From contig NC_017094.1 of assembly GCF_000284315.1 (NCBI RefSeq), forward strand, positions 2,263,486 to 2,327,485: 64,000 bases of DNA, in the 5' to 3' direction. Position 1 is the stretch's first letter, and the number at the start of each line of letters is the position of its first letter. Source of the DNA: Leptospirillum ferrooxidans C2-3 (GTDB lineage Bacteria; Nitrospirota; Leptospirillia; Leptospirillales; Leptospirillaceae). Shown one piece after another: positions 1-64,000 of the stretch. The notes under the pieces are model-generated. The model made no database searches. It saw only the letters and a list, made by a program, of their open reading frames with translations, and had not been told where the DNA came from. The translations under genes and the position numbers were made by a program.

Positions 1-7739: not shown

Positions 7740-7982
7740 ATGCGTGTGATTGTCAAAAAATGGGGAACCAGTGCTTCCGCTCGCATCCCGTCAGGGATCA
7801 TGGAAGCCGCTCACCTTTCTCTGAATGATGCGGTCGATGTCCGGGTCGAGGATGACCGTATCGTCATCGAACCGATACGATCATCTGAGTATCAGCTTGC
7901 CGATTTGCTGTCCAGGATAACGCCCCAAAACATCCATGACGAGGTCCGGGTTGGAGAACCTGTCGGCAAAGAAATTTTGTAG
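7740..7982 (+). CDS. mazE: MazE-type antitoxin (AbrB/SpoVT fold)
   Basis: This 80-residue protein begins MRVIVKKWGTSASARIPSGI, the swapped-hairpin AbrB DNA-binding motif of MazE antitoxins, and ends with the family-typical tail HDEVRVGEPVGKEIL. ATG 7740 has GGAGG seven bases upstream; an in-frame ATG at 7725 lacks one. MazE binds its own promoter and neutralises the mRNA interferase MazF. Here only a damaged 3' part of mazF follows, so the antitoxin is orphaned locally. Confidence 0.85.
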   Translation: MRVIVKKWGTSASARIPSGIMEAAHLSLNDAVDVRVEDDRIVIEPIRSSEYQLADLLSRITPQNIHDEVRVGEPVGKEIL

Positions 7983-8156
7983 TCACCCTGTCAGGAGACC
8001 CTCCTTCAGCCATACTTGTCGACCAGGTCAAAAACCTAGACTGGGTTGCCCTCAGTGCCACGTCTTAAACGGCGTGTCACACCGGGTGAACTGACGGAGG
8101 TGAGGGCGAGGATATTCGCTCTCATCGGAGAGACTCAAGTGACATGGAACCGGTGA
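7982..8156 (+). pseudogene. mazF: mazF toxin remnant, 5' deleted and frameshifted
   Basis: Starting inside the mazE stop codon, one frame reads VTLSGDPPSAILVDQVKNLDW, which is the central MazF/PemK strand and helix (compare the usual VLVDQVKSLDW). After a frame change near 8066 a second frame reads RRVTPGELTEVRARIFALIG, matching the MazF C-terminal helix. About the first 70 residues, including the catalytic arginine region, are missing. The toxin cannot be active. Confidence 0.75.
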
Positions 8157-8272
8157 GGAGGCTTGTTTTGACTGGACCGGCCCATCGACACTTCCTGAAG
8201 AGATGCCGATACAGCCACGTCGCTGTGTTTACGGCTCAAATCGGAAATGATATTGGTATCAAAAAGGTACAA
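8135..8272 (-). pseudogene. vapC: VapC (PIN-domain) toxin, 5' remnant only
   Basis: A TTG-started frame (8272) reads LYLFDTNIISDLSRKH, the first strand and catalytic Asp of a VapC PIN-domain ribonuclease, then VAVSASLQEV, then runs into unrelated sequence and stops after 45 residues. A normal VapC has about 130-140. It lies 7 bases after the antitoxin stop, the usual spacing. Its broken end overlaps the broken end of mazF on the other strand (8135-8156). Confidence 0.7.
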
Positions 8273-8279
8273 GCCAAAC

Positions 8280-8534
8280 CTACAAAACTGTTGGAGGGCG
8301 GTGTGTTACCGAACCACGATGCGGTGGACCCAGTTCTTCCCGGTTCAAGGGAGACAACAACAAACTCTTGAGCGAAGAACGTGCTTCTTGACTCAGGCGA
8401 TTCCATAAAGCAACATCCACAAGCACAGCGGTCTCCACACCGCGCCTCGTAATCATCTGGGGGCCTTTATTTACGCAGGCATCCAAAAGCTCACCAAAAC
8501 CTGATTTCGCATCATATACTGACCAAGAATCCAT
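8280..8534 (-). CDS. Phd/YefM-type antitoxin
   Basis: The 84-residue product has the Phd/YefM fold signature: SVYDAKSGFGELLDACVNKG, then ITRRGVETAVLVDVALWNRL, with a toxin-binding C-terminal tail. ATG 8534 lies eight bases from GGAGG; ATG 8540 is only two bases away and less likely. It would neutralise the VapC-type toxin encoded next, which is truncated, so this antitoxin is also orphaned locally. Confidence 0.8.
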   Translation of the reverse strand: MDSWSVYDAKSGFGELLDACVNKGPQMITRRGVETAVLVDVALWNRLSQEARSSLKSLLLSPLNREELGPPHRGSVTHRPPTVL

Positions 8535-8540
8535 GGACAT

Positions 8541-9271
8541 TCCCTCCTATAACTGGGTAAAGGACCAGTCTAATAGAATGAGTCCCAAAAACAATCCCTA
8601 CGGGTCCATACATGCGTCACCATCTGTCACTTTTGACCATGCCGGGTCACCTTGTGAAGTTGGGCTCAGAACGCAAGTATTGGGAGTTTCCCGAGGGTCT
8701 CTATCGGAAACCCGAGCCCCTTCTCCGTCCTCCGTTTTAAGGTAGCTTGTATTTCAGGATTGTCAAAACGTTCCCCTCCCTGCGAGAAGAGGCAAACCTC
8801 ACTCCATCTTTCTGATGCATGTTCTTTCCCGGAAGCCTTATCATTCCTCTGTCAAAGGGGAAGATCATCAGGATCTTCAGATCTTCGACGGATTCGACCA
8901 CTTGGAGGGTCACCAATCGGCAACGAGGTCCAGTGGAAAAAAAGTCCAGACACCTCTCGTACCACCCTTCCTCCGAAATCTGACCCACTCCCCTTCAAAC
9001 GTGAGCGCTCCTCTGAATTCCCATTCGGTTAGACACAATCCAATCGTGCGTGATACATTAAGCAATGATATTATCCAGCTAAAAAGAACCTCCCGCCCAA
9101 CCGGACAAAAAGACCGGCAGAGATGTCATGGTGGGGATTTGGGCCTTTTCGGGCCTTGGTTCTTTGAAGAAAACCCGCTTGGGAACCATGTTCCCCAAGA
9201 TCAGTTCGGGAGCAGAAATCAATCCGCCCCAATGGGCACAGGAAACCATCTATCCGGAGAAAATTCATCCC
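8541..9271. other. Stretch with no recognised gene
   Basis: Two small open frames face each other here: plus 8612-8740 (42 residues, ending VKLGSERKYWEFPEG followed by a short tail) and minus 8737-8988 (83 residues). Both read somewhat like protein scraps but match nothing I know, and neither has a good ribosome binding site. The upstream part of the methyltransferase frame (9128-9271) is also open but is probably not translated. Confidence 0.35.
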
Positions 9272-9931
9272 ATGGAAAAAGGCGTAATCAAGGAAAAAGA
9301 ACAAACCCCAGTCGAGCATTATACAGAAGGACTCATTCCCGACCGCGACCCTCTCATCAGGGAAATCGGCATTCTGACCGGCCAGCATGGAAGGCCCTTT
9401 CTTGGTCCTCAGGGTGGAATGACCCTCGCAACGCTTGCCTACATGAACAAGGTCAAGAGAGTGTACGAATGGACCGGTGCCTATGGCTATTCCACCCTCT
9501 GGCTTGCAAAGATCCTCCCCAATGACTGCCAGTATATGATTGGCACCATCGCCGATGAAAATCAGCGCCTGATCGCCAACTATCTCAAAAGGGCAGGACT
9601 TCAAAGCAGGGTCAGCATCAAGATCACAGACGGTGCCAAGCAGTTTGGCGAGACAGAAGGACAGTTCGACCTTCTGGTTCTCGATCTTCAGCAGGAAAGA
9701 ACCAAAATGGCCGCCTGGCTTGATGTGATTCCCGACAAGATCGCGGAAGGTGGACTGGTCGTCTCGCTGGGGAATCTTCCCGCAGGAGTCGGCTCCGAAC
9801 AGACTAAAAACATGCTGACATCCTCGGTTGAAGCTTACAACCACAGGATGTTTGCCGACCCGCGATTCTTGTCCTCAATGCTTCCCATCTGTGATGGAAC
9901 AATGGTTTCCTACCGCATTCCCAGGGGATGA
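9272..9931 (+). CDS. SAM-dependent O-methyltransferase, class I
   Basis: The 219-residue protein (counted from ATG 9272) begins MEKGVIKEKEQTPVEHYTEG and carries the glycine-containing SAM site in VYEWTGAYGYSTLWLAKIL, then FDLLVLDLQQE, where family members keep the catalytic Asp and metal-binding residues. It fits the COG4122/caffeoyl-CoA O-methyltransferase group, whose bacterial substrates are mostly unknown. The frame stays open back to an ATG at 9128 (267 residues), but the extra stretch has no family similarity and shadows non-coding sequence. The stop overlaps the ATG of the next gene by four bases, so the two are probably co-translated. Confidence 0.8.
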   Translation: MEKGVIKEKEQTPVEHYTEGLIPDRDPLIREIGILTGQHGRPFLGPQGGMTLATLAYMNKVKRVYEWTGAYGYSTLWLAKILPNDCQYMIGTIADENQRLIANYLKRAGLQSRVSIKITDGAKQFGETEGQFDLLVLDLQQERTKMAAWLDVIPDKIAEGGLVVSLGNLPAGVGSEQTKNMLTSSVEAYNHRMFADPRFLSSMLPICDGTMVSYRIPRG

Positions 9932-11106
9932 TAAAGGACGCACTCGATATGGACACCGACTCCACCCGGAACACCCCTCTCCCGAAGCTTCTGATCGCCT
10001 CGGGAGAGGCCAGCTTTGACCTCTTCTACCGAACACGCTTCCTGACCCCCGACCCGGTTATCTATGTTGAAACCCCCACCACCCGCTCCCTTCTGCTCTC
10101 GGACCTTGAAGTCGATCGTGGAAAAAAACAGGCTACCGTTGACGAGGTCGTTCCGACCAGAACCTTTGAGGAAAGACTCAAGGCCAACGGGAAAAGAGCC
10201 AACCTCCCGGCGATCGCCGCACTTTTTTTGAAGGATCGCCATTTCGACCGGGTTCTGGTTCCTTTCGATCTCGCTTCCGGCTACTCGAGGGCCCTTGAAT
10301 CCGAAGGGATCGAAATCGTTGTCTCCGACGGGGAACTCTATCCGCAAAGGGCTCTCAAAAACCCCGAGGAGATCAGATGGATCAGGGAGACCCAAATCGG
10401 AGTCGAGGAGTCCCTGGAAATTGCTCTTGAACTCCTCAGAAAAGCGGAAATCAGGGAGGGTCTGATCTGGGTTGACGGAGAGTACCTGACCTCGGAACGG
10501 GTCAAATCCGTCCTCAAGCAGGAGATGCTCAAAAGAAACCTTCTGGGCCGCCACACGATCGTTGCCGGAGGGGAACAGGCCTGCGACCCCCATATGGAAG
10601 GGACAGGACCGCTTCCAGCCCATCTCCCCATCGTTTTCGACATCTTCCCGAGCCATGAAGAGACCCGCTACTATTCCGACATGACCAGGACCTTCTTCAA
10701 GGGTGCTGTCTCACCGGAACTCAAAAGAAACTACCAGGCCGTTCTCGATGCCCAGAACAAGGCCATCGACCTTGCCGGTCCGGGAGTGGATTCAAAGCTT
10801 CTTCACGAAGCGGTCGTCGCCCACTTTTCCTCCATGGGCTATTCCACCGGAATCCGACCGGACGGAAGGATGGAAGGCTTCTTCCATGGAACGGGCCACG
10901 GGGTCGGTCTTGAAATCCATGAAGCGCCAAGAGTGGGTCGCGCCGGTGAACTTCTTGCTCCGGGTCACATCATCACCGTTGAGCCAGGGCTCTATTACCC
11001 GGGAGTCGGGGGAATCCGGATCGAGGATATGCTCGCCATTACGGATACAGGTGCACAAAACCTCACGACATTCCCCAAGACACTCAAAAGCGCCATCATC
11101 GACTGA
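9928..11106 (+). CDS. M24-family metallopeptidase (Xaa-Pro aminopeptidase-like)
   Basis: This 392-residue protein has the pita-bread fold of creatinase/prolidase enzymes. All five metal ligands are present: Asp238 (FDIFP), Asp251 (YSDMTRTF), His324 (GTGHGVGLEIHE), Glu352 (VEPGLYY) and Glu366 (RIEDM). The N-terminal 130 residues correspond to the creatinase N domain. Such enzymes remove N-terminal residues before proline in the cytoplasm. It overlaps the methyltransferase stop in an ATGA, and the next gene follows after 11 bases, giving a three-gene operon with no obvious common pathway. Confidence 0.88.
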   Translation: MIKDALDMDTDSTRNTPLPKLLIASGEASFDLFYRTRFLTPDPVIYVETPTTRSLLLSDLEVDRGKKQATVDEVVPTRTFEERLKANGKRANLPAIAALFLKDRHFDRVLVPFDLASGYSRALESEGIEIVVSDGELYPQRALKNPEEIRWIRETQIGVEESLEIALELLRKAEIREGLIWVDGEYLTSERVKSVLKQEMLKRNLLGRHTIVAGGEQACDPHMEGTGPLPAHLPIVFDIFPSHEETRYYSDMTRTFFKGAVSPELKRNYQAVLDAQNKAIDLAGPGVDSKLLHEAVVAHFSSMGYSTGIRPDGRMEGFFHGTGHGVGLEIHEAPRVGRAGELLAPGHIITVEPGLYYPGVGGIRIEDMLAITDTGAQNLTTFPKTLKSAIID

Positions 11107-11117
11107 TCGGGGAGCCC

Positions 11118-11816
11118 GTGATCAAAGAGCCTGTCGATCTGGTCACCGGGGCAACTTCCCCTGTCGGGCTTGCCATCCTTGACGCCCTGACAGACAGAGG
11201 CACCCCTCCGGTCGCAACAGGGCGATCGCATCACAGGCCTCCATCCGTTCCCGAACGCTGCGACTGGCTCACACTGGACCTTCTCTCTCCGCTCCGGCTT
11301 CCCGAAACGCCCCCCTGGAAAGAGCGTGGACTCAGAACCTTCTACCACCTGGCCCACCCCACCTTCCATCGTCATGAACAGGATCCCTTCTCCCTATTGC
11401 CCGCTCTCAGGGGAGTTCAGGAACTTCATCAGGAGATCCGTCCCCATCTTCAGAAAGGGTCAAGCCTTCTCTTTCTCTTGCCGGATCTCGATCGTCTGGC
11501 CGTCTCCGGCTACATCTCCGCGAGAATCTACCTCGGCGCGTTAAAGGGACTGATCCGGCAATGGAAGGTCGAGCTTGCCCCAGAAGGAATCTTTGTGGGG
11601 GGGCTGACGATGATCCACGTCCCTGGACACACGACTCCAAACATGAACCCTGCCATCCTGGAGAAACTGAAACGTTCCTCCCCCATGGGAAGACTGTTCA
11701 CAGGGACAGAAGTCGCCCATTTTTTAATGACGCTTGCCCATTTTTCAGAAATGGGCACATCATGGCCATCAGATCTTCTGATCAGTCTCGACTCCCAGAC
11801 TCTTTTTTGTCCATAA
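11118..11816 (+). CDS. Rossmann-fold protein of the SDR type, catalytic residues unclear
   Basis: The 232-residue product starts at GTG 11118 with GGGGAG upstream. VTGATSPVGLAILDAL near the N-terminus is the glycine-rich NAD(P) site of short-chain dehydrogenases (TGxxxxxG). The usual YxxxK pair is not where expected: the region reads SARIYLGALKGLIRQWKVEL, with Tyr and Lys five residues apart and shifted relative to the family. It may bind nucleotide without the standard reductase activity, or act as a diverged oxidoreductase. It closes the methyltransferase-peptidase operon. Confidence 0.65.
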   Translation: MIKEPVDLVTGATSPVGLAILDALTDRGTPPVATGRSHHRPPSVPERCDWLTLDLLSPLRLPETPPWKERGLRTFYHLAHPTFHRHEQDPFSLLPALRGVQELHQEIRPHLQKGSSLLFLLPDLDRLAVSGYISARIYLGALKGLIRQWKVELAPEGIFVGGLTMIHVPGHTTPNMNPAILEKLKRSSPMGRLFTGTEVAHFLMTLAHFSEMGTSWPSDLLISLDSQTLFCP

Positions 11817-11835
11817 AAACATCATTGCCCATCTT

Positions 11836-11862
11836 CTTTTTCTATTTGAAAGATAGAAAAAG
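11836..11862 (+). terminator. Weak A/T-rich hairpin after the SDR-like gene
   Basis: CTTTTTCTAT and ATAGAAAAAG form a 10-bp stem with a 7-base loop 20 bases past the stop. The stem is AT-rich and no T-run follows, so termination here is uncertain. Confidence 0.25.
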
Positions 11863-11928
11863 CCCCAGAATCATTCCTGAAAAGCCCATATCTTTTTTTG
11901 ATATCTGAACCGAAAGACTGTGCAAAGC

Positions 11929-11957
11929 TTGACATTTTCCCTGACTGATAAGACAAT
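11929..11957 (+). promoter_or_regulatory. Candidate sigma-70 promoter before the tyrosine phosphatase gene
   Basis: TTGACA at 11929-11934 is a perfect -35 box and GACAAT at 11952-11957 matches four of six -10 positions at the ideal 17-base spacing. Transcription would begin about 80 bases before the phosphatase start. Confidence 0.4.
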
Positions 11958-12043
11958 CCCATCAATTGAATTATCTGCTCAAACATGATTGAATCCAATG
12001 GGGATGATCAAAGCAGATTCGTGCATGGGTGGGAAAGTCACTG

Positions 12044-12646
12044 ATGTCATTTGCCGATTCTTCTGAACACGAGATCGAACCTGAAAGAAAAGTCGGAAAA
12101 CTCAAAGCGTTTCGATTTTTTGGAGCCAGACGGGAATCCAAAAAACGCGCAAGAGCGCTCACACTGGGCGGGAATATCCTCGTATTGTGTCTGGGGAATA
12201 TCTGCCGAAGTCCGGTCGTTGAAACCCTTCTCAAAAAAAGTCTCCCGGGAGAGCTCTTCCAGATTCGCTCCAGGGGGCTTCTTCCACTCGATTCCCAACC
12301 GTCCCCGGAGGATTATGCCAAACAGGCCAAAAGTCTTGGCGTGGATCTTTCCGACCATTTGTCCAACCCCATTTCCGCTGAAGACATCTCATGGGCAACC
12401 ATTATCCTGATCATGGACGACTCCAACAGGGAGGGGCTCAGGAGATATGGGGAGATGGCACTTTCCAAGGTGGTCTGGCTTGGTGCATGGGATCCCTCCG
12501 GCGACATCGTGATCCCGGATCCCTTTCGTGAGCCTCCACAGACCCAGCGGCAAATCATCACCCGGATGAAGAGGGTTTCTTCCCATTTCACAGCATGGCT
12601 GATTCATACCGTGAACAGCCATCGTAACCAGATCTCCAGACCATGA
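12044..12646 (+). CDS. Low-molecular-weight protein tyrosine phosphatase (Wzb-like)
   Basis: The CX5R phosphatase loop reads VLCLGNICRSP (Cys49 to Arg55 counting from ATG 12044), and the general-acid Asp lies in IPDPF (Asp159). These enzymes dephosphorylate BY-kinases of the Wzc type and so help to cycle EPS polymerisation; the matching kinase is at 37.9-39.8 kb. About 45 residues precede the catalytic domain, longer than usual, and are charged. A GTG at 12029 is an alternative start. The domain is clearly paralogous to the C-terminal half of the ATP-grasp fusion at 28.3-30.0 kb, sharing SWA...IMD, VxLGAW and IPDP blocks. It sits just upstream of glmS. Confidence 0.85.
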   Translation: MSFADSSEHEIEPERKVGKLKAFRFFGARRESKKRARALTLGGNILVLCLGNICRSPVVETLLKKSLPGELFQIRSRGLLPLDSQPSPEDYAKQAKSLGVDLSDHLSNPISAEDISWATIILIMDDSNREGLRRYGEMALSKVVWLGAWDPSGDIVIPDPFREPPQTQRQIITRMKRVSSHFTAWLIHTVNSHRNQISRP

Positions 12647-12714
12647 AGGATTCCGGATCGATGAACGGTTCTACCGGAAGATCCATGACAGTCCGGCTCT
12701 CTTTTTGACCAAAA

Positions 12715-12746
12715 CGGCCTGCCCCGGCTTTCGGACCGGCAGGCCG
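12715..12746. repeat. GC-rich hairpin in the glmS leader
   Basis: CGGCCTGCC and GGCAGGCCG form a 9-bp perfect stem with a 14-base loop, ending about 30 bases before glmS. No T-run follows. It could be a terminator of weak type for the upstream gene or a leader structure controlling glmS translation. Confidence 0.45.
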
Positions 12747-12776
12747 GGCAATCTTCTTCGATCATGAGGAGGCTTC

Positions 12777-14615
12777 ATGTGCGGCATTTTTGGCTATACA
12801 GGAACCAGACGGGCGGCTGAAACCGTCGTAGACGGCCTTGAAAAACTGGAATATCGCGGATACGATTCCGCGGGAGTCCTGGTTCTTTCCGAGGGCGATC
12901 CGGTTCTGGTGCGAACGGTCGGCGCAACCCGGGAGCTCCGGGAGCGAATGGGAAAACAGCCGCCTCCGGGACACACCGCCATCGGACACACCAGATGGGC
13001 CACCCATGGCCAGCCTTCAGAGAGAAACGCCCACCCCCACCGCTGCGGGCAGGTCTTTGTCGTCCATAACGGCATCATTGAAAACGATTCCGAAATCCGC
13101 CGGGAGCTTCATCATGTCGGAACAGCCTTTTCATCCGATACCGACAGCGAGCTCATCGGCCATCTGATCGACCGGAACATGACCTCCGGAATGGATTTCA
13201 AAACCGCGGTCCTCGCCACTCTTCCCAGACTTTCAGGGACCTATTCCTTTCTGGCCGTCACCGACCGTTCGGACTCTCCCGTCATCGCGGTGCACATGGG
13301 ATCTCCCCTGATCATCGGAAAAAATGCGGAGGGCCTTTTTCTCTCCTCCGATGCCCATGCCTTTCCTCCCGAAGTCTCCGAGATCCTCCCTGTCTCCCGG
13401 GGAGATGTGGTCATCCTCTCTTCGGGGAAACCGCCCGAATTCCTTCTGGGAGCGGGTCAGGAAAAACCCTTTCAGAGCTGGTCCGTCACACCCGAAACCC
13501 AAGGCAAGGGGATTTACCCCCATTACATGTTGAAAGAGATCCATGAACAACCGGGCGTTGTCAGAAATCTCCTCGCCGGTCTTCTCGAAAAAACCGATGG
13601 ACATCTGAAGATTAACCTCCCGGAACGGGTCTCCAGAAAGCTTCACAAGGCCCGACGCATCCTGATCATTGCCTGCGGGACATCCTTTCACGCCGGCCTG
13701 TTTGGAAAATATCTCCTGGAGTCCATCGGGCTGGTCTCCGTTTCGGTGGAGGTCGCCTCCGAGTTCAGATACCGCCATCCGGTGGTCGACCCCGAGCGGG
13801 ATCTGGCCATCCTGATCACCCAGTCCGGAGAGACCGCCGATACCTTGAGCTGTCTCAGGCTCTTGAAGGAACTGGGGGTTCCCCAGATCGTCCTGACCAA
13901 TGTCGAGGGAAGCACTGCGGTCCGGGAAGCCGATGATGCCATGTTCCTCCTGGCGGGCCCGGAACTGGGCGTCGCCTCGACAAAAGCCTTTCTCGCCCAG
14001 ATCGTCTACATGATGTTTTTTGCACTGGAGCTTGGTCTCAAGAAACCTCATCCGGAACATTCGAACGCACACATTTATTCGATCCTGGATGAGTTTTTCC
14101 GCATCCCGGCCCTCATGGAAGAAACGCTCAACCTGTCCCCTTCCATCCGGGATCTCGTCAAACCGTTTACCCATCTTCCCTCCACCTTGTTTCTGGGACG
14201 GGGACGGGACTATCCACTGGCCCTCGAAGGCGCCCTGAAACTCAAGGAGATCTCCTACATCCATGCCGAAGGCTACCCCTCTGGAGAGCTCAAGCACGGG
14301 CCATTGGCCCTGGTCTCGGACAGCATGCCGGTCTTCGCCCTGGTCTCGGGATCCGAGCTTCTTCCAAAGATCCTCGGGAACCTGAAGGAGGTTCACTCAC
14401 GAAGCGGCATCATCATCTCGATCGCGCCAGCATCTTTAAAGGGTGCGCTGACCGATGTCGTGAACCACCAGATCCTTCTTCCTCCGGTCGGGGACTTTTT
14501 CCTTCCCCTTCTCTCCACCATCGTTCTTCAGTTCATCTCTTACCACATGGCAGACCTGAAGGGGTTCGATGTCGATCGTCCCCGGAATCTGGCCAAGAGC
14601 GTCACCGTCGAATAA
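12777..14615 (+). CDS. glmS: Glutamine-fructose-6-phosphate aminotransferase (isomerizing)
   Basis: GlmS makes glucosamine-6-phosphate from fructose-6-phosphate and glutamine, the first step to UDP-GlcNAc for peptidoglycan, LPS and EPS. The 612-residue length matches the family (about 609). The N-terminal class II amidotransferase domain begins MCGIFGYTG with the nucleophile Cys2 and has LEYRGYDSAG; two SIS domains follow, with ITQSGETADT and AEGYPSGELKHGPLAL; the end DRPRNLAKSVTVE is canonical. GAGGAGG lies just upstream of the ATG. It is followed after 21 bases by a UDP-HexNAc dehydrogenase, so here it feeds the EPS precursor pathway. Whether another glmS exists elsewhere is unknown. Confidence 0.98.
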   Translation: MCGIFGYTGTRRAAETVVDGLEKLEYRGYDSAGVLVLSEGDPVLVRTVGATRELRERMGKQPPPGHTAIGHTRWATHGQPSERNAHPHRCGQVFVVHNGIIENDSEIRRELHHVGTAFSSDTDSELIGHLIDRNMTSGMDFKTAVLATLPRLSGTYSFLAVTDRSDSPVIAVHMGSPLIIGKNAEGLFLSSDAHAFPPEVSEILPVSRGDVVILSSGKPPEFLLGAGQEKPFQSWSVTPETQGKGIYPHYMLKEIHEQPGVVRNLLAGLLEKTDGHLKINLPERVSRKLHKARRILIIACGTSFHAGLFGKYLLESIGLVSVSVEVASEFRYRHPVVDPERDLAILITQSGETADTLSCLRLLKELGVPQIVLTNVEGSTAVREADDAMFLLAGPELGVASTKAFLAQIVYMMFFALELGLKKPHPEHSNAHIYSILDEFFRIPALMEETLNLSPSIRDLVKPFTHLPSTLFLGRGRDYPLALEGALKLKEISYIHAEGYPSGELKHGPLALVSDSMPVFALVSGSELLPKILGNLKEVHSRSGIIISIAPASLKGALTDVVNHQILLPPVGDFFLPLLSTIVLQFISYHMADLKGFDVDRPRNLAKSVTVE

Positions 14616-14636
14616 AACCAACCAAAGGATGGACAG

Positions 14637-15938
14637 ATGAGCCTTATCGACAAGATTGTTTCCAGAAAAGCTGTAGTCGGCGTGATCGGATGCGGGTATG
14701 TTGGTCTCCCGCTTGCGGTTGAGTTTGCCAAAAAAGGATTTCAGGTCATTGCCTTCGATATCGATGCTCCCAGAGTCGACCAGATCAACAAGGGAGACTC
14801 CTACATCCCGGATGTTCCCTCCTCCGAGCTGTCAGAGGTGACAAAGTCCGGACATCTCATCGCGACGACCGACTTCAAGAAGCTCAAGGATGTCGATACC
14901 GTCTCCATCTGCGTTCCGACTCCTCTGAGAAAGACCCGCGACCCGGACATCTCCTATATCGTCAAGTCTCTGGAATCCATCGTCGCCAACAGGAAAGAAG
15001 GCCAGCTCATCGTCCTGGAAAGCACGACCTATCCCGGAACCACCCGGGAGGTCATGCTTCCCGAGCTTGAAGAAAAAGGGAAATACAAGGTCGGACAGGA
15101 CTTCTACCTGGCTTTTTCCCCGGAGCGCGTCGATCCGGGAAACCAGACCCATTCCATCTTCAATACGCCGAAGGTTGTGGGCGGAATCACCCCGACCTGC
15201 ACCAGGGCGGTTTCCGAGCTCTATGGAACGATCGTCACCAAGGTCGTTCCCGTTTCCTCCCCGGAGTCGGCCGAGATGGTGAAGCTTCTGGAAAACACCT
15301 TCCGGTCGGTCAATATCGGACTGGTCAACGAACTGGCGCTGATGAGCCATATCCTGAACGTGAACATCTGGGAGGTGATCGAGGCCGCGGCGACCAAGCC
15401 GTTCGGCTTCATGCCCTTCTTTCCGGGACCGGGTCTCGGCGGACACTGTATCCCCATCGATCCCCACTATCTCTCCTGGAAGGCCAAACAGTCGGGATTT
15501 GAAGCCCGGTTTATCGAGCTTGCGGGTGTCGTCAACGGCGCCATGCCACACCATGTCCTCACCCGGGTCAACGATGCGTTAAACGAGCATTCGAAATGCT
15601 TGAAAGGCTCAAGAATCCTGATCGTGGGCGTGGCCTACAAGAAAAACGTCAACGACCTCCGGGAATCCCCCGCACTCGACCTGATGGTTCTTTTGGAACA
15701 AAAGGGAGTCATTCTCGAATACACCGATCCCTATATCAGCTCCTTCAATCTTCTCGGGAGAGAATTTCATTCGGCCAACATCGCGCCGGGAACGGACCTT
15801 TCCCGCTTCGATGCGGCCATCGTCGTCACCGACCATACAAACGTCGACTATCTGGGGCTGACACAGCGCCTTCCGGTGATCGTCGATACCCGGAATGTCT
15901 TCAAGGGGATCACCAACTCGAAGATCTTCGGATTGTAA
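14637..15938 (+). CDS. UDP-N-acetyl-hexosamine (or UDP-glucose-type) 6-dehydrogenase
   Basis: This 433-residue nucleotide-sugar dehydrogenase oxidises C6 of a UDP-sugar to the uronic acid with two NAD+. The NAD site is VGVIGCGYVGLPLAVEF (residues 14-30), and the catalytic Cys271 lies in GPGLGGHCIPIDPHYL, a block that favours the WbpA/WecC (UDP-HexNAc) branch over Ugd. The C-terminal domain begins near SRILIVGVAYKKNVNDLRES. Between glmS and a 4-epimerase, the likely product is UDP-GlcNAc(A) or UDP-GalNAcA. Exact substrate cannot be fixed from sequence alone. Confidence 0.9.
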   Translation: MSLIDKIVSRKAVVGVIGCGYVGLPLAVEFAKKGFQVIAFDIDAPRVDQINKGDSYIPDVPSSELSEVTKSGHLIATTDFKKLKDVDTVSICVPTPLRKTRDPDISYIVKSLESIVANRKEGQLIVLESTTYPGTTREVMLPELEEKGKYKVGQDFYLAFSPERVDPGNQTHSIFNTPKVVGGITPTCTRAVSELYGTIVTKVVPVSSPESAEMVKLLENTFRSVNIGLVNELALMSHILNVNIWEVIEAAATKPFGFMPFFPGPGLGGHCIPIDPHYLSWKAKQSGFEARFIELAGVVNGAMPHHVLTRVNDALNEHSKCLKGSRILIVGVAYKKNVNDLRESPALDLMVLLEQKGVILEYTDPYISSFNLLGREFHSANIAPGTDLSRFDAAIVVTDHTNVDYLGLTQRLPVIVDTRNVFKGITNSKIFGL

Positions 15939-16051
15939 GAAGAAATATTCTTTCCAGGAACAGGAACCGATCGACGGGACTCATCAAAAAAGAAGGGGAG
16001 AGAGAATCCTCTCCCTTTCTTCAGTCAACTGCTGACAAAACAGGAGGCTTC

Positions 16052-24588: not shown

Positions 24589-25476
24589 CTACTCATTCAA
24601 GTTCAGAGTATTCAGGTTATTCGTATGATGGGTTGAAAAATAAGGATGATAGCCCCGAATACGGCTTTTTTTGAAACAAGTCCGGGCGGCCTTGAGATTC
24701 GATAGGCTTCCGTAATCGAGCGTCATGACAACCAGATGCGGGTTGATCTTCAGCGCCCTCACCGCAAATTGGTTGTCCCGTTGACGGACCCATTTTTTCA
24801 CATACACATACCGCTTTTTACGGAAAGAATACTGCCTGCAGAAGTCCTCATAGAGCTCCCCTGAAACATCCGGAGCGATCTGTGGAAGGATCCCCAACCC
24901 CCGGTTCACGATAACAGGGTAAAGAGGGTAATATTTGTGTATCTTTCGAAGAAGTGTGATCAGTGCGATCTTCATCCCCTTGTACTTTTTGGGATGATGT
25001 TTTTCCAGAATGATCGGAGAATCGATCGTATCGAGAAAGATCCCGGAAAATCCCTTTTTTTGATATTCCGGAATAGCCTTGTACAGAATAAATTTCTGCC
25101 AGAGTGGATTCCTCACATCGACGATTCCGGTCTTCCAGTCGGGATTGGTTCCGACAACCAGGTTGTGTTTTTTCGCAAACGTCGCCTCTTCCCCATCCCC
25201 AACAACTTCTCCGACACTGAAATATCCGAACAAAAGTGTGTGCTCCAGTCTGGGAGGATTTTCCTCATAGGGAAGGATGACCAGAGAAAACTGGGACAGC
25301 TCCTTGGGTGAAGGCATCGGAGCCCAGAGCTTGATCCCGTAATTCTGTCCCGGCTTGAGGATCTCCCCTGAAAAGGCAAAAGAGGGAATGGCTCCTGAAA
25401 AAAACAACACAAAAGCAAACCATCCCACAAGAAGTCCTGTCCCTGAGAATTGTCCCTGACTTCCCAAATATTTCAT
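24589..25476 (-). CDS. GH114-like secreted glycosidase (endo-alpha-1,4-polygalactosaminidase type)
   Basis: ATG 25476 follows CGGAGGGAG at eight bases and gives a 295-residue protein with a signal peptide (LLVGWFAFVLFFSGAIPSFA). The mature part has the TIM-barrel blocks of the GH114/TM1410 group: FGYFSVGEV, GTNPDWKTGIVDVRNPLWQK, GFSGIFLDTIDSP and SGELYEDFC. This family includes the hydrolase domain of PelA, which cuts galactosamine-rich polysaccharide. In an EPS locus that makes galacto-amino-sugar precursors, a trimming or release role outside the inner membrane is plausible. Longer readings from TTG 25551 lack a good ribosome binding site. It lies 76 bases after the next gene, in one operon. 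Confidence 0.8.
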   Translation of the reverse strand: MKYLGSQGQFSGTGLLVGWFAFVLFFSGAIPSFAFSGEILKPGQNYGIKLWAPMPSPKELSQFSLVILPYEENPPRLEHTLLFGYFSVGEVVGDGEEATFAKKHNLVVGTNPDWKTGIVDVRNPLWQKFILYKAIPEYQKKGFSGIFLDTIDSPIILEKHHPKKYKGMKIALITLLRKIHKYYPLYPVIVNRGLGILPQIAPDVSGELYEDFCRQYSFRKKRYVYVKKWVRQRDNQFAVRALKINPHLVVMTLDYGSLSNLKAARTCFKKSRIRGYHPYFSTHHTNNLNTLNLNE

Positions 25477-25552
25477 CCATTTCTCCCTCCGGACGATCAA
25501 CAGCACTTTCGCCATTCTTATGCGCTTATCATTCATTTTGAAGAAACCCAAT

Positions 25553-26440
25553 CTAATCTTTCTGTGAGTGGGCAGCCGGAGGGTTCAATCTCCCTAACGC
25601 CTTCACGAGTTCTCCCCAGAAGACACCTTCATCGGGACCCGATTTTCGATACTGGGCCGACAGGGCGGCAAAATCGACAACGGGACGATCCAGAAGATCT
25701 TCCTCATGACGATTGTTGATCGTCATCGCAATTCCCAGACGGGTTATCGCTGCTCTTTCTTTCTGGTAGACGAGGAGATATTTCTTCCGGGTGGAAGCGT
25801 CCGACAGACCTTCCGTCCTTGAAAGCAAATTCCAGCGGATGGACAGGATCCTGTCGGCAAAGAAAACGGCGCTGGAAAGATCCACTTTTATTGAGGGGAT
25901 TTCAACAACATTCCTTTCCATAAGCCCTTTTTTCTGACTGGAAGACAATATCCCCTGAAGAGACTTCATCGACGATAGAAAAATTCTCCCTTCTTCACCT
26001 TCGATTGCCCCGATCTGTTCATTGAGACGCTCAAGCGCTGCCACATCCACAGAAGTCGTTACCACCTGGGCCTCGAATCGCTGGATCAAAGACAGATCCA
26101 GTGCATCCTTTTCAATAAGGCTGTCTCTCGCATGAACAAGAAGACGCACGATCCTCTTCTTCTGGGAGTCCGTCAGGGGAGGGGCGTCAAGACGAAAATA
26201 CCGTTTTGCATGTTCTTTCAGGATGCAGAGGAATCGATTTCCGGGCGTCACGGTCATCGGATTTTCCCGTTCCCCTCCCTGGACACCCACAAAGCCGCGG
26301 GTCTGAAAGGGAACCACCCACCGCGATAGAGAAGAAGCTTCATCCCATGTCATGGGAGAGTCTGCCCATGACGAGCCTGTCAATATCATCGAAGAAAAAA
26401 AGACAAACCCGAAAGAAAAAAGAACTGCAAACTTCCTCAT
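25553..26440 (-). CDS. Exported protein of unknown function with two LTxxQ-like motifs
   Basis: ATG 26440 has AAGGAG upstream and gives a 295-residue protein with a signal peptide (FAVLFSFGFVFFSSMILTG, cleavage near SWA). The mature protein is highly helical. LTDSQKKRIVRLL and LSSSQKKGLMERN resemble the two LTxxQ motifs of CpxP/Spy-type periplasmic chaperones, with about 90 residues of helix between them. That similarity is short and should be treated as a hint. It lies upstream of, and in line with, the GH114-like gene. The frame extends upstream to 26575 without a ribosome binding site. Confidence 0.65.
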   Translation of the reverse strand: MRKFAVLFSFGFVFFSSMILTGSSWADSPMTWDEASSLSRWVVPFQTRGFVGVQGGERENPMTVTPGNRFLCILKEHAKRYFRLDAPPLTDSQKKRIVRLLVHARDSLIEKDALDLSLIQRFEAQVVTTSVDVAALERLNEQIGAIEGEEGRIFLSSMKSLQGILSSSQKKGLMERNVVEIPSIKVDLSSAVFFADRILSIRWNLLSRTEGLSDASTRKKYLLVYQKERAAITRLGIAMTINNRHEEDLLDRPVVDFAALSAQYRKSGPDEGVFWGELVKALGRLNPPAAHSQKD

Positions 26441-26787
26441 CTTTAATTTCTCCTTCACAAGTATAGATGAACTAAAAAAACTAAAAAGATAATCATAATC
26501 CCTTTTTAAATAGACGATCACCATCTTTACTTTGAAAAGCCCATCTCTTATAGTATGGTCGTTTTCATAAATCATCTCTTTTTATTTTTGATTTCAACAA
26601 AAATCATAATCTCCAGTAATAGGAATCCCCTTTTTCAGAAGAAAAGTCAAAAAGTCTTCCTTATGACAAAAAGACTCAAGCTCCGGGGAAGCCAATCAGA
26701 AAGATCATCAATTAGTGATGTATGTTTGAAAGGATTAAAACGAGAGATTAGCTGAAAATACCCACCAACCAGGAAAGAACCAAACAA
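26441..26787. other. Divergent AT-rich control region
   Basis: This non-coding region lies between the exported-protein operon (minus) and the lipoprotein gene (plus). It is AT-rich, and I saw no clear sigma-54 match on either strand. Several short AT-rich stretches could serve as -10 elements. Confidence 0.4.
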
Positions 26788-28200
26788 ATGAAAACGACCA
26801 TAGCCCAATACCTGTCCCGAGCGGTTTTTCTTTTGTCACTGGCACTCCTACAAAGCTGTGGGGGTTCAGGCGGCGGTGGATCCTCCTCTCCTCCAGGCAT
26901 TCTGTTCTATGCCTTGACGGAAGATTCAAGCGGTAATGGCTCTATCGTCGAAAATGCCATCTCCCCATCGGGACAGCTCTATTCATTGGCACCCTCCCCC
27001 ATCTCGACAGGGGGAACAAACCCCGTGGTCTTTCTCCTCGATCCCAATGCCTCTCTCGCCTTTGCCTTAAACAGCAATTCGTCACCCAGTTCCTTCCAGA
27101 ACGGTTTAATCGAATCCTACAACACCTCGACCGCCCAGTCGACAACAGGAATTACATCAACTTCCTATACCCGGACGGGCACCAACCCCACCAGCATGGC
27201 CGTTGATCCTGGAGGGAACTATCTGGTCGTTGCCAACCATGGAAGTGGAACAACAAATAGTTCAACTGGCGATGTCGAGATTTTCGGGATCGGATCAAAT
27301 GGCGCTCTTTCCGGACCGACAATTCTATCATCACTACCACAAAACTCTTGTCCGAACCCCGATAAAATCGTCTTCCCTCCATCGGGATCAAACGGCACCA
27401 CCTCCGATACGTTTTATGTCGTCTGCTCATCTCCGGAGTTGATCTCAAGCAGTCCTCCTACCCCAGCGCTTTACAGATGCCAGATTTCAGGGAGTTGTTC
27501 TACCAATCTTCTTTCATCCTTCCCCAATAGTAACGCCATCTCCAACATGGAGTTTGCCTCCAATGGAACAGCCTTTCTTCCAGGCGAAACCTACTCTTCT
27601 TCTTCTTCTTCTTACAATGCCTTTCTCATTACCTGTAATGGAACACCCCTGAGCTCTTGCACCAGCCCCACTCCTATATCATCAGCAACAGACACCGCCC
27701 CTGCCGGAGATTTTGCTATCTATAACGGATCCCCCCCGACGGCTTTTATCGGCAACTATAGTACCAGCGTCAGCGGTACTAGCACCGTACTCACCAACCC
27801 AGGGGTTTTCTTCTCCTGTGCAGCTAGTTCTTGCTCTAACCTCTCCTATCCCTCTTCTTCTGGCGACCCAACCTATCTTGCCACAGGCCCCGGACAAGCC
27901 AATCTTTATATCGTTTCCACGCCGGATCCTCTTCCAACAGATACTTCGAATATTTCAAACTCACCTTCCGGCTCCATTTACTACTGCTCTCTTCCAACAG
28001 CTTCAGCTTGCACTCAAACAGGAACAACCTCAAATTACCCCGTTGGCATCACGTTCGACCCGTCGGGGAAATTTGCCTTTGTTCCCACATGGTCCGGTAC
28101 GATCTCGATCTTTCAGGTGGGATCAAACGGCGCGCTGACGCCTGCAGCAAGCCCCGTTGTCACAACAGGCAATCTGAACCTTCAGGTGGTCGTTCCGTAG
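26788..28200 (+). CDS. Lipoprotein with seven-bladed beta-propeller-like fold (lactonase-type)
   Basis: The 470-residue protein has a signal with lipobox LQSC (near residue 24) followed by GGSGGGG, so it is predicted to be lipid-anchored. The mature domain has repeating blocks such as PTSMAVDPGGNYLVVANHGS and GITFDPSGKFAFVPTWSG, with ISIFQVGSNGALT, which are the strand-loop units of the lactonase-type (YncE-like) beta-propeller. No catalytic residues are assigned. A run of serines (about residue 270) is encoded by a TCT/TTC microsatellite near 27597-27616. It resembles the other lipoprotein at 3.0-5.3 kb and the propeller-like PEP-CTERM protein at 31.8 kb. Confidence 0.8.
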   Translation: MKTTIAQYLSRAVFLLSLALLQSCGGSGGGGSSSPPGILFYALTEDSSGNGSIVENAISPSGQLYSLAPSPISTGGTNPVVFLLDPNASLAFALNSNSSPSSFQNGLIESYNTSTAQSTTGITSTSYTRTGTNPTSMAVDPGGNYLVVANHGSGTTNSSTGDVEIFGIGSNGALSGPTILSSLPQNSCPNPDKIVFPPSGSNGTTSDTFYVVCSSPELISSSPPTPALYRCQISGSCSTNLLSSFPNSNAISNMEFASNGTAFLPGETYSSSSSSYNAFLITCNGTPLSSCTSPTPISSATDTAPAGDFAIYNGSPPTAFIGNYSTSVSGTSTVLTNPGVFFSCAASSCSNLSYPSSSGDPTYLATGPGQANLYIVSTPDPLPTDTSNISNSPSGSIYYCSLPTASACTQTGTTSNYPVGITFDPSGKFAFVPTWSGTISIFQVGSNGALTPAASPVVTTGNLNLQVVVP

Positions 28201-28265
28201 AAGACCTCAGAAGCGAAGCTGGACAGGACCTTTCCAGAGTCCTATGAAAATGGCAGGTTAATGAA

Positions 28266-28304
28266 GAAAAATCCCAGGATCTTCTAGGACAGAAGATCCC
28301 GGGA
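28266..28304 (-). terminator. Terminator at the end of the ATP-grasp/phosphatase gene
   Basis: TCCCAGGATCTTCT and AGAAGATCCCGGGA form a 14-bp stem with one mismatch and a 5-base loop; on the minus strand it is followed by TTTTTC. The stem overlaps the stop codon of the fusion gene. Confidence 0.75.
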
Positions 28305-30014
28305 GAGATTCTGGCAGGACTCTTTCATGTGATGGATAATCTGGAGCATCTTTTCTTCCGGCTCGCCGTAAGGATCCGGGATATCGATATTCGACTCATG
28401 GGACCAGGCACCAAGGAAAACCGTCTTGACAAGAGCCGATGAGTCAAAATCCGATAACTCCCGATGATTTCCCCCATCCATGATCACCACAAGATCCGCC
28501 CAAGAAAGATCTTCTTCATTCACAAGAGACGACCTGTGACCTGACAGGTCGACCCCTTCTTTCTTCGCAAGACGGGCATACTCCCGGGGAGACTGCCTCA
28601 AGATTCTCGGAATAAACCCCGACGAACGAACCGCAAACCGGTCAGAAGGAAGAAGCTCCTTCAGACATGACTCCACAAGGGGACTCCTGCAGATATTTCC
28701 ATGGCATAGAACCAGGATATTCAGAGGTGTCCGGGATTTGCCAATCGACCTGAGCCGTTCCAGCGATTCCCGGCGAACGCCTTCATCCCTCGATTTTCCC
28801 GAGCGTTTCAGAAAACGCTTTCTCGCCATCCGAACGACCGTCGAACCCGTTCTTCCAAGCGTCCTCCCCATTTCAGAAAGAGTCGGAACCGGATCCGAGA
28901 GGAATAGATGATCCCAATGATCCTTCCCGGTCAGAAACCGGGAATACTCCAGAATCGTTTTTCCAAGAGGCTGGGTCTTTGTATAGGGATCATTCTTGTC
29001 CGCCAGAAGATTTCTCTTGAACCAGGCAAATTCCATGCTGAATCGCCGCGAATACACTCCCGCCCGATAAGGAGTCTGGGTCACTGGCTCACCCGAATAG
29101 GCCCGGACCAAGGAGAGCGGGAAGTCCACTCCGGATCGATAGGATAACGGAAGAGATCCCCAGAAACGGCCATTGACCTCCATCAGAGAATAGGCTGCCC
29201 CATCCATCTTGTATTCCACCATGGCAACGCCCGTCCAGCTGGCCGCCTTCACAAGGCGCCTGGCCGACTCAAAAAGGGCCGGAGGAGGCTCGATCGACAC
29301 CCGATAGGTCCCTCCCCCTCCCGTGAGGGGATATTCGTGCATCCTGCGATGGGCAAAAAACAGGAGAATATCCCCATCCCGGCACAAAAGTTCGATCCCA
29401 ACGCCGTCTCCCGGCTCATAACCCTGAATCAGAACATCCCCATAGACGGCCCAATCGGTCACCGCCTCGAACAACTCTTCCGGGTTTCTGACCAGACGGG
29501 CATCGAGATCGAAGCCGACATCTCCCATCCAGACCTTTGACTGTGATGTTTTCACATAATAGGGGAAAGAGACAAAATCCTCCGGATTCCATTTTCCGTC
29601 CTGAACAATCACTGTCTTCGGGACCGGAACTCCGCATTCGATCGCCAGCTGAAGGGTCTTCACCTTGTCGAAAAACAAGGAAAAAGTCTCATCCGGAGGA
29701 AGAATGACCCCCGGAAGAGGTCTCTCCTTTGCGATTTCACGAATGGGGTAGATCGTCAGATCCGACGCCGGAATCACATAATCAAAAGCTTCAGGACTCC
29801 AGATGTTCAGAAACCAGTCCTGAAACGCGCTTTTTTTCTTAAGGGGATCGGGATAGACAGAACGACCATGCAAATAACGGGAACGAAAAGCAAATGCATC
29901 CGGGGATTCTCCCGCCAAAGAGACTTTGTATCCCGCACGACCCAGACTCTGGACAATCGTAGTGGCAGCATTGCACGATGCATCGAGTACCAGAACCTTT
30001 TTTTGACCCGTCAT
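28284..30014 (-). CDS. ATP-grasp ligase fused to a low-molecular-weight tyrosine phosphatase
   Basis: The 576-residue protein has two domains. Residues 1-330 are an ATP-grasp enzyme: VLVLDASCNAATTIVQSLG at the N-terminus, VKTSQSK in the ATP lid, and VAMVEYKMDGAAYSLMEVNG with RFWGSLPL for metal binding. Residues 430-576 are an LMW-PTP: VLCHGNICRSP (Cys437 to Arg443) and general acid Asp547 in DIPDPYG. The catalytic set is complete in the phosphatase half. Such ATP-grasp proteins usually form carboxylate-amine bonds; no substrate can be named. The phosphatase half is a paralogue of the free protein at 12.0-12.6 kb. The fusion may couple a ligase step in surface-polymer synthesis to tyrosine-phosphate control; this is inference. 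Confidence 0.88.
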   Translation of the reverse strand: MTGQKKVLVLDASCNAATTIVQSLGRAGYKVSLAGESPDAFAFRSRYLHGRSVYPDPLKKKSAFQDWFLNIWSPEAFDYVIPASDLTIYPIREIAKERPLPGVILPPDETFSLFFDKVKTLQLAIECGVPVPKTVIVQDGKWNPEDFVSFPYYVKTSQSKVWMGDVGFDLDARLVRNPEELFEAVTDWAVYGDVLIQGYEPGDGVGIELLCRDGDILLFFAHRRMHEYPLTGGGGTYRVSIEPPPALFESARRLVKAASWTGVAMVEYKMDGAAYSLMEVNGRFWGSLPLSYRSGVDFPLSLVRAYSGEPVTQTPYRAGVYSRRFSMEFAWFKRNLLADKNDPYTKTQPLGKTILEYSRFLTGKDHWDHLFLSDPVPTLSEMGRTLGRTGSTVVRMARKRFLKRSGKSRDEGVRRESLERLRSIGKSRTPLNILVLCHGNICRSPLVESCLKELLPSDRFAVRSSGFIPRILRQSPREYARLAKKEGVDLSGHRSSLVNEEDLSWADLVVIMDGGNHRELSDFDSSALVKTVFLGAWSHESNIDIPDPYGEPEEKMLQIIHHMKESCQNLSRDLLS

Positions 30015-30283
30015 AGATTCCCCTCGGAGATTGCCGTTTAAAAGCTCATTAAATTGAACGTTTCCACTCTATTTCAGGGTCAACGGATCGACAATCACTG
30101 GGCCAGGAAAACACTCAGACCTGGGCAGTGAACAGCATGACCCCGGCACATTTCCATCGTATTTTAGCCATTTGAACACATTCGTTCGGACCCATCAGAG
30201 ATTATGCACAAACAGTTACTCATCATAATGAAGCGATTGCCAAAAAGAAACGCCCGAAAAACCCTCCAGTCCCCGGACACCCA

Positions 30284-31408
30284 TTATCCCGGCAACAAAT
30301 CATGGTACAGGCGGCGAAGATCCTCACGGCTTTTCTCATAAGAAAATGTTTCCAGAATCCGTTCACGTCCTCGTCTTCCCATCTGACGCCGGAGATCCGG
30401 ATTCCGGGCAAGGGTCAGCATGGCCTTCGCCATTTCTTCCGGATTTCCGGAAGGAACCAGAAGTCCCGTCTCCCCCTCTTTTACACATTCCGGATTTCCC
30501 CCGACACGGGTGGCAATCACAGGTAACCCCGCTGCCATCGCCTCAAGAATCGCATTCGAAAAACTCTCTGTTTTCGAACTCAAGAGAAAGACGTCGAAGG
30601 CCGGCAATATTCGCTCCACATCCGGACGGACTCCCAAGAATCGGACGGAATCCCCGAGAGAAAGTCGCTTGGCCTCCCCTTCAAGGAACCCCCTTTCCGG
30701 CCCGTCTCCAACTTGAAGAAAAAGAGCTTCCGGAAGAACATCCTTGACACGCCGAAAAGCCAAAAGCGCCACCTCGACAGCCTTGACTTTCCGGTGGCCG
30801 GCCACGATCCCGAATACGCATCGATCATCATCAATCCCAAGCGCTTTCCGGAGAGGGGTTCTGTCATCAGGTGGAGAGAATCGTTCCCCATCCATTCCGT
30901 TGTAAACCAGAACCATTTTATGACGGGGAATGTTCTCAATAGAGACCGCCGCATCAAGGGCCGCCTGGGAATTAGCCATGATCCTGTCGGCAAGTCGATT
31001 GATGACTTTCGTCTCAAATGAAGCGAGACGATCAGAACCCCTCATCCCGAAGTCGCCCATATCTCGCCTTGAAGTAATCACTCTGGTTCCGCAGATTTTT
31101 CCGGCAAGGGCCCCAAGAATATTAGGATTGGTCTGGAATGCGTGGACGATATCGATACGGTGATGGCGAATATAGCGAACGACCTTCCATAAAGCATGAA
31201 GGCCATCAGAACCATATAATTTTGAAAAGGGAGTGATTAGAACAGGAACTCCGATCCGGATCAGACCAGACTCGAAGACATCCCCACCCCGGAACGAGCA
31301 GACATGCGGAGTGACACCGAACGAAGGAGCAAACCGAGCCATTTCGGCCACATAACGCTGACTTCCCCCTGGTCCAAGATTGTCTATGACAAACAATACG
31401 GATGCCAT
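30284..31408 (-). CDS. Glycosyltransferase family 4
   Basis: The protein begins MASVLFVIDNLGPGGSQRYV, with the glycine loop of GT4 enzymes, and carries the donor-site block SFSNAILEAMAAGLPVIATR followed by VGGNPECV. GT4 enzymes transfer sugars from nucleotide donors with retention of configuration, typically in EPS and LPS assembly at the cytoplasmic face. ATG 31408 lies close to AAGGAG; an ATG at 31426 is in frame but lies on the other side of that ribosome binding site. It stands 269 bases from the fusion gene and shares its strand. Confidence 0.88.
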   Translation of the reverse strand: MASVLFVIDNLGPGGSQRYVAEMARFAPSFGVTPHVCSFRGGDVFESGLIRIGVPVLITPFSKLYGSDGLHALWKVVRYIRHHRIDIVHAFQTNPNILGALAGKICGTRVITSRRDMGDFGMRGSDRLASFETKVINRLADRIMANSQAALDAAVSIENIPRHKMVLVYNGMDGERFSPPDDRTPLRKALGIDDDRCVFGIVAGHRKVKAVEVALLAFRRVKDVLPEALFLQVGDGPERGFLEGEAKRLSLGDSVRFLGVRPDVERILPAFDVFLLSSKTESFSNAILEAMAAGLPVIATRVGGNPECVKEGETGLLVPSGNPEEMAKAMLTLARNPDLRRQMGRRGRERILETFSYEKSREDLRRLYHDLLPG

Positions 31409-31724
31409 AAGCTCCTTCCAATGCAAACAGCATTCTTTCAGGGCTTCTAGAGAGTTTCAAAAAATAACTAATAATCACCCAAGAGGGGGGAATTTCCATA
31501 CGAGGCCACATCCATTACCCAAGCAACCCAATTCTAGAATGATGATCCAAGTCAAAAAAGAATTCAAACCCAAAAATAATCATTTTTTTTTATTACCCAA
31601 TAAAACATATGATCAAAAACAATCTGTCAACATTGCGGACAACTGTCAGGTTATTTTACACAACAATAAGGGCATGCCACCAAAAAAATTTCCACAAGTA
31701 GTAATATAAAAAAGAAAAAAATTT

Positions 31725-31740
31725 AGGCATACCTTTTGCT
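31725..31740 (+). promoter_or_regulatory. Sigma-54 (-24/-12) promoter of the second PEP-CTERM gene
   Basis: AGGCATACCTTTTGCT has GG and GC at the exact -24/-12 spacing and differs from TGGCAC-N5-TTGCW at two positions (first base and sixth base). Transcription would start about 90 bases before GTG 31843. It lies in an AT-rich 434-base region (31409-31842) with no other recognised content. Confidence 0.6.
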
Positions 31741-31842
31741 TAACCTTCACCGAAAGCAATTCTTAATATTTTCTGAAATTGTTCTTCCCTCATACTTGAT
31801 CGACTAACTTATCTGGACATCAACCCTATAAGGAGACCATTC

Positions 31843-32847
31843 GTGGAACTTTTCAGCAAAAGAACTTCCCATAAAATGAACTCGCTCTTCTCCATTGCCA
31901 TTGCGGGAGCGATTCTCTCTTCCCCCGTCATTGCACAAGCGACCATTATTGACTGGAGCAACCAGACACTGGGACAAATCGACGCCTATAATACCGTAAC
32001 CCAAACAAACACAGTCGTCGATGCCAACGCAAACACCCCGGACAGCCTGATATTTGCAAACAACGGCAACAGCATCATCTATACCTCCAATCCAAACAGT
32101 GGATCCAATCTGTATATCTACAACATCCAGAACAAAACCAATAATATTCTTGCTTCAGGGACTGCTCTCGGCAATTCGACCTCTCTCCGGGATCTCTCCT
32201 TGACCCCAAGCGGGAATTCCGTTCTCGTTTCATCAACATCTGGCGGGGAAGTCTACAAAGTCAATCTAACGACTCAGGCAGTCACCCTTTTAACCACCGG
32301 AACCAGACCTCAGGGCATCGTATTTACACCCTCCGGGAACCTGTTTCTAAATCTTGGCTCAGGAATCGATCAAATCAATTACCCATCCGGAACAGTCGCC
32401 AACACGAACACCAACTACGGCTCCCTTGACGGTCTGACCTACGACCCGACCACTGGATATCTGTATGCCACCACTGGCATCAAAGGAACAAATCCCAGCA
32501 ATACAATTATACAGATCAATCCAACCACTCTGGCCGAATCACTGATCACTATCTCCGGTAGCAATGTTCCAACGAGCCTTCACCTCGACGGAATCGAAGC
32601 CACTTCAAATGGCAACCTCATTATCGCAAACTACGATAACAGCCTACTAGAATATTTCACTGCCACAAATACAGCCACCACACTGGCCGCGACTCCCGGA
32701 ATAGACGATGTTGCACCACTGGTCGGAGGCGGATCCGCCGATCCTTCAGCCACCCCGGAACCCGGCACATTTGCCCTTTTCGGAACAGGCATTCTCGTAA
32801 TGGCACTGTTTTCCCTCTATTCCCGCAGAAAAGCCGAATCCTGTTAG
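31843..32847 (+). CDS. PEP-CTERM protein with beta-propeller-like repeats
   Basis: GTG 31843 follows ATAAGGAGA at seven bases, the same leader as the other PEP-CTERM gene. The 334-residue product has a signal peptide (LFSIAIAGAILSSPVIAQA), a mature domain of propeller-type repeats (NTPDSLIFANNGNSIIYTS, LRDLSLTPSGNSVLVSS, GIVFTPSGNLFLN, LDGLTYDPTTGYLYAT) and a sorting tail: TPEPGTFALFGTG, a hydrophobic helix, then SRRKAESC. It ends in a cysteine, which is unusual for the tail. It is an exosortase substrate and likely surface-exposed or matrix protein. Confidence 0.9.
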   Translation: MELFSKRTSHKMNSLFSIAIAGAILSSPVIAQATIIDWSNQTLGQIDAYNTVTQTNTVVDANANTPDSLIFANNGNSIIYTSNPNSGSNLYIYNIQNKTNNILASGTALGNSTSLRDLSLTPSGNSVLVSSTSGGEVYKVNLTTQAVTLLTTGTRPQGIVFTPSGNLFLNLGSGIDQINYPSGTVANTNTNYGSLDGLTYDPTTGYLYATTGIKGTNPSNTIIQINPTTLAESLITISGSNVPTSLHLDGIEATSNGNLIIANYDNSLLEYFTATNTATTLAATPGIDDVAPLVGGGSADPSATPEPGTFALFGTGILVMALFSLYSRRKAESC

Positions 32848-32874
32848 CCATATTCATTACAAAAAAATCTCTTT

Positions 32875-32910
32875 CCGGATCCCTGTGCTAGTTCAGGGAT
32901 CCGGTTTTTT
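32875..32910 (+). terminator. Rho-independent terminator of the second PEP-CTERM gene
   Basis: CCGGATCCCTG and CAGGGATCCGG form an 11-bp perfect stem around an 8-base loop, directly followed by six T. Confidence 0.95.
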
Positions 32911-33085
32911 CGGGTTAAACGCTGCATGGCAAACGAATCCCTTCCCGGATGATTAATCTGTCCATCTTTTCCTTCCACTGCCTCGCACCACCGATAAAGA
33001 GCCCTTAATTCAAAATCAATATCATGATTGACAGTTTCTTTCGAAAAAGACAGACTGTAAAAAAGATTGACAGGAGGCAAAGTCG

Positions 33086-34183
33086 ATGAAAACAGATGTA
33101 CTTGTCGTTGGGGCGGGCTTTTCCGGAAGCGTCGTTTCACGGCAACTTGCAGATTCCGGGAAAACGGTCGTCATCATCGATAAAAGGTCCCATATTGCAG
33201 GAAATGCCTACGACACCAACGATAAACATGGCATATTGGTCCATACTTATGGTCCCCATATTTTCCACACCAACTCCCAGGAAGTCTTTAGCTATCTTTC
33301 GGCCTTCACCAAATGGCGACCTTACGAACACCGGGTTCTTGCAAGCATCGACGGCCAGCTTCTTCCCATTCCCATCAACATCGACACCGTCAACCGACTC
33401 TATGGCCTGAACCTCGATGAAGAAGGACTGAAGTCCTACTTCGAATCCGTTCGTGATCCAAGGGACCCGATCAAAACCAGCGAAGACGCCATTGTCAACA
33501 TTGTCGGATGGGATCTCTATAAAAAATTTTACAAGGGTTATACAAACAAACAATGGGGACTCGATCCCTCCGAGCTTTTTGCAAGTGTTGCGGCCCGGGT
33601 GCCAGTCCGGACCAACCATGACGATCGATATTTTACAGACACCCATCAGGCAATGCCGCTTGACGGCTATACCGAAATGTTTTCAAGGATGCTTGATCAT
33701 CCGGGGATCACCATTCGACTCGGAGTCGAGTACCAGAAAATTCGCCAGGAATACTCGCCAAAACACCTCGTCTATACCGGCCCCATCGATGAATACTTCG
33801 ATTTTTGCTTTGGCAAGCTCCCTTACAGAAGCCTTTTTTTTGAACACGAACACCTTCCAACGGTTCAAAAATTCCAGCAGGTGGGAACGGTCAACTACCC
33901 GAACGAGCATGAATACACCCGAATCACCGAATTCAAGCACCTCACGGGGCAGGAGCATTCCGGGACATCGATCGTCAGGGAGTACCCGAAAGCCGAAGGA
34001 GATCCCTATTACCCGATCCCTCGTCCTGAAAATGACGAGCTTTTCAAGCGCTACCAAAAGTTGGCCGAAAAAGAAAAGGGAGTCACATTCGTCGGACGAC
34101 TTGCCCAGTATCGCTATTACAATATGGATCAGGTCGTCGGTGCGGCTCTTTCCGCATCAAAATCGATCCTCGATGAAATATGA
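33086..34183 (+). CDS. glf: UDP-galactopyranose mutase
   Basis: Glf converts UDP-galactopyranose to UDP-galactofuranose using reduced FAD. The N-terminal FAD site is VLVVGAGFSGSVVSRQLADS, followed by RSHIAGNAYDTND and HTYGPHIFHTN; GYTNKQWG and RVPVRTNHDDRYFTD are further Glf signatures, and MDQVVGAALS near the end is typical. Length 365 fits the family (about 370). CAGGAGG precedes ATG 33086. It opens the large EPS operon and is followed by a GT2 enzyme of galactofuranosyltransferase-like style, so galactofuranose is probably part of the polymer or a linked glycan. Confidence 0.96.
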   Translation: MKTDVLVVGAGFSGSVVSRQLADSGKTVVIIDKRSHIAGNAYDTNDKHGILVHTYGPHIFHTNSQEVFSYLSAFTKWRPYEHRVLASIDGQLLPIPINIDTVNRLYGLNLDEEGLKSYFESVRDPRDPIKTSEDAIVNIVGWDLYKKFYKGYTNKQWGLDPSELFASVAARVPVRTNHDDRYFTDTHQAMPLDGYTEMFSRMLDHPGITIRLGVEYQKIRQEYSPKHLVYTGPIDEYFDFCFGKLPYRSLFFEHEHLPTVQKFQQVGTVNYPNEHEYTRITEFKHLTGQEHSGTSIVREYPKAEGDPYYPIPRPENDELFKRYQKLAEKEKGVTFVGRLAQYRYYNMDQVVGAALSASKSILDEI

Positions 34184-34275
34184 CCGTGGCGAACTGTTCG
34201 GAAAACATTCCCATCAATACGGAGATGAAAGTTCAAACACATGAAACACCCAAGACAATCGACTAAGAAAAACCG

Positions 34276-35256
34276 ATGAGCCTACACAAAGAACGGGCAA
34301 AGGAAACCATCGCCGCGGTTGTGGTCACCTATAACCGAAAAGAGCTTTTGATCGAGTGCCTTGATGCACTTCTTGGTCAAGATCCCCCGATTGATGCCAT
34401 TATTCTGGTCGACAACCAATCCATGACGGATACACCTCTTCTTCTGAAGGAAAAAGGGTTTCTGAAAGAACTTCCTCCGGGAGAAAACACCGGGACATGG
34501 GAGTCTACAACCTGCCACCCGGATTTTCCGACCATCCCCATCACCACCATCAGACTTCCAGAAAACACAGGAGGTGCGGGGGGATTTCATGAGGGAGTCA
34601 AAAAAGCCTTTGAGGCAGGATTCGACTGGTTATGGCTGATGGATGACGACGTCGAGCCCCAAAAAAACTGCCTTGGTGAACAGATGAAGTTCAAATCCCT
34701 TTCAAAATGTATCCATCCCAGGAAAATATTTCCTGACGGGACCCCACTCGAATGGGAGGGATACGTTAGCCTCGTCACCGGGCAGAGGGTCTTCCTTCAG
34801 GATATCTCCTTCAAAAAAGGGGCTGAGTACTGCGAGACAAACACAGGCTGTTTTGAGGGCATGCTCGTTCATCGGGACATTGTTTCTAAAATCGGCTTTC
34901 CGGACAAACGCTTTTTTATCGCAGGAGACGACTCGACCTACGGCTTTCTCGCCCATCTTCATACCAAGGTCCTTTATGCAAGAGATCCCATATTCCTGAA
35001 GAAAATTGGCAACAACGGACAGCCGATCACCGATAGAAGCATTTACTACGGAATGAGAAATACCTTTCTAAGGATCCGGACAATGAACGAACATGTCAAA
35101 AAACATCGCCTCATCCGAAACATGTTCATTCTTGTAAAGGCATCGGATTACTTCCTGAACATCCTGATGAGCCGAAATCCGAAGGTCCCGCCACTCAAAA
35201 TTCTCTTTAGGGCCTTTAAAGACGGTTTTTCTGGGCAATACGGGAAAGGGTTCTGA
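34276..35256 (+). CDS. Glycosyltransferase family 2 (galactofuranosyltransferase/rhamnosyltransferase-like)
   Basis: The 326-residue protein has VVVTYNRKELLIECL, then LPENTGGAGGFHEGVKKAF, then the metal-binding WLMDDDVEP block, an arrangement typical of GlfT-like and rhamnosyltransferase-like GT2 enzymes. It adds a sugar with inversion at the inner face of the cytoplasmic membrane. Because it directly follows glf, UDP-galactofuranose is the most likely donor. Its start has only a weak ribosome binding site. Confidence 0.85.
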   Translation: MSLHKERAKETIAAVVVTYNRKELLIECLDALLGQDPPIDAIILVDNQSMTDTPLLLKEKGFLKELPPGENTGTWESTTCHPDFPTIPITTIRLPENTGGAGGFHEGVKKAFEAGFDWLWLMDDDVEPQKNCLGEQMKFKSLSKCIHPRKIFPDGTPLEWEGYVSLVTGQRVFLQDISFKKGAEYCETNTGCFEGMLVHRDIVSKIGFPDKRFFIAGDDSTYGFLAHLHTKVLYARDPIFLKKIGNNGQPITDRSIYYGMRNTFLRIRTMNEHVKKHRLIRNMFILVKASDYFLNILMSRNPKVPPLKILFRAFKDGFSGQYGKGF

Positions 35257-35296
35257 TGACTATTCGATTTAAAACCAAACATTTTGAGGAGAATTT

Positions 35297-36151
35297 ATGA
35301 ATACCATCAAAAAAAACATCATCTTCGTGATAGCACTTTTGTTCATTGCCAGAACCTTTCTTTTTCCTGGGATTTCGATAGCAGAACAGGATTCTGGAAA
35401 CCACGGCGACTACACCATCGGAGTCGGGGACAGCCTCTCCATTCTTGTCTGGGATCAGGCCAATCTCAACCAGGAGATTACAGTCCTCCCTGATGGAAAC
35501 ATCACATTTCCTCTGATCGGAAACGTCAAGGCGGCCGGAACAACCAGCAAAACACTCGCCAGAAAAATATCCAACCGTCTAAACACCATCTTCCGGAAAA
35601 AACCAACGGTTACAGTCATTGTCAGATCCATTGGGAATGACTTTTTCTATATCATGGGGGCAGTCGCACATGCAGGAACCATCCCCTACACCCACCGGAC
35701 AAGGCTCCTTCAGGCCATTATTCTGGCCGGAGGTACGGTTGTCGGGGCCAAAACGGATTCCATCCTCCTCATACGAAACAACCACACCCGCACTGTTTCC
35801 ATCGAAGATCTCCAAAAAGGGGAACATCTGGAGAAAAATATCGAGATCAAACCACAAGACGTCATTATCGTGCCCATGAGCACCGACCAGATCTATATCA
35901 TGGGTGAAAGCAACGCTCCGGGTCCCTATTTCTATACCAAGGGTCTGACGGTACTGCAGGCCCTCCTGAATGCTCACGGATTCTCCCAGTTCGCTTCAAC
36001 CGGGTCAGTCAGAATCATCCGTCAGGAAAAAGATGGCAGCAAAAAGATCATCCATATCGACATCGATCATATCGAGAATGAAAAGAAGACAGAGCAAAAA
36101 GAATATCTCAAACCTGGCGATCTGATCTATATTCCCCAGCGGATGTTCTGA
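35297..36151 (+). CDS. Polysaccharide export protein (Wza-like, Poly_export plus SLBB)
   Basis: The 284-residue protein has a signal peptide (IIFVIALLFIARTFLFPGIS) but no lipobox Cys, unlike Wza. DYTIGVGDSLSILVW begins the polysaccharide export domain, followed by VLPDGNITFPLIGNVKAAG; two SLBB-type ligand-binding parts follow (near DFFYIMGAVAHAG and DQIYIMGESNAPG). It probably forms or lines the periplasmic/outer-membrane EPS exit. GAGGAG precedes the ATG. Its stop shares one base with the next start (TGATG). Confidence 0.9.
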   Translation: MNTIKKNIIFVIALLFIARTFLFPGISIAEQDSGNHGDYTIGVGDSLSILVWDQANLNQEITVLPDGNITFPLIGNVKAAGTTSKTLARKISNRLNTIFRKKPTVTVIVRSIGNDFFYIMGAVAHAGTIPYTHRTRLLQAIILAGGTVVGAKTDSILLIRNNHTRTVSIEDLQKGEHLEKNIEIKPQDVIIVPMSTDQIYIMGESNAPGPYFYTKGLTVLQALLNAHGFSQFASTGSVRIIRQEKDGSKKIIHIDIDHIENEKKTEQKEYLKPGDLIYIPQRMF

Positions 36152-37836
36152 TGAAAAAAGTTCTTCCGTTTTTTGGACTCTTCATCATTCTCTTGCTATC
36201 CCGGACCGTCTGGGGGGATCCGCTCTATCCCGGACTTGCCGGACCAACCGCTCCGGCAAGTCCGGCTCTCATGCCACAGAGCCCTGCATATCCCCAGATC
36301 AATCCGTCCGGACCTTCTCTCAACCCTTCACTGGCTCCAGGTCAGTCTGCTGGACCTTCTCAAGGGACAGGCCAAAACGGAAACAATACGCAGCCACAAC
36401 CGACATCTCCAAGTGAAGCACCGACATTCATGAACAACAGCATGCCAAATTCGGTCAATCCACTGAACCCGACCGCAACCTCCCCTGGAACTTTTTCGAG
36501 CCCGCTCATCAACAATTACATCCTGAACGGAGTTCCGGCCATGGCTGCCCCACTAATGGCAACGGTCTATCAGCCTTTCGGGCTCACCATGTTCCAGCCT
36601 AACCCCTACCAGGTGACACCACAAGGAACGATTTCTCTCACTGGAACAGCTGAATACGATACGAACATGACATTCTCCCCCAATCAACCAACTCCCGGAG
36701 AGGCCTACAGCATCAGTCCTGCCATCGCCTATTCGAACTTTGACGACTATGGGTATGCAAGTCTTCTGGGGAGTGCATCCTATTACCAGTACGATGCAGG
36801 ATCGAACATTTCCCCTTATGTGAATGAGATGGGTGGAGTGTCCGCAGGAACATATCTTGGGAACAGGGTCTTCGTCGGAGTTGAGGACTTTGTCAATCGT
36901 GGAGATACCCCCCAGAACATTGGATCTCCCCTTGAATTTTTGAACGGCGTGCAACCGTACCTTGAGAACACCGCCGGAGCCGAAGTCGGAATCGCCATTA
37001 CGCCCCGAATCACCTTTGTCGAGACAGCGAATGACTTCTATTTTGATGCCACAGCCTTTGGGGCCGGGATCGACAATATCCAGTCTCTTATGCAGACATT
37101 GAATTTCAACGAGGGACGAACCTACCTTTCGGCGACCTATATGTATTCACAAGGATCCTTCTCTCTTTTTCCAGGATTTATCTCGAACGGGGGCATGGGG
37201 TCAGCAAACAGGGTTCTCTCCAGACAAACCTCTATTGGTGTTGGAGGGAGCTATATCTATTATGAATATCAGGGAGACCCGCTAGCCAATTTTACGATGT
37301 TTTCCGAGTACGGCATGATCAACCACCAGTTCACCAAACGACTGTCCGGATCCATCGAGGGTGGCTGGAACGGAGTAACGTTTGAGCAGGGACAAACATA
37401 TCAGTCCCCCATGATCGACCTCGGACTGACTTACTCGATGCCGAACATGTCGATCGGAATCAACCTCGGGGAATACATGGAAAACCAGACCAACTACGGC
37501 ATCGAAATGGGTCCGGAAAAAATCAAAAGTGCTCTGGGATTCCTGAACCGTCAGCTAGGAGCCAAGACCTCCCTCACATCAATGATCGGATACACTCAGT
37601 ACACTTTCTTAAATGCCCCGGTCTACTCGAACAACTTCTTCCAGACCCTTCAGCCGACACAAAGTTATACTGGAACAGACATTATCCAGACCGACATGAT
37701 CACATGGAAAACCAGACCATGGCTCACGACCGGTATCATGTATAACCTGATCGACTTCTCTTCCAATATCCAGTCGACAAACGTCATCGATAACCAGTTT
37801 ATCGCATTTGTTTCAATGTATTATTCCTTTGAATAG
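36151..37836 (+). CDS. Outer-membrane beta-barrel protein of the EPS system
   Basis: The 561-residue protein has a signal peptide (FFGLFIILLLSRTVWG), a Pro/Ser/Asn-rich linker to about residue 130, then amphipathic strands in the style of outer-membrane porin-like proteins (ISLTGTAEYDTNMTFSPNQ, YASLLGSASYYQYDAG, SLTSMIGYTQYTFLN) ending in the aromatic FVSMYYSFE, a typical barrel C-terminus. Related barrels are often encoded beside EPS export genes of PEP-CTERM loci and may be the outer-membrane pore. Overlap with the export protein gene supports a joint role. Confidence 0.78.
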   Translation: MKKVLPFFGLFIILLLSRTVWGDPLYPGLAGPTAPASPALMPQSPAYPQINPSGPSLNPSLAPGQSAGPSQGTGQNGNNTQPQPTSPSEAPTFMNNSMPNSVNPLNPTATSPGTFSSPLINNYILNGVPAMAAPLMATVYQPFGLTMFQPNPYQVTPQGTISLTGTAEYDTNMTFSPNQPTPGEAYSISPAIAYSNFDDYGYASLLGSASYYQYDAGSNISPYVNEMGGVSAGTYLGNRVFVGVEDFVNRGDTPQNIGSPLEFLNGVQPYLENTAGAEVGIAITPRITFVETANDFYFDATAFGAGIDNIQSLMQTLNFNEGRTYLSATYMYSQGSFSLFPGFISNGGMGSANRVLSRQTSIGVGGSYIYYEYQGDPLANFTMFSEYGMINHQFTKRLSGSIEGGWNGVTFEQGQTYQSPMIDLGLTYSMPNMSIGINLGEYMENQTNYGIEMGPEKIKSALGFLNRQLGAKTSLTSMIGYTQYTFLNAPVYSNNFFQTLQPTQSYTGTDIIQTDMITWKTRPWLTTGIMYNLIDFSSNIQSTNVIDNQFIAFVSMYYSFE

Positions 37837-37899
37837 GATCACATCTCGAATGACCAGGCTGCACTTGACCACTGTTATTCATGATTTTCGGGAGAACGA

Positions 37900-39825
37900 A
37901 TGAATACACTTGATGCCAAAACACTTTTTTTTCTGGCATTGCTCAGCGTCAGGAAACACAAGCTTCTCGCCTTCGTTACCTTTTTTGTCCTCTTCATCCC
38001 ATTCGTTGTGGCCGGATTGAGCAAAAAACCCATCTATGTTGCCAAAGCGACCGTATACCTTAAGCCCAACAATTATTCCACTTCGGCCATCGGTAATCGC
38101 GTCCACCCACCCAGAAGTTTCGGCATCCAGATCGCCATTTTGAAAAGCCAGTACCTTGCTCAAAAAGTGGTCCAGGCTCTTCCTGACTCCACCCTCAGGG
38201 ATCTTGAATCCGACTCCCAATACACAAATTATCAGATGAAGATAACAAACATGATCCGAAAAATGATGGGAAAGGAACCCATCGTCATCAACCCCATGCA
38301 AAAAGCCGCCATGGAGCTTCGAAACGCCCGGATGGACTTCAAGGGTGGAGCCGGCAGCATACTCCGCATCGAGGGAGAGTCCGGGAACCCAAAAGTTGCC
38401 AGAGATCTGGTCAATGCCTATATCGACACCTTCAAGGATATTTCTAGCCACTTCGCACTGGAACAGCAAGCCGACCTCGACAAGAGCCTTTCTCTCCAGA
38501 TCATGAACGCCCAGAGCCTTCTCAAAAAGAGTGAAGAAGAGCTTCTGACTTTTGAGAACAGCGTGCGATCAAAAGGTGGAAAAAAGGGACCAGTCGATGT
38601 TTCAGACTATCTCTCTCAAGAGTCGGGACTCCTCAACTCCCTCAGGATGAAGAGATCCCAGCTACTTCTCTCTGAAACCGAATCCCATCCTGACGTAGTC
38701 GCTGTCAATCAGGAAATAAGCGGTATCAAAAAAGAAATTTCAAAACTTAGAAGCATGGTGGGCCCCTCCTCTTCGGCGCCGAGTGTCAGTAGCGCCGCAT
38801 GGGAAACATTTCTCGAATCCAACGTCAAGATGAACAGGGATCTCCGAGCCGAACTGGAAGAAGAAAGAAGCTCGGTCCGAATCATCTCCGACTCTAATCT
38901 TGAAAACATGATTATCATCGATCCTCCAACCATTCCGATGACTCCGCTGATGACAAAGGGATTCCGTGTAATCATCCTGGGATTCATCGCGGCTATCGGC
39001 GGATCTGTAGGGCTCCCCTTTCTATTGATGTTCTTCAGGAAACCGATTCAGGGAGAAGACAACCTCAAAATTCTGACCGGATACCAGAACCTCGCCAACA
39101 TCCCCAGAATCCAGAGACGCCATATTCCCGAAATCAATGGAAAAAAGGTTCTCCGGATAGACCACCCATTTGACCGGGAGGAGTTCTGGGTCTTCCAAAA
39201 GGAATTTGAATCCTTCTTTCTTCGGGTCAAACGCCTTCTCAAGATGAACAAGGGCCAGGTCCTCCTATTCACTAGCTGTGCACCGGAAGACGGAAAAAGC
39301 CTCACCGTCATGAACTTGGCCATGACCATGGCAGCCATGGGACATCGCGCCATCATTCTCGACACGGATACTGTCCGAGGCAGGGTGCAGGAAAATCTTG
39401 GGCTTCCAAATTCCTTTACCGTAGAAGATTTCCTACCCAGAAATGACGGCAGCTATTCCCGGATCGTATGGGACAATACCAACCTCGCCACGATATCGAT
39501 GGGTAATGCAGGCCCGGGATTCTGGAAAAAGAATCCGGAGGCGGTCATTTCAAAATGGTTCGAGATGCTTCGCTTTCAGTGTGACTATATCCTGATCGAC
39601 GCCCCCCCCCTCATGGCTTCAACCGATCTTCTCTCCCTTCCGGCCATGATAGACGGGGTTATTATCGTGGTCCGAGACAAGGTCACTGCGGAAAAAGATC
39701 TCCTGAAAGTTGAATCTCTCCTACGCGACCATCAGTTCGAAGTCATGGGCACCGTACTGAATTACTCAAAATCAACCCATATCCAGTATTATTATGGATA
39801 TGAGGAAACATCCAGAAAAAAATGA
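37900..39825 (+). CDS. Chain-length determinant with bacterial tyrosine kinase (Wzc-like BY-kinase)
   Basis: The 641-residue protein has an N-terminal membrane helix, a large periplasmic coiled-coil part (residues about 60-370 with KEISKLRSM), a second helix (GFRVIILGFIAAIGGSVG) and a cytoplasmic kinase: Walker A FTSCAPEDGKS (Lys466), A' ILDTDTV, and Walker B YILIDAPP (Asp567). The tail is Tyr-rich (IQYYYGYEE), the autophosphorylation site of BY-kinases. It controls EPS chain length and is the expected target of the phosphatases at 12.0 and 28.3 kb. A run of nine C lies in the Walker B codons. Confidence 0.92.
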   Translation: MNTLDAKTLFFLALLSVRKHKLLAFVTFFVLFIPFVVAGLSKKPIYVAKATVYLKPNNYSTSAIGNRVHPPRSFGIQIAILKSQYLAQKVVQALPDSTLRDLESDSQYTNYQMKITNMIRKMMGKEPIVINPMQKAAMELRNARMDFKGGAGSILRIEGESGNPKVARDLVNAYIDTFKDISSHFALEQQADLDKSLSLQIMNAQSLLKKSEEELLTFENSVRSKGGKKGPVDVSDYLSQESGLLNSLRMKRSQLLLSETESHPDVVAVNQEISGIKKEISKLRSMVGPSSSAPSVSSAAWETFLESNVKMNRDLRAELEEERSSVRIISDSNLENMIIIDPPTIPMTPLMTKGFRVIILGFIAAIGGSVGLPFLLMFFRKPIQGEDNLKILTGYQNLANIPRIQRRHIPEINGKKVLRIDHPFDREEFWVFQKEFESFFLRVKRLLKMNKGQVLLFTSCAPEDGKSLTVMNLAMTMAAMGHRAIILDTDTVRGRVQENLGLPNSFTVEDFLPRNDGSYSRIVWDNTNLATISMGNAGPGFWKKNPEAVISKWFEMLRFQCDYILIDAPPLMASTDLLSLPAMIDGVIIVVRDKVTAEKDLLKVESLLRDHQFEVMGTVLNYSKSTHIQYYYGYEETSRKK

Positions 39826-41462
39826 ACGACTGCCCTTCCCCCGATGATGCACCGGATCAAGCCGTTCCCACCCCGGGAAACAGGTGGAAACTCTCCGCTA
39901 AACCAATGTCCGGGGCAAGATGGGATAATCGCTGGGAAGAAACAGAAGATACTGGAGAGACAAGCTGGAAAAAGATCCCGGATCTCCGTCTTCGGGGATC
40001 AATCGCCATTCCGCGGGAGAACGCCCCCGGAACCGGAGTTCCTCCGATCCCCCTGACGGTCTATCTTCTTGCCATCCTTCTGGGATTCATCGCATCCTTC
40101 GATGTCTCCGTTCCCAGACCGATCATGCTTCTGGGCAGCGCCATGATTTTCATCCCCCTATTCTTTAAATCTCTCCAGTATCCTCTTCCCGCATTAATGG
40201 CCCTTATCGTTTACATTCCCTACTCCAAAGCCGTTTCAGGAAATCTTGGCGGAGCCGTCACGGGGCTGAACTTCACAACCGCTATCATGCTGCTTTGTTT
40301 CCTGTCAGCAAGCGCCGTATCAAGAAGAGATGCTCCATTGGCTGTTCTTCCGGGGGAACGGTCATTTCGACATCTGGTCGTTCTTTTCTGCATACTCGGA
40401 GCCTTCTCCGTTATTCATACCGATATCTCCTCTTCCGGATTTGGCCCTCTTTCTGCACTCGTCGACTATAAACGCTGGCTGGACCCCTTTCTCGTGTTCT
40501 TTGTTTTTTCGTATCTGCTGAAAACGGAGGAAGACGGACGTCTTCTCGTCACTCTCATGGCAATGTCCCTTGTTGTCATCGGACTCGGAACGTTCGAGGA
40601 ACATCGGATCAACGGAATGGCCCACCACCTTGTCCGACTGACGGGAATCGCCCAGCAAGCGAATCAGATGGGAGCATTCTACTCAAACTATCTCATGATC
40701 ATGATCGCTTTTTTCATGATGAAGGGACTTGGTCTTCGCCGAAGATTTTTCCTCTTTTTTGGATTGGGAGGATCTCTTCTTGGGCTTTTCATGACAGAAT
40801 CCCGAGGAGATGCCCTTTCCATGGCCATCGCTCTCATGTTTTTCTTTTTTATCAGAAGTCGCATCCTTTTTCTGGGGATTGTCGCCCTTCTCGCCGTCGC
40901 CATCCTCAATGCCCAATATCTTCCCGGTGGCCTTGGAACAAGACTTCAGCGCACGGTCGTTCATCAGGACGCGAATAGTCTGGACCAGAGAACCACGCTC
41001 GATGCCAGCGCCAGAACGAGACTTGCACTGTGGAAAGGAGCGACCGCGATGATAGAATCCCACCCCATTTTTGGAGTAGGCTATAAGATGTTTCAAAGCA
41101 ACATCTACCGATATGTTCCCAAAAATGACGAAACAGCTCATCTTTCCCTCAGAAATAGGGATGCCCACAACGCTTACCTGTTGATAGGTGCAGAAATGGG
41201 CATACCGACGCTCCTGGTCTTCATCTACCTGATCTTTTCAATGTTCCGGGTCTCTTTTTACAGTTTCTGGGTCAGTACCGACCGATTCTGGAAACTCGTC
41301 TGCCTCGGAACGGCAAGCACCGTTGTTTCTCTTGCGGTCACCAATATTTTTGGATCCCGCTTCAATAGCATGATCGTTACCGGATATTTGTGGGCGCTAC
41401 TCGCTATCATCCTGAAGATCCCGATCTGGCAGATGAACAAGATCTCACAGCAAAAGACCTGA
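39822..41462 (+). CDS. O-antigen ligase/polymerase-like protein (Wzy_C)
   Basis: The 546-residue protein has a charged N-terminal region of about 75 residues, then about 11-12 membrane helices. The large periplasmic loop carries the Wzy_C/WaaL signatures GVGYKMFQSNIYRYV and RDAHNAYLLIGAEMG, with the conserved His. It should polymerise EPS repeat units at the periplasmic face, or ligate them. It overlaps the BY-kinase stop in an ATGA, which fits co-regulated polymer length. The long N-terminal soluble part is unusual. Confidence 0.85.
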   Translation: MNDCPSPDDAPDQAVPTPGNRWKLSAKPMSGARWDNRWEETEDTGETSWKKIPDLRLRGSIAIPRENAPGTGVPPIPLTVYLLAILLGFIASFDVSVPRPIMLLGSAMIFIPLFFKSLQYPLPALMALIVYIPYSKAVSGNLGGAVTGLNFTTAIMLLCFLSASAVSRRDAPLAVLPGERSFRHLVVLFCILGAFSVIHTDISSSGFGPLSALVDYKRWLDPFLVFFVFSYLLKTEEDGRLLVTLMAMSLVVIGLGTFEEHRINGMAHHLVRLTGIAQQANQMGAFYSNYLMIMIAFFMMKGLGLRRRFFLFFGLGGSLLGLFMTESRGDALSMAIALMFFFFIRSRILFLGIVALLAVAILNAQYLPGGLGTRLQRTVVHQDANSLDQRTTLDASARTRLALWKGATAMIESHPIFGVGYKMFQSNIYRYVPKNDETAHLSLRNRDAHNAYLLIGAEMGIPTLLVFIYLIFSMFRVSFYSFWVSTDRFWKLVCLGTASTVVSLAVTNIFGSRFNSMIVTGYLWALLAIILKIPIWQMNKISQQKT

Positions 41463-41538
41463 CCCATTCATCGAAGAGGTAGCTCCTTAGCAATATGTTC
41501 GTTTCTGCATTCGAAAAACAGGAATAGAAGGAAAACAG

Positions 41539-43512
41539 ATGGATCCGTCCAAACCCTCAAAAAAACAGAAAAACAATCCTGAACGCCAATTGTCCGTTTG
41601 CCATCTGTTTCCTGCACTACCCCTCCATGGAGCGGAAAATCATTTTTACTCTCTGGCAAAGCAACTTGACCCCGAAAAGACAAAAAACGCCATCTGCCTG
41701 ATCTCTGCCGAAGGAGAACTGGTCAAGGACTTCAGAGCAATGGGAATCCCTGTCACACTCATCCAAAAACATGGACGGTACGACATCTCAATCATTTGGC
41801 GGCTCAGGGCCTTTCTGAAGAAAGGTGGATTCGATATTATCCACTCGAATCTCTTTACCGCCAATTTGTGGGGAAGACTCGCAGCCTTCGGACTGAAAAT
41901 ACCGTTTGTCGTCACGGTTCACAACATTCATTCACGACACAATCCGACACAAGCCAGAATAGAGATTTTTTTCGACCGTCTGCTGGTCCTAACAACGAGC
42001 ATTCTCATCAATGTCTCAAAAGAGGTTGAATCCTCCATGCTCCGGGATGTAGGTCTTCCCCGGACCAAGCTTTGCACAATTGAAAACGGGATTGTTTTCC
42101 CGGAGCAGGGAGATCTTCCCTCAAAGCAGGAAGCAAGAAAGATGCTCGGGTTTTCCGATGACGATAATCTTCTGGTCGTTATCGGCCGTTTTGCAGCGGC
42201 CAAAAACCACATCACCTTCATCAGTTCTCTACCAGCCGTTCGGGAAAAGTTCCCAAAACTAAAAGTCCTCCTTGTCGGGAATGGTGAAAAGGAAGCGGAA
42301 ATCCGGGAGACCATCACAAGATATCATCTAGGAGACACCGTTATTCTTCTTGGGCTCAGAAGAGATATCCCGACCATTCTGTCCGCCTCGGATATCCTGG
42401 TCATTCCATCAATATGGGAAGGACTCCCCATCGTAATGCTTGAAGCGATGGCCGCAGGAACTCCCGTTATCGCAACACGAGTCGGAGGGATTCCCGACGC
42501 CTTGACCGATGGATCAACAGGCATTCTCACCACTCCCGATTCTCCATCTCTGACGGATGCGATGGTCCGAGGACTCTCCAATCTTCCCCATATGGAGGAA
42601 ATGGCCCGGGAAGCCCAAAAAATTGCGTCAAACCGATATAATATTAAAAGGACCGCCGCCCGATACACCGATGTCTACAGGACAATAACAAGAGAATGTC
42701 AGTTCCGTCGGGGAATCCGGGACATCATACGCACAATTGCCGGGAAAACTTTGTCTGTCGCTTCCCGCGCCGGGACTCTACGCATCCTGATGTATCACAG
42801 GATAGACGACACCATTGATCAGGATATCTTGTGCGTGACTCCATTCGCCTTCTCATTACAGATGGCCTGGCTGAAAGAAGAAGGCTATCATGTCATAGAG
42901 CTTGAGAAGGCTCTCGACCATCTCCGATCGGGAGCATTGCCGGCAAAATCGGTCGTCATCACTTTTGACGACGGATACGAGGACAATTACCGGAATGCTT
43001 ATCCCATCCTTTCGGAGCTCTCTTTTCCCGCTACGATCTTTCCAGTCACCTCTTTTTCCCGAGGAGAGAGCAGTCATCCAAGATATAAAAATTATCCCTA
43101 TCCAATCACATATCTCACCGCTGCCCAGATTGGTGAAATGAGCCGTAATGGCATCTCCTTCGGCTCTCATACCGACACCCATCCGCTGCTGACCAGCCTC
43201 TCTCGGGAAGCTGTCATGCAGGAAGTCTTAAAATCGAAACAAATTCTTGAAGATTGGACCGGAGCATCCGTCCATTCCTTCGCATATCCTAACGGTGCCT
43301 TCAACCCGAACTGTTTTTTATCTCTCGAAACTGCCGGCTACCGGTCTGCGCTGACCACTCTTCCGGGTCTCAATACAGACGGGACTTCCTTCTGGGAACT
43401 GAGACGAACAGAAATCAGCGGACGAGACTCCCTATTGGATTTCTCACTCAAGGTGAGAGGTGGCCTTGACTCCCTCCACAAACTCTATCAAAGCCTACGG
43501 AGGTCAAGATGA
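41539..43512 (+). CDS. Fusion of a GT4 glycosyltransferase and a CE4 polysaccharide deacetylase
   Basis: The 657-residue protein has two domains. Residues 1-390: GT4 with VCHLFPALPLHGAENHFYSL, a Rossmann-type core, and donor-site PIVMLEAMAAGTPVIATRVG. Residues about 410-650: NodB-type CE4 deacetylase with ITFDDGYEDN (motif 1), SHTDTHP (motif 2) and FAYPNGAF (motif 3). CE4 enzymes remove N-acetyl groups from amino-sugar polymers with a metal. The fusion would add a residue and deacetylate the same material, although both domains seem to face the cytoplasm, since no signal peptide or membrane helix is visible. Adjacent to another GT4 gene by an ATGA overlap. Confidence 0.9.
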   Translation: MDPSKPSKKQKNNPERQLSVCHLFPALPLHGAENHFYSLAKQLDPEKTKNAICLISAEGELVKDFRAMGIPVTLIQKHGRYDISIIWRLRAFLKKGGFDIIHSNLFTANLWGRLAAFGLKIPFVVTVHNIHSRHNPTQARIEIFFDRLLVLTTSILINVSKEVESSMLRDVGLPRTKLCTIENGIVFPEQGDLPSKQEARKMLGFSDDDNLLVVIGRFAAAKNHITFISSLPAVREKFPKLKVLLVGNGEKEAEIRETITRYHLGDTVILLGLRRDIPTILSASDILVIPSIWEGLPIVMLEAMAAGTPVIATRVGGIPDALTDGSTGILTTPDSPSLTDAMVRGLSNLPHMEEMAREAQKIASNRYNIKRTAARYTDVYRTITRECQFRRGIRDIIRTIAGKTLSVASRAGTLRILMYHRIDDTIDQDILCVTPFAFSLQMAWLKEEGYHVIELEKALDHLRSGALPAKSVVITFDDGYEDNYRNAYPILSELSFPATIFPVTSFSRGESSHPRYKNYPYPITYLTAAQIGEMSRNGISFGSHTDTHPLLTSLSREAVMQEVLKSKQILEDWTGASVHSFAYPNGAFNPNCFLSLETAGYRSALTTLPGLNTDGTSFWELRRTEISGRDSLLDFSLKVRGGLDSLHKLYQSLRRSR

Positions 43513-44648
43513 CCGAACAGTCTCCATTCAGGCTACTCTATCTTCTGACCGAACCATTTGGAACTGGGGGGGTCCAGAGCGACATGAAATCGCTCGGTCC
43601 CCATTTTGTCAAGAATGGACACGAAGTTTTTATTGCCTGTCCGACAGGCGATCAACTTGAACTCCTTCAAAAAGGAGGAGTTGTCCATATCCCCTTTGAT
43701 GTTCATTTCAAAACGCCCGGACAATTCCAGGAATGCAAAAAACGTTTGAGAGATCTGATTCAGACCATCCGACCGACCGTACTCGCGCCACAGTCGATAC
43801 GATCCTCGTGGTTATGCCATGCAGCGGCAAAAGACCTTCCCATTCCGAGGATTACAACCATTCATAACATCCACACTCCGTTCAACAGCCTCTGGGCAGG
43901 TTTTCTCCTGAACAAGTGTTCGGATGCCGTTGTTTTCGAATCCGAACACGAACACCATAGACTGACAAAACTCGGATTGGATCCAAAAAAAACAACGGTT
44001 ATTCCCAGTGGTATCGATACGACCACCTTCTACCCGATCGAAAGATCCCAGGCTTTATGGAAAAGCATTCCCGGACTTTCCGAGCATTCCGTCATTTTTG
44101 GATGTGTGGCAAGGCTATCCCCTGAAAAAGCCCATTCAGACCTCCTAAAAGCTTTTTTTGAGGTTCGAAAAGAAATCCCTGAATCCCGACTTATCCTGGT
44201 GGGGGATGGCCCACTAAAAGACAGCCTCATTCACCAGACAAAAAGTCTTGGGTTGGAACCCTTTGTTCATTTCGCGGGGCAACAGTCCGCAATCCGCGAA
44301 TACGTCAGCCTGTTCGATGTTTTCGTTCTCGCCTCCACTCGAGAATCCCTCCCGAGAGCCGCAAGAGAAGCCATGGCCTGCGGGAAACCGATCATTGCAA
44401 CCCGGGTGGGAGCGACTCGAGAGGTCGTCCACCATGGTAAAAGCGGTCTACTGGTTCCACCGGGGAATCCTGCCAAACTGGCCAAAGCCATGATCTCTCT
44501 TGGCTCGGACCCCAAAACCAGAGAAGACATGACCTCTCTAAGCCTTGAGCTCATACGGAAGAGATTCAGCCTTGATATATGGCTTTCTGAGAACGAAGCA
44601 CTTTATAAAAAGGCCTCTTCGGGAAATCTTGCCGGATCATTGCCATGA
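43509..44648 (+). CDS. Glycosyltransferase family 4
   Basis: The 379-residue protein begins LLYLLTEPFGTGGVQSDMKS, has the H-I-H middle region (TTIHNIHTPFNSLWAG) and the donor block RESLPRAAREAMACGKPIIA followed by TRVGATREVV. GGAGG precedes ATG 43509. It sits between the GT4-deacetylase fusion and a GT2 enzyme, each overlapping by four bases, and builds part of the EPS repeat unit from a nucleotide sugar. Confidence 0.9.
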   Translation: MTEQSPFRLLYLLTEPFGTGGVQSDMKSLGPHFVKNGHEVFIACPTGDQLELLQKGGVVHIPFDVHFKTPGQFQECKKRLRDLIQTIRPTVLAPQSIRSSWLCHAAAKDLPIPRITTIHNIHTPFNSLWAGFLLNKCSDAVVFESEHEHHRLTKLGLDPKKTTVIPSGIDTTTFYPIERSQALWKSIPGLSEHSVIFGCVARLSPEKAHSDLLKAFFEVRKEIPESRLILVGDGPLKDSLIHQTKSLGLEPFVHFAGQQSAIREYVSLFDVFVLASTRESLPRAAREAMACGKPIIATRVGATREVVHHGKSGLLVPPGNPAKLAKAMISLGSDPKTREDMTSLSLELIRKRFSLDIWLSENEALYKKASSGNLAGSLP

Positions 44649-45784
44649 CCGGACTTCTATTTTTCGCCATTCTTGTCTTTCTCTATCCTCTTCTCATCTA
44701 TCCCCCCATCATCTCTCTTCTTGCGGCTTTCTTTCCGAAACCAATCCGGAAAACCGGGCTTCACCATGCTCAAACAGTCACATTCATCATCCCCGCATTC
44801 AATGAAGAAGCGGTTGTCGAAGCCAAGATCCGCAATACCCTTTCTCTTGACTATCCCAAAGACAAGATAGAGGTTCTGATCGCATCCGACGGATCGACAG
44901 ATCGAACGGTCGAAATTGCCCGGACACTCCCAGATCCAAGGATCATGATCCTTGATTTTCCCAATCGCAGGGGGAAACTTTCGGTATTGAAAGATGCCCT
45001 CTCCAGAGCCTCGGGAGAAATTGTCATCTTCTCTGACACATCGGCTATTCTCGCCAAGGACGCACTCACCCGGCTTCTGGAAAACTTCTCGGATGAAACA
45101 GTAGGGTGCGTTTCCGGACGATATATCGTTTCAAACGACATGACAAAGATCCAGGATGGAAGGAGCGCAGGGGAAAAGGGCTATTTCGAATTTGAAGTCT
45201 TCCAGAGAAGGAAGGAAAGTCTCTTTTATACCACTCTAGGGGCCCATGGCGCCTTTTATGCCATCAGACGAAGTCTTTCTCCCGATATCCCGGCAAACAT
45301 CATAAATGATGATTTTGTCATTCCAATGCTAATCGTGAAATCCGGGTTTCGGACGGTCTACGAGGAAAAGGCTCTTGTCTACGAATACCATCAGACAAGT
45401 ATTGATGGAGAATTCAAACGGAGAACCAGAATTTCCCATGGAAACTTTCAGCAGATAGCCTTCCTGAAGTCCATGCTCGGACTCTCTCATCCCAGAGTCT
45501 CCTTTGTATTCTGGAGCCACAAGGTTCTCAGGGCCTTTCAGCCATTACCACTTATAGTGATCCTGATCGTCCCCATCGCAATGGAAGGGCTGCTCCCAAA
45601 GCTCTTCGTCCTGATGCAGGGTTTGTTTTATCTGCTGGGGGCCGCTGCTATCTCAAGAAAAAGCCGATCCCGTCTTCTGGCCATTCCACTTTACTTCACC
45701 CTCGGAAATGCCGCCATTCTTGCCGGATTTTTCCGATTTCTCAAAAACCGGAAGTCAAACCTCCTCCAATGGGAAAAGAGCTGA
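44645..45784 (+). CDS. Membrane-bound glycosyltransferase family 2
   Basis: The 379-residue protein has an N-terminal membrane helix (LLFFAILVFLYPLLIYPPII), a GT-A domain with VTFIIPAFNEEAVVEAKI, SDGSTDRTVEIA and the DxD-like FSDTSAILAKDA, and two or three C-terminal helices (LPLIVILIVPIAMEG). This is the WcaA/hyaluronan-synthase-like shape. It works at the inner membrane in EPS assembly. It shares a base with the following deacetylase start. Confidence 0.87.
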   Translation: MTGLLFFAILVFLYPLLIYPPIISLLAAFFPKPIRKTGLHHAQTVTFIIPAFNEEAVVEAKIRNTLSLDYPKDKIEVLIASDGSTDRTVEIARTLPDPRIMILDFPNRRGKLSVLKDALSRASGEIVIFSDTSAILAKDALTRLLENFSDETVGCVSGRYIVSNDMTKIQDGRSAGEKGYFEFEVFQRRKESLFYTTLGAHGAFYAIRRSLSPDIPANIINDDFVIPMLIVKSGFRTVYEEKALVYEYHQTSIDGEFKRRTRISHGNFQQIAFLKSMLGLSHPRVSFVFWSHKVLRAFQPLPLIVILIVPIAMEGLLPKLFVLMQGLFYLLGAAAISRKSRSRLLAIPLYFTLGNAAILAGFFRFLKNRKSNLLQWEKS

Positions 45785-46584
45785 TGGAACACACAAAGCG
45801 CAAACGCGCGATCATCCTCATGTACCATCAGCTTATCCCGAACGATGCTCCCGGGAACTGGACTCCGAACGATCTTGCCGATCCCTATTACGGGGTCAGG
45901 GAACAGGTCTTTCGGGAACACCTCTCTCTTTTCCGGAGAACCTCACTTCCCGTGATCGATCTGGATCATTATCTCTCCGAAGAGGCTTCCAGGGAGGACC
46001 CTCCCCTATCAATCATCATCTCTTTCGACGATGGTTACCAATCGGATTTGGCCCTTGCAGGAAAAGCACTGGTAACAGCCGGATTTCCCGCCATCTTTTT
46101 CCTCTCAACCGCACGTCTCGGTGGTCATGGTATGATGACCCCGGAGCAGGCCCGTGAGCTTGCACTCCTTCCCCGTATGAGGATCGGAGCCCATGGCGCA
46201 ACCCATCGGTTCCTGACCGATTTGACAGATAAGGAACTGGAAGGTGAGCTTCAGGATGCAAAACTTAAAATTCAGGAATGGAGTGGAGAAAAAAATATCT
46301 ACATTTCCGCTCCTGGCGGCAGGATCAATTCCAATGCCATCAGGAAAGTCATGGAAGCCGGCTATAAAGGTCTTTTGACATCGAACCCGGGAGCCTATAT
46401 AAAGGGAGGGGATCCTTTTTTCATTCCCAGATTGCCGGTTACGAACACCATGTCAGTCAAACAGCTTGAATCCCTTCTTGATCCCGATTCTTTTTCGTTT
46501 CAGGCAAATAGATGGATCCGCACAGGAAGACGCCTCGTCCGGGAATGGATTTCCTCTCCCCCTCTCTCCAGGAAGAAGCCATGA
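45784..46584 (+). CDS. CE4 polysaccharide deacetylase
   Basis: ATG 45784 shares a base with the TGA of the preceding gene, giving 266 residues (the in-frame ATG at 45769 overlaps more and has no better ribosome binding site). The NodB motifs are SFDDGYQSD, GAHGATHRF and APGGRINS, the last two being variants of the usual forms but with metal-binding His residues kept. No signal peptide is visible, so it may act on a cytoplasmic lipid-linked intermediate or reach the periplasm another way. It is the second CE4 deacetylase in the operon. Confidence 0.82.
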   Translation: MEHTKRKRAIILMYHQLIPNDAPGNWTPNDLADPYYGVREQVFREHLSLFRRTSLPVIDLDHYLSEEASREDPPLSIIISFDDGYQSDLALAGKALVTAGFPAIFFLSTARLGGHGMMTPEQARELALLPRMRIGAHGATHRFLTDLTDKELEGELQDAKLKIQEWSGEKNIYISAPGGRINSNAIRKVMEAGYKGLLTSNPGAYIKGGDPFFIPRLPVTNTMSVKQLESLLDPDSFSFQANRWIRTGRRLVREWISSPPLSRKKP

Positions 46585-46684
46585 TGGGAGGACTTGTGGA
46601 CACCAATCATTCTGAGACGGGAACGCTCAATCGTTCAGGGCATTTTCAATGAATTCCGCTCATTCCAGACCAGAAGGAACAACA

Positions 46685-48706
46685 ATGGCAAACAATCGGA
46701 CCGGACGGAGAATTTTCCTGGTATTTCTGGCAATGTTTATTCTATTGATCGTTTCCGGAACCTCAATCCTGTTTCTCTCGACAGGCGTTATGGAATGGGC
46801 CAAGCAAAGCGCGAAACTTTTTGTGAGAACAGTCCACCCCCTTGGAAAGATCCGGAGCGTTACCCAAACCGTAAAGTCCACGATCAAAAAAGTGGATGCC
46901 TACTCACTATCGGCCCTGTCTCCCCCCAAGTTCCCAGGTTCAATGGTCGAAAAGAACGATGGAGTCATCTCCTGGATTGATCCCACCTCGGCAAGGATCC
47001 CTCCTTCTGAGCATCCCGGCCATTTCTCCAGCGCAACAAAAGACAACACAAAACCCTACATCATTAGCGGATTAAGGGGGGAAACAGCTTCTTTCCAGCT
47101 GGTGCTACGATCTGACGATCCGGTCAAGGACCTTGATGTCGAGATCCATCCGGACCAGTCCGATCCTAATGTCTCCTGTCTTTCCATTCATCGTTTTCTC
47201 GAATGGTACGAACCTATCGGCAAAAATCAGGAGCCCGATCCCCTGATCCCATTTCATGACCCCTACCAGTCAGGGAGGGTCGTCGTCGGAAAAGTCTCAT
47301 TAAAATCATCCTCCGACCAGCCCGTCTGGATCGATATTCATTTTTCCCGCCTTTGCCCGGCCCATAACTTCCGGGCGACATTGCTGGTCAAAAAAGACGG
47401 TAGAACCATCCGCTCGACCACCCTGGCAATCAGCGTTCTCAATGCGACCCTTCCCAGGCAGGTGGGCCTCGACCGGTGGATGCAGTTTTATGCGGGACGA
47501 TTCTGGCACGGAGAATCTCCTCCCAATGATGAAGCTTACAGAATGCTCTTTTATCGCTATGTCAAACTTGGCCACGACTATGGATTTGCCACAAATGACG
47601 TCGACAATATCGGTCCTGGTGTCCATTTCGACTGGAACACCGGGAAAGCACTCTCAACCGACTGGAGCCACTATGACTATATGCTGGGCCCCATTCTCTC
47701 CGGACAAGTGACCGGATCGACTCCCAACGCATGGGCACTGCCAATCCGGACGGGCATGCTGGGGGTGGGCATGTGGGGAGGCTTCACAATTCATGAGGGA
47801 ACATCATCTCCAATTGAAAAATGGAAGGGAATCCCGGACACAGCAGCCCAGGAACTTGCCAGAGTCATCACCGAACACTGGAAGGAAAAAGGCTGGCCTT
47901 TGAAAAATGCCTTTGCCTATGCTTTCGACGAACCGGAGCATCAGCTTTTTTATTACCAGGATATTTACAAGCTGGTGGCCGACACAGCCGATTCTCTTCA
48001 TAAAGGCTCACACAACCAGATCCGTTTCATGTTGACCGATGCCCCTTATGCCTGGGACAGGAAACAGCCAGGACATCACAAAAGCCTCATGAAGGGAAAG
48101 GTCGATATCTGGTCGCCGAACTCGGAAACATTCATGCCCGACCGAATGGCGAAAGTCCAGACAATCGGTGAGCGGACTTGGTTCTACCAGAGTGGTCCTC
48201 CTTTCATCGGAGCAAGCGACCTCTACTCGACAGGCGTTGGATTCCGCATGTGGTTCTGGGCCGCATGGAAATATCGGACAAATGGGGTTTTCTACTGGGC
48301 AGATGATTTCTGGCCGGACAATACGATGGCGGTCAATCCCTACACCAATCCCGGAACCGGAGACGGTATCATCTTTTATCCTGGACACCAGCTTCACCTG
48401 ATCGGATTTCCCGATATTGACGGACCGGTCCCTTCCATCCGGATGGCTCAATGGCGGCGGGGTTATGACGACTACAAATATTTTTTCATGCTAGCCAAGA
48501 AAGGGAGGCGGGAAGAGGTGGACAAGACGGTCAACCATCTTGTCCACAAAGCTCTCGATGACGGAGATTACTTCCCCTATTGGTACAACCCACTCTGGCA
48601 CAAACCGGGAGCTTGGAGCCACAATCCCAAAGACTGGCATGATACCCGAATCAAAATGGCAAAAGAGATAGAATCCCTCTACGGCCAATCTCTTCCCAAA
48701 AATTGA
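46685..48706 (+). CDS. DUF4091 (GH123-like) exported glycosidase-related protein
   Basis: ATG 46685 follows AGAAGGA at six bases; the frame also extends to 46649. The 673-residue protein has one N-terminal membrane helix (IFLVFLAMFILLIVSGTSIL) and a periplasmic body with FAYAFDEPEHQLFYY, DAPYAWDRK and MWFWAAWKYRTNGVFYWADD, the hallmarks of DUF4091 proteins, which are distant kin of GH123 N-acetylgalactosaminidases. Glu and Asp candidates lie in the FDEPE segment. In an EPS locus with GalNAc-type precursors, a glycosidase or binding role toward the polymer is a reasonable inference. Confidence 0.78.
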   Translation: MANNRTGRRIFLVFLAMFILLIVSGTSILFLSTGVMEWAKQSAKLFVRTVHPLGKIRSVTQTVKSTIKKVDAYSLSALSPPKFPGSMVEKNDGVISWIDPTSARIPPSEHPGHFSSATKDNTKPYIISGLRGETASFQLVLRSDDPVKDLDVEIHPDQSDPNVSCLSIHRFLEWYEPIGKNQEPDPLIPFHDPYQSGRVVVGKVSLKSSSDQPVWIDIHFSRLCPAHNFRATLLVKKDGRTIRSTTLAISVLNATLPRQVGLDRWMQFYAGRFWHGESPPNDEAYRMLFYRYVKLGHDYGFATNDVDNIGPGVHFDWNTGKALSTDWSHYDYMLGPILSGQVTGSTPNAWALPIRTGMLGVGMWGGFTIHEGTSSPIEKWKGIPDTAAQELARVITEHWKEKGWPLKNAFAYAFDEPEHQLFYYQDIYKLVADTADSLHKGSHNQIRFMLTDAPYAWDRKQPGHHKSLMKGKVDIWSPNSETFMPDRMAKVQTIGERTWFYQSGPPFIGASDLYSTGVGFRMWFWAAWKYRTNGVFYWADDFWPDNTMAVNPYTNPGTGDGIIFYPGHQLHLIGFPDIDGPVPSIRMAQWRRGYDDYKYFFMLAKKGRREEVDKTVNHLVHKALDDGDYFPYWYNPLWHKPGAWSHNPKDWHDTRIKMAKEIESLYGQSLPKN

Positions 48707-48713
48707 AAAAGGA

Positions 48714-50882
48714 ATGTTCTTGAAAATCCATGACCTTTTTCCCATCATCACAATTTGCCTGACCATTGCGACCATGATTGTCGCCTATATAGCCCCCAGG
48801 AGAAAATCCGCCTCAGCCTTTCTTCTTCTGGCTCCTCTTTCGGCACTCCTTCCCGTTCTTGCCAGTTTTTTTATTTTTATTCCGCAAACACTTCTTTCAA
48901 TCGATCATAACTTTCAGCTCTGGCTGGCGGGAGAGACGCTATCGTGCCTCGGACTTATTCTTTTTTCCCTGGGGTTCTCGCGACAGGACCCATGGAAAGA
49001 AATTCGTGGCCAAAAGTTCCTCTTGGCCTTCATCATATCGGGAATCCTGCTTGCAACCTACGAGATCCTTGAAAACCCTGCCCTGATCAAGATTCTTCTC
49101 CTTCCGGGACCTTCCGTTCTTCTCATCAATTCTCCGGAAATGACGATTTTTGCATTCTTCATCATGGGAATGATCATTCTGTCGCTGTTCCAGTTGTCCA
49201 GAACATATATCTCCGCTGCAGGAGTTGAGAGATGGAACATCAAATACCCGATGATCGGAGTCTTTCTCTGGACTCTCTCCGTCTTTCTCGTTCATACCAA
49301 TCAGGTTCTCTCGGGAGGATTCGAGCGATCATTTCTCTACCTGGAGGATCTGGGACTCTTTTCCATGGATTTTCTATTCCTCTACTCACTCCTGATCCAG
49401 CGAGTCAAGGATGTTTCATTGCAAGTTTCAAGAAATGCCATCAATCGCTCCCTTTTACTTCTTCTCGGGGGGGGAGGTCTCATTTTTCTGGGTGGACTCA
49501 GCTCCACTCTCAAGGAATTCGGTCCAGTCTGGTCTCGTTTATCCTCCAGCCTTATGGTCTTTCTAGGAGTGGCCGCCCTTCTGGTCCTCTTCTCTTCCGA
49601 ACGGCTCCGACGCGAGCTTGAGTACTTCCTGGGCATCCATTTTTACTCAAGTCGGTATGACTACCGTGCCACATGGATGACACTCACAAAAGTCCTTTCG
49701 GAATCAAAAGATCTTCGGGAAATGATTCCGACTTTAATGGAAAGGACTAGGGAAATTTCTTTTGCCGAATCCCTCGTTTATTGCCATATCGGCGAAGGAA
49801 TTCCCCAAACCATCTCCGTTCGGCAATCCCTGGGATGGGACCACCCCACCCCCCTCAATAACGATATTCTGGCCCCATCCCTGTTGTCAGTCCTCCTGTC
49901 CGGATCCCCTATTCATCAAAAGGATTCTTTTACTCCCGAACAAAATGAGCTCCTTTCCGGTCTTTTTAACTCGTTGTCCGCCAACTGGATATTGCCTCTC
50001 GTCTTCCGAAACAAAATCCTCGGACTTCTCGGTTTGAATATCAAAAACACGGGAAGCAAAGGTTTGTCCGAAGATCGTCTTTTTCTTCAAGCCCTGTCAG
50101 TGCAGTGGGTCAGCCTGCTGGTCAGTGCCACACTCTCAAGGGAGATGGCGTGGACATGGGAATCGGACCTTCTTTCCGGTCTTCGGGCCTTTACATTCCA
50201 CGACCTCAAAAATGCTGGCATCGCCCTCAAGCTGATTCTCCACAATGCCCGAGATAACATCATGTTTGCCGACTTTCAGGAAGAACTTCTCCAGAATCTT
50301 CAAAGCATATCTCATCAGATCGAGCAGTCCGTTGAACAGTTTCTCTATCCTTTTCGTCAGGAGTACACCCGGCAAACCTCATTTGATGCGAACAACCTGA
50401 TCAAAAACACTCTGAAAGGGATTGCTTCGGAGAAGTATCCAGAGCTTGAAACCAAACTGAACTTTCAGGAGATTCCCCTTGTTTCAGGAAACGCACGGGC
50501 ACTTGAAACAACCATCCGGAATCTTTTGATCAATGCCCGGGAAGCCATGCAAGGGAAAGGGATCATCAAAATCGCAACACGAAGCCTTGATGGGGAAACA
50601 GTTTTGATCACAGTCTCCGACAACGGGCCAGGAATGAGTCAGGAATTTATGGACAATAATCTGTTCAGGCCTTTTCAAACAACCAAAAAAAAGGGATCGG
50701 GACTCGGCCTCTTCAGCTCGAAACTGTTGATTGAACAAAGTGGGGGACAGATCCAGGTCAATTCAAAAGAAGGGGTCGGAACGGAATTCATGATCACACT
50801 CCCAACAGGATCACCTGAGGTGGACAATGGCGATCAGGAGTCGCCCATCCTGAAAGAACACAACAACAACCTGTCCATCTAA
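48714..50882 (+). CDS. prsK: PEP-CTERM system histidine kinase PrsK
   Basis: The 722-residue kinase has about eight N-terminal membrane helices, a GAF-like domain near residues 330-470, and an HATPase: His496 in the H box FTFHDLKNAG, N box NLLINAREAM, DNGPGMS and GSGLGLFS. This layout is that of PrsK, the sensor kinase genetically tied to PrsR and XrtA. It should phosphorylate PrsR. TTG 48720 may be the true start, since AAAGGA sits six bases from it but only one from ATG 48714. A G8 tract near 49458 lies in a helix-coding part. Confidence 0.9.
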   Translation: MFLKIHDLFPIITICLTIATMIVAYIAPRRKSASAFLLLAPLSALLPVLASFFIFIPQTLLSIDHNFQLWLAGETLSCLGLILFSLGFSRQDPWKEIRGQKFLLAFIISGILLATYEILENPALIKILLLPGPSVLLINSPEMTIFAFFIMGMIILSLFQLSRTYISAAGVERWNIKYPMIGVFLWTLSVFLVHTNQVLSGGFERSFLYLEDLGLFSMDFLFLYSLLIQRVKDVSLQVSRNAINRSLLLLLGGGGLIFLGGLSSTLKEFGPVWSRLSSSLMVFLGVAALLVLFSSERLRRELEYFLGIHFYSSRYDYRATWMTLTKVLSESKDLREMIPTLMERTREISFAESLVYCHIGEGIPQTISVRQSLGWDHPTPLNNDILAPSLLSVLLSGSPIHQKDSFTPEQNELLSGLFNSLSANWILPLVFRNKILGLLGLNIKNTGSKGLSEDRLFLQALSVQWVSLLVSATLSREMAWTWESDLLSGLRAFTFHDLKNAGIALKLILHNARDNIMFADFQEELLQNLQSISHQIEQSVEQFLYPFRQEYTRQTSFDANNLIKNTLKGIASEKYPELETKLNFQEIPLVSGNARALETTIRNLLINAREAMQGKGIIKIATRSLDGETVLITVSDNGPGMSQEFMDNNLFRPFQTTKKKGSGLGLFSSKLLIEQSGGQIQVNSKEGVGTEFMITLPTGSPEVDNGDQESPILKEHNNNLSI

Positions 50883-51312
50883 AATCCTCTAAAGACATGT
50901 GAGTATAATGGTTTGACGTCGCCATCCCGGTTGATCCTATGAAACAAATGAATAGCAAAGGAGACCTATTTTCTAAGAATAAGATTCTCTTTCATTACTA
51001 CTGGAGCCAGAAAGATCAATGGAACATTGAAGATCACTCTCAAACCCGGGAATCAGCATTCACCGGATATTCCCATCAAGGAACAAGCTATTTTTCTTTT
51101 TCATTCTGATGAGATCAAGCTTCGGAGGGAGTGACTTTTTCCGCTATCTGTTAGTAAAATGTATTGTTTTTAGAGCGTTCCATAAAAACAATTCCTTTCA
51201 ACTGCAGCCGCCAAATGTTATAAATAGATCAATGAAGCGTGATCACCGTCACAAAATATGTTTGAGCGGACAAGTTGTTTTTACAAAATGACTGAAAATA
51301 GGGAGTCACCAC
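50883..51312. other. Control region before the XrtA operon
   Basis: No gene is recognised in these 430 bases. A candidate sigma-70 promoter has TTCAAC (51197-51202) and TATAAA (51219-51224) at 16-base spacing. I looked for a GG-N10-GC sigma-54 pattern on the plus strand and found none. Confidence 0.4.
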
Positions 51313-52152
51313 ATGGCAGGAGAAAAGATCGCCCTATTGATCGCCTCTGTGACAGTTATCGTCCTGTCCTGGTCGAACATTTTGAAACTGGTGGACGACT
51401 GGAACTCGCTGCCATCCTATTCCCACGGGTTTCTTGTCCCTTTCGTCGCCATTCTCCTCGTCTATCTGGATAAAAAACAATTGACAAGAATTCAGGATCA
51501 ACCATCTCTCTGGGGGATTGTTTTTATCAGCGCGGGAGTGATTTGCCTTCTCATCGGAACTTGGTCGGGCCTCGATTTCATCCGTCAGATTTCCATTCTT
51601 TTTCTGATTTCCGGGATCATTGCCGGTTACTGGGGACTGAGGACACTAAAGGCCCTCCGCTTTCCGGTGCTTTATTTGCTGTTCATGATTCCCCTCCCCT
51701 TCATCGTCTTCAATTCGATCGCTTTTCCACTTCAGATTCTTGCGGCAGAGGGCGCATCGAACATATTGAACGGGATACAGATACCTGTTTTCCGGGAAGG
51801 GACAATCATCCACCTTCCCCATATCTCCCTTGGTGTTGAGGAAGCATGCAGCGGCATTCAGTCATTGGTGAGCCTTCTGGCCATCTCTGTTCTGATGAAA
51901 AAACTGGGACATCTTGAAGGCGTGACAGGCGTTCTCTTTGCCCTGTCCGCCATCCCGATTGCCATTTTGGCAAACATGATGCGCATTGCGGGTACAGGGA
52001 TTCTCGGCTCATTTGTAAACCCTCACCTCGCGGAAGGGTTCTTTCATCTTTTTTCGGGCTGGGTCGTTTTCCTGTTTGCGTTTCTTACCCTGTTTCTCGA
52101 GATAAAGGCCATACAGCTTCTCAGGAAGAGGAGGCCGCTTGAAACCGTCTAG
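51313..52152 (+). CDS. xrtA: Exosortase (XrtA type)
   Basis: The 279-residue protein has eight or so membrane helices with the exosortase triad in order: Cys179 in EEACSGIQSL, Arg224 in ILANMMRIAGT, and His245 in GFFHLFSGW. It is a transpeptidase/protease proposed to cleave PEP-CTERM tails in the cytoplasmic membrane and hand the proteins to surface polymer. GGGAG precedes the ATG. The next gene overlaps by 14 bases. Neighbouring PrsK, EpsI, PrsR and PrsT support the XrtA type; the two visible substrates are at 19.7 and 31.8 kb. Confidence 0.92.
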   Translation: MAGEKIALLIASVTVIVLSWSNILKLVDDWNSLPSYSHGFLVPFVAILLVYLDKKQLTRIQDQPSLWGIVFISAGVICLLIGTWSGLDFIRQISILFLISGIIAGYWGLRTLKALRFPVLYLLFMIPLPFIVFNSIAFPLQILAAEGASNILNGIQIPVFREGTIIHLPHISLGVEEACSGIQSLVSLLAISVLMKKLGHLEGVTGVLFALSAIPIAILANMMRIAGTGILGSFVNPHLAEGFFHLFSGWVVFLFAFLTLFLEIKAIQLLRKRRPLETV

Positions 52153-52894
52153 ACAGTTCAACATGCTTTTATCCTCTATGATCATGGGGGTTTCCTTTGC
52201 CTTCCTTCTTGGGAGCATTGACCGGAGACCGGTGCCCGCCCACCTCTCTCTCAGGGCATTTCCCGAAGAGCTGTCCGGTTGGTCAGGCACCCCCGTTCCA
52301 CTCTCGAAAAAAGAGCAGGAGATTTTAAACGCGGACGACTTTGCCTCGATCCTGTTCACAAAAGCGGCGACGGAATCCTCTATTTTTTTCTTCAGCGCCT
52401 TCTATCAGCATCAGACCCCCGAGAAGAACATCCACTCCCCCAAGAATTGTCTCCCCGGATCCGGATGGGCGATGATCGATACAAAAGTCATCACCGTTCC
52501 CCTTGAAAATGGAGGCAAACCGCAAAGAATCAATCAGGTTGTCATCCAGAAGGGGCTCTCCAAACAGGTCGTTCTTTACTGGTATCAGGAAAGGGGAAGG
52601 ATCTTTCCGAATGAATATTGGGGACGTTTCTACCTGGTGAAAGACGCACTGACCCTTCACAGGACCGATGGCGCCCTGGTCAGGATTTCCGCTTCCCTTG
52701 AAGGATCGGTCGACAATACCGTCCAGAAGGAGCTTCGCTTCATCAGGAACCTGACCCCGATGCTGTCGGAATATATTCCCGGAAGACACCAAGTCGCCAT
52801 GCCCTCTTCCCCGGGAACCTCCATGCTACCGGTTCCGGAAAATCCGGATGTCTCAGAAATCAGCCCGATCAGTGGAGATGTCAAAAATGGGTGA
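52139..52894 (+). CDS. epsI: Exosortase-associated EpsI-family protein
   Basis: The start is TTG 52139, with GAGGAGG a few bases upstream and a 14-base overlap with xrtA; no ATG gives a better reading. The 251-residue protein has an N-terminal membrane helix (MLLSSMIMGVSFAFLLGS) and the diagnostic EpsI block NIHSPKNCLPGSGWAMI. In some organisms this domain is fused to exosortase; here the two are separate but translationally coupled. It is needed with exosortase in EPS-linked loci, although its biochemistry is unsettled. Confidence 0.92.
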   Translation: MKPSRQFNMLLSSMIMGVSFAFLLGSIDRRPVPAHLSLRAFPEELSGWSGTPVPLSKKEQEILNADDFASILFTKAATESSIFFFSAFYQHQTPEKNIHSPKNCLPGSGWAMIDTKVITVPLENGGKPQRINQVVIQKGLSKQVVLYWYQERGRIFPNEYWGRFYLVKDALTLHRTDGALVRISASLEGSVDNTVQKELRFIRNLTPMLSEYIPGRHQVAMPSSPGTSMLPVPENPDVSEISPISGDVKNG

Positions 52895-54305
52895 TGAGGT
52901 CCCCCAGGCCGAAAAACCGACCATTTTTATTGTTGACGATGATCCTGTGATCGTCAAACAGCTGACGTGGCTTTTCCGGTCCACATATCCCGTCCTGTCC
53001 TCCGGAACCTTCTCGGAAGCGGTCGACATCTTCCTCAAGAAAAGACCTGCAGTCGTGATCCTCGACCTCGCCCTCGGCGATGTCGAGGGACAAAATGGAA
53101 TCGATCTTTTACGGATATTTTCCGAATCCGATCCCAACTTTCACGGCATTATCCTTTCCGGATCGATCGATCGCCCCAAGGCGCTCGAAGCGGTCAGGCT
53201 CGGAGCCTACGACCTCCTGGACAAATCCATCGATCCCGACGAACTCAAGCGGATTGTCGGTCGGGCCTGCAATCGGGCCATGCTTCAACAGGCCACAAGG
53301 GCAACGCCTCCACCTGTCTCGGAAGAGGATTCCCGAAACGACTTCCCGGGAATTGTCACCACCAACCCCAAGATGAAAGAGATGCTGGGACTGCTCCTCA
53401 AGATCAGCACAACCGATATCGCCGTTCTGATCACAGGAGAGAGCGGAACGGGAAAGGAACTCTTTGCCAGGGCCTGCCATGAAAAAAGCCAACGAAAGAA
53501 CGGACCGTTCATTGCCATCAACTGCGGAGCCATTCCCGAAAACCTCATTGAAAGCGAATTGTTCGGCCATGAAAAAGGATCCTTTACAGGCGCCACAGAA
53601 TCCCGTCCGGGAAAATTCGAATCGGCAAACAACGGGACCCTGTTTTTGGACGAAGTCGGAGAGATGCCCCTAGATCTCCAGGTCAAACTTTTGAGGGTTC
53701 TGCAGGACAAGATCGTGGAGCGGGTCGGAAGCCGCACCGGAAAACACCTTGATGTGAGAATCATCGCCGCAACCAATCAGGATCTGACCCAATACATGGC
53801 TCAGGGCAAATTCAGGGAAGACCTTTTCTACCGCCTCTCCGTCATCAAGTTTCACCTCCCTCCCCTAAGGGAAAGGGGGGGAGACATCATGACGCTGGCC
53901 CACTATTTCCTCAACCGGTTCAAGGAAACCTACCAGAAACCCGCCATGATGGGATTCACCCGCGACAGCGAAGAACGGATCAAACGGTATGGATGGCCCG
54001 GCAATATCCGGGAGCTTGAAAACCGTATCCAGCGGGCGGTAATCATTTCCGGAGGAAACTGGATCACTCCGGAGGATCTGGACCTTTCAACCGAAATCAA
54101 AAACGAGATCCAACCCCAAAACACCGATTCTCTGGCCAATCTTCAGAAAACGCGGGAAGACGCGGAAAAACGCATGTTGATCGAGGCGTTTGAAAAAACA
54201 AGAGGCAACATCAGCGAAGTCGCCCGGATGATCGGCACTAGCCGGCCAACGGTTCATGCCCTTGCCAAAAAACACGGGATCACCCCCCGAAACTTTAAGG
54301 AATAA
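52887..54305 (+). CDS. prsR: PEP-CTERM-type sigma-54-dependent response regulator PrsR
   Basis: With ATG 52887 (GGAG nine bases upstream; upstream in-frame ATGs at 52848 and 52878 overlap epsI more) the protein has 472 residues. Receiver domain: acidic pair Asp17-19, phosphoacceptor Asp60 (VILDLALG), Lys113. AAA+ domain: Walker A GESGTGKE (184-191), sigma-54 contact loop GSFTGA (231-236, GAFTGA in most), FLDEVGE. C-terminal Fis-type helix-turn-helix with ISEVARMIGTSRPTVHALAK. It should be switched on by PrsK and activate sigma-54 promoters; two matches lie before PEP-CTERM genes in this window. Confidence 0.93.
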   Translation: MGDEVPQAEKPTIFIVDDDPVIVKQLTWLFRSTYPVLSSGTFSEAVDIFLKKRPAVVILDLALGDVEGQNGIDLLRIFSESDPNFHGIILSGSIDRPKALEAVRLGAYDLLDKSIDPDELKRIVGRACNRAMLQQATRATPPPVSEEDSRNDFPGIVTTNPKMKEMLGLLLKISTTDIAVLITGESGTGKELFARACHEKSQRKNGPFIAINCGAIPENLIESELFGHEKGSFTGATESRPGKFESANNGTLFLDEVGEMPLDLQVKLLRVLQDKIVERVGSRTGKHLDVRIIAATNQDLTQYMAQGKFREDLFYRLSVIKFHLPPLRERGGDIMTLAHYFLNRFKETYQKPAMMGFTRDSEERIKRYGWPGNIRELENRIQRAVIISGGNWITPEDLDLSTEIKNEIQPQNTDSLANLQKTREDAEKRMLIEAFEKTRGNISEVARMIGTSRPTVHALAKKHGITPRNFKE

Positions 54306-54307
54306 CG

Positions 54308-57300
54308 ATGGATAATCATTTTTCCAGCAAATGCCCTGCTCCAGCATTTTCCGCGATTCGTCCCGCAATGCTTCCGTTTGCCGCCTCGGTTGTCTTGATC
54401 GTCTCCCTTTTGGCCGGATGCAGCAAAAACCCGGCAGAGCTTCAAAAGAAATATATGGCCAGCGGTCTCGACTACCTTGCCAAGGGAAAAAACAACGAAT
54501 CCATCATCGAGTTTCAGAATCTTCTGAAGATCAACCCCAAATCCGCTGCCGGACATTTCTATCTGGGAGAAGGATACAAGGCAAAAGGCTGGATCACCGA
54601 TGCCCTCCTGCAATTTCGACAGGCATCGGAGCTTGATCCCACCTACCTCCCGCCCCATCTCGAGATCGCCCGGTATGAGGTCAACAGCGCGCAGTGGCCG
54701 GCCGTTCTTCCGGAAGTCCAGACGATCCTGAAGCTTTCCCCCTCCGATCCCGAAGGCTGGACCTTCAAGGGGCAAAGGAACCTTGCCCTTGGAGATACCA
54801 CCAAGGCCCAGGCCGCGCTCACCCACGCGCTTGAGATCAAACCGGACTACACCCCGGCTGTTGTCGCCATGGGGGATCTGGAACTGGCGCTCAATCAGCC
54901 GGACAAAGCCAAGGAGTTTTACCAAAAGGCCCTGAACAAAACCCCGGACAACAGCCGAGGCTGGATCGGACTCGGAAAGGTTGCCGAACGTCAAGGACAA
55001 AAGGACGAAGCCCTCGCGAACTATAAAAAGGCGGTTTCCGTTTCCCCAAACAATATTCGATCGTCCATTATTCTCGCCAATTATCTCGCCAAGGAAGGGC
55101 ACCTGAATCAGGCCATTGCCCAGTTGCAACTTCTTTCAAAGGGCCATACGGATATCCGTATCCCTTTAAAAATCGCCGAATACGATACATTGCTCAACAA
55201 AAACGATGAAGCCATCGCTCTTTTGCGACCATACGGCCAACAGAAAGTTCCCATTGTCGAACTCTATTTTGTCCTGGCAAAAGCTTACGAACAATCCGGA
55301 AACAAACAAAAGGCCCTCGAGAATGTTGACAAGCTGATGGCGCTGAAATTCGACAACCAATCCATTTTATTGGCCGCGTCGAATATCGAGCTCCGGGAAG
55401 GGAATCCCACCGAGGCGCTGAAAATCCTCTCCACCCTCAAGGACAGTGAAAAAAATCTTCCGGGCTACTGGCTTTCGAGTTCAACCGCCGAGCTTGAACT
55501 CGGACATCGTGGTGAAGCGCTTTCGGAGCTTGAGGATGCCACTTCAAAATATCCGGAAAACATTCCTCTCAAGCTCGCCCTGGCCAATGGCTATTCCGCC
55601 AACCAGAAGCCATCCAGAGCCATGTCCGTTCTGAATGGCATTCTTTCAAAAAATCCGGACAATACCCAGGCAATCGTGCGAAAAGCCGGTCTTCTCGCCC
55701 AAAGCAAGGGACTTCCCGCGGCAATCTCCTTCCTGAAAGCCAACACCATTTCATACCCGAACAACCAGACGCTTGAGATCAGCTATATCCAGGCTCTTTC
55801 CGGCAACAAGGAAATGGACAAGGCCATCAAAACGGCCAGAGACTATCTTCAAGCCCACCCATCCGACCAGACGATGGAACTGTTGATTGCGGGACTCCAC
55901 CTTCAGGAAGGAAAAACGGAAAAGGGGCAGTCTGAACTTAAATCCATCATTTCCGCCAACCCCAAGAATCTGACAGCCATCACCACTCTCGCGAACCTTG
56001 ATCTGGGGCAGAAGCATTTTCCGGAAGCGGAATCTCTCTTTCGGCAGGCCATCGCCATCGCTCCGGACAACTCCGCCCTTTATACCAGCCTTGGTGAAAC
56101 GCTCAGTGCCGAAAACCAGCAACAGCCCGCAGAAGCCGCCTATCAAAAAGCGCTGGAGATAGACCCCAACCAGCCTCTGGCTCTTCTGGAACTGTCCCAA
56201 TCTGAAATCACCTCCGGTGAAACACCCAGGGCAATCGTTCACCTCACACCGCTCCTGAAGCTCAACTTCCCCCCGCCACAAGAGGCAGATGTGCAGTGGC
56301 TTTGGGGCATTGCCTCCATGCAGGAAGGGGAATATCCCCGAGCAGAACGGGCGCTTGTAAAAGCCACCGGATTGGCTCCCGGAAACTTCACCTATCATGA
56401 AAGTCTGGGAGACCTGTGGGCGGCAGAGGGCGATTTTTCCAAAGCGAACAAGGAGCTCTCCAAGGCCTATTCCCTCGATCCAGAAAATACCTTGATCAGG
56501 ATTAAGCGTGACTGGATCGCACTGAACCTCCAAAAAGGGAAAGTCGATCCCCAAAAGATCCAGACGGTCGTAAACGAAGCATCCCAGTTCAGGAAAGACA
56601 ATCCTAAAGACCAGACCGCCGCCATGATCGAGGCACGGGGGGACGCTATGCTCGGAAAGACCGACGCAGCACTGAAAGTGTTTGATTCTGTCCTCTCAAT
56701 AAACCCCAGCAACTCCCAGGCCATTCTCGGAAAATCCGGAATTTTGGTCTCTCAAAAACATGTCAATCAAGCACGCACTCTTGTTGGCCATCTTCTCACC
56801 GACCACCCCAATAACATCCAGGCCAACCTGATGCTTGCCGGGATCGACCTCCAGACCAACAATATCCAGGACGAGGCCTCCCGGCTGGAAACAGTCAACC
56901 ATCAACGCCCCAATTGGGTACAGCCGGCACTGGCCCTGTCGCTAGCGGATCTTTCGCTCGGCCGGTTTTCCCAGGCGAAAGCCATTTTGACCCAGCTCAC
57001 CCAGAACAATCCAAAGTTTCTTCTTGCCCAGTTCTATCTTGCCCGCTCCGACATGGGACTTGCCGATTATCAGGGCGCCATCGACACTCTGAAACCATTG
57101 CTATCCTCATCCAAGGATCCCTCCAGCATCTACTCTCTGATGGGAGACGCATCCCTTCGCATGGGGGAAAAAGGGCAGGCGATCAGTTATTGGAAAAAAG
57201 CCTTGAAGACAGCGCCCAAAAATCCGCTTATCCTGAACAATCTGGCATTTCTTCTTTCCAGTGATAAAAAAGACCTGCCCCAAGCGGTCACTTATGCCCA

Positions 57301-57583
57301 AAAAGCCCTTTCCATCACAAAACAGCCGTTCATTGAGGACACTCTAGGGTATCTTCTCTATCTCTCCGGACACTACCATCAGGCCCAGGTGCAGTTTGAT
57401 GCCGCCAATAAGGCCGGATTCAAGAATACAGAATTCCAGTATCATATGGGGCTCAATGAATGGCGTCTAGGCAATACCCAAATGGCGAGTGAGACTTTGA
57501 AAAAGGCAATCCTCGACGGCACCCTGACCGACGACGAAAAGAAAAAGGCCCACGAAGCCCTTGACCAGATGGCATCGAAATGA
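54308..57583 (+). CDS. prsT: PEP-CTERM system TPR-repeat lipoprotein PrsT
   Basis: The 1091-residue protein has a signal ending in lipobox LLAGC and then more than 20 tandem tetratricopeptide repeats, seen in blocks such as GHFYLGEGYKAKG, GWIGLGKVAERQGQKDEA, ALYTSLGETLSAENQQ and NLAFLLSSDKK. TPR arrays bind proteins; PrsT is proposed to scaffold EPS or PEP-CTERM export at the membrane. AAGGA precedes ATG 54308, two bases after prsR. It closes the xrtA-epsI-prsR-prsT operon. Confidence 0.92.
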   Translation: MDNHFSSKCPAPAFSAIRPAMLPFAASVVLIVSLLAGCSKNPAELQKKYMASGLDYLAKGKNNESIIEFQNLLKINPKSAAGHFYLGEGYKAKGWITDALLQFRQASELDPTYLPPHLEIARYEVNSAQWPAVLPEVQTILKLSPSDPEGWTFKGQRNLALGDTTKAQAALTHALEIKPDYTPAVVAMGDLELALNQPDKAKEFYQKALNKTPDNSRGWIGLGKVAERQGQKDEALANYKKAVSVSPNNIRSSIILANYLAKEGHLNQAIAQLQLLSKGHTDIRIPLKIAEYDTLLNKNDEAIALLRPYGQQKVPIVELYFVLAKAYEQSGNKQKALENVDKLMALKFDNQSILLAASNIELREGNPTEALKILSTLKDSEKNLPGYWLSSSTAELELGHRGEALSELEDATSKYPENIPLKLALANGYSANQKPSRAMSVLNGILSKNPDNTQAIVRKAGLLAQSKGLPAAISFLKANTISYPNNQTLEISYIQALSGNKEMDKAIKTARDYLQAHPSDQTMELLIAGLHLQEGKTEKGQSELKSIISANPKNLTAITTLANLDLGQKHFPEAESLFRQAIAIAPDNSALYTSLGETLSAENQQQPAEAAYQKALEIDPNQPLALLELSQSEITSGETPRAIVHLTPLLKLNFPPPQEADVQWLWGIASMQEGEYPRAERALVKATGLAPGNFTYHESLGDLWAAEGDFSKANKELSKAYSLDPENTLIRIKRDWIALNLQKGKVDPQKIQTVVNEASQFRKDNPKDQTAAMIEARGDAMLGKTDAALKVFDSVLSINPSNSQAILGKSGILVSQKHVNQARTLVGHLLTDHPNNIQANLMLAGIDLQTNNIQDEASRLETVNHQRPNWVQPALALSLADLSLGRFSQAKAILTQLTQNNPKFLLAQFYLARSDMGLADYQGAIDTLKPLLSSSKDPSSIYSLMGDASLRMGEKGQAISYWKKALKTAPKNPLILNNLAFLLSSDKKDLPQAVTYAQKALSITKQPFIEDTLGYLLYLSGHYHQAQVQFDAANKAGFKNTEFQYHMGLNEWRLGNTQMASETLKKAILDGTLTDDEKKKAHEALDQMASK

Positions 57584-57644
57584 GCGATCGACGGCATCAG
57601 CCTGAAGTGGGAACAGCTGATCGGCTTTTCACCCGGGAGGACTG

Positions 57645-58721
57645 ATGCCCTCTCCTGATACCTCCGTTCTGATTACGTTCTTCAGAGAAGAAGGTGTTTT
57701 GAAAGACACGATCGAATCGGCATTGTCCCAGGGATTTTCGGATATGGAGATTCTGCTTGTCGACAACAATGGCTCTCCGGAAAACAGGGCTGTTGCAGAA
57801 CAGTACGTCTCCCGTTATCCGAAAACCGTTCGACTCGTCCATGAGCCTGTGCAGGGGGTCTGCTCCGCCAGAAACACAGGCTTCAGGGAATGCCGCGGAA
57901 CATTTATCGCGATTCTCGACGGAGACGATCTGATGCATCCCGATCGCCTGGCCCTGCAGAGAGCTGTTTTTGATGAGAACCCGAGCCTTTCCGTCGTCAG
58001 TTCCTGGTATGACAGGGTTTCGATGGACAACAAAACGGTCAGTCGTGCGAATGTCAAACAGACTGAGCCCACGATCTGGCTTGAGACCGAAGAGATCCTC
58101 AAGGGGCTTTTTCCCGTTTCAAAAACATCGGGATCCGGAAAGACCCTTCACTTCCCGCTGACATCGACCGCTCTTTTCAGACGGGAAAAAGCCCTGGAAG
58201 CGGGTGGGTTCAATCTCGTTTTCAATCCGCGCTGGTATGAGGATGTGGAGTTCTTCATCCGGATGCATGAGATGGGAGAGTTCCACAAGGTGCCCGTTTC
58301 TTTGGTGCGCTACAGGATCTCTTCTCCTGAAGCGATGGAGGTCAAACAGAAGCAGATGGACTGGGTGGGTCTTTGCCGCCAGCTGGGAGTGTTCTATCAG
58401 GTCTTGTGGGAACGATACGGAAATCAGGAGCCAAAGATACAAACACTCTTCGAGCGTCTGAGAGCTCTCTGGTTCCGTCATTCGAGCTTTTATTTTCTCC
58501 GGTATGAAAAAGATAGGGGACTTGGAACGCGGATGCTTTCCCATTCGCTGAGATTGAACCCGCGGGATATGGTGACATGGAAGCTCTGGATGAAGTCCTC
58601 TCTTCCCAAATCCCTTCATCCCAAGCTCTTTTGGTTCGATTCGCTGAATCAGGACCCGTTACCTCCCGGAGCGGATGAAGAGATGGTCGACCGATTCTTT
58701 CAGGGAAAAAGACAAGCATGA
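57645..58721 (+). CDS. Glycosyltransferase family 2
   Basis: The 358-residue protein has the GT-A fold start VLITFFREEGVLKDTIESAL, VDNNGSPENRA, and a DxD-like AILDGDDLMHPDRL. GGAGG precedes the ATG. It is closely similar in layout to the next gene (VDNN, CSARNTG, LDGDD), so the two arose by tandem duplication. Sugar specificity is unknown. Confidence 0.88.
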   Translation: MPSPDTSVLITFFREEGVLKDTIESALSQGFSDMEILLVDNNGSPENRAVAEQYVSRYPKTVRLVHEPVQGVCSARNTGFRECRGTFIAILDGDDLMHPDRLALQRAVFDENPSLSVVSSWYDRVSMDNKTVSRANVKQTEPTIWLETEEILKGLFPVSKTSGSGKTLHFPLTSTALFRREKALEAGGFNLVFNPRWYEDVEFFIRMHEMGEFHKVPVSLVRYRISSPEAMEVKQKQMDWVGLCRQLGVFYQVLWERYGNQEPKIQTLFERLRALWFRHSSFYFLRYEKDRGLGTRMLSHSLRLNPRDMVTWKLWMKSSLPKSLHPKLFWFDSLNQDPLPPGADEEMVDRFFQGKRQA

Positions 58722-58737
58722 ATCAGAAAGGCCAGAA

Positions 58738-59832
58738 ATGAACCCGGAAATCTCAGTCGTTATCACCCTTTATCAGGAAGGGGAACTCCTAGGCGAAACG
58801 ATCGACTCGGTTCTCGATCAAACCTTTCAAAACTTTGAAATCGTATTGGTCGACAATAATGCATTCCCAGAAACGATCTCCATCGCGAAATCATACGCCG
58901 GACGATTCCCGGACAGGATCCGGATCATCAAAGAAACGGTGCAGGGAATCTGCTCGGCAAGAAATACAGGGATACGGGAAAGCAGGGGGGCCTATATCGC
59001 CCTTCTCGACGGAGATGACATTTTAAAGCCCGGACGCCTTGAAAGACAGATCGCTGTCATGAAGGGCAGACCGGATCTTTCCATGGTCACCTGCATCCAT
59101 GACCGCATTTCGTTCGACAACCGGGAGGTTCTCCAACAGGACGTCTGCGGTCCTTCAGATGCGACCTGGAGGCAGTTTGAAAAGGAATTTGCCAAACTGT
59201 TCAGAACACGATTCGGGAAAGATTATCTGGCTTCTTTCAGCTTCCAGCCTCCATCGACCTTTTTTTTTAAAAAAGAAACGGCCATAAAGGCGGGACTTTT
59301 TGATCTTCGCCTCAATCCCCGATGGGGAGAAGAGGTGGAGTTTGAAACAAGGATGTTCGAGCATGGACCGTTTTACTGCATTCCGGAGTCCCTGGTTCTC
59401 TACAGGACCAACTCCCCTGAGGCCAAAAAATTCAAGGACAGCCAGATTCCCGGACAGGAACGATTCCTGCAGGACCATAAGTTTTTCACAATCCTTTGGG
59501 AACACTTTGCCCCGCTATCGAAGGAAAATATTCCTGTCTTGAAAAAGATCAGGGCATTGTGGCTCAGGGATATCGGGCATCGGATGCTGGTTTACCGGCA
59601 AGGAAAATCGATTGGAGATACCCTGATCAAGAGATCCCTGAAAGCGGATCCGGGGGACATCACAACATGGAAATTTTACCTGAAAACCTTCTTTCCTCAT
59701 TTCCTGTATCCCAAAATCTTCTGGTTTCAGACATTCAACGAACAGCCCCTGGACAAGTTCGACCGGGATTTTCAATTCAAATTTCTCTCCTGGCCTCCGA
59801 GATTTCTCGAAGAACAAAAAACGGTAACGTGA
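58738..59832 (+). CDS. Glycosyltransferase family 2, paralogue of the preceding gene
   Basis: ATG 58738 (AGAAAGG upstream) gives 364 residues; a longer frame from 58675 overlaps the gene before. Motifs: VVITLYQEGELLGETIDSVL, VDNNAFPETISIAKSY, CSARNTGIRES, ALLDGDDILKPGRLE. A nine-T tract at 59270-59278 lies in codons for phenylalanine, making it a possible slippage site. Substrate is not predictable. Confidence 0.88.
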   Translation: MNPEISVVITLYQEGELLGETIDSVLDQTFQNFEIVLVDNNAFPETISIAKSYAGRFPDRIRIIKETVQGICSARNTGIRESRGAYIALLDGDDILKPGRLERQIAVMKGRPDLSMVTCIHDRISFDNREVLQQDVCGPSDATWRQFEKEFAKLFRTRFGKDYLASFSFQPPSTFFFKKETAIKAGLFDLRLNPRWGEEVEFETRMFEHGPFYCIPESLVLYRTNSPEAKKFKDSQIPGQERFLQDHKFFTILWEHFAPLSKENIPVLKKIRALWLRDIGHRMLVYRQGKSIGDTLIKRSLKADPGDITTWKFYLKTFFPHFLYPKIFWFQTFNEQPLDKFDRDFQFKFLSWPPRFLEEQKTVT

Positions 59833-59903
59833 AAAGAAGCTCGATGCATAAAGAGCATTCCCAAAAACATTGTAGGTTTTTAGGCTAGACGGAAAGAAAA
59901 AAC

Positions 59904-61358
59904 TTGAAGATACTCATGTACCATTGGACTCAGGATGACTTTCCATCCTCAAGAGGTGGCGGAATCAAGGTCTATCAAAAGACCATTCTGCAAGAGTTAG
60001 TGAAGATAAAGGATCTTCATCTGACGGTTCTTTCATCCGGATCCTCCGACTTATATGATTTCATAGATCCATCCATCCGCATCAAGCGTCTTCCCTCAAG
60101 AACCAATGAATTGGAACGCTTTGGAATAGTCAACTCTTCCGTATGGGCTCCTGCCTGTAATCACTTTGGGAATCCCTACTCAATCAATCATCTGAAAATG
60201 AAAGAGATTTTTTTTGAATTTGTTGTCAAACACCAATTTGACGTCATCCACTTCCAGCATTTAGAAGGTCTTCCGGCGGAAGTGTTGACCATCAAGGAAC
60301 GACTGCCCCATATCAAGATTTTGTTCAGCATGCATGACTATTACGCGCTTTGCCCCCAAGTCACCTTTCTTTACAAGGGAAGAGATCTTTGCAACGACTC
60401 CCAAAATGGAAAAAAATGCCTGAGCTGTTTACCAGTGGAAGACTTCAGATCTTCGCTTTCCAGTAAGCGGGCCAACTGGTTTGCATTCCAGATCATTGAC
60501 CGGGTCGGATTCAATCCTGAGGGAACCATTGGTACCCTGATCCAAAAGTTTTTCCATCAAGTCTTTATCGGGAAAACGACGATCACTCCTCCCAATCCTC
60601 CTCCGGACAATGTCCTGCTGAATTGGCACTATATTGTTGAGCTGATGAATAAACATGTGGATTCCGTTCTTCCTGTCTCAAAACGTGTTCAGCAAATAGC
60701 ATTGCGCCACGGCATCCACTCGAATCTTCTGAAATTACTGCGTCTGGGAATCCCTGAAGCACCAAGATTCCGTCAAGAGCCACCTCCTCAAGGACCTCTG
60801 ATTCGGGAAGACGGAAGCCTGACTTTCGTTTATCTTGGTTATATGACAATCCATAAAGGCTTCTTTTTTTTATTGGATGCATTTGAAGAAATGCCCGAAG
60901 AGCTCTCCGGAAAAATCAATCTTGTTGTTGCGGCAAAAGCTCCCAACGATCCTTTTGTTCTTAACCGCTTGATGAGCCTTCAACCCAAACTCAAAAGCTT
61001 GATACATTATAACGGCTATACCCCTGATCAGCTCGATACCATTCTGGGAAAAGGCAGCATTGGCCTTCTATGCCAGCTTTGGGAAGATTCAGGCCCAATT
61101 ACCGCTTGGGAGATGCACTGTCGACATATTCCTCTCCTGACAAGTGACCTGGGGGGAGCGTCCGAACTGTCAGGATGCAAGTCAATGGTGTATGGCCATG
61201 GAAACCGATCAGAATTTATTGAATGCGTCAGAAAGATCCTAGAAGGAAAAGTGACCCATGAGGAATATTGGAAAAACAGTATCACACCAATGACCGTGGC
61301 AGAGCACTGTCAACAGCTGGTTCAATATTACCTTAGCGAAGAAAAAGATACCTTATGA
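59904..61358 (+). CDS. Glycosyltransferase family 4
   Basis: The product starts at TTG 59904 (MKILMYHWTQDD, GGAAAG upstream), giving 484 residues; ATG 59916 is the fallback. It has a GT4-type N-domain (GGGIKVYQKTILQEL, FSMHDYYALCPQ) with two small Cys pairs (CNDSQNGKKCLSC) as seen in some GT4 enzymes, and a C-domain with YLGYMTIHKGFFFLLDAF and LCQLWEDSGPITAWEMHCRH. An eight-T tract lies in KGFFFLLD codons. Confidence 0.82.
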   Translation: MKILMYHWTQDDFPSSRGGGIKVYQKTILQELVKIKDLHLTVLSSGSSDLYDFIDPSIRIKRLPSRTNELERFGIVNSSVWAPACNHFGNPYSINHLKMKEIFFEFVVKHQFDVIHFQHLEGLPAEVLTIKERLPHIKILFSMHDYYALCPQVTFLYKGRDLCNDSQNGKKCLSCLPVEDFRSSLSSKRANWFAFQIIDRVGFNPEGTIGTLIQKFFHQVFIGKTTITPPNPPPDNVLLNWHYIVELMNKHVDSVLPVSKRVQQIALRHGIHSNLLKLLRLGIPEAPRFRQEPPPQGPLIREDGSLTFVYLGYMTIHKGFFFLLDAFEEMPEELSGKINLVVAAKAPNDPFVLNRLMSLQPKLKSLIHYNGYTPDQLDTILGKGSIGLLCQLWEDSGPITAWEMHCRHIPLLTSDLGGASELSGCKSMVYGHGNRSEFIECVRKILEGKVTHEEYWKNSITPMTVAEHCQQLVQYYLSEEKDTL

Positions 61359-61548
61359 TATCGCAATTATCCTGAATGATATCTACCGCACCGGATCCAA
61401 AAGGAGGTTGCCCCATGATCCAATCGGTCGGACACCTTCTCATTGGACCTATGCTCCGAAAAGGGCAAAAAAGGTAAAGTCAAAATTTCAATAAGGCCAA
61501 ATGAGATAAAAAATATTATTGTCATTAAAATTATTACCAAAGGCTAAA

Positions 61549-62400
61549 ATGACAGAATCCACTCTCTTAATCACTTCTCATCATAAACAAGATGCCTTTC
61601 TCGATTTATTAAAGGAGAGGTTTCTCGCCGTTCATGTCGGAAAGACTCTTTCTAACCTCGATTTGAATATCATGGCGGATAATACCGGAGAAAATATTTC
61701 TTCTAAAAATAAAACCTTTTGTGAGTTAACAGCTTTTTATTGGGCCTGGAAAAATACTACCTCTGATTATATAGGATTTATGCATTATCGGCGACTCTTT
61801 TCAACGAAGAACTTTATTCTTCAAAAAGCATTAATGAGAATGAAATATAATTTTCATTATTTAAGAAGCACTTTTGTTGAGTTTGATATTAATCTTTGTC
61901 TAAAAAACTCGATAGAGTTAAGCAATCTTGCTGATATAAAGGAAAGCATTAAGGGATTGGAGCTTTTTGTTCAAAATGATTTAAGAAATTACGATATTGT
62001 TTTACCGAAAAAATTTTATTCCAAATATCTCAATGTAGAACAGCAATATCGTCTCTATCATAATCATGACGATCTGAATCTGCTCATGGATTTGGTAAAA
62101 GCAAAATATCCTGATATAGGTGTTCACATAAAAGACACACTCAAAAAGAACGAGCTATATACATATAACATGTTCATAATGAAGAGAGACCTCTTTAATG
62201 ATTACTGCGAAAAACTATTTGATATCCTTTTTGAAATGGAAAAAATGATTGTTTTGCAAAACAAAAACGATTACCAGAAAAGAATCTTCGGGTTTCTTTC
62301 TGAAAGATTTTTCAACTTATATATAAAACACATTAACAAAAATAATACACTAAGAATAACGGAATTGGAGACAATATTTCTAAAAGAACCAAATATTTGA
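61549..62400 (+). CDS. DUF4422 capsular-polysaccharide-type glycosyltransferase
   Basis: The 283-residue protein has the DUF4422 hallmarks LNIMADNTGENISSKNKTFC followed by ELTAFYWAWKN and YIGFMHYRRLF, found in LPS and capsule glycosyltransferases. ATG 61549 is preferred over TTG 61519 because AAAGG lies just upstream. Its base composition is strikingly AT-rich beside its neighbours, a sign of acquisition from another genome. It is not overlapped by other genes. Confidence 0.82.
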   Translation: MTESTLLITSHHKQDAFLDLLKERFLAVHVGKTLSNLDLNIMADNTGENISSKNKTFCELTAFYWAWKNTTSDYIGFMHYRRLFSTKNFILQKALMRMKYNFHYLRSTFVEFDINLCLKNSIELSNLADIKESIKGLELFVQNDLRNYDIVLPKKFYSKYLNVEQQYRLYHNHDDLNLLMDLVKAKYPDIGVHIKDTLKKNELYTYNMFIMKRDLFNDYCEKLFDILFEMEKMIVLQNKNDYQKRIFGFLSERFFNLYIKHINKNNTLRITELETIFLKEPNI

Positions 62401-62808
62401 TAGAAAATCAAAGTTAATATTTTAAGTCCGCCGGGTAACGGGCTCGGTACTCCGACGATTACACGACAGCTAGCCAAATAGACTCGGGGTAGTGAGCAAG
62501 AATTAGAAACTTCTTCCATTTTTCCTGTTCAGAAAAAATGAAGAGATCTGTCAATAAGACCCACGAACATCTCCCCTCTCATTGTAACGTTCCAGCCTCC
62601 CCTCTGTTTGCAAAATTTCCTCTCCGTTCATAAATCTGCTTGTTTCATCTTATAAATCTGGTATCTTTACTCCTTGGGGGGAGGTCCAGAATTTCTCCAA
62701 CAATGATTTCGACTGGTCGTCAAATCGGCTCTGGCAGGATAATTGGTCGGCAGCATAACTTGCTTTAAAGTGGATTTCAGTGTTGAACCAGGTACAGGAG
62801 GAAATGTA
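62401..62808. other. Gene-free stretch before the ABC exporter
   Basis: No gene is recognised. A near sigma-54 pattern (CGGCAG-N6-TTGC at about 62750-62765) has one base too many between GG and GC. The junction from AT-rich to GC-richer DNA at about 62430 probably marks the edge of the acquired DUF4422 gene. Confidence 0.4.
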
Positions 62809-64000
62809 TTGCTATCCCTATTAAAACAACTGAATAACCTCCTGACCCCCAGCCACCGGAAAAGGCTTGCCCTCCTCAGCATACTGGTCGTTATGTCCGG
62901 AGTGGCAGAGATCATCGGCATTGCATCAATCATGCCTTTCATGGGAATGGTTGTCAGCCCCGACATAGTCGTTCATAACCATTATCTGGCTATCCTCTAC
63001 CAATACTTCTCCTTTTCATCCACCAATACATTTCTCCGCTTTATCGGAGTTCTTGTTCTTGCCATCATGCTTCTCTCCAACCTGATCTCTGCCATCACCA
63101 TCTGGGGCATTCTCCAGTTTTCCTTTTCTCTCGGGAGAGATCTTTCCATCAAGATGTTCTCAGCGTATTTAAACCATCCTTACGTCTTCTTTTTAAATAG
63201 AAATAGCTCGGAGCTTGTCCAGAACATCGTGTGGGAGGTCGGTCGCATCGTCAACGGCATCCTTATTCCAATCCTGACGATCTATTCCCGAATTGTCGTA
63301 ACATTTTCCATTCTTTTGCTTCTCGTCTGGATGAATCCTCAACTGGCTCTCGTATCCGGACTGGTACTGGGGGGAGCCTATTCCATGGTTTTTTTCTTCG
63401 TGAGAAAGAGCCTGGCCAAATCAGGGATTGAGGTTTCCGTTGAAAATGCCAAGCGAACCCAGATCGCTTACGAAACACTCGGAGCCATCAAAGACATCAA
63501 ACTCTTGGGTAGAGAACGTGATTTCTACGACCGATTCTATCGTCCCATCAGGCTCTATGCCTTGTATCAGTCGAAAAGCCAGATGATCTCCCTGCTCCCA
63601 CGGTATGCCCTTGAAACCCTCGCTTACGGCGGTATCATCGTGATCGTCATCTATCTCTTAAGCGTCCAGAAAGATGTCAGCCACACGCTTCCCATGCTGG
63701 CACTTTATGCTCTTGCCGGATACAGGTTGATGCCAGCTCTCCAGCAGATCTTTGTCAATCTGGCCAATGTCCGCTTCAGCATTTCAGCAGTCGCCAAGAT
63801 CACAAAAGACCTAGAAACACTATCCCCCAAAAAAGACGGGGAACCGCCCGTTCCGTCACCTGAGGAAACTCCACTTTCCTTTTCCGAAAAGATCTCCCTC
63901 GAAAATATCGTCTTCCGTTACAAAGACCGCCCAGAGCCTGTCCTCAAGGGAATCTCCCTTTCGATCAAGGCCAATACCACCATCGGCATCGTCGGTTCGA
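62809..64000 (+). CDS. ABC transporter, membrane plus nucleotide-binding domains (cut by window end)
   Basis: TTG 62809 follows AGGAGG at seven bases; there is no nearby in-frame ATG before residue 30. The readable 397 residues have six membrane helices (VVMSGVAEIIGIASIMPFMG, FIGVLVLAIMLLSNLISAIT, LLALVSGLVLGGAYS-type segments) and then the ATP-binding part: LENIVFRYKDRPEPVLKGIS and TTIGIVGS, the start of Walker A. This is an MsbA-like half transporter, probably for lipid-linked sugars or another EPS-related molecule. The rest of the NBD lies outside the window. Confidence 0.9.
   Translation, partial: MLSLLKQLNNLLTPSHRKRLALLSILVVMSGVAEIIGIASIMPFMGMVVSPDIVVHNHYLAILYQYFSFSSTNTFLRFIGVLVLAIMLLSNLISAITIWGILQFSFSLGRDLSIKMFSAYLNHPYVFFLNRNSSELVQNIVWEVGRIVNGILIPILTIYSRIVVTFSILLLLVWMNPQLALVSGLVLGGAYSMVFFFVRKSLAKSGIEVSVENAKRTQIAYETLGAIKDIKLLGRERDFYDRFYRPIRLYALYQSKSQMISLLPRYALETLAYGGIIVIVIYLLSVQKDVSHTLPMLALYALAGYRLMPALQQIFVNLANVRFSISAVAKITKDLETLSPKKDGEPPVPSPEETPLSFSEKISLENIVFRYKDRPEPVLKGISLSIKANTTIGIVGS

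Follow-up and report, generated by a model that had tools for sequence, protein, structure and literature searches.

Why would a bacterium make an ATP-grasp ligase and an LMW tyrosine phosphatase (LMW-PTP) as one protein, and what might the two halves do for each other? The question is raised by a gene in an EPS locus of Leptospirillum ferrooxidans C2-3, whose genome is a single 2.56-Mb contig; the 64,000-nucleotide stretch of it that we analyzed is called the window here. The reading that we favor, with a probability of roughly 0.55, is that the gene encodes a bifunctional EPS-locus enzyme in which a Wzb-type BY-kinase phosphatase is joined to a ligase forming an amide on the amino-sugar precursor of the polymer.

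The gene is an uninterrupted open reading frame of 576 codons on the minus strand (28284–30014), and the fusion proposed in the original prediction is real, with both domains above their Pfam gathering scores. It comprises an ATP-grasp part (about residues 4–389, at 28848–30005, minus strand), recognized by residue conservation and structural matches; a basic helical linker (residues 390–432, at 28719–28847, minus strand); and an LMW-PTP domain (residues 433–570, at 28305–28718, minus strand), recognized by Pfam, by its Wzb matches in the PDB, and by conservation. A full-length AlphaFold2 model of the fusion, made from an 81-row alignment, has a mean pLDDT of 94.6 and a pTM of 0.88. It places the linker helices at residues 376–403 and 406–424, and the 50 residues preceding the P-loop strand carry a net charge of +11. 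Relatives from the same taxonomic family, 53–55% identical, keep this two-domain architecture, which rules out an artifact of sequencing or of a frameshift; other relatives carry the same genes separately.

Pfam LMWPc (PF01451) covers residues 433–570 with an E-value of 1.1e-23 and 84.5 bits against a cut-off of 23.2. The P-loop, CHGNICRSP, occupies residues 437–445 and the general acid, D547, lies within DPYG, so that profile, CX5R(S/T) P-loop, and DP acid loop, the LMW-PTP signature, are all present. Across 53 related phosphatase domains C437, N440, R443, S444, and P445 are invariant, and D547 is found in 52, the lone exception being a gap; the three catalytic residues named in the original prediction (Cys437, Arg443, and Asp547) were correctly numbered.

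The assignment to a type of LMW-PTP calls for some care. The best PDB sequence matches of the fusion are Wzb phosphatases. The NCBIfam Wzb equivalog (NF007520) scored 46.4 bits against the 243 required, and other Wzb-like matches were also weak and below their cut-offs; we therefore reject an E. coli-type Wzb and would speak at most of a Wzb-like way of working. Similarly, a YwlE-like pArg phosphatase is disfavored by the Ile in the P-loop. Phosphatases of that kind carry Thr at the YwlE Thr11 position (PMC8001253), which in the P-loops listed (CxGN(I/V/L)xRSP) is taken by Ile, Val, or Leu, the pTyr-type pattern; in S. aureus PtpB the T11I exchange raised pNPP hydrolysis about 6-fold (PMC8001253). 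Some fused phosphatases have altered P-loops, CTGNVIRSP in L045 (9260–11023) and CHGNIMRSA in L148 (7851–9725) and L149, and those of L045 and L148 have no second Cys, a residue through which redox control can act.

The ATP-grasp half matches Pfam ATPgrasp_Ter (PF15632) at residues 193–314 (E 8.8e-11, above the gathering score), although its annotated surroundings are EPS genes rather than a Ter operon. NCBIfam models relate it to carbamoyl-phosphate-synthase-like ATP-grasp proteins, weakly and below the equivalog cut-offs. K117, K155, E267, E279, N281, and R283 are invariant in all 41 relatives compared. Structural matches of residues 1–392 to ATP-grasp enzymes reach Z-scores of 24–27, and those to the L-amino-acid ligase 3vot, to PylC (4ffl/4ffr), and to 2pn1 lie at 25–26; RizA (4wd3) is a Foldseek match. 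This fold search was dominated by the ATP-grasp half, and we recognized the phosphatase half from its sequence. PurK, PurT, and biotin carboxylase stand about level with the ligases in rank, and GAR synthetase was also matched, so the fold gives no substrate identity. With carboxylate-amine ligases such as 3vot, RizA, and PylC the protein shares the fold and the invariant Lys, Glu, and Asn expected of an ATP/Mg site; it differs from them in its 13–20% identity, its gene context, and the extra phosphatase at its C-terminus. Most likely this half is a carboxylate-amine ligase whose product is an amide of an amino-sugar precursor. To judge from their residues, both halves look active.

Is the pairing of the two a peculiarity of one gene? 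In a survey of 395 genomes of the phylum, the core ATP-grasp clade comprised 44 genes, one per genome, and a phosphatase accompanied 43 of them: 13 fused, 26 in tandem (6 of these judged solely from a stop codon inside the match), and 4 within a few genes, with 1 gene lacking such a partner. The phylogenetic profile thus makes fusion or tight linkage the rule in this clade. The sister ATP-grasp clades had no phosphatase nearby in the stretches read, and none was found in the locus of L084, the tree sister of the fused L056. Two genomes of Gemmatimonadota carry fusions of a divergent subfamily, and in other genomes outside the phylum the genes are adjacent, convergent, or nearby. Given the relatives in the phylum and the Gemmatimonadota fusions, we reject a lineage-specific oddity.

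The trees add a history of joining and separation. For the label “fused,” the ATP-grasp tree requires five changes, four of them forced by well-supported branches, and the phosphatase tree six, three of them forced; each change may have been either a fusion or a fission, and some joins are unsure owing to long branches. Linkage persists where the genes are convergent or reversed (L032, L033, and L094); in L032, a gammaproteobacterium, the two convergent genes overlap. In EPS loci of three Gammaproteobacteria (L161, 17795–19387; L162, 261–1850; L164, 4809–6878), a polysaccharide deacetylase takes the place of the ligase as fusion partner of the phosphatase.

It could be argued that neighboring, co-transcribed EPS genes simply became one gene when a stop codon was lost, their coupling amounting to no more than a shared operon. 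The tandem, same-strand order of ATP-grasp and phosphatase genes is common and fuses readily, and the linker is the counterpart of the N-terminal extension of the stand-alone phosphatases, which has a similar basic helical stretch. We nevertheless find this account distinctly improbable, as at least three to four changes of label, a fusion in another phylum, a second fusion partner, and linkage in convergent or reversed arrangements indicate selection for proximity. Linkage, repeated fusion or fission, and the alternative partner speak for selection that keeps the pair together. Since relatives keep the halves as neighbors and have fused them several times, it is very likely that the two work together.

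BY-kinase cycling governs the assembly of many bacterial extracellular polymers, and a candidate substrate for the phosphatase lies in the same locus. This is a Wzc-type BY-kinase gene at 37900–39825 (plus strand), recognized by TIGR01007 and TIGR03018, by its Walker A' and B motifs, and by a tyrosine-rich tail (YSKSTHIQYYYGYE). Both TIGR matches fall below the family cut-offs and the Walker A' motif is unusual (DTDTVR); the kinase is divergent and may be a pseudokinase, perhaps inactive. One paper (PMC12004946) reports such a tyrosine pseudokinase in an EPS pathway. The fusion phosphatase is 10.9 kb from the kinase, and its gene is divergent from the kinase operon; in most relatives the distance is 16–52 kb, farther than in the classical wzb-wzc pair.

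The tie to BY-kinase loci made in the original prediction holds up well. By TIGR03018 searches, all 27 genomes checked have a BY-kinase-type gene no more than 55 kb from the phosphatase of the ATP-grasp–phosphatase pair (“the module,” fused or separate), on the same strand in 25, which is the sharing of an EPS locus with a Wzc-type kinase expected of a Wzb-type phosphatase. For ten near-closed genomes the joint chance of such closeness would be about 1e-13 if they were independent; this figure is too strong, since gene order is passed on by descent and accounts for part of the closeness, and since the kinase-like matches were selected by open-frame length among the matches listed.

It is important to remember that the window genome has other phosphatases. 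As had been noted from the start, a stand-alone paralogue stands beside a glmS-like gene: at 12029–12646 (plus strand; Pfam LMWPc 6.9e-20; P-loop CLGNICRSP), it is 47% identical to the C-terminal half of the fusion. This genome has three LMW-PTPs, the fused domain included, so the paralogue could be the kinase phosphatase instead. The module phosphatase is the sole LMW-PTP match in three genomes (G100, G347, and G154) and the sole full-length one in three more (G168, G203, and G027).

These counts also bear on the idea that the LMW-PTP is a metabolic enzyme, acting on a small molecule of the pathway or a lipid-linked sugar phosphate before or after the ligase step. Two different biosynthetic partners, ligase and deacetylase, would suit a pathway enzyme no less than a regulator, and the phosphatase has a conserved place within a biosynthetic block and not beside the kinase. 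In one large family of the phylum this block reads femAB-DegT-GT2-(SxtJ)-deacetylase-ATP-grasp-phosphatase-(methyltransferase)-O-ligase-GT4s-asnB-like, where femAB matches TIGR03019 above the cut-off, DegT is an aminotransferase, and the O-ligase is TIGR03097-like. We doubt this idea strongly, however: the full PTP signature is kept, the nearest solved relatives are Wzb, several genomes show no other LMW-PTP, and every genome checked has a BY-kinase-type gene in the locus.

How, then, would the bifunctional enzyme that we favor work? It builds on two domains with intact catalytic residues, tightly linked through repeated fusion or fission, in EPS loci with a BY-kinase-type gene. The C-terminal half, as a Wzb-type phosphatase, would strip phosphate from the tyrosine-rich tail of the Wzc-type BY-kinase of the locus and so contribute to the cycling of this kinase, which controls how the polymer is assembled and exported; Wzb plays the same part for Wzc. 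The substrate of the N-terminal ligase would be a small carboxylic acid, in all probability an amino acid, which it would activate to an acyl phosphate and couple to an amine of a sugar precursor bound to a nucleotide or a lipid; relatives are likely to obtain this amine from a DegT aminotransferase or a deacetylase. Joining the halves would keep the phosphatase at the site of precursor synthesis, perhaps through the basic helical segment between them. That the kinase is the substrate, that the amide forms on the precursor, and that the benefit is co-localization, not cross-regulation, are our inferences.

Cross-regulation was the thrust of the original prediction, which saw a single switch acting on both a building reaction and polymer control. 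In such a scheme the phosphatase domain or its kinase would control the ligase and set polymer modification and chain length together; the BY-kinase would phosphorylate the ATP-grasp half, and the phosphatase tethered to it would reverse this. It is true that exactly these two activities have been fused repeatedly, that a BY-kinase-type gene lies in the same loci, and that BY-kinases phosphorylate other enzymes too. Against this stand the sister ATP-grasp clades that have no phosphatase, the fusions of the phosphatase to a deacetylase in other bacteria, and the absence of an identified regulatory tyrosine. A switch acting on the ligase is possible but not indicated, and we regard it as quite unlikely. 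Because of the sister clades and the deacetylase fusions, the coupling is better described as co-localization in one pathway.

A wider version of the bifunctional-enzyme reading can be put forward tentatively, although we think it unlikely. The tethered phosphatase would be a general, overlooked kinase-resetting part of a broad class of EPS loci, repeatedly fused to enzymes that modify polymer amino sugars, be it ligase or deacetylase, and precursor modification and BY-kinase cycling would be coupled in one complex.

The families of both halves were already known; what appears to be new is their recurrent fusion in EPS loci. Like the Wzb/Wzc pairs of EPS and capsule loci, the module has a CxGNICRSP P-loop, a DPY acid loop, and a Wzc-type kinase gene in the locus; unlike them, its phosphatase is fused or adjacent to an ATP-grasp ligase and is not next to the kinase but 5–52 kb away. 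XrtA/PEP-CTERM loci (Haft et al. 2006, PMC1569441) share femAB (TIGR03019) and TIGR03097-like O-ligase neighbors with module relatives, and exosortase, EpsI, and PrsT with the window; the text of that article mentions neither phosphatase nor ATP-grasp nor ligase. Our literature searches for ATP-grasp with LMW-PTP, exosortase, or PEP-CTERM returned nothing relevant and no account of the pair among the papers searched, an absence that is weak evidence. The papers found do not point out a phosphatase for exosortase-type loci; the recurrent fusion names a candidate and ties it to two enzymes of amine chemistry, which suggests that the polymers bear amide-linked groups added by a complex that would reset the export kinase as well. 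Such polymers are important in the formation of biofilms and flocs, among others by bioleaching and wastewater bacteria.

The fusion indeed lies in an EPS/exosortase locus, as originally proposed, and the module loci are EPS loci. Exosortase is common yet apparently dispensable: of 36 genomes 30 have one, which in the family of the window shares the locus of the module, and it was not detected in two module carriers (G245 and G249), which leads us to reject an exosortase-specific module as a strict rule. Upstream of the fusion, across a 269-nt gap, lies a GT4 glycosyltransferase gene recognized by Pfam (30284–31426, minus strand). The plus strand carries an XrtA-type polysaccharide export protein (35297–36151; TIGR03027 above cut-off), an O-antigen ligase/polymerase-like protein (39822–41462; PF04932), and a polysaccharide deacetylase-type protein (45769–46584) found with an in-house profile (deac2) built from a cluster of relatives. 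No femAB or DegT neighbors were recognized in the window. An XrtA/PEP-CTERM gene set at 48714–57583 (plus strand), assigned by TIGR models, comprises PrsK-like, exosortase, EpsI, PrsR-like, and PrsT genes; TIGR02914 and TIGR02917 score above their cut-offs, and TIGR02916 and TIGR02915 below. The exosortase itself (51313–52152, plus strand) matches PF09721 at 1.4e-68 and TIGR02602 above cut-off.

Some further features of the window can be recorded. At 51313–52894 the overlapping exosortase and EpsI genes jointly span a single long XrtD-type model (residues 3–249 and 279–486), a pair that is either naturally split or not yet fused. In a 657-aa protein at 41539–43512, in-house profiles recognize a GT4 glycosyltransferase joined to a domain that resembles polysaccharide deacetylases. 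A GH114-family glycoside hydrolase gene (24589–25551) lies beside a tRNA-Val gene (24237–24311). Two PEP-CTERM proteins (19698–20690 and 31843–32847) are likely exosortase substrates, and a FeeM-type N-acyl amino acid synthase gene (21095–22006; PF21926, 6e-39) adjoins a PEP-CTERM protein gene.

Follow-up and report, generated by a model that had tools for sequence, protein, structure and literature searches.

Judged from the sequence, a single-gene unit for a PEP-CTERM protein in Leptospirillum ferrooxidans C2-3 is very probably transcribed from a sigma-54 (RpoN) promoter that has an enhancer upstream and is controlled by PrsK and PrsR. The unit lies in a window of 64,000 nucleotides, i.e., the whole stretch of DNA analyzed here, which belongs to a genome of 2.56 Mb in a single contig. 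A putative activator box and a predicted sigma-54 site together mark the PEP-CTERM genes of this bacterium, and a regulon for surface-protein sorting can thereby be described at the sequence level in a Nitrospirota lineage.

A sigma-54-type element upstream of a PEP-CTERM gene

The window contains two PEP-CTERM genes, which we refer to by their coordinates as the 31843 gene and the 19698 gene, with the following features.

31725-31740, + strand: sigma-54-type -24/-12 element AGGCATACCTTTTGCT, GG at 31726-31727 and GC at 31738-31739, 13.3 bits
31828-31836, + strand: Shine-Dalgarno-type leader ATAAGGAGA
31843-32847, + strand: PEP-CTERM protein gene, 334 aa, with the PEP-CTERM tail at the end of the product (PF07589, 22.4 bits; cut-off, 20.7)
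32875-32904, + strand: terminator-like hairpin 3' of the PEP-CTERM gene
20759-20774, - strand: sigma-54-type element TGGCACAATCATTGCT of the 19698 gene, 18.2 bits
19698-20690, - strand: other PEP-CTERM gene of the window, 330 aa (by the family model)

A first-pass annotation had placed AGGCATACCTTTTGCT before the 31843 gene with its GG and GC in register, and this was confirmed, with 102 bases between the end of the element and the GTG start codon. Compared with TGGCAC-N5-TTGC, AGGCATACCTTTTGCT is a modest match with two mismatches (A for T and T for C). The bare IUPAC pattern was discarded as a test of the site, being uninformative in the window: with up to three mismatches it occurred 417 times, barely above the 384 expected by chance, and 4 of 100 shuffles reached 417. 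When scored with a -24/-12 weight matrix, for which approximate weights based on the consensus were used, AGGCATACCTTTTGCT ranked second among 271 gene upstream regions, the first being that of the 19698 gene. Its score was attained in 7 of 4,000 dinucleotide shuffles of the gene's own 280-base upstream region. Direct footprinting of the 31843 gene failed because no orthologue was found; no relative was detected in two other genomes of its genus, both of which are incomplete.

The leader ATAAGGAGA is indeed common to both window genes, as had been noted, and its proposed value as a regulon mark was rejected, as it occurs within 25 bases of 4 of the 271 starts, two of them belonging to these genes, and is absent before the other four PEP-CTERM genes of the genome.

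Sigma-54-type sites at PEP-CTERM genes across the genome and the family

Six PEP-CTERM genes in the genome scored over the PF07589 cut-off, and the same six were found with TIGR02595. The earlier count of two substrates out of two thus had the wrong denominator, the window holding two of the six. Their sites were as follows.

TGGTAAGAAAATTGCA: 13.1 bits
TCGCACGGAATTTGCT: 12.0 bits, GG broken (TCGCAC)
TGGCACAATCATTGCT: 18.2 bits (19698 gene)
TGGCACAACACTTGCT: 18.2 bits
AGGCATACCTTTTGCT: 13.3 bits (31843 gene)
TGGTATGCCGTTTGCT: 14.5 bits

As background, 271 upstream regions (-250 to +30) were drawn from the window together with 20 further 15-kb stretches, 364 kb altogether, with genes taken from simple longest-ORF calls; the weight-matrix scan covered this 364-kb part, and the whole genome was searched by pattern. 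The first-pass annotation had proposed testing whether PEP-CTERM genes are enriched in sigma-54 sites, and they were: an intact GG-N10-GC site of at least 13.1 bits preceded five of the six PEP-CTERM genes, compared with none of the 269 others (Fisher p = 5e-10), and after removal of the two window genes that had prompted the idea, three of four compared with 0/269 (p ~1e-6). The best of the 269 other regions scored 12.0 bits with the sigma-54 matrix. These results support the sigma-54 reading of AGGCATACCTTTTGCT. The accompanying statement that neighboring genes and the exosortase gene lack such a match held within the window, where no other gene exceeded 9.7 bits and the exosortase gene reached only 2.5; it did not extend to the family, since the exosortase row of some relatives has one.

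A search of 20 other genomes of the family gave 24 further PEP-CTERM loci, in ten genomes; one of the loci (L027) was below the family cut-off. After three loci with too little upstream sequence (L014, L019, and L027) were dropped, 11 of the remaining 21 had a site of at least 13 bits, compared with 0.11 expected from shuffles, and 10 were below 13. The GG was also broken (TAGCAT) in the apparent orthologue, in a relative, of another of the six PEP-CTERM genes.

A 17-mer box upstream of the sigma-54-type sites

The annotation had further suggested a search for a shared PrsR-binding repeat at 80 to 200 bases upstream, and a 17-mer box was found before all six PEP-CTERM genes. Those of the window genes are listed here.

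31644-31660, + strand: motif 1, the presumed PrsR box TGTCAGGTTATTTTACA, 22.5 bits (relatives-only matrix)
31625-31641: weaker upstream box TGTCAACATTGCGGACA, a TGTC-N9-GACA dyad, 6.3 bits when read on the - strand (relatives-only matrix)
20894-20929: box pair before the 19698 gene, at 20894-20910 and 20913-20929, 19.7 and 13.2 bits

The motif emerged as TGTCAG-N3-TTTTTaCA from a de novo search of the 190-base region preceding the site at each of 15 relatives' loci, with a log-likelihood of 100 compared with 45 to 52 in 12 shuffled sets, a control that was weaker than the real run (15 versus 60 restarts, 40 versus 60 iterations, and single-base shuffles). The six regions of L. ferrooxidans C2-3, searched separately, yielded the same 17-mer word. 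With the matrix built from the relatives only, the six scored 17.4, 18.7, 19.7, 23.1, 22.5, and 13.4 bits; the regions used for this matrix had been picked for having a sigma-54-like site, in some cases a weak one, and apparent orthologues of two of the six genes are among them. The best other upstream region scored 14.1 bits, leaving aside that of the divergent gene at 30284-31426, which has its intergenic region in common with the 31843 gene. TGTCAGGTTATTTTACA, 64 bases before the sigma-54-type site of the 31843 gene, scored higher than any other position in the 364-kb sample. Only three positions there reached 17 bits, namely the boxes of the two PEP-CTERM genes and 33056-33072, and all three lie in the window. 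The box matrix thus provides a means of finding further substrates and operons.

A second box of at least 4.5 bits lay 19 to 22 bp away at all six genes and at 9 of the 15 relatives' loci; at the 31843 gene it is TGTCAACATTGCGGACA, 19 bp upstream of TGTCAGGTTATTTTACA. The spacers between the nearest box and the sigma-54-type site were 64, 85, 97, 100, 109, and 119 bases at the six genes. NtrC-family enhancer sites consist of dyads that occur in pairs ahead of a sigma-54 promoter. The boxes described here are likewise paired dyads in this position, but they have a sequence of their own and stand at PEP-CTERM genes, not at nifH or at 72 other sigma-54-like sites. These 73 sites were hand-picked from the 123 genome matches to TGGCAC-N5-TTGC with at most one mismatch; they have both GG and GC intact, lie outside the window, and are neither within PEP-CTERM genes nor at their promoters. 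None of them had a box of at least 13 bits within 200 bases upstream (best, 10.8). The site before nifH (18.6 bits) served as a positive control and was among the 18 of 69 classified sigma-54-like sites that were intergenic by the simple gene calls. A loose genome-wide pattern, YGTCA-N6-TTTNCA with one mismatch, gave at least 548 matches compared with 217 for the reversed control and was replaced by the weight matrix.

For one of the six PEP-CTERM genes, three apparent orthologues from the same genus (L004, L020, and L026; 64 to 65% protein identity to L004) showed conservation, with invariant columns making up 28 of 34 in the boxes and 11 of 16 in the promoter, compared with 55 of 171 elsewhere. 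Relatives of the 19698 gene in G007 (38% identical) and G011 (36%) carry two boxes on the same strands and at like distances (119, 120, and 121 bases for one box and 138, 139, and 140 for the other, in the 19698 gene, G007, and G011). The automatic alignment of these three misaligned the sigma-54-type sites (3/16 invariant in the site, 12/17 and 8/17 in the boxes, and 37/171 elsewhere) and was set aside as poor, so that only the box distances were used from this set.

Relation to known PEP-CTERM regulatory elements

In the portions of the paper available, Haft et al. (2006, PMC1569441) describe an element that precedes 99 of 167 PEP-CTERM genes of Proteobacteria and was found in that group only. 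In it, a motif 1 ending in TTTACA is followed by a sigma-54 motif 2, with a spacer of 62.8 on average (range, 32 to 92), and PrsR was proposed as its partner. At the 31843 gene, TGTCAGGTTATTTTACA agrees with motif 1 in its 17-nt length and TTTACA end, the sole features compared (not the published logo), and AGGCATACCTTTTGCT agrees with motif 2 as a -24(GG)/-12(GC) site upstream of a PEP-CTERM gene; both the spacer of 64 and the 102 bases from motif 2 to the start codon lie in the ranges given there (32 to 92 and 23 to 221). As in that element, motif 1 is sometimes repeated, and the PEP-CTERM genes are mostly single-gene units with long upstream regions; of the Prs genes, prsT is present in the genome together with prsK- and prsR-like candidates. 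The host differs, being a member of the Nitrospirota, and of the six spacers, 64 and 85 are in the published range, whereas 97, 100, 109, and 119 are outside it; a second box lies 19 to 21 bp away (at least 4.5 bits) at all six genes.

For pepA of Aquincola tertiaricarbonis, both the need for RpoN1 and a transcription start at the GG/GC site were measured, according to the available text (PMC9850573). That gene likewise has a GG/GC promoter (TGGCAC, CTGCTT), a predicted enhancer, and prsK/prsR and polysaccharide genes in the genome; here, the evidence is from sequence alone and from another phylum. PEP-CTERM system genes have been mentioned in Leptospirillum, with no tie to sigma-54 in the parts available (PMC5418355, PMC12122527), and among the literature matches listed, the titles and abstract beginnings held no report of the element outside Proteobacteria. 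Because the box and site match motifs 1 and 2 and genes for RpoN and Prs-like proteins are present, we classify the putative element as a Nitrospirota member of the known PEP-CTERM/sigma-54 regulatory system, in which four of the six genes have longer spacers. This indicates that the scheme is not restricted to Proteobacteria.

Regulatory and sorting machinery

The genome encodes a complete RpoN of 498 aa with AID, CBD, and DBD (G000:C1:1499324), and the window contains the following genes in this order on one strand, with polysaccharide genes around them.

48714-50882, + strand: PrsK-like histidine kinase (TIGR02916, 243.7 bits; below the cut-off of 300)
51313-52152, + strand: exosortase (TIGR02602, 166.1 bits; above the cut-off of 105.55)
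52139-52894, + strand: EpsI (TIGR02914, 118.4 bits; above the cut-off of 42.8)
52848-54305, + strand: PrsR-type sigma-54-dependent response regulator, the presumed activator (TIGR02915, 493.9 bits; just under the cut-off of 502.6)
54308-57583, + strand: PrsT TPR protein (TIGR02917, 423.1 bits; above the cut-off of 312.2)

The exosortase did not reach the cut-off for the XrtA type (TIGR03109, 194.1 versus 208). TIGR02915 and TIGR02916 were the best-scoring models for the PrsR-like and PrsK-like genes, though both scores were below the cut-offs, and the genes stand in the expected cluster. A public metagenome-assembled "Nitrospirae bacterium" record, which is identical over 7,346 bases to a genome of the same genus (G001), has a PrsR 93% identical to that of the window.

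In the mechanism that we propose, PrsK would phosphorylate PrsR, and PrsR dimers would bind the paired upstream boxes, whose near ends are separated from the promoter element by 64 and 83 bases. A loop in the DNA would then bring the AAA+ domain of PrsR into contact with the RpoN-polymerase in its closed complex at 31725-31740, and transcription would begin near 31751. The product would be exported and then processed by the exosortase encoded approximately 19 kb downstream.

Two further genes were noticed. A FeeM-type N-acyl amino acid synthase gene (window 21095-22006) adjoins a PEP-CTERM gene, and homologues of PrsR, PrsT, FeeM, and PEP-CTERM lie in that order on one contig of G007. At L009:1183-2346, a 387-aa protein has sigma-54 DNA-binding and GIY-YIG domains, with no activator- or core-binding domain matched.

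The box in relatives and alternative readings

In four loci of three relatives (L163, L167, L171, and L173, from G007, G012 twice, and G017), a sigma-54-like site and a box head a row of galU followed by exosortase, epsI, and prsR, with prsT also in the row where the contig continues (G012:C39 and G017). The site scored 15.6 bits and the box 21.5 to 22.4 bits, 114 to 130 bases before it; galU was identified by the family model in two loci and by 88 to 91% identity in the other two. A galU remnant was seen in G008, with the site and box 538 bases apart, and the contig of G005 starts inside galU. No such pair was found before the exosortase row in G001 (1.3 kb upstream) or in the window. The position of the pair at the head of a row containing prsR suggests that the sorting machinery may be autoregulated in part of the family.

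An exosortase was matched in 7 of the 21 family genomes. A search of 13 genomes for a PrsR-type DNA-binding domain detected it in these seven and in no others. Neither the exosortase nor this domain was found in G002, G003, G004, G011, G016, and G020, which nevertheless have PEP-CTERM genes, and all of these but G002 showed sites of at least 13 bits and boxes of at least 18 bits, at loci that were in the training set of the matrix. PrsR may therefore not be the sole reader of the box: either the assemblies of these genomes lack the island, or the box is read there by a different regulator. For L. ferrooxidans C2-3, we consider it unlikely that a real promoter and box are served by an NtrC-family activator other than PrsR, alone or besides it. 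In favor of this are the five relatives just named and the eight TIGR02915-like regulators that the genome carries at E <= 1e-90. Against this, the exosortase and the PrsR-type domain coincide without exception among the 13 genomes, the box heads the row holding prsR itself in four loci, and five of the six PrsR-less genomes are 64 to 88% complete (G003, 99%), so that the island may have been lost in assembly or binning.

Less probable still is a chance -24/-12 match in front of a gene read from an ordinary sigma-70 promoter. Matches to the pattern with up to three mismatches are common, and a shuffled copy of the region can reach the score of AGGCATACCTTTTGCT; however, sites of the same class mark five of the six PEP-CTERM genes and none of the 269 others, TGTCAGGTTATTTTACA is a strong box at a plausible distance from the site, and from 31427 up to the start codon the + strand has a single sigma-70-like match, at 31448-31475, which agrees in 9 of 12 positions. 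Activation by PrsR from the predicted box at a sigma-54 promoter is thus the reading that we favor.

A box before glf and polysaccharide genes

The remaining one of the three positions of at least 17 bits lies before glf (33086), the start of the exopolysaccharide genes.

33056-33072, - strand: box TGTCAATCTTTTTTACA, 21.1 bits, ending 13 bases before the glf ATG (33086)

This is the second-strongest box in the 364 kb scanned. It raises the idea that boxes also act outside sigma-54 control, with the regulator blocking or tuning the exopolysaccharide genes at 33056-33072 while activating the substrate genes, which we regard as possible and rather doubtful. The strength of the box, its closeness to glf, and its company among the top three with two PEP-CTERM boxes speak for such a role, as does the best sigma-54-like site in 32801-33120 scoring only 7.7 bits. 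Polysaccharide clusters in four loci of three relatives (L163, L166, L171, and L173) also have a 20- to 21-bit box at a deacetylase/glycosyltransferase junction, just before the glycosyltransferase gene. Those boxes, however, lie partly within a coding gene, at its 3' end, where selection on the protein could account for their conservation. In the one relative whose glf leader was examined (L165 in G017), no box was detected over 400 bases ahead of glf (best score, -0.9 bits), and a sigma-54-like match of 12.6 bits was seen instead.

On a broader and similarly tentative view, the PrsR box might be the hub of one regulon in this Nitrospirota lineage for the sorting enzyme, its substrates, and polysaccharide. 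Through sigma-54 it would activate PEP-CTERM genes and, in some relatives, the galU-exosortase-epsI-prsR row in an autoregulatory, feed-forward loop; at 33056 it would control the exopolysaccharide genes independently of sigma-54, possibly by repression. Where relatives have neither exosortase nor PrsR, a different activator would have taken over the box. With the glf box and the promoter pair before the galU row at hand, the coupling of polysaccharide, sorting enzyme, and substrate by one regulator becomes testable.

In the same four loci with the junction box, and with no box of at least 15 bits near it, a sigma-54-like TGGCAAG(G/C)ATCTTGCT stands shortly before a polysaccharide export gene.
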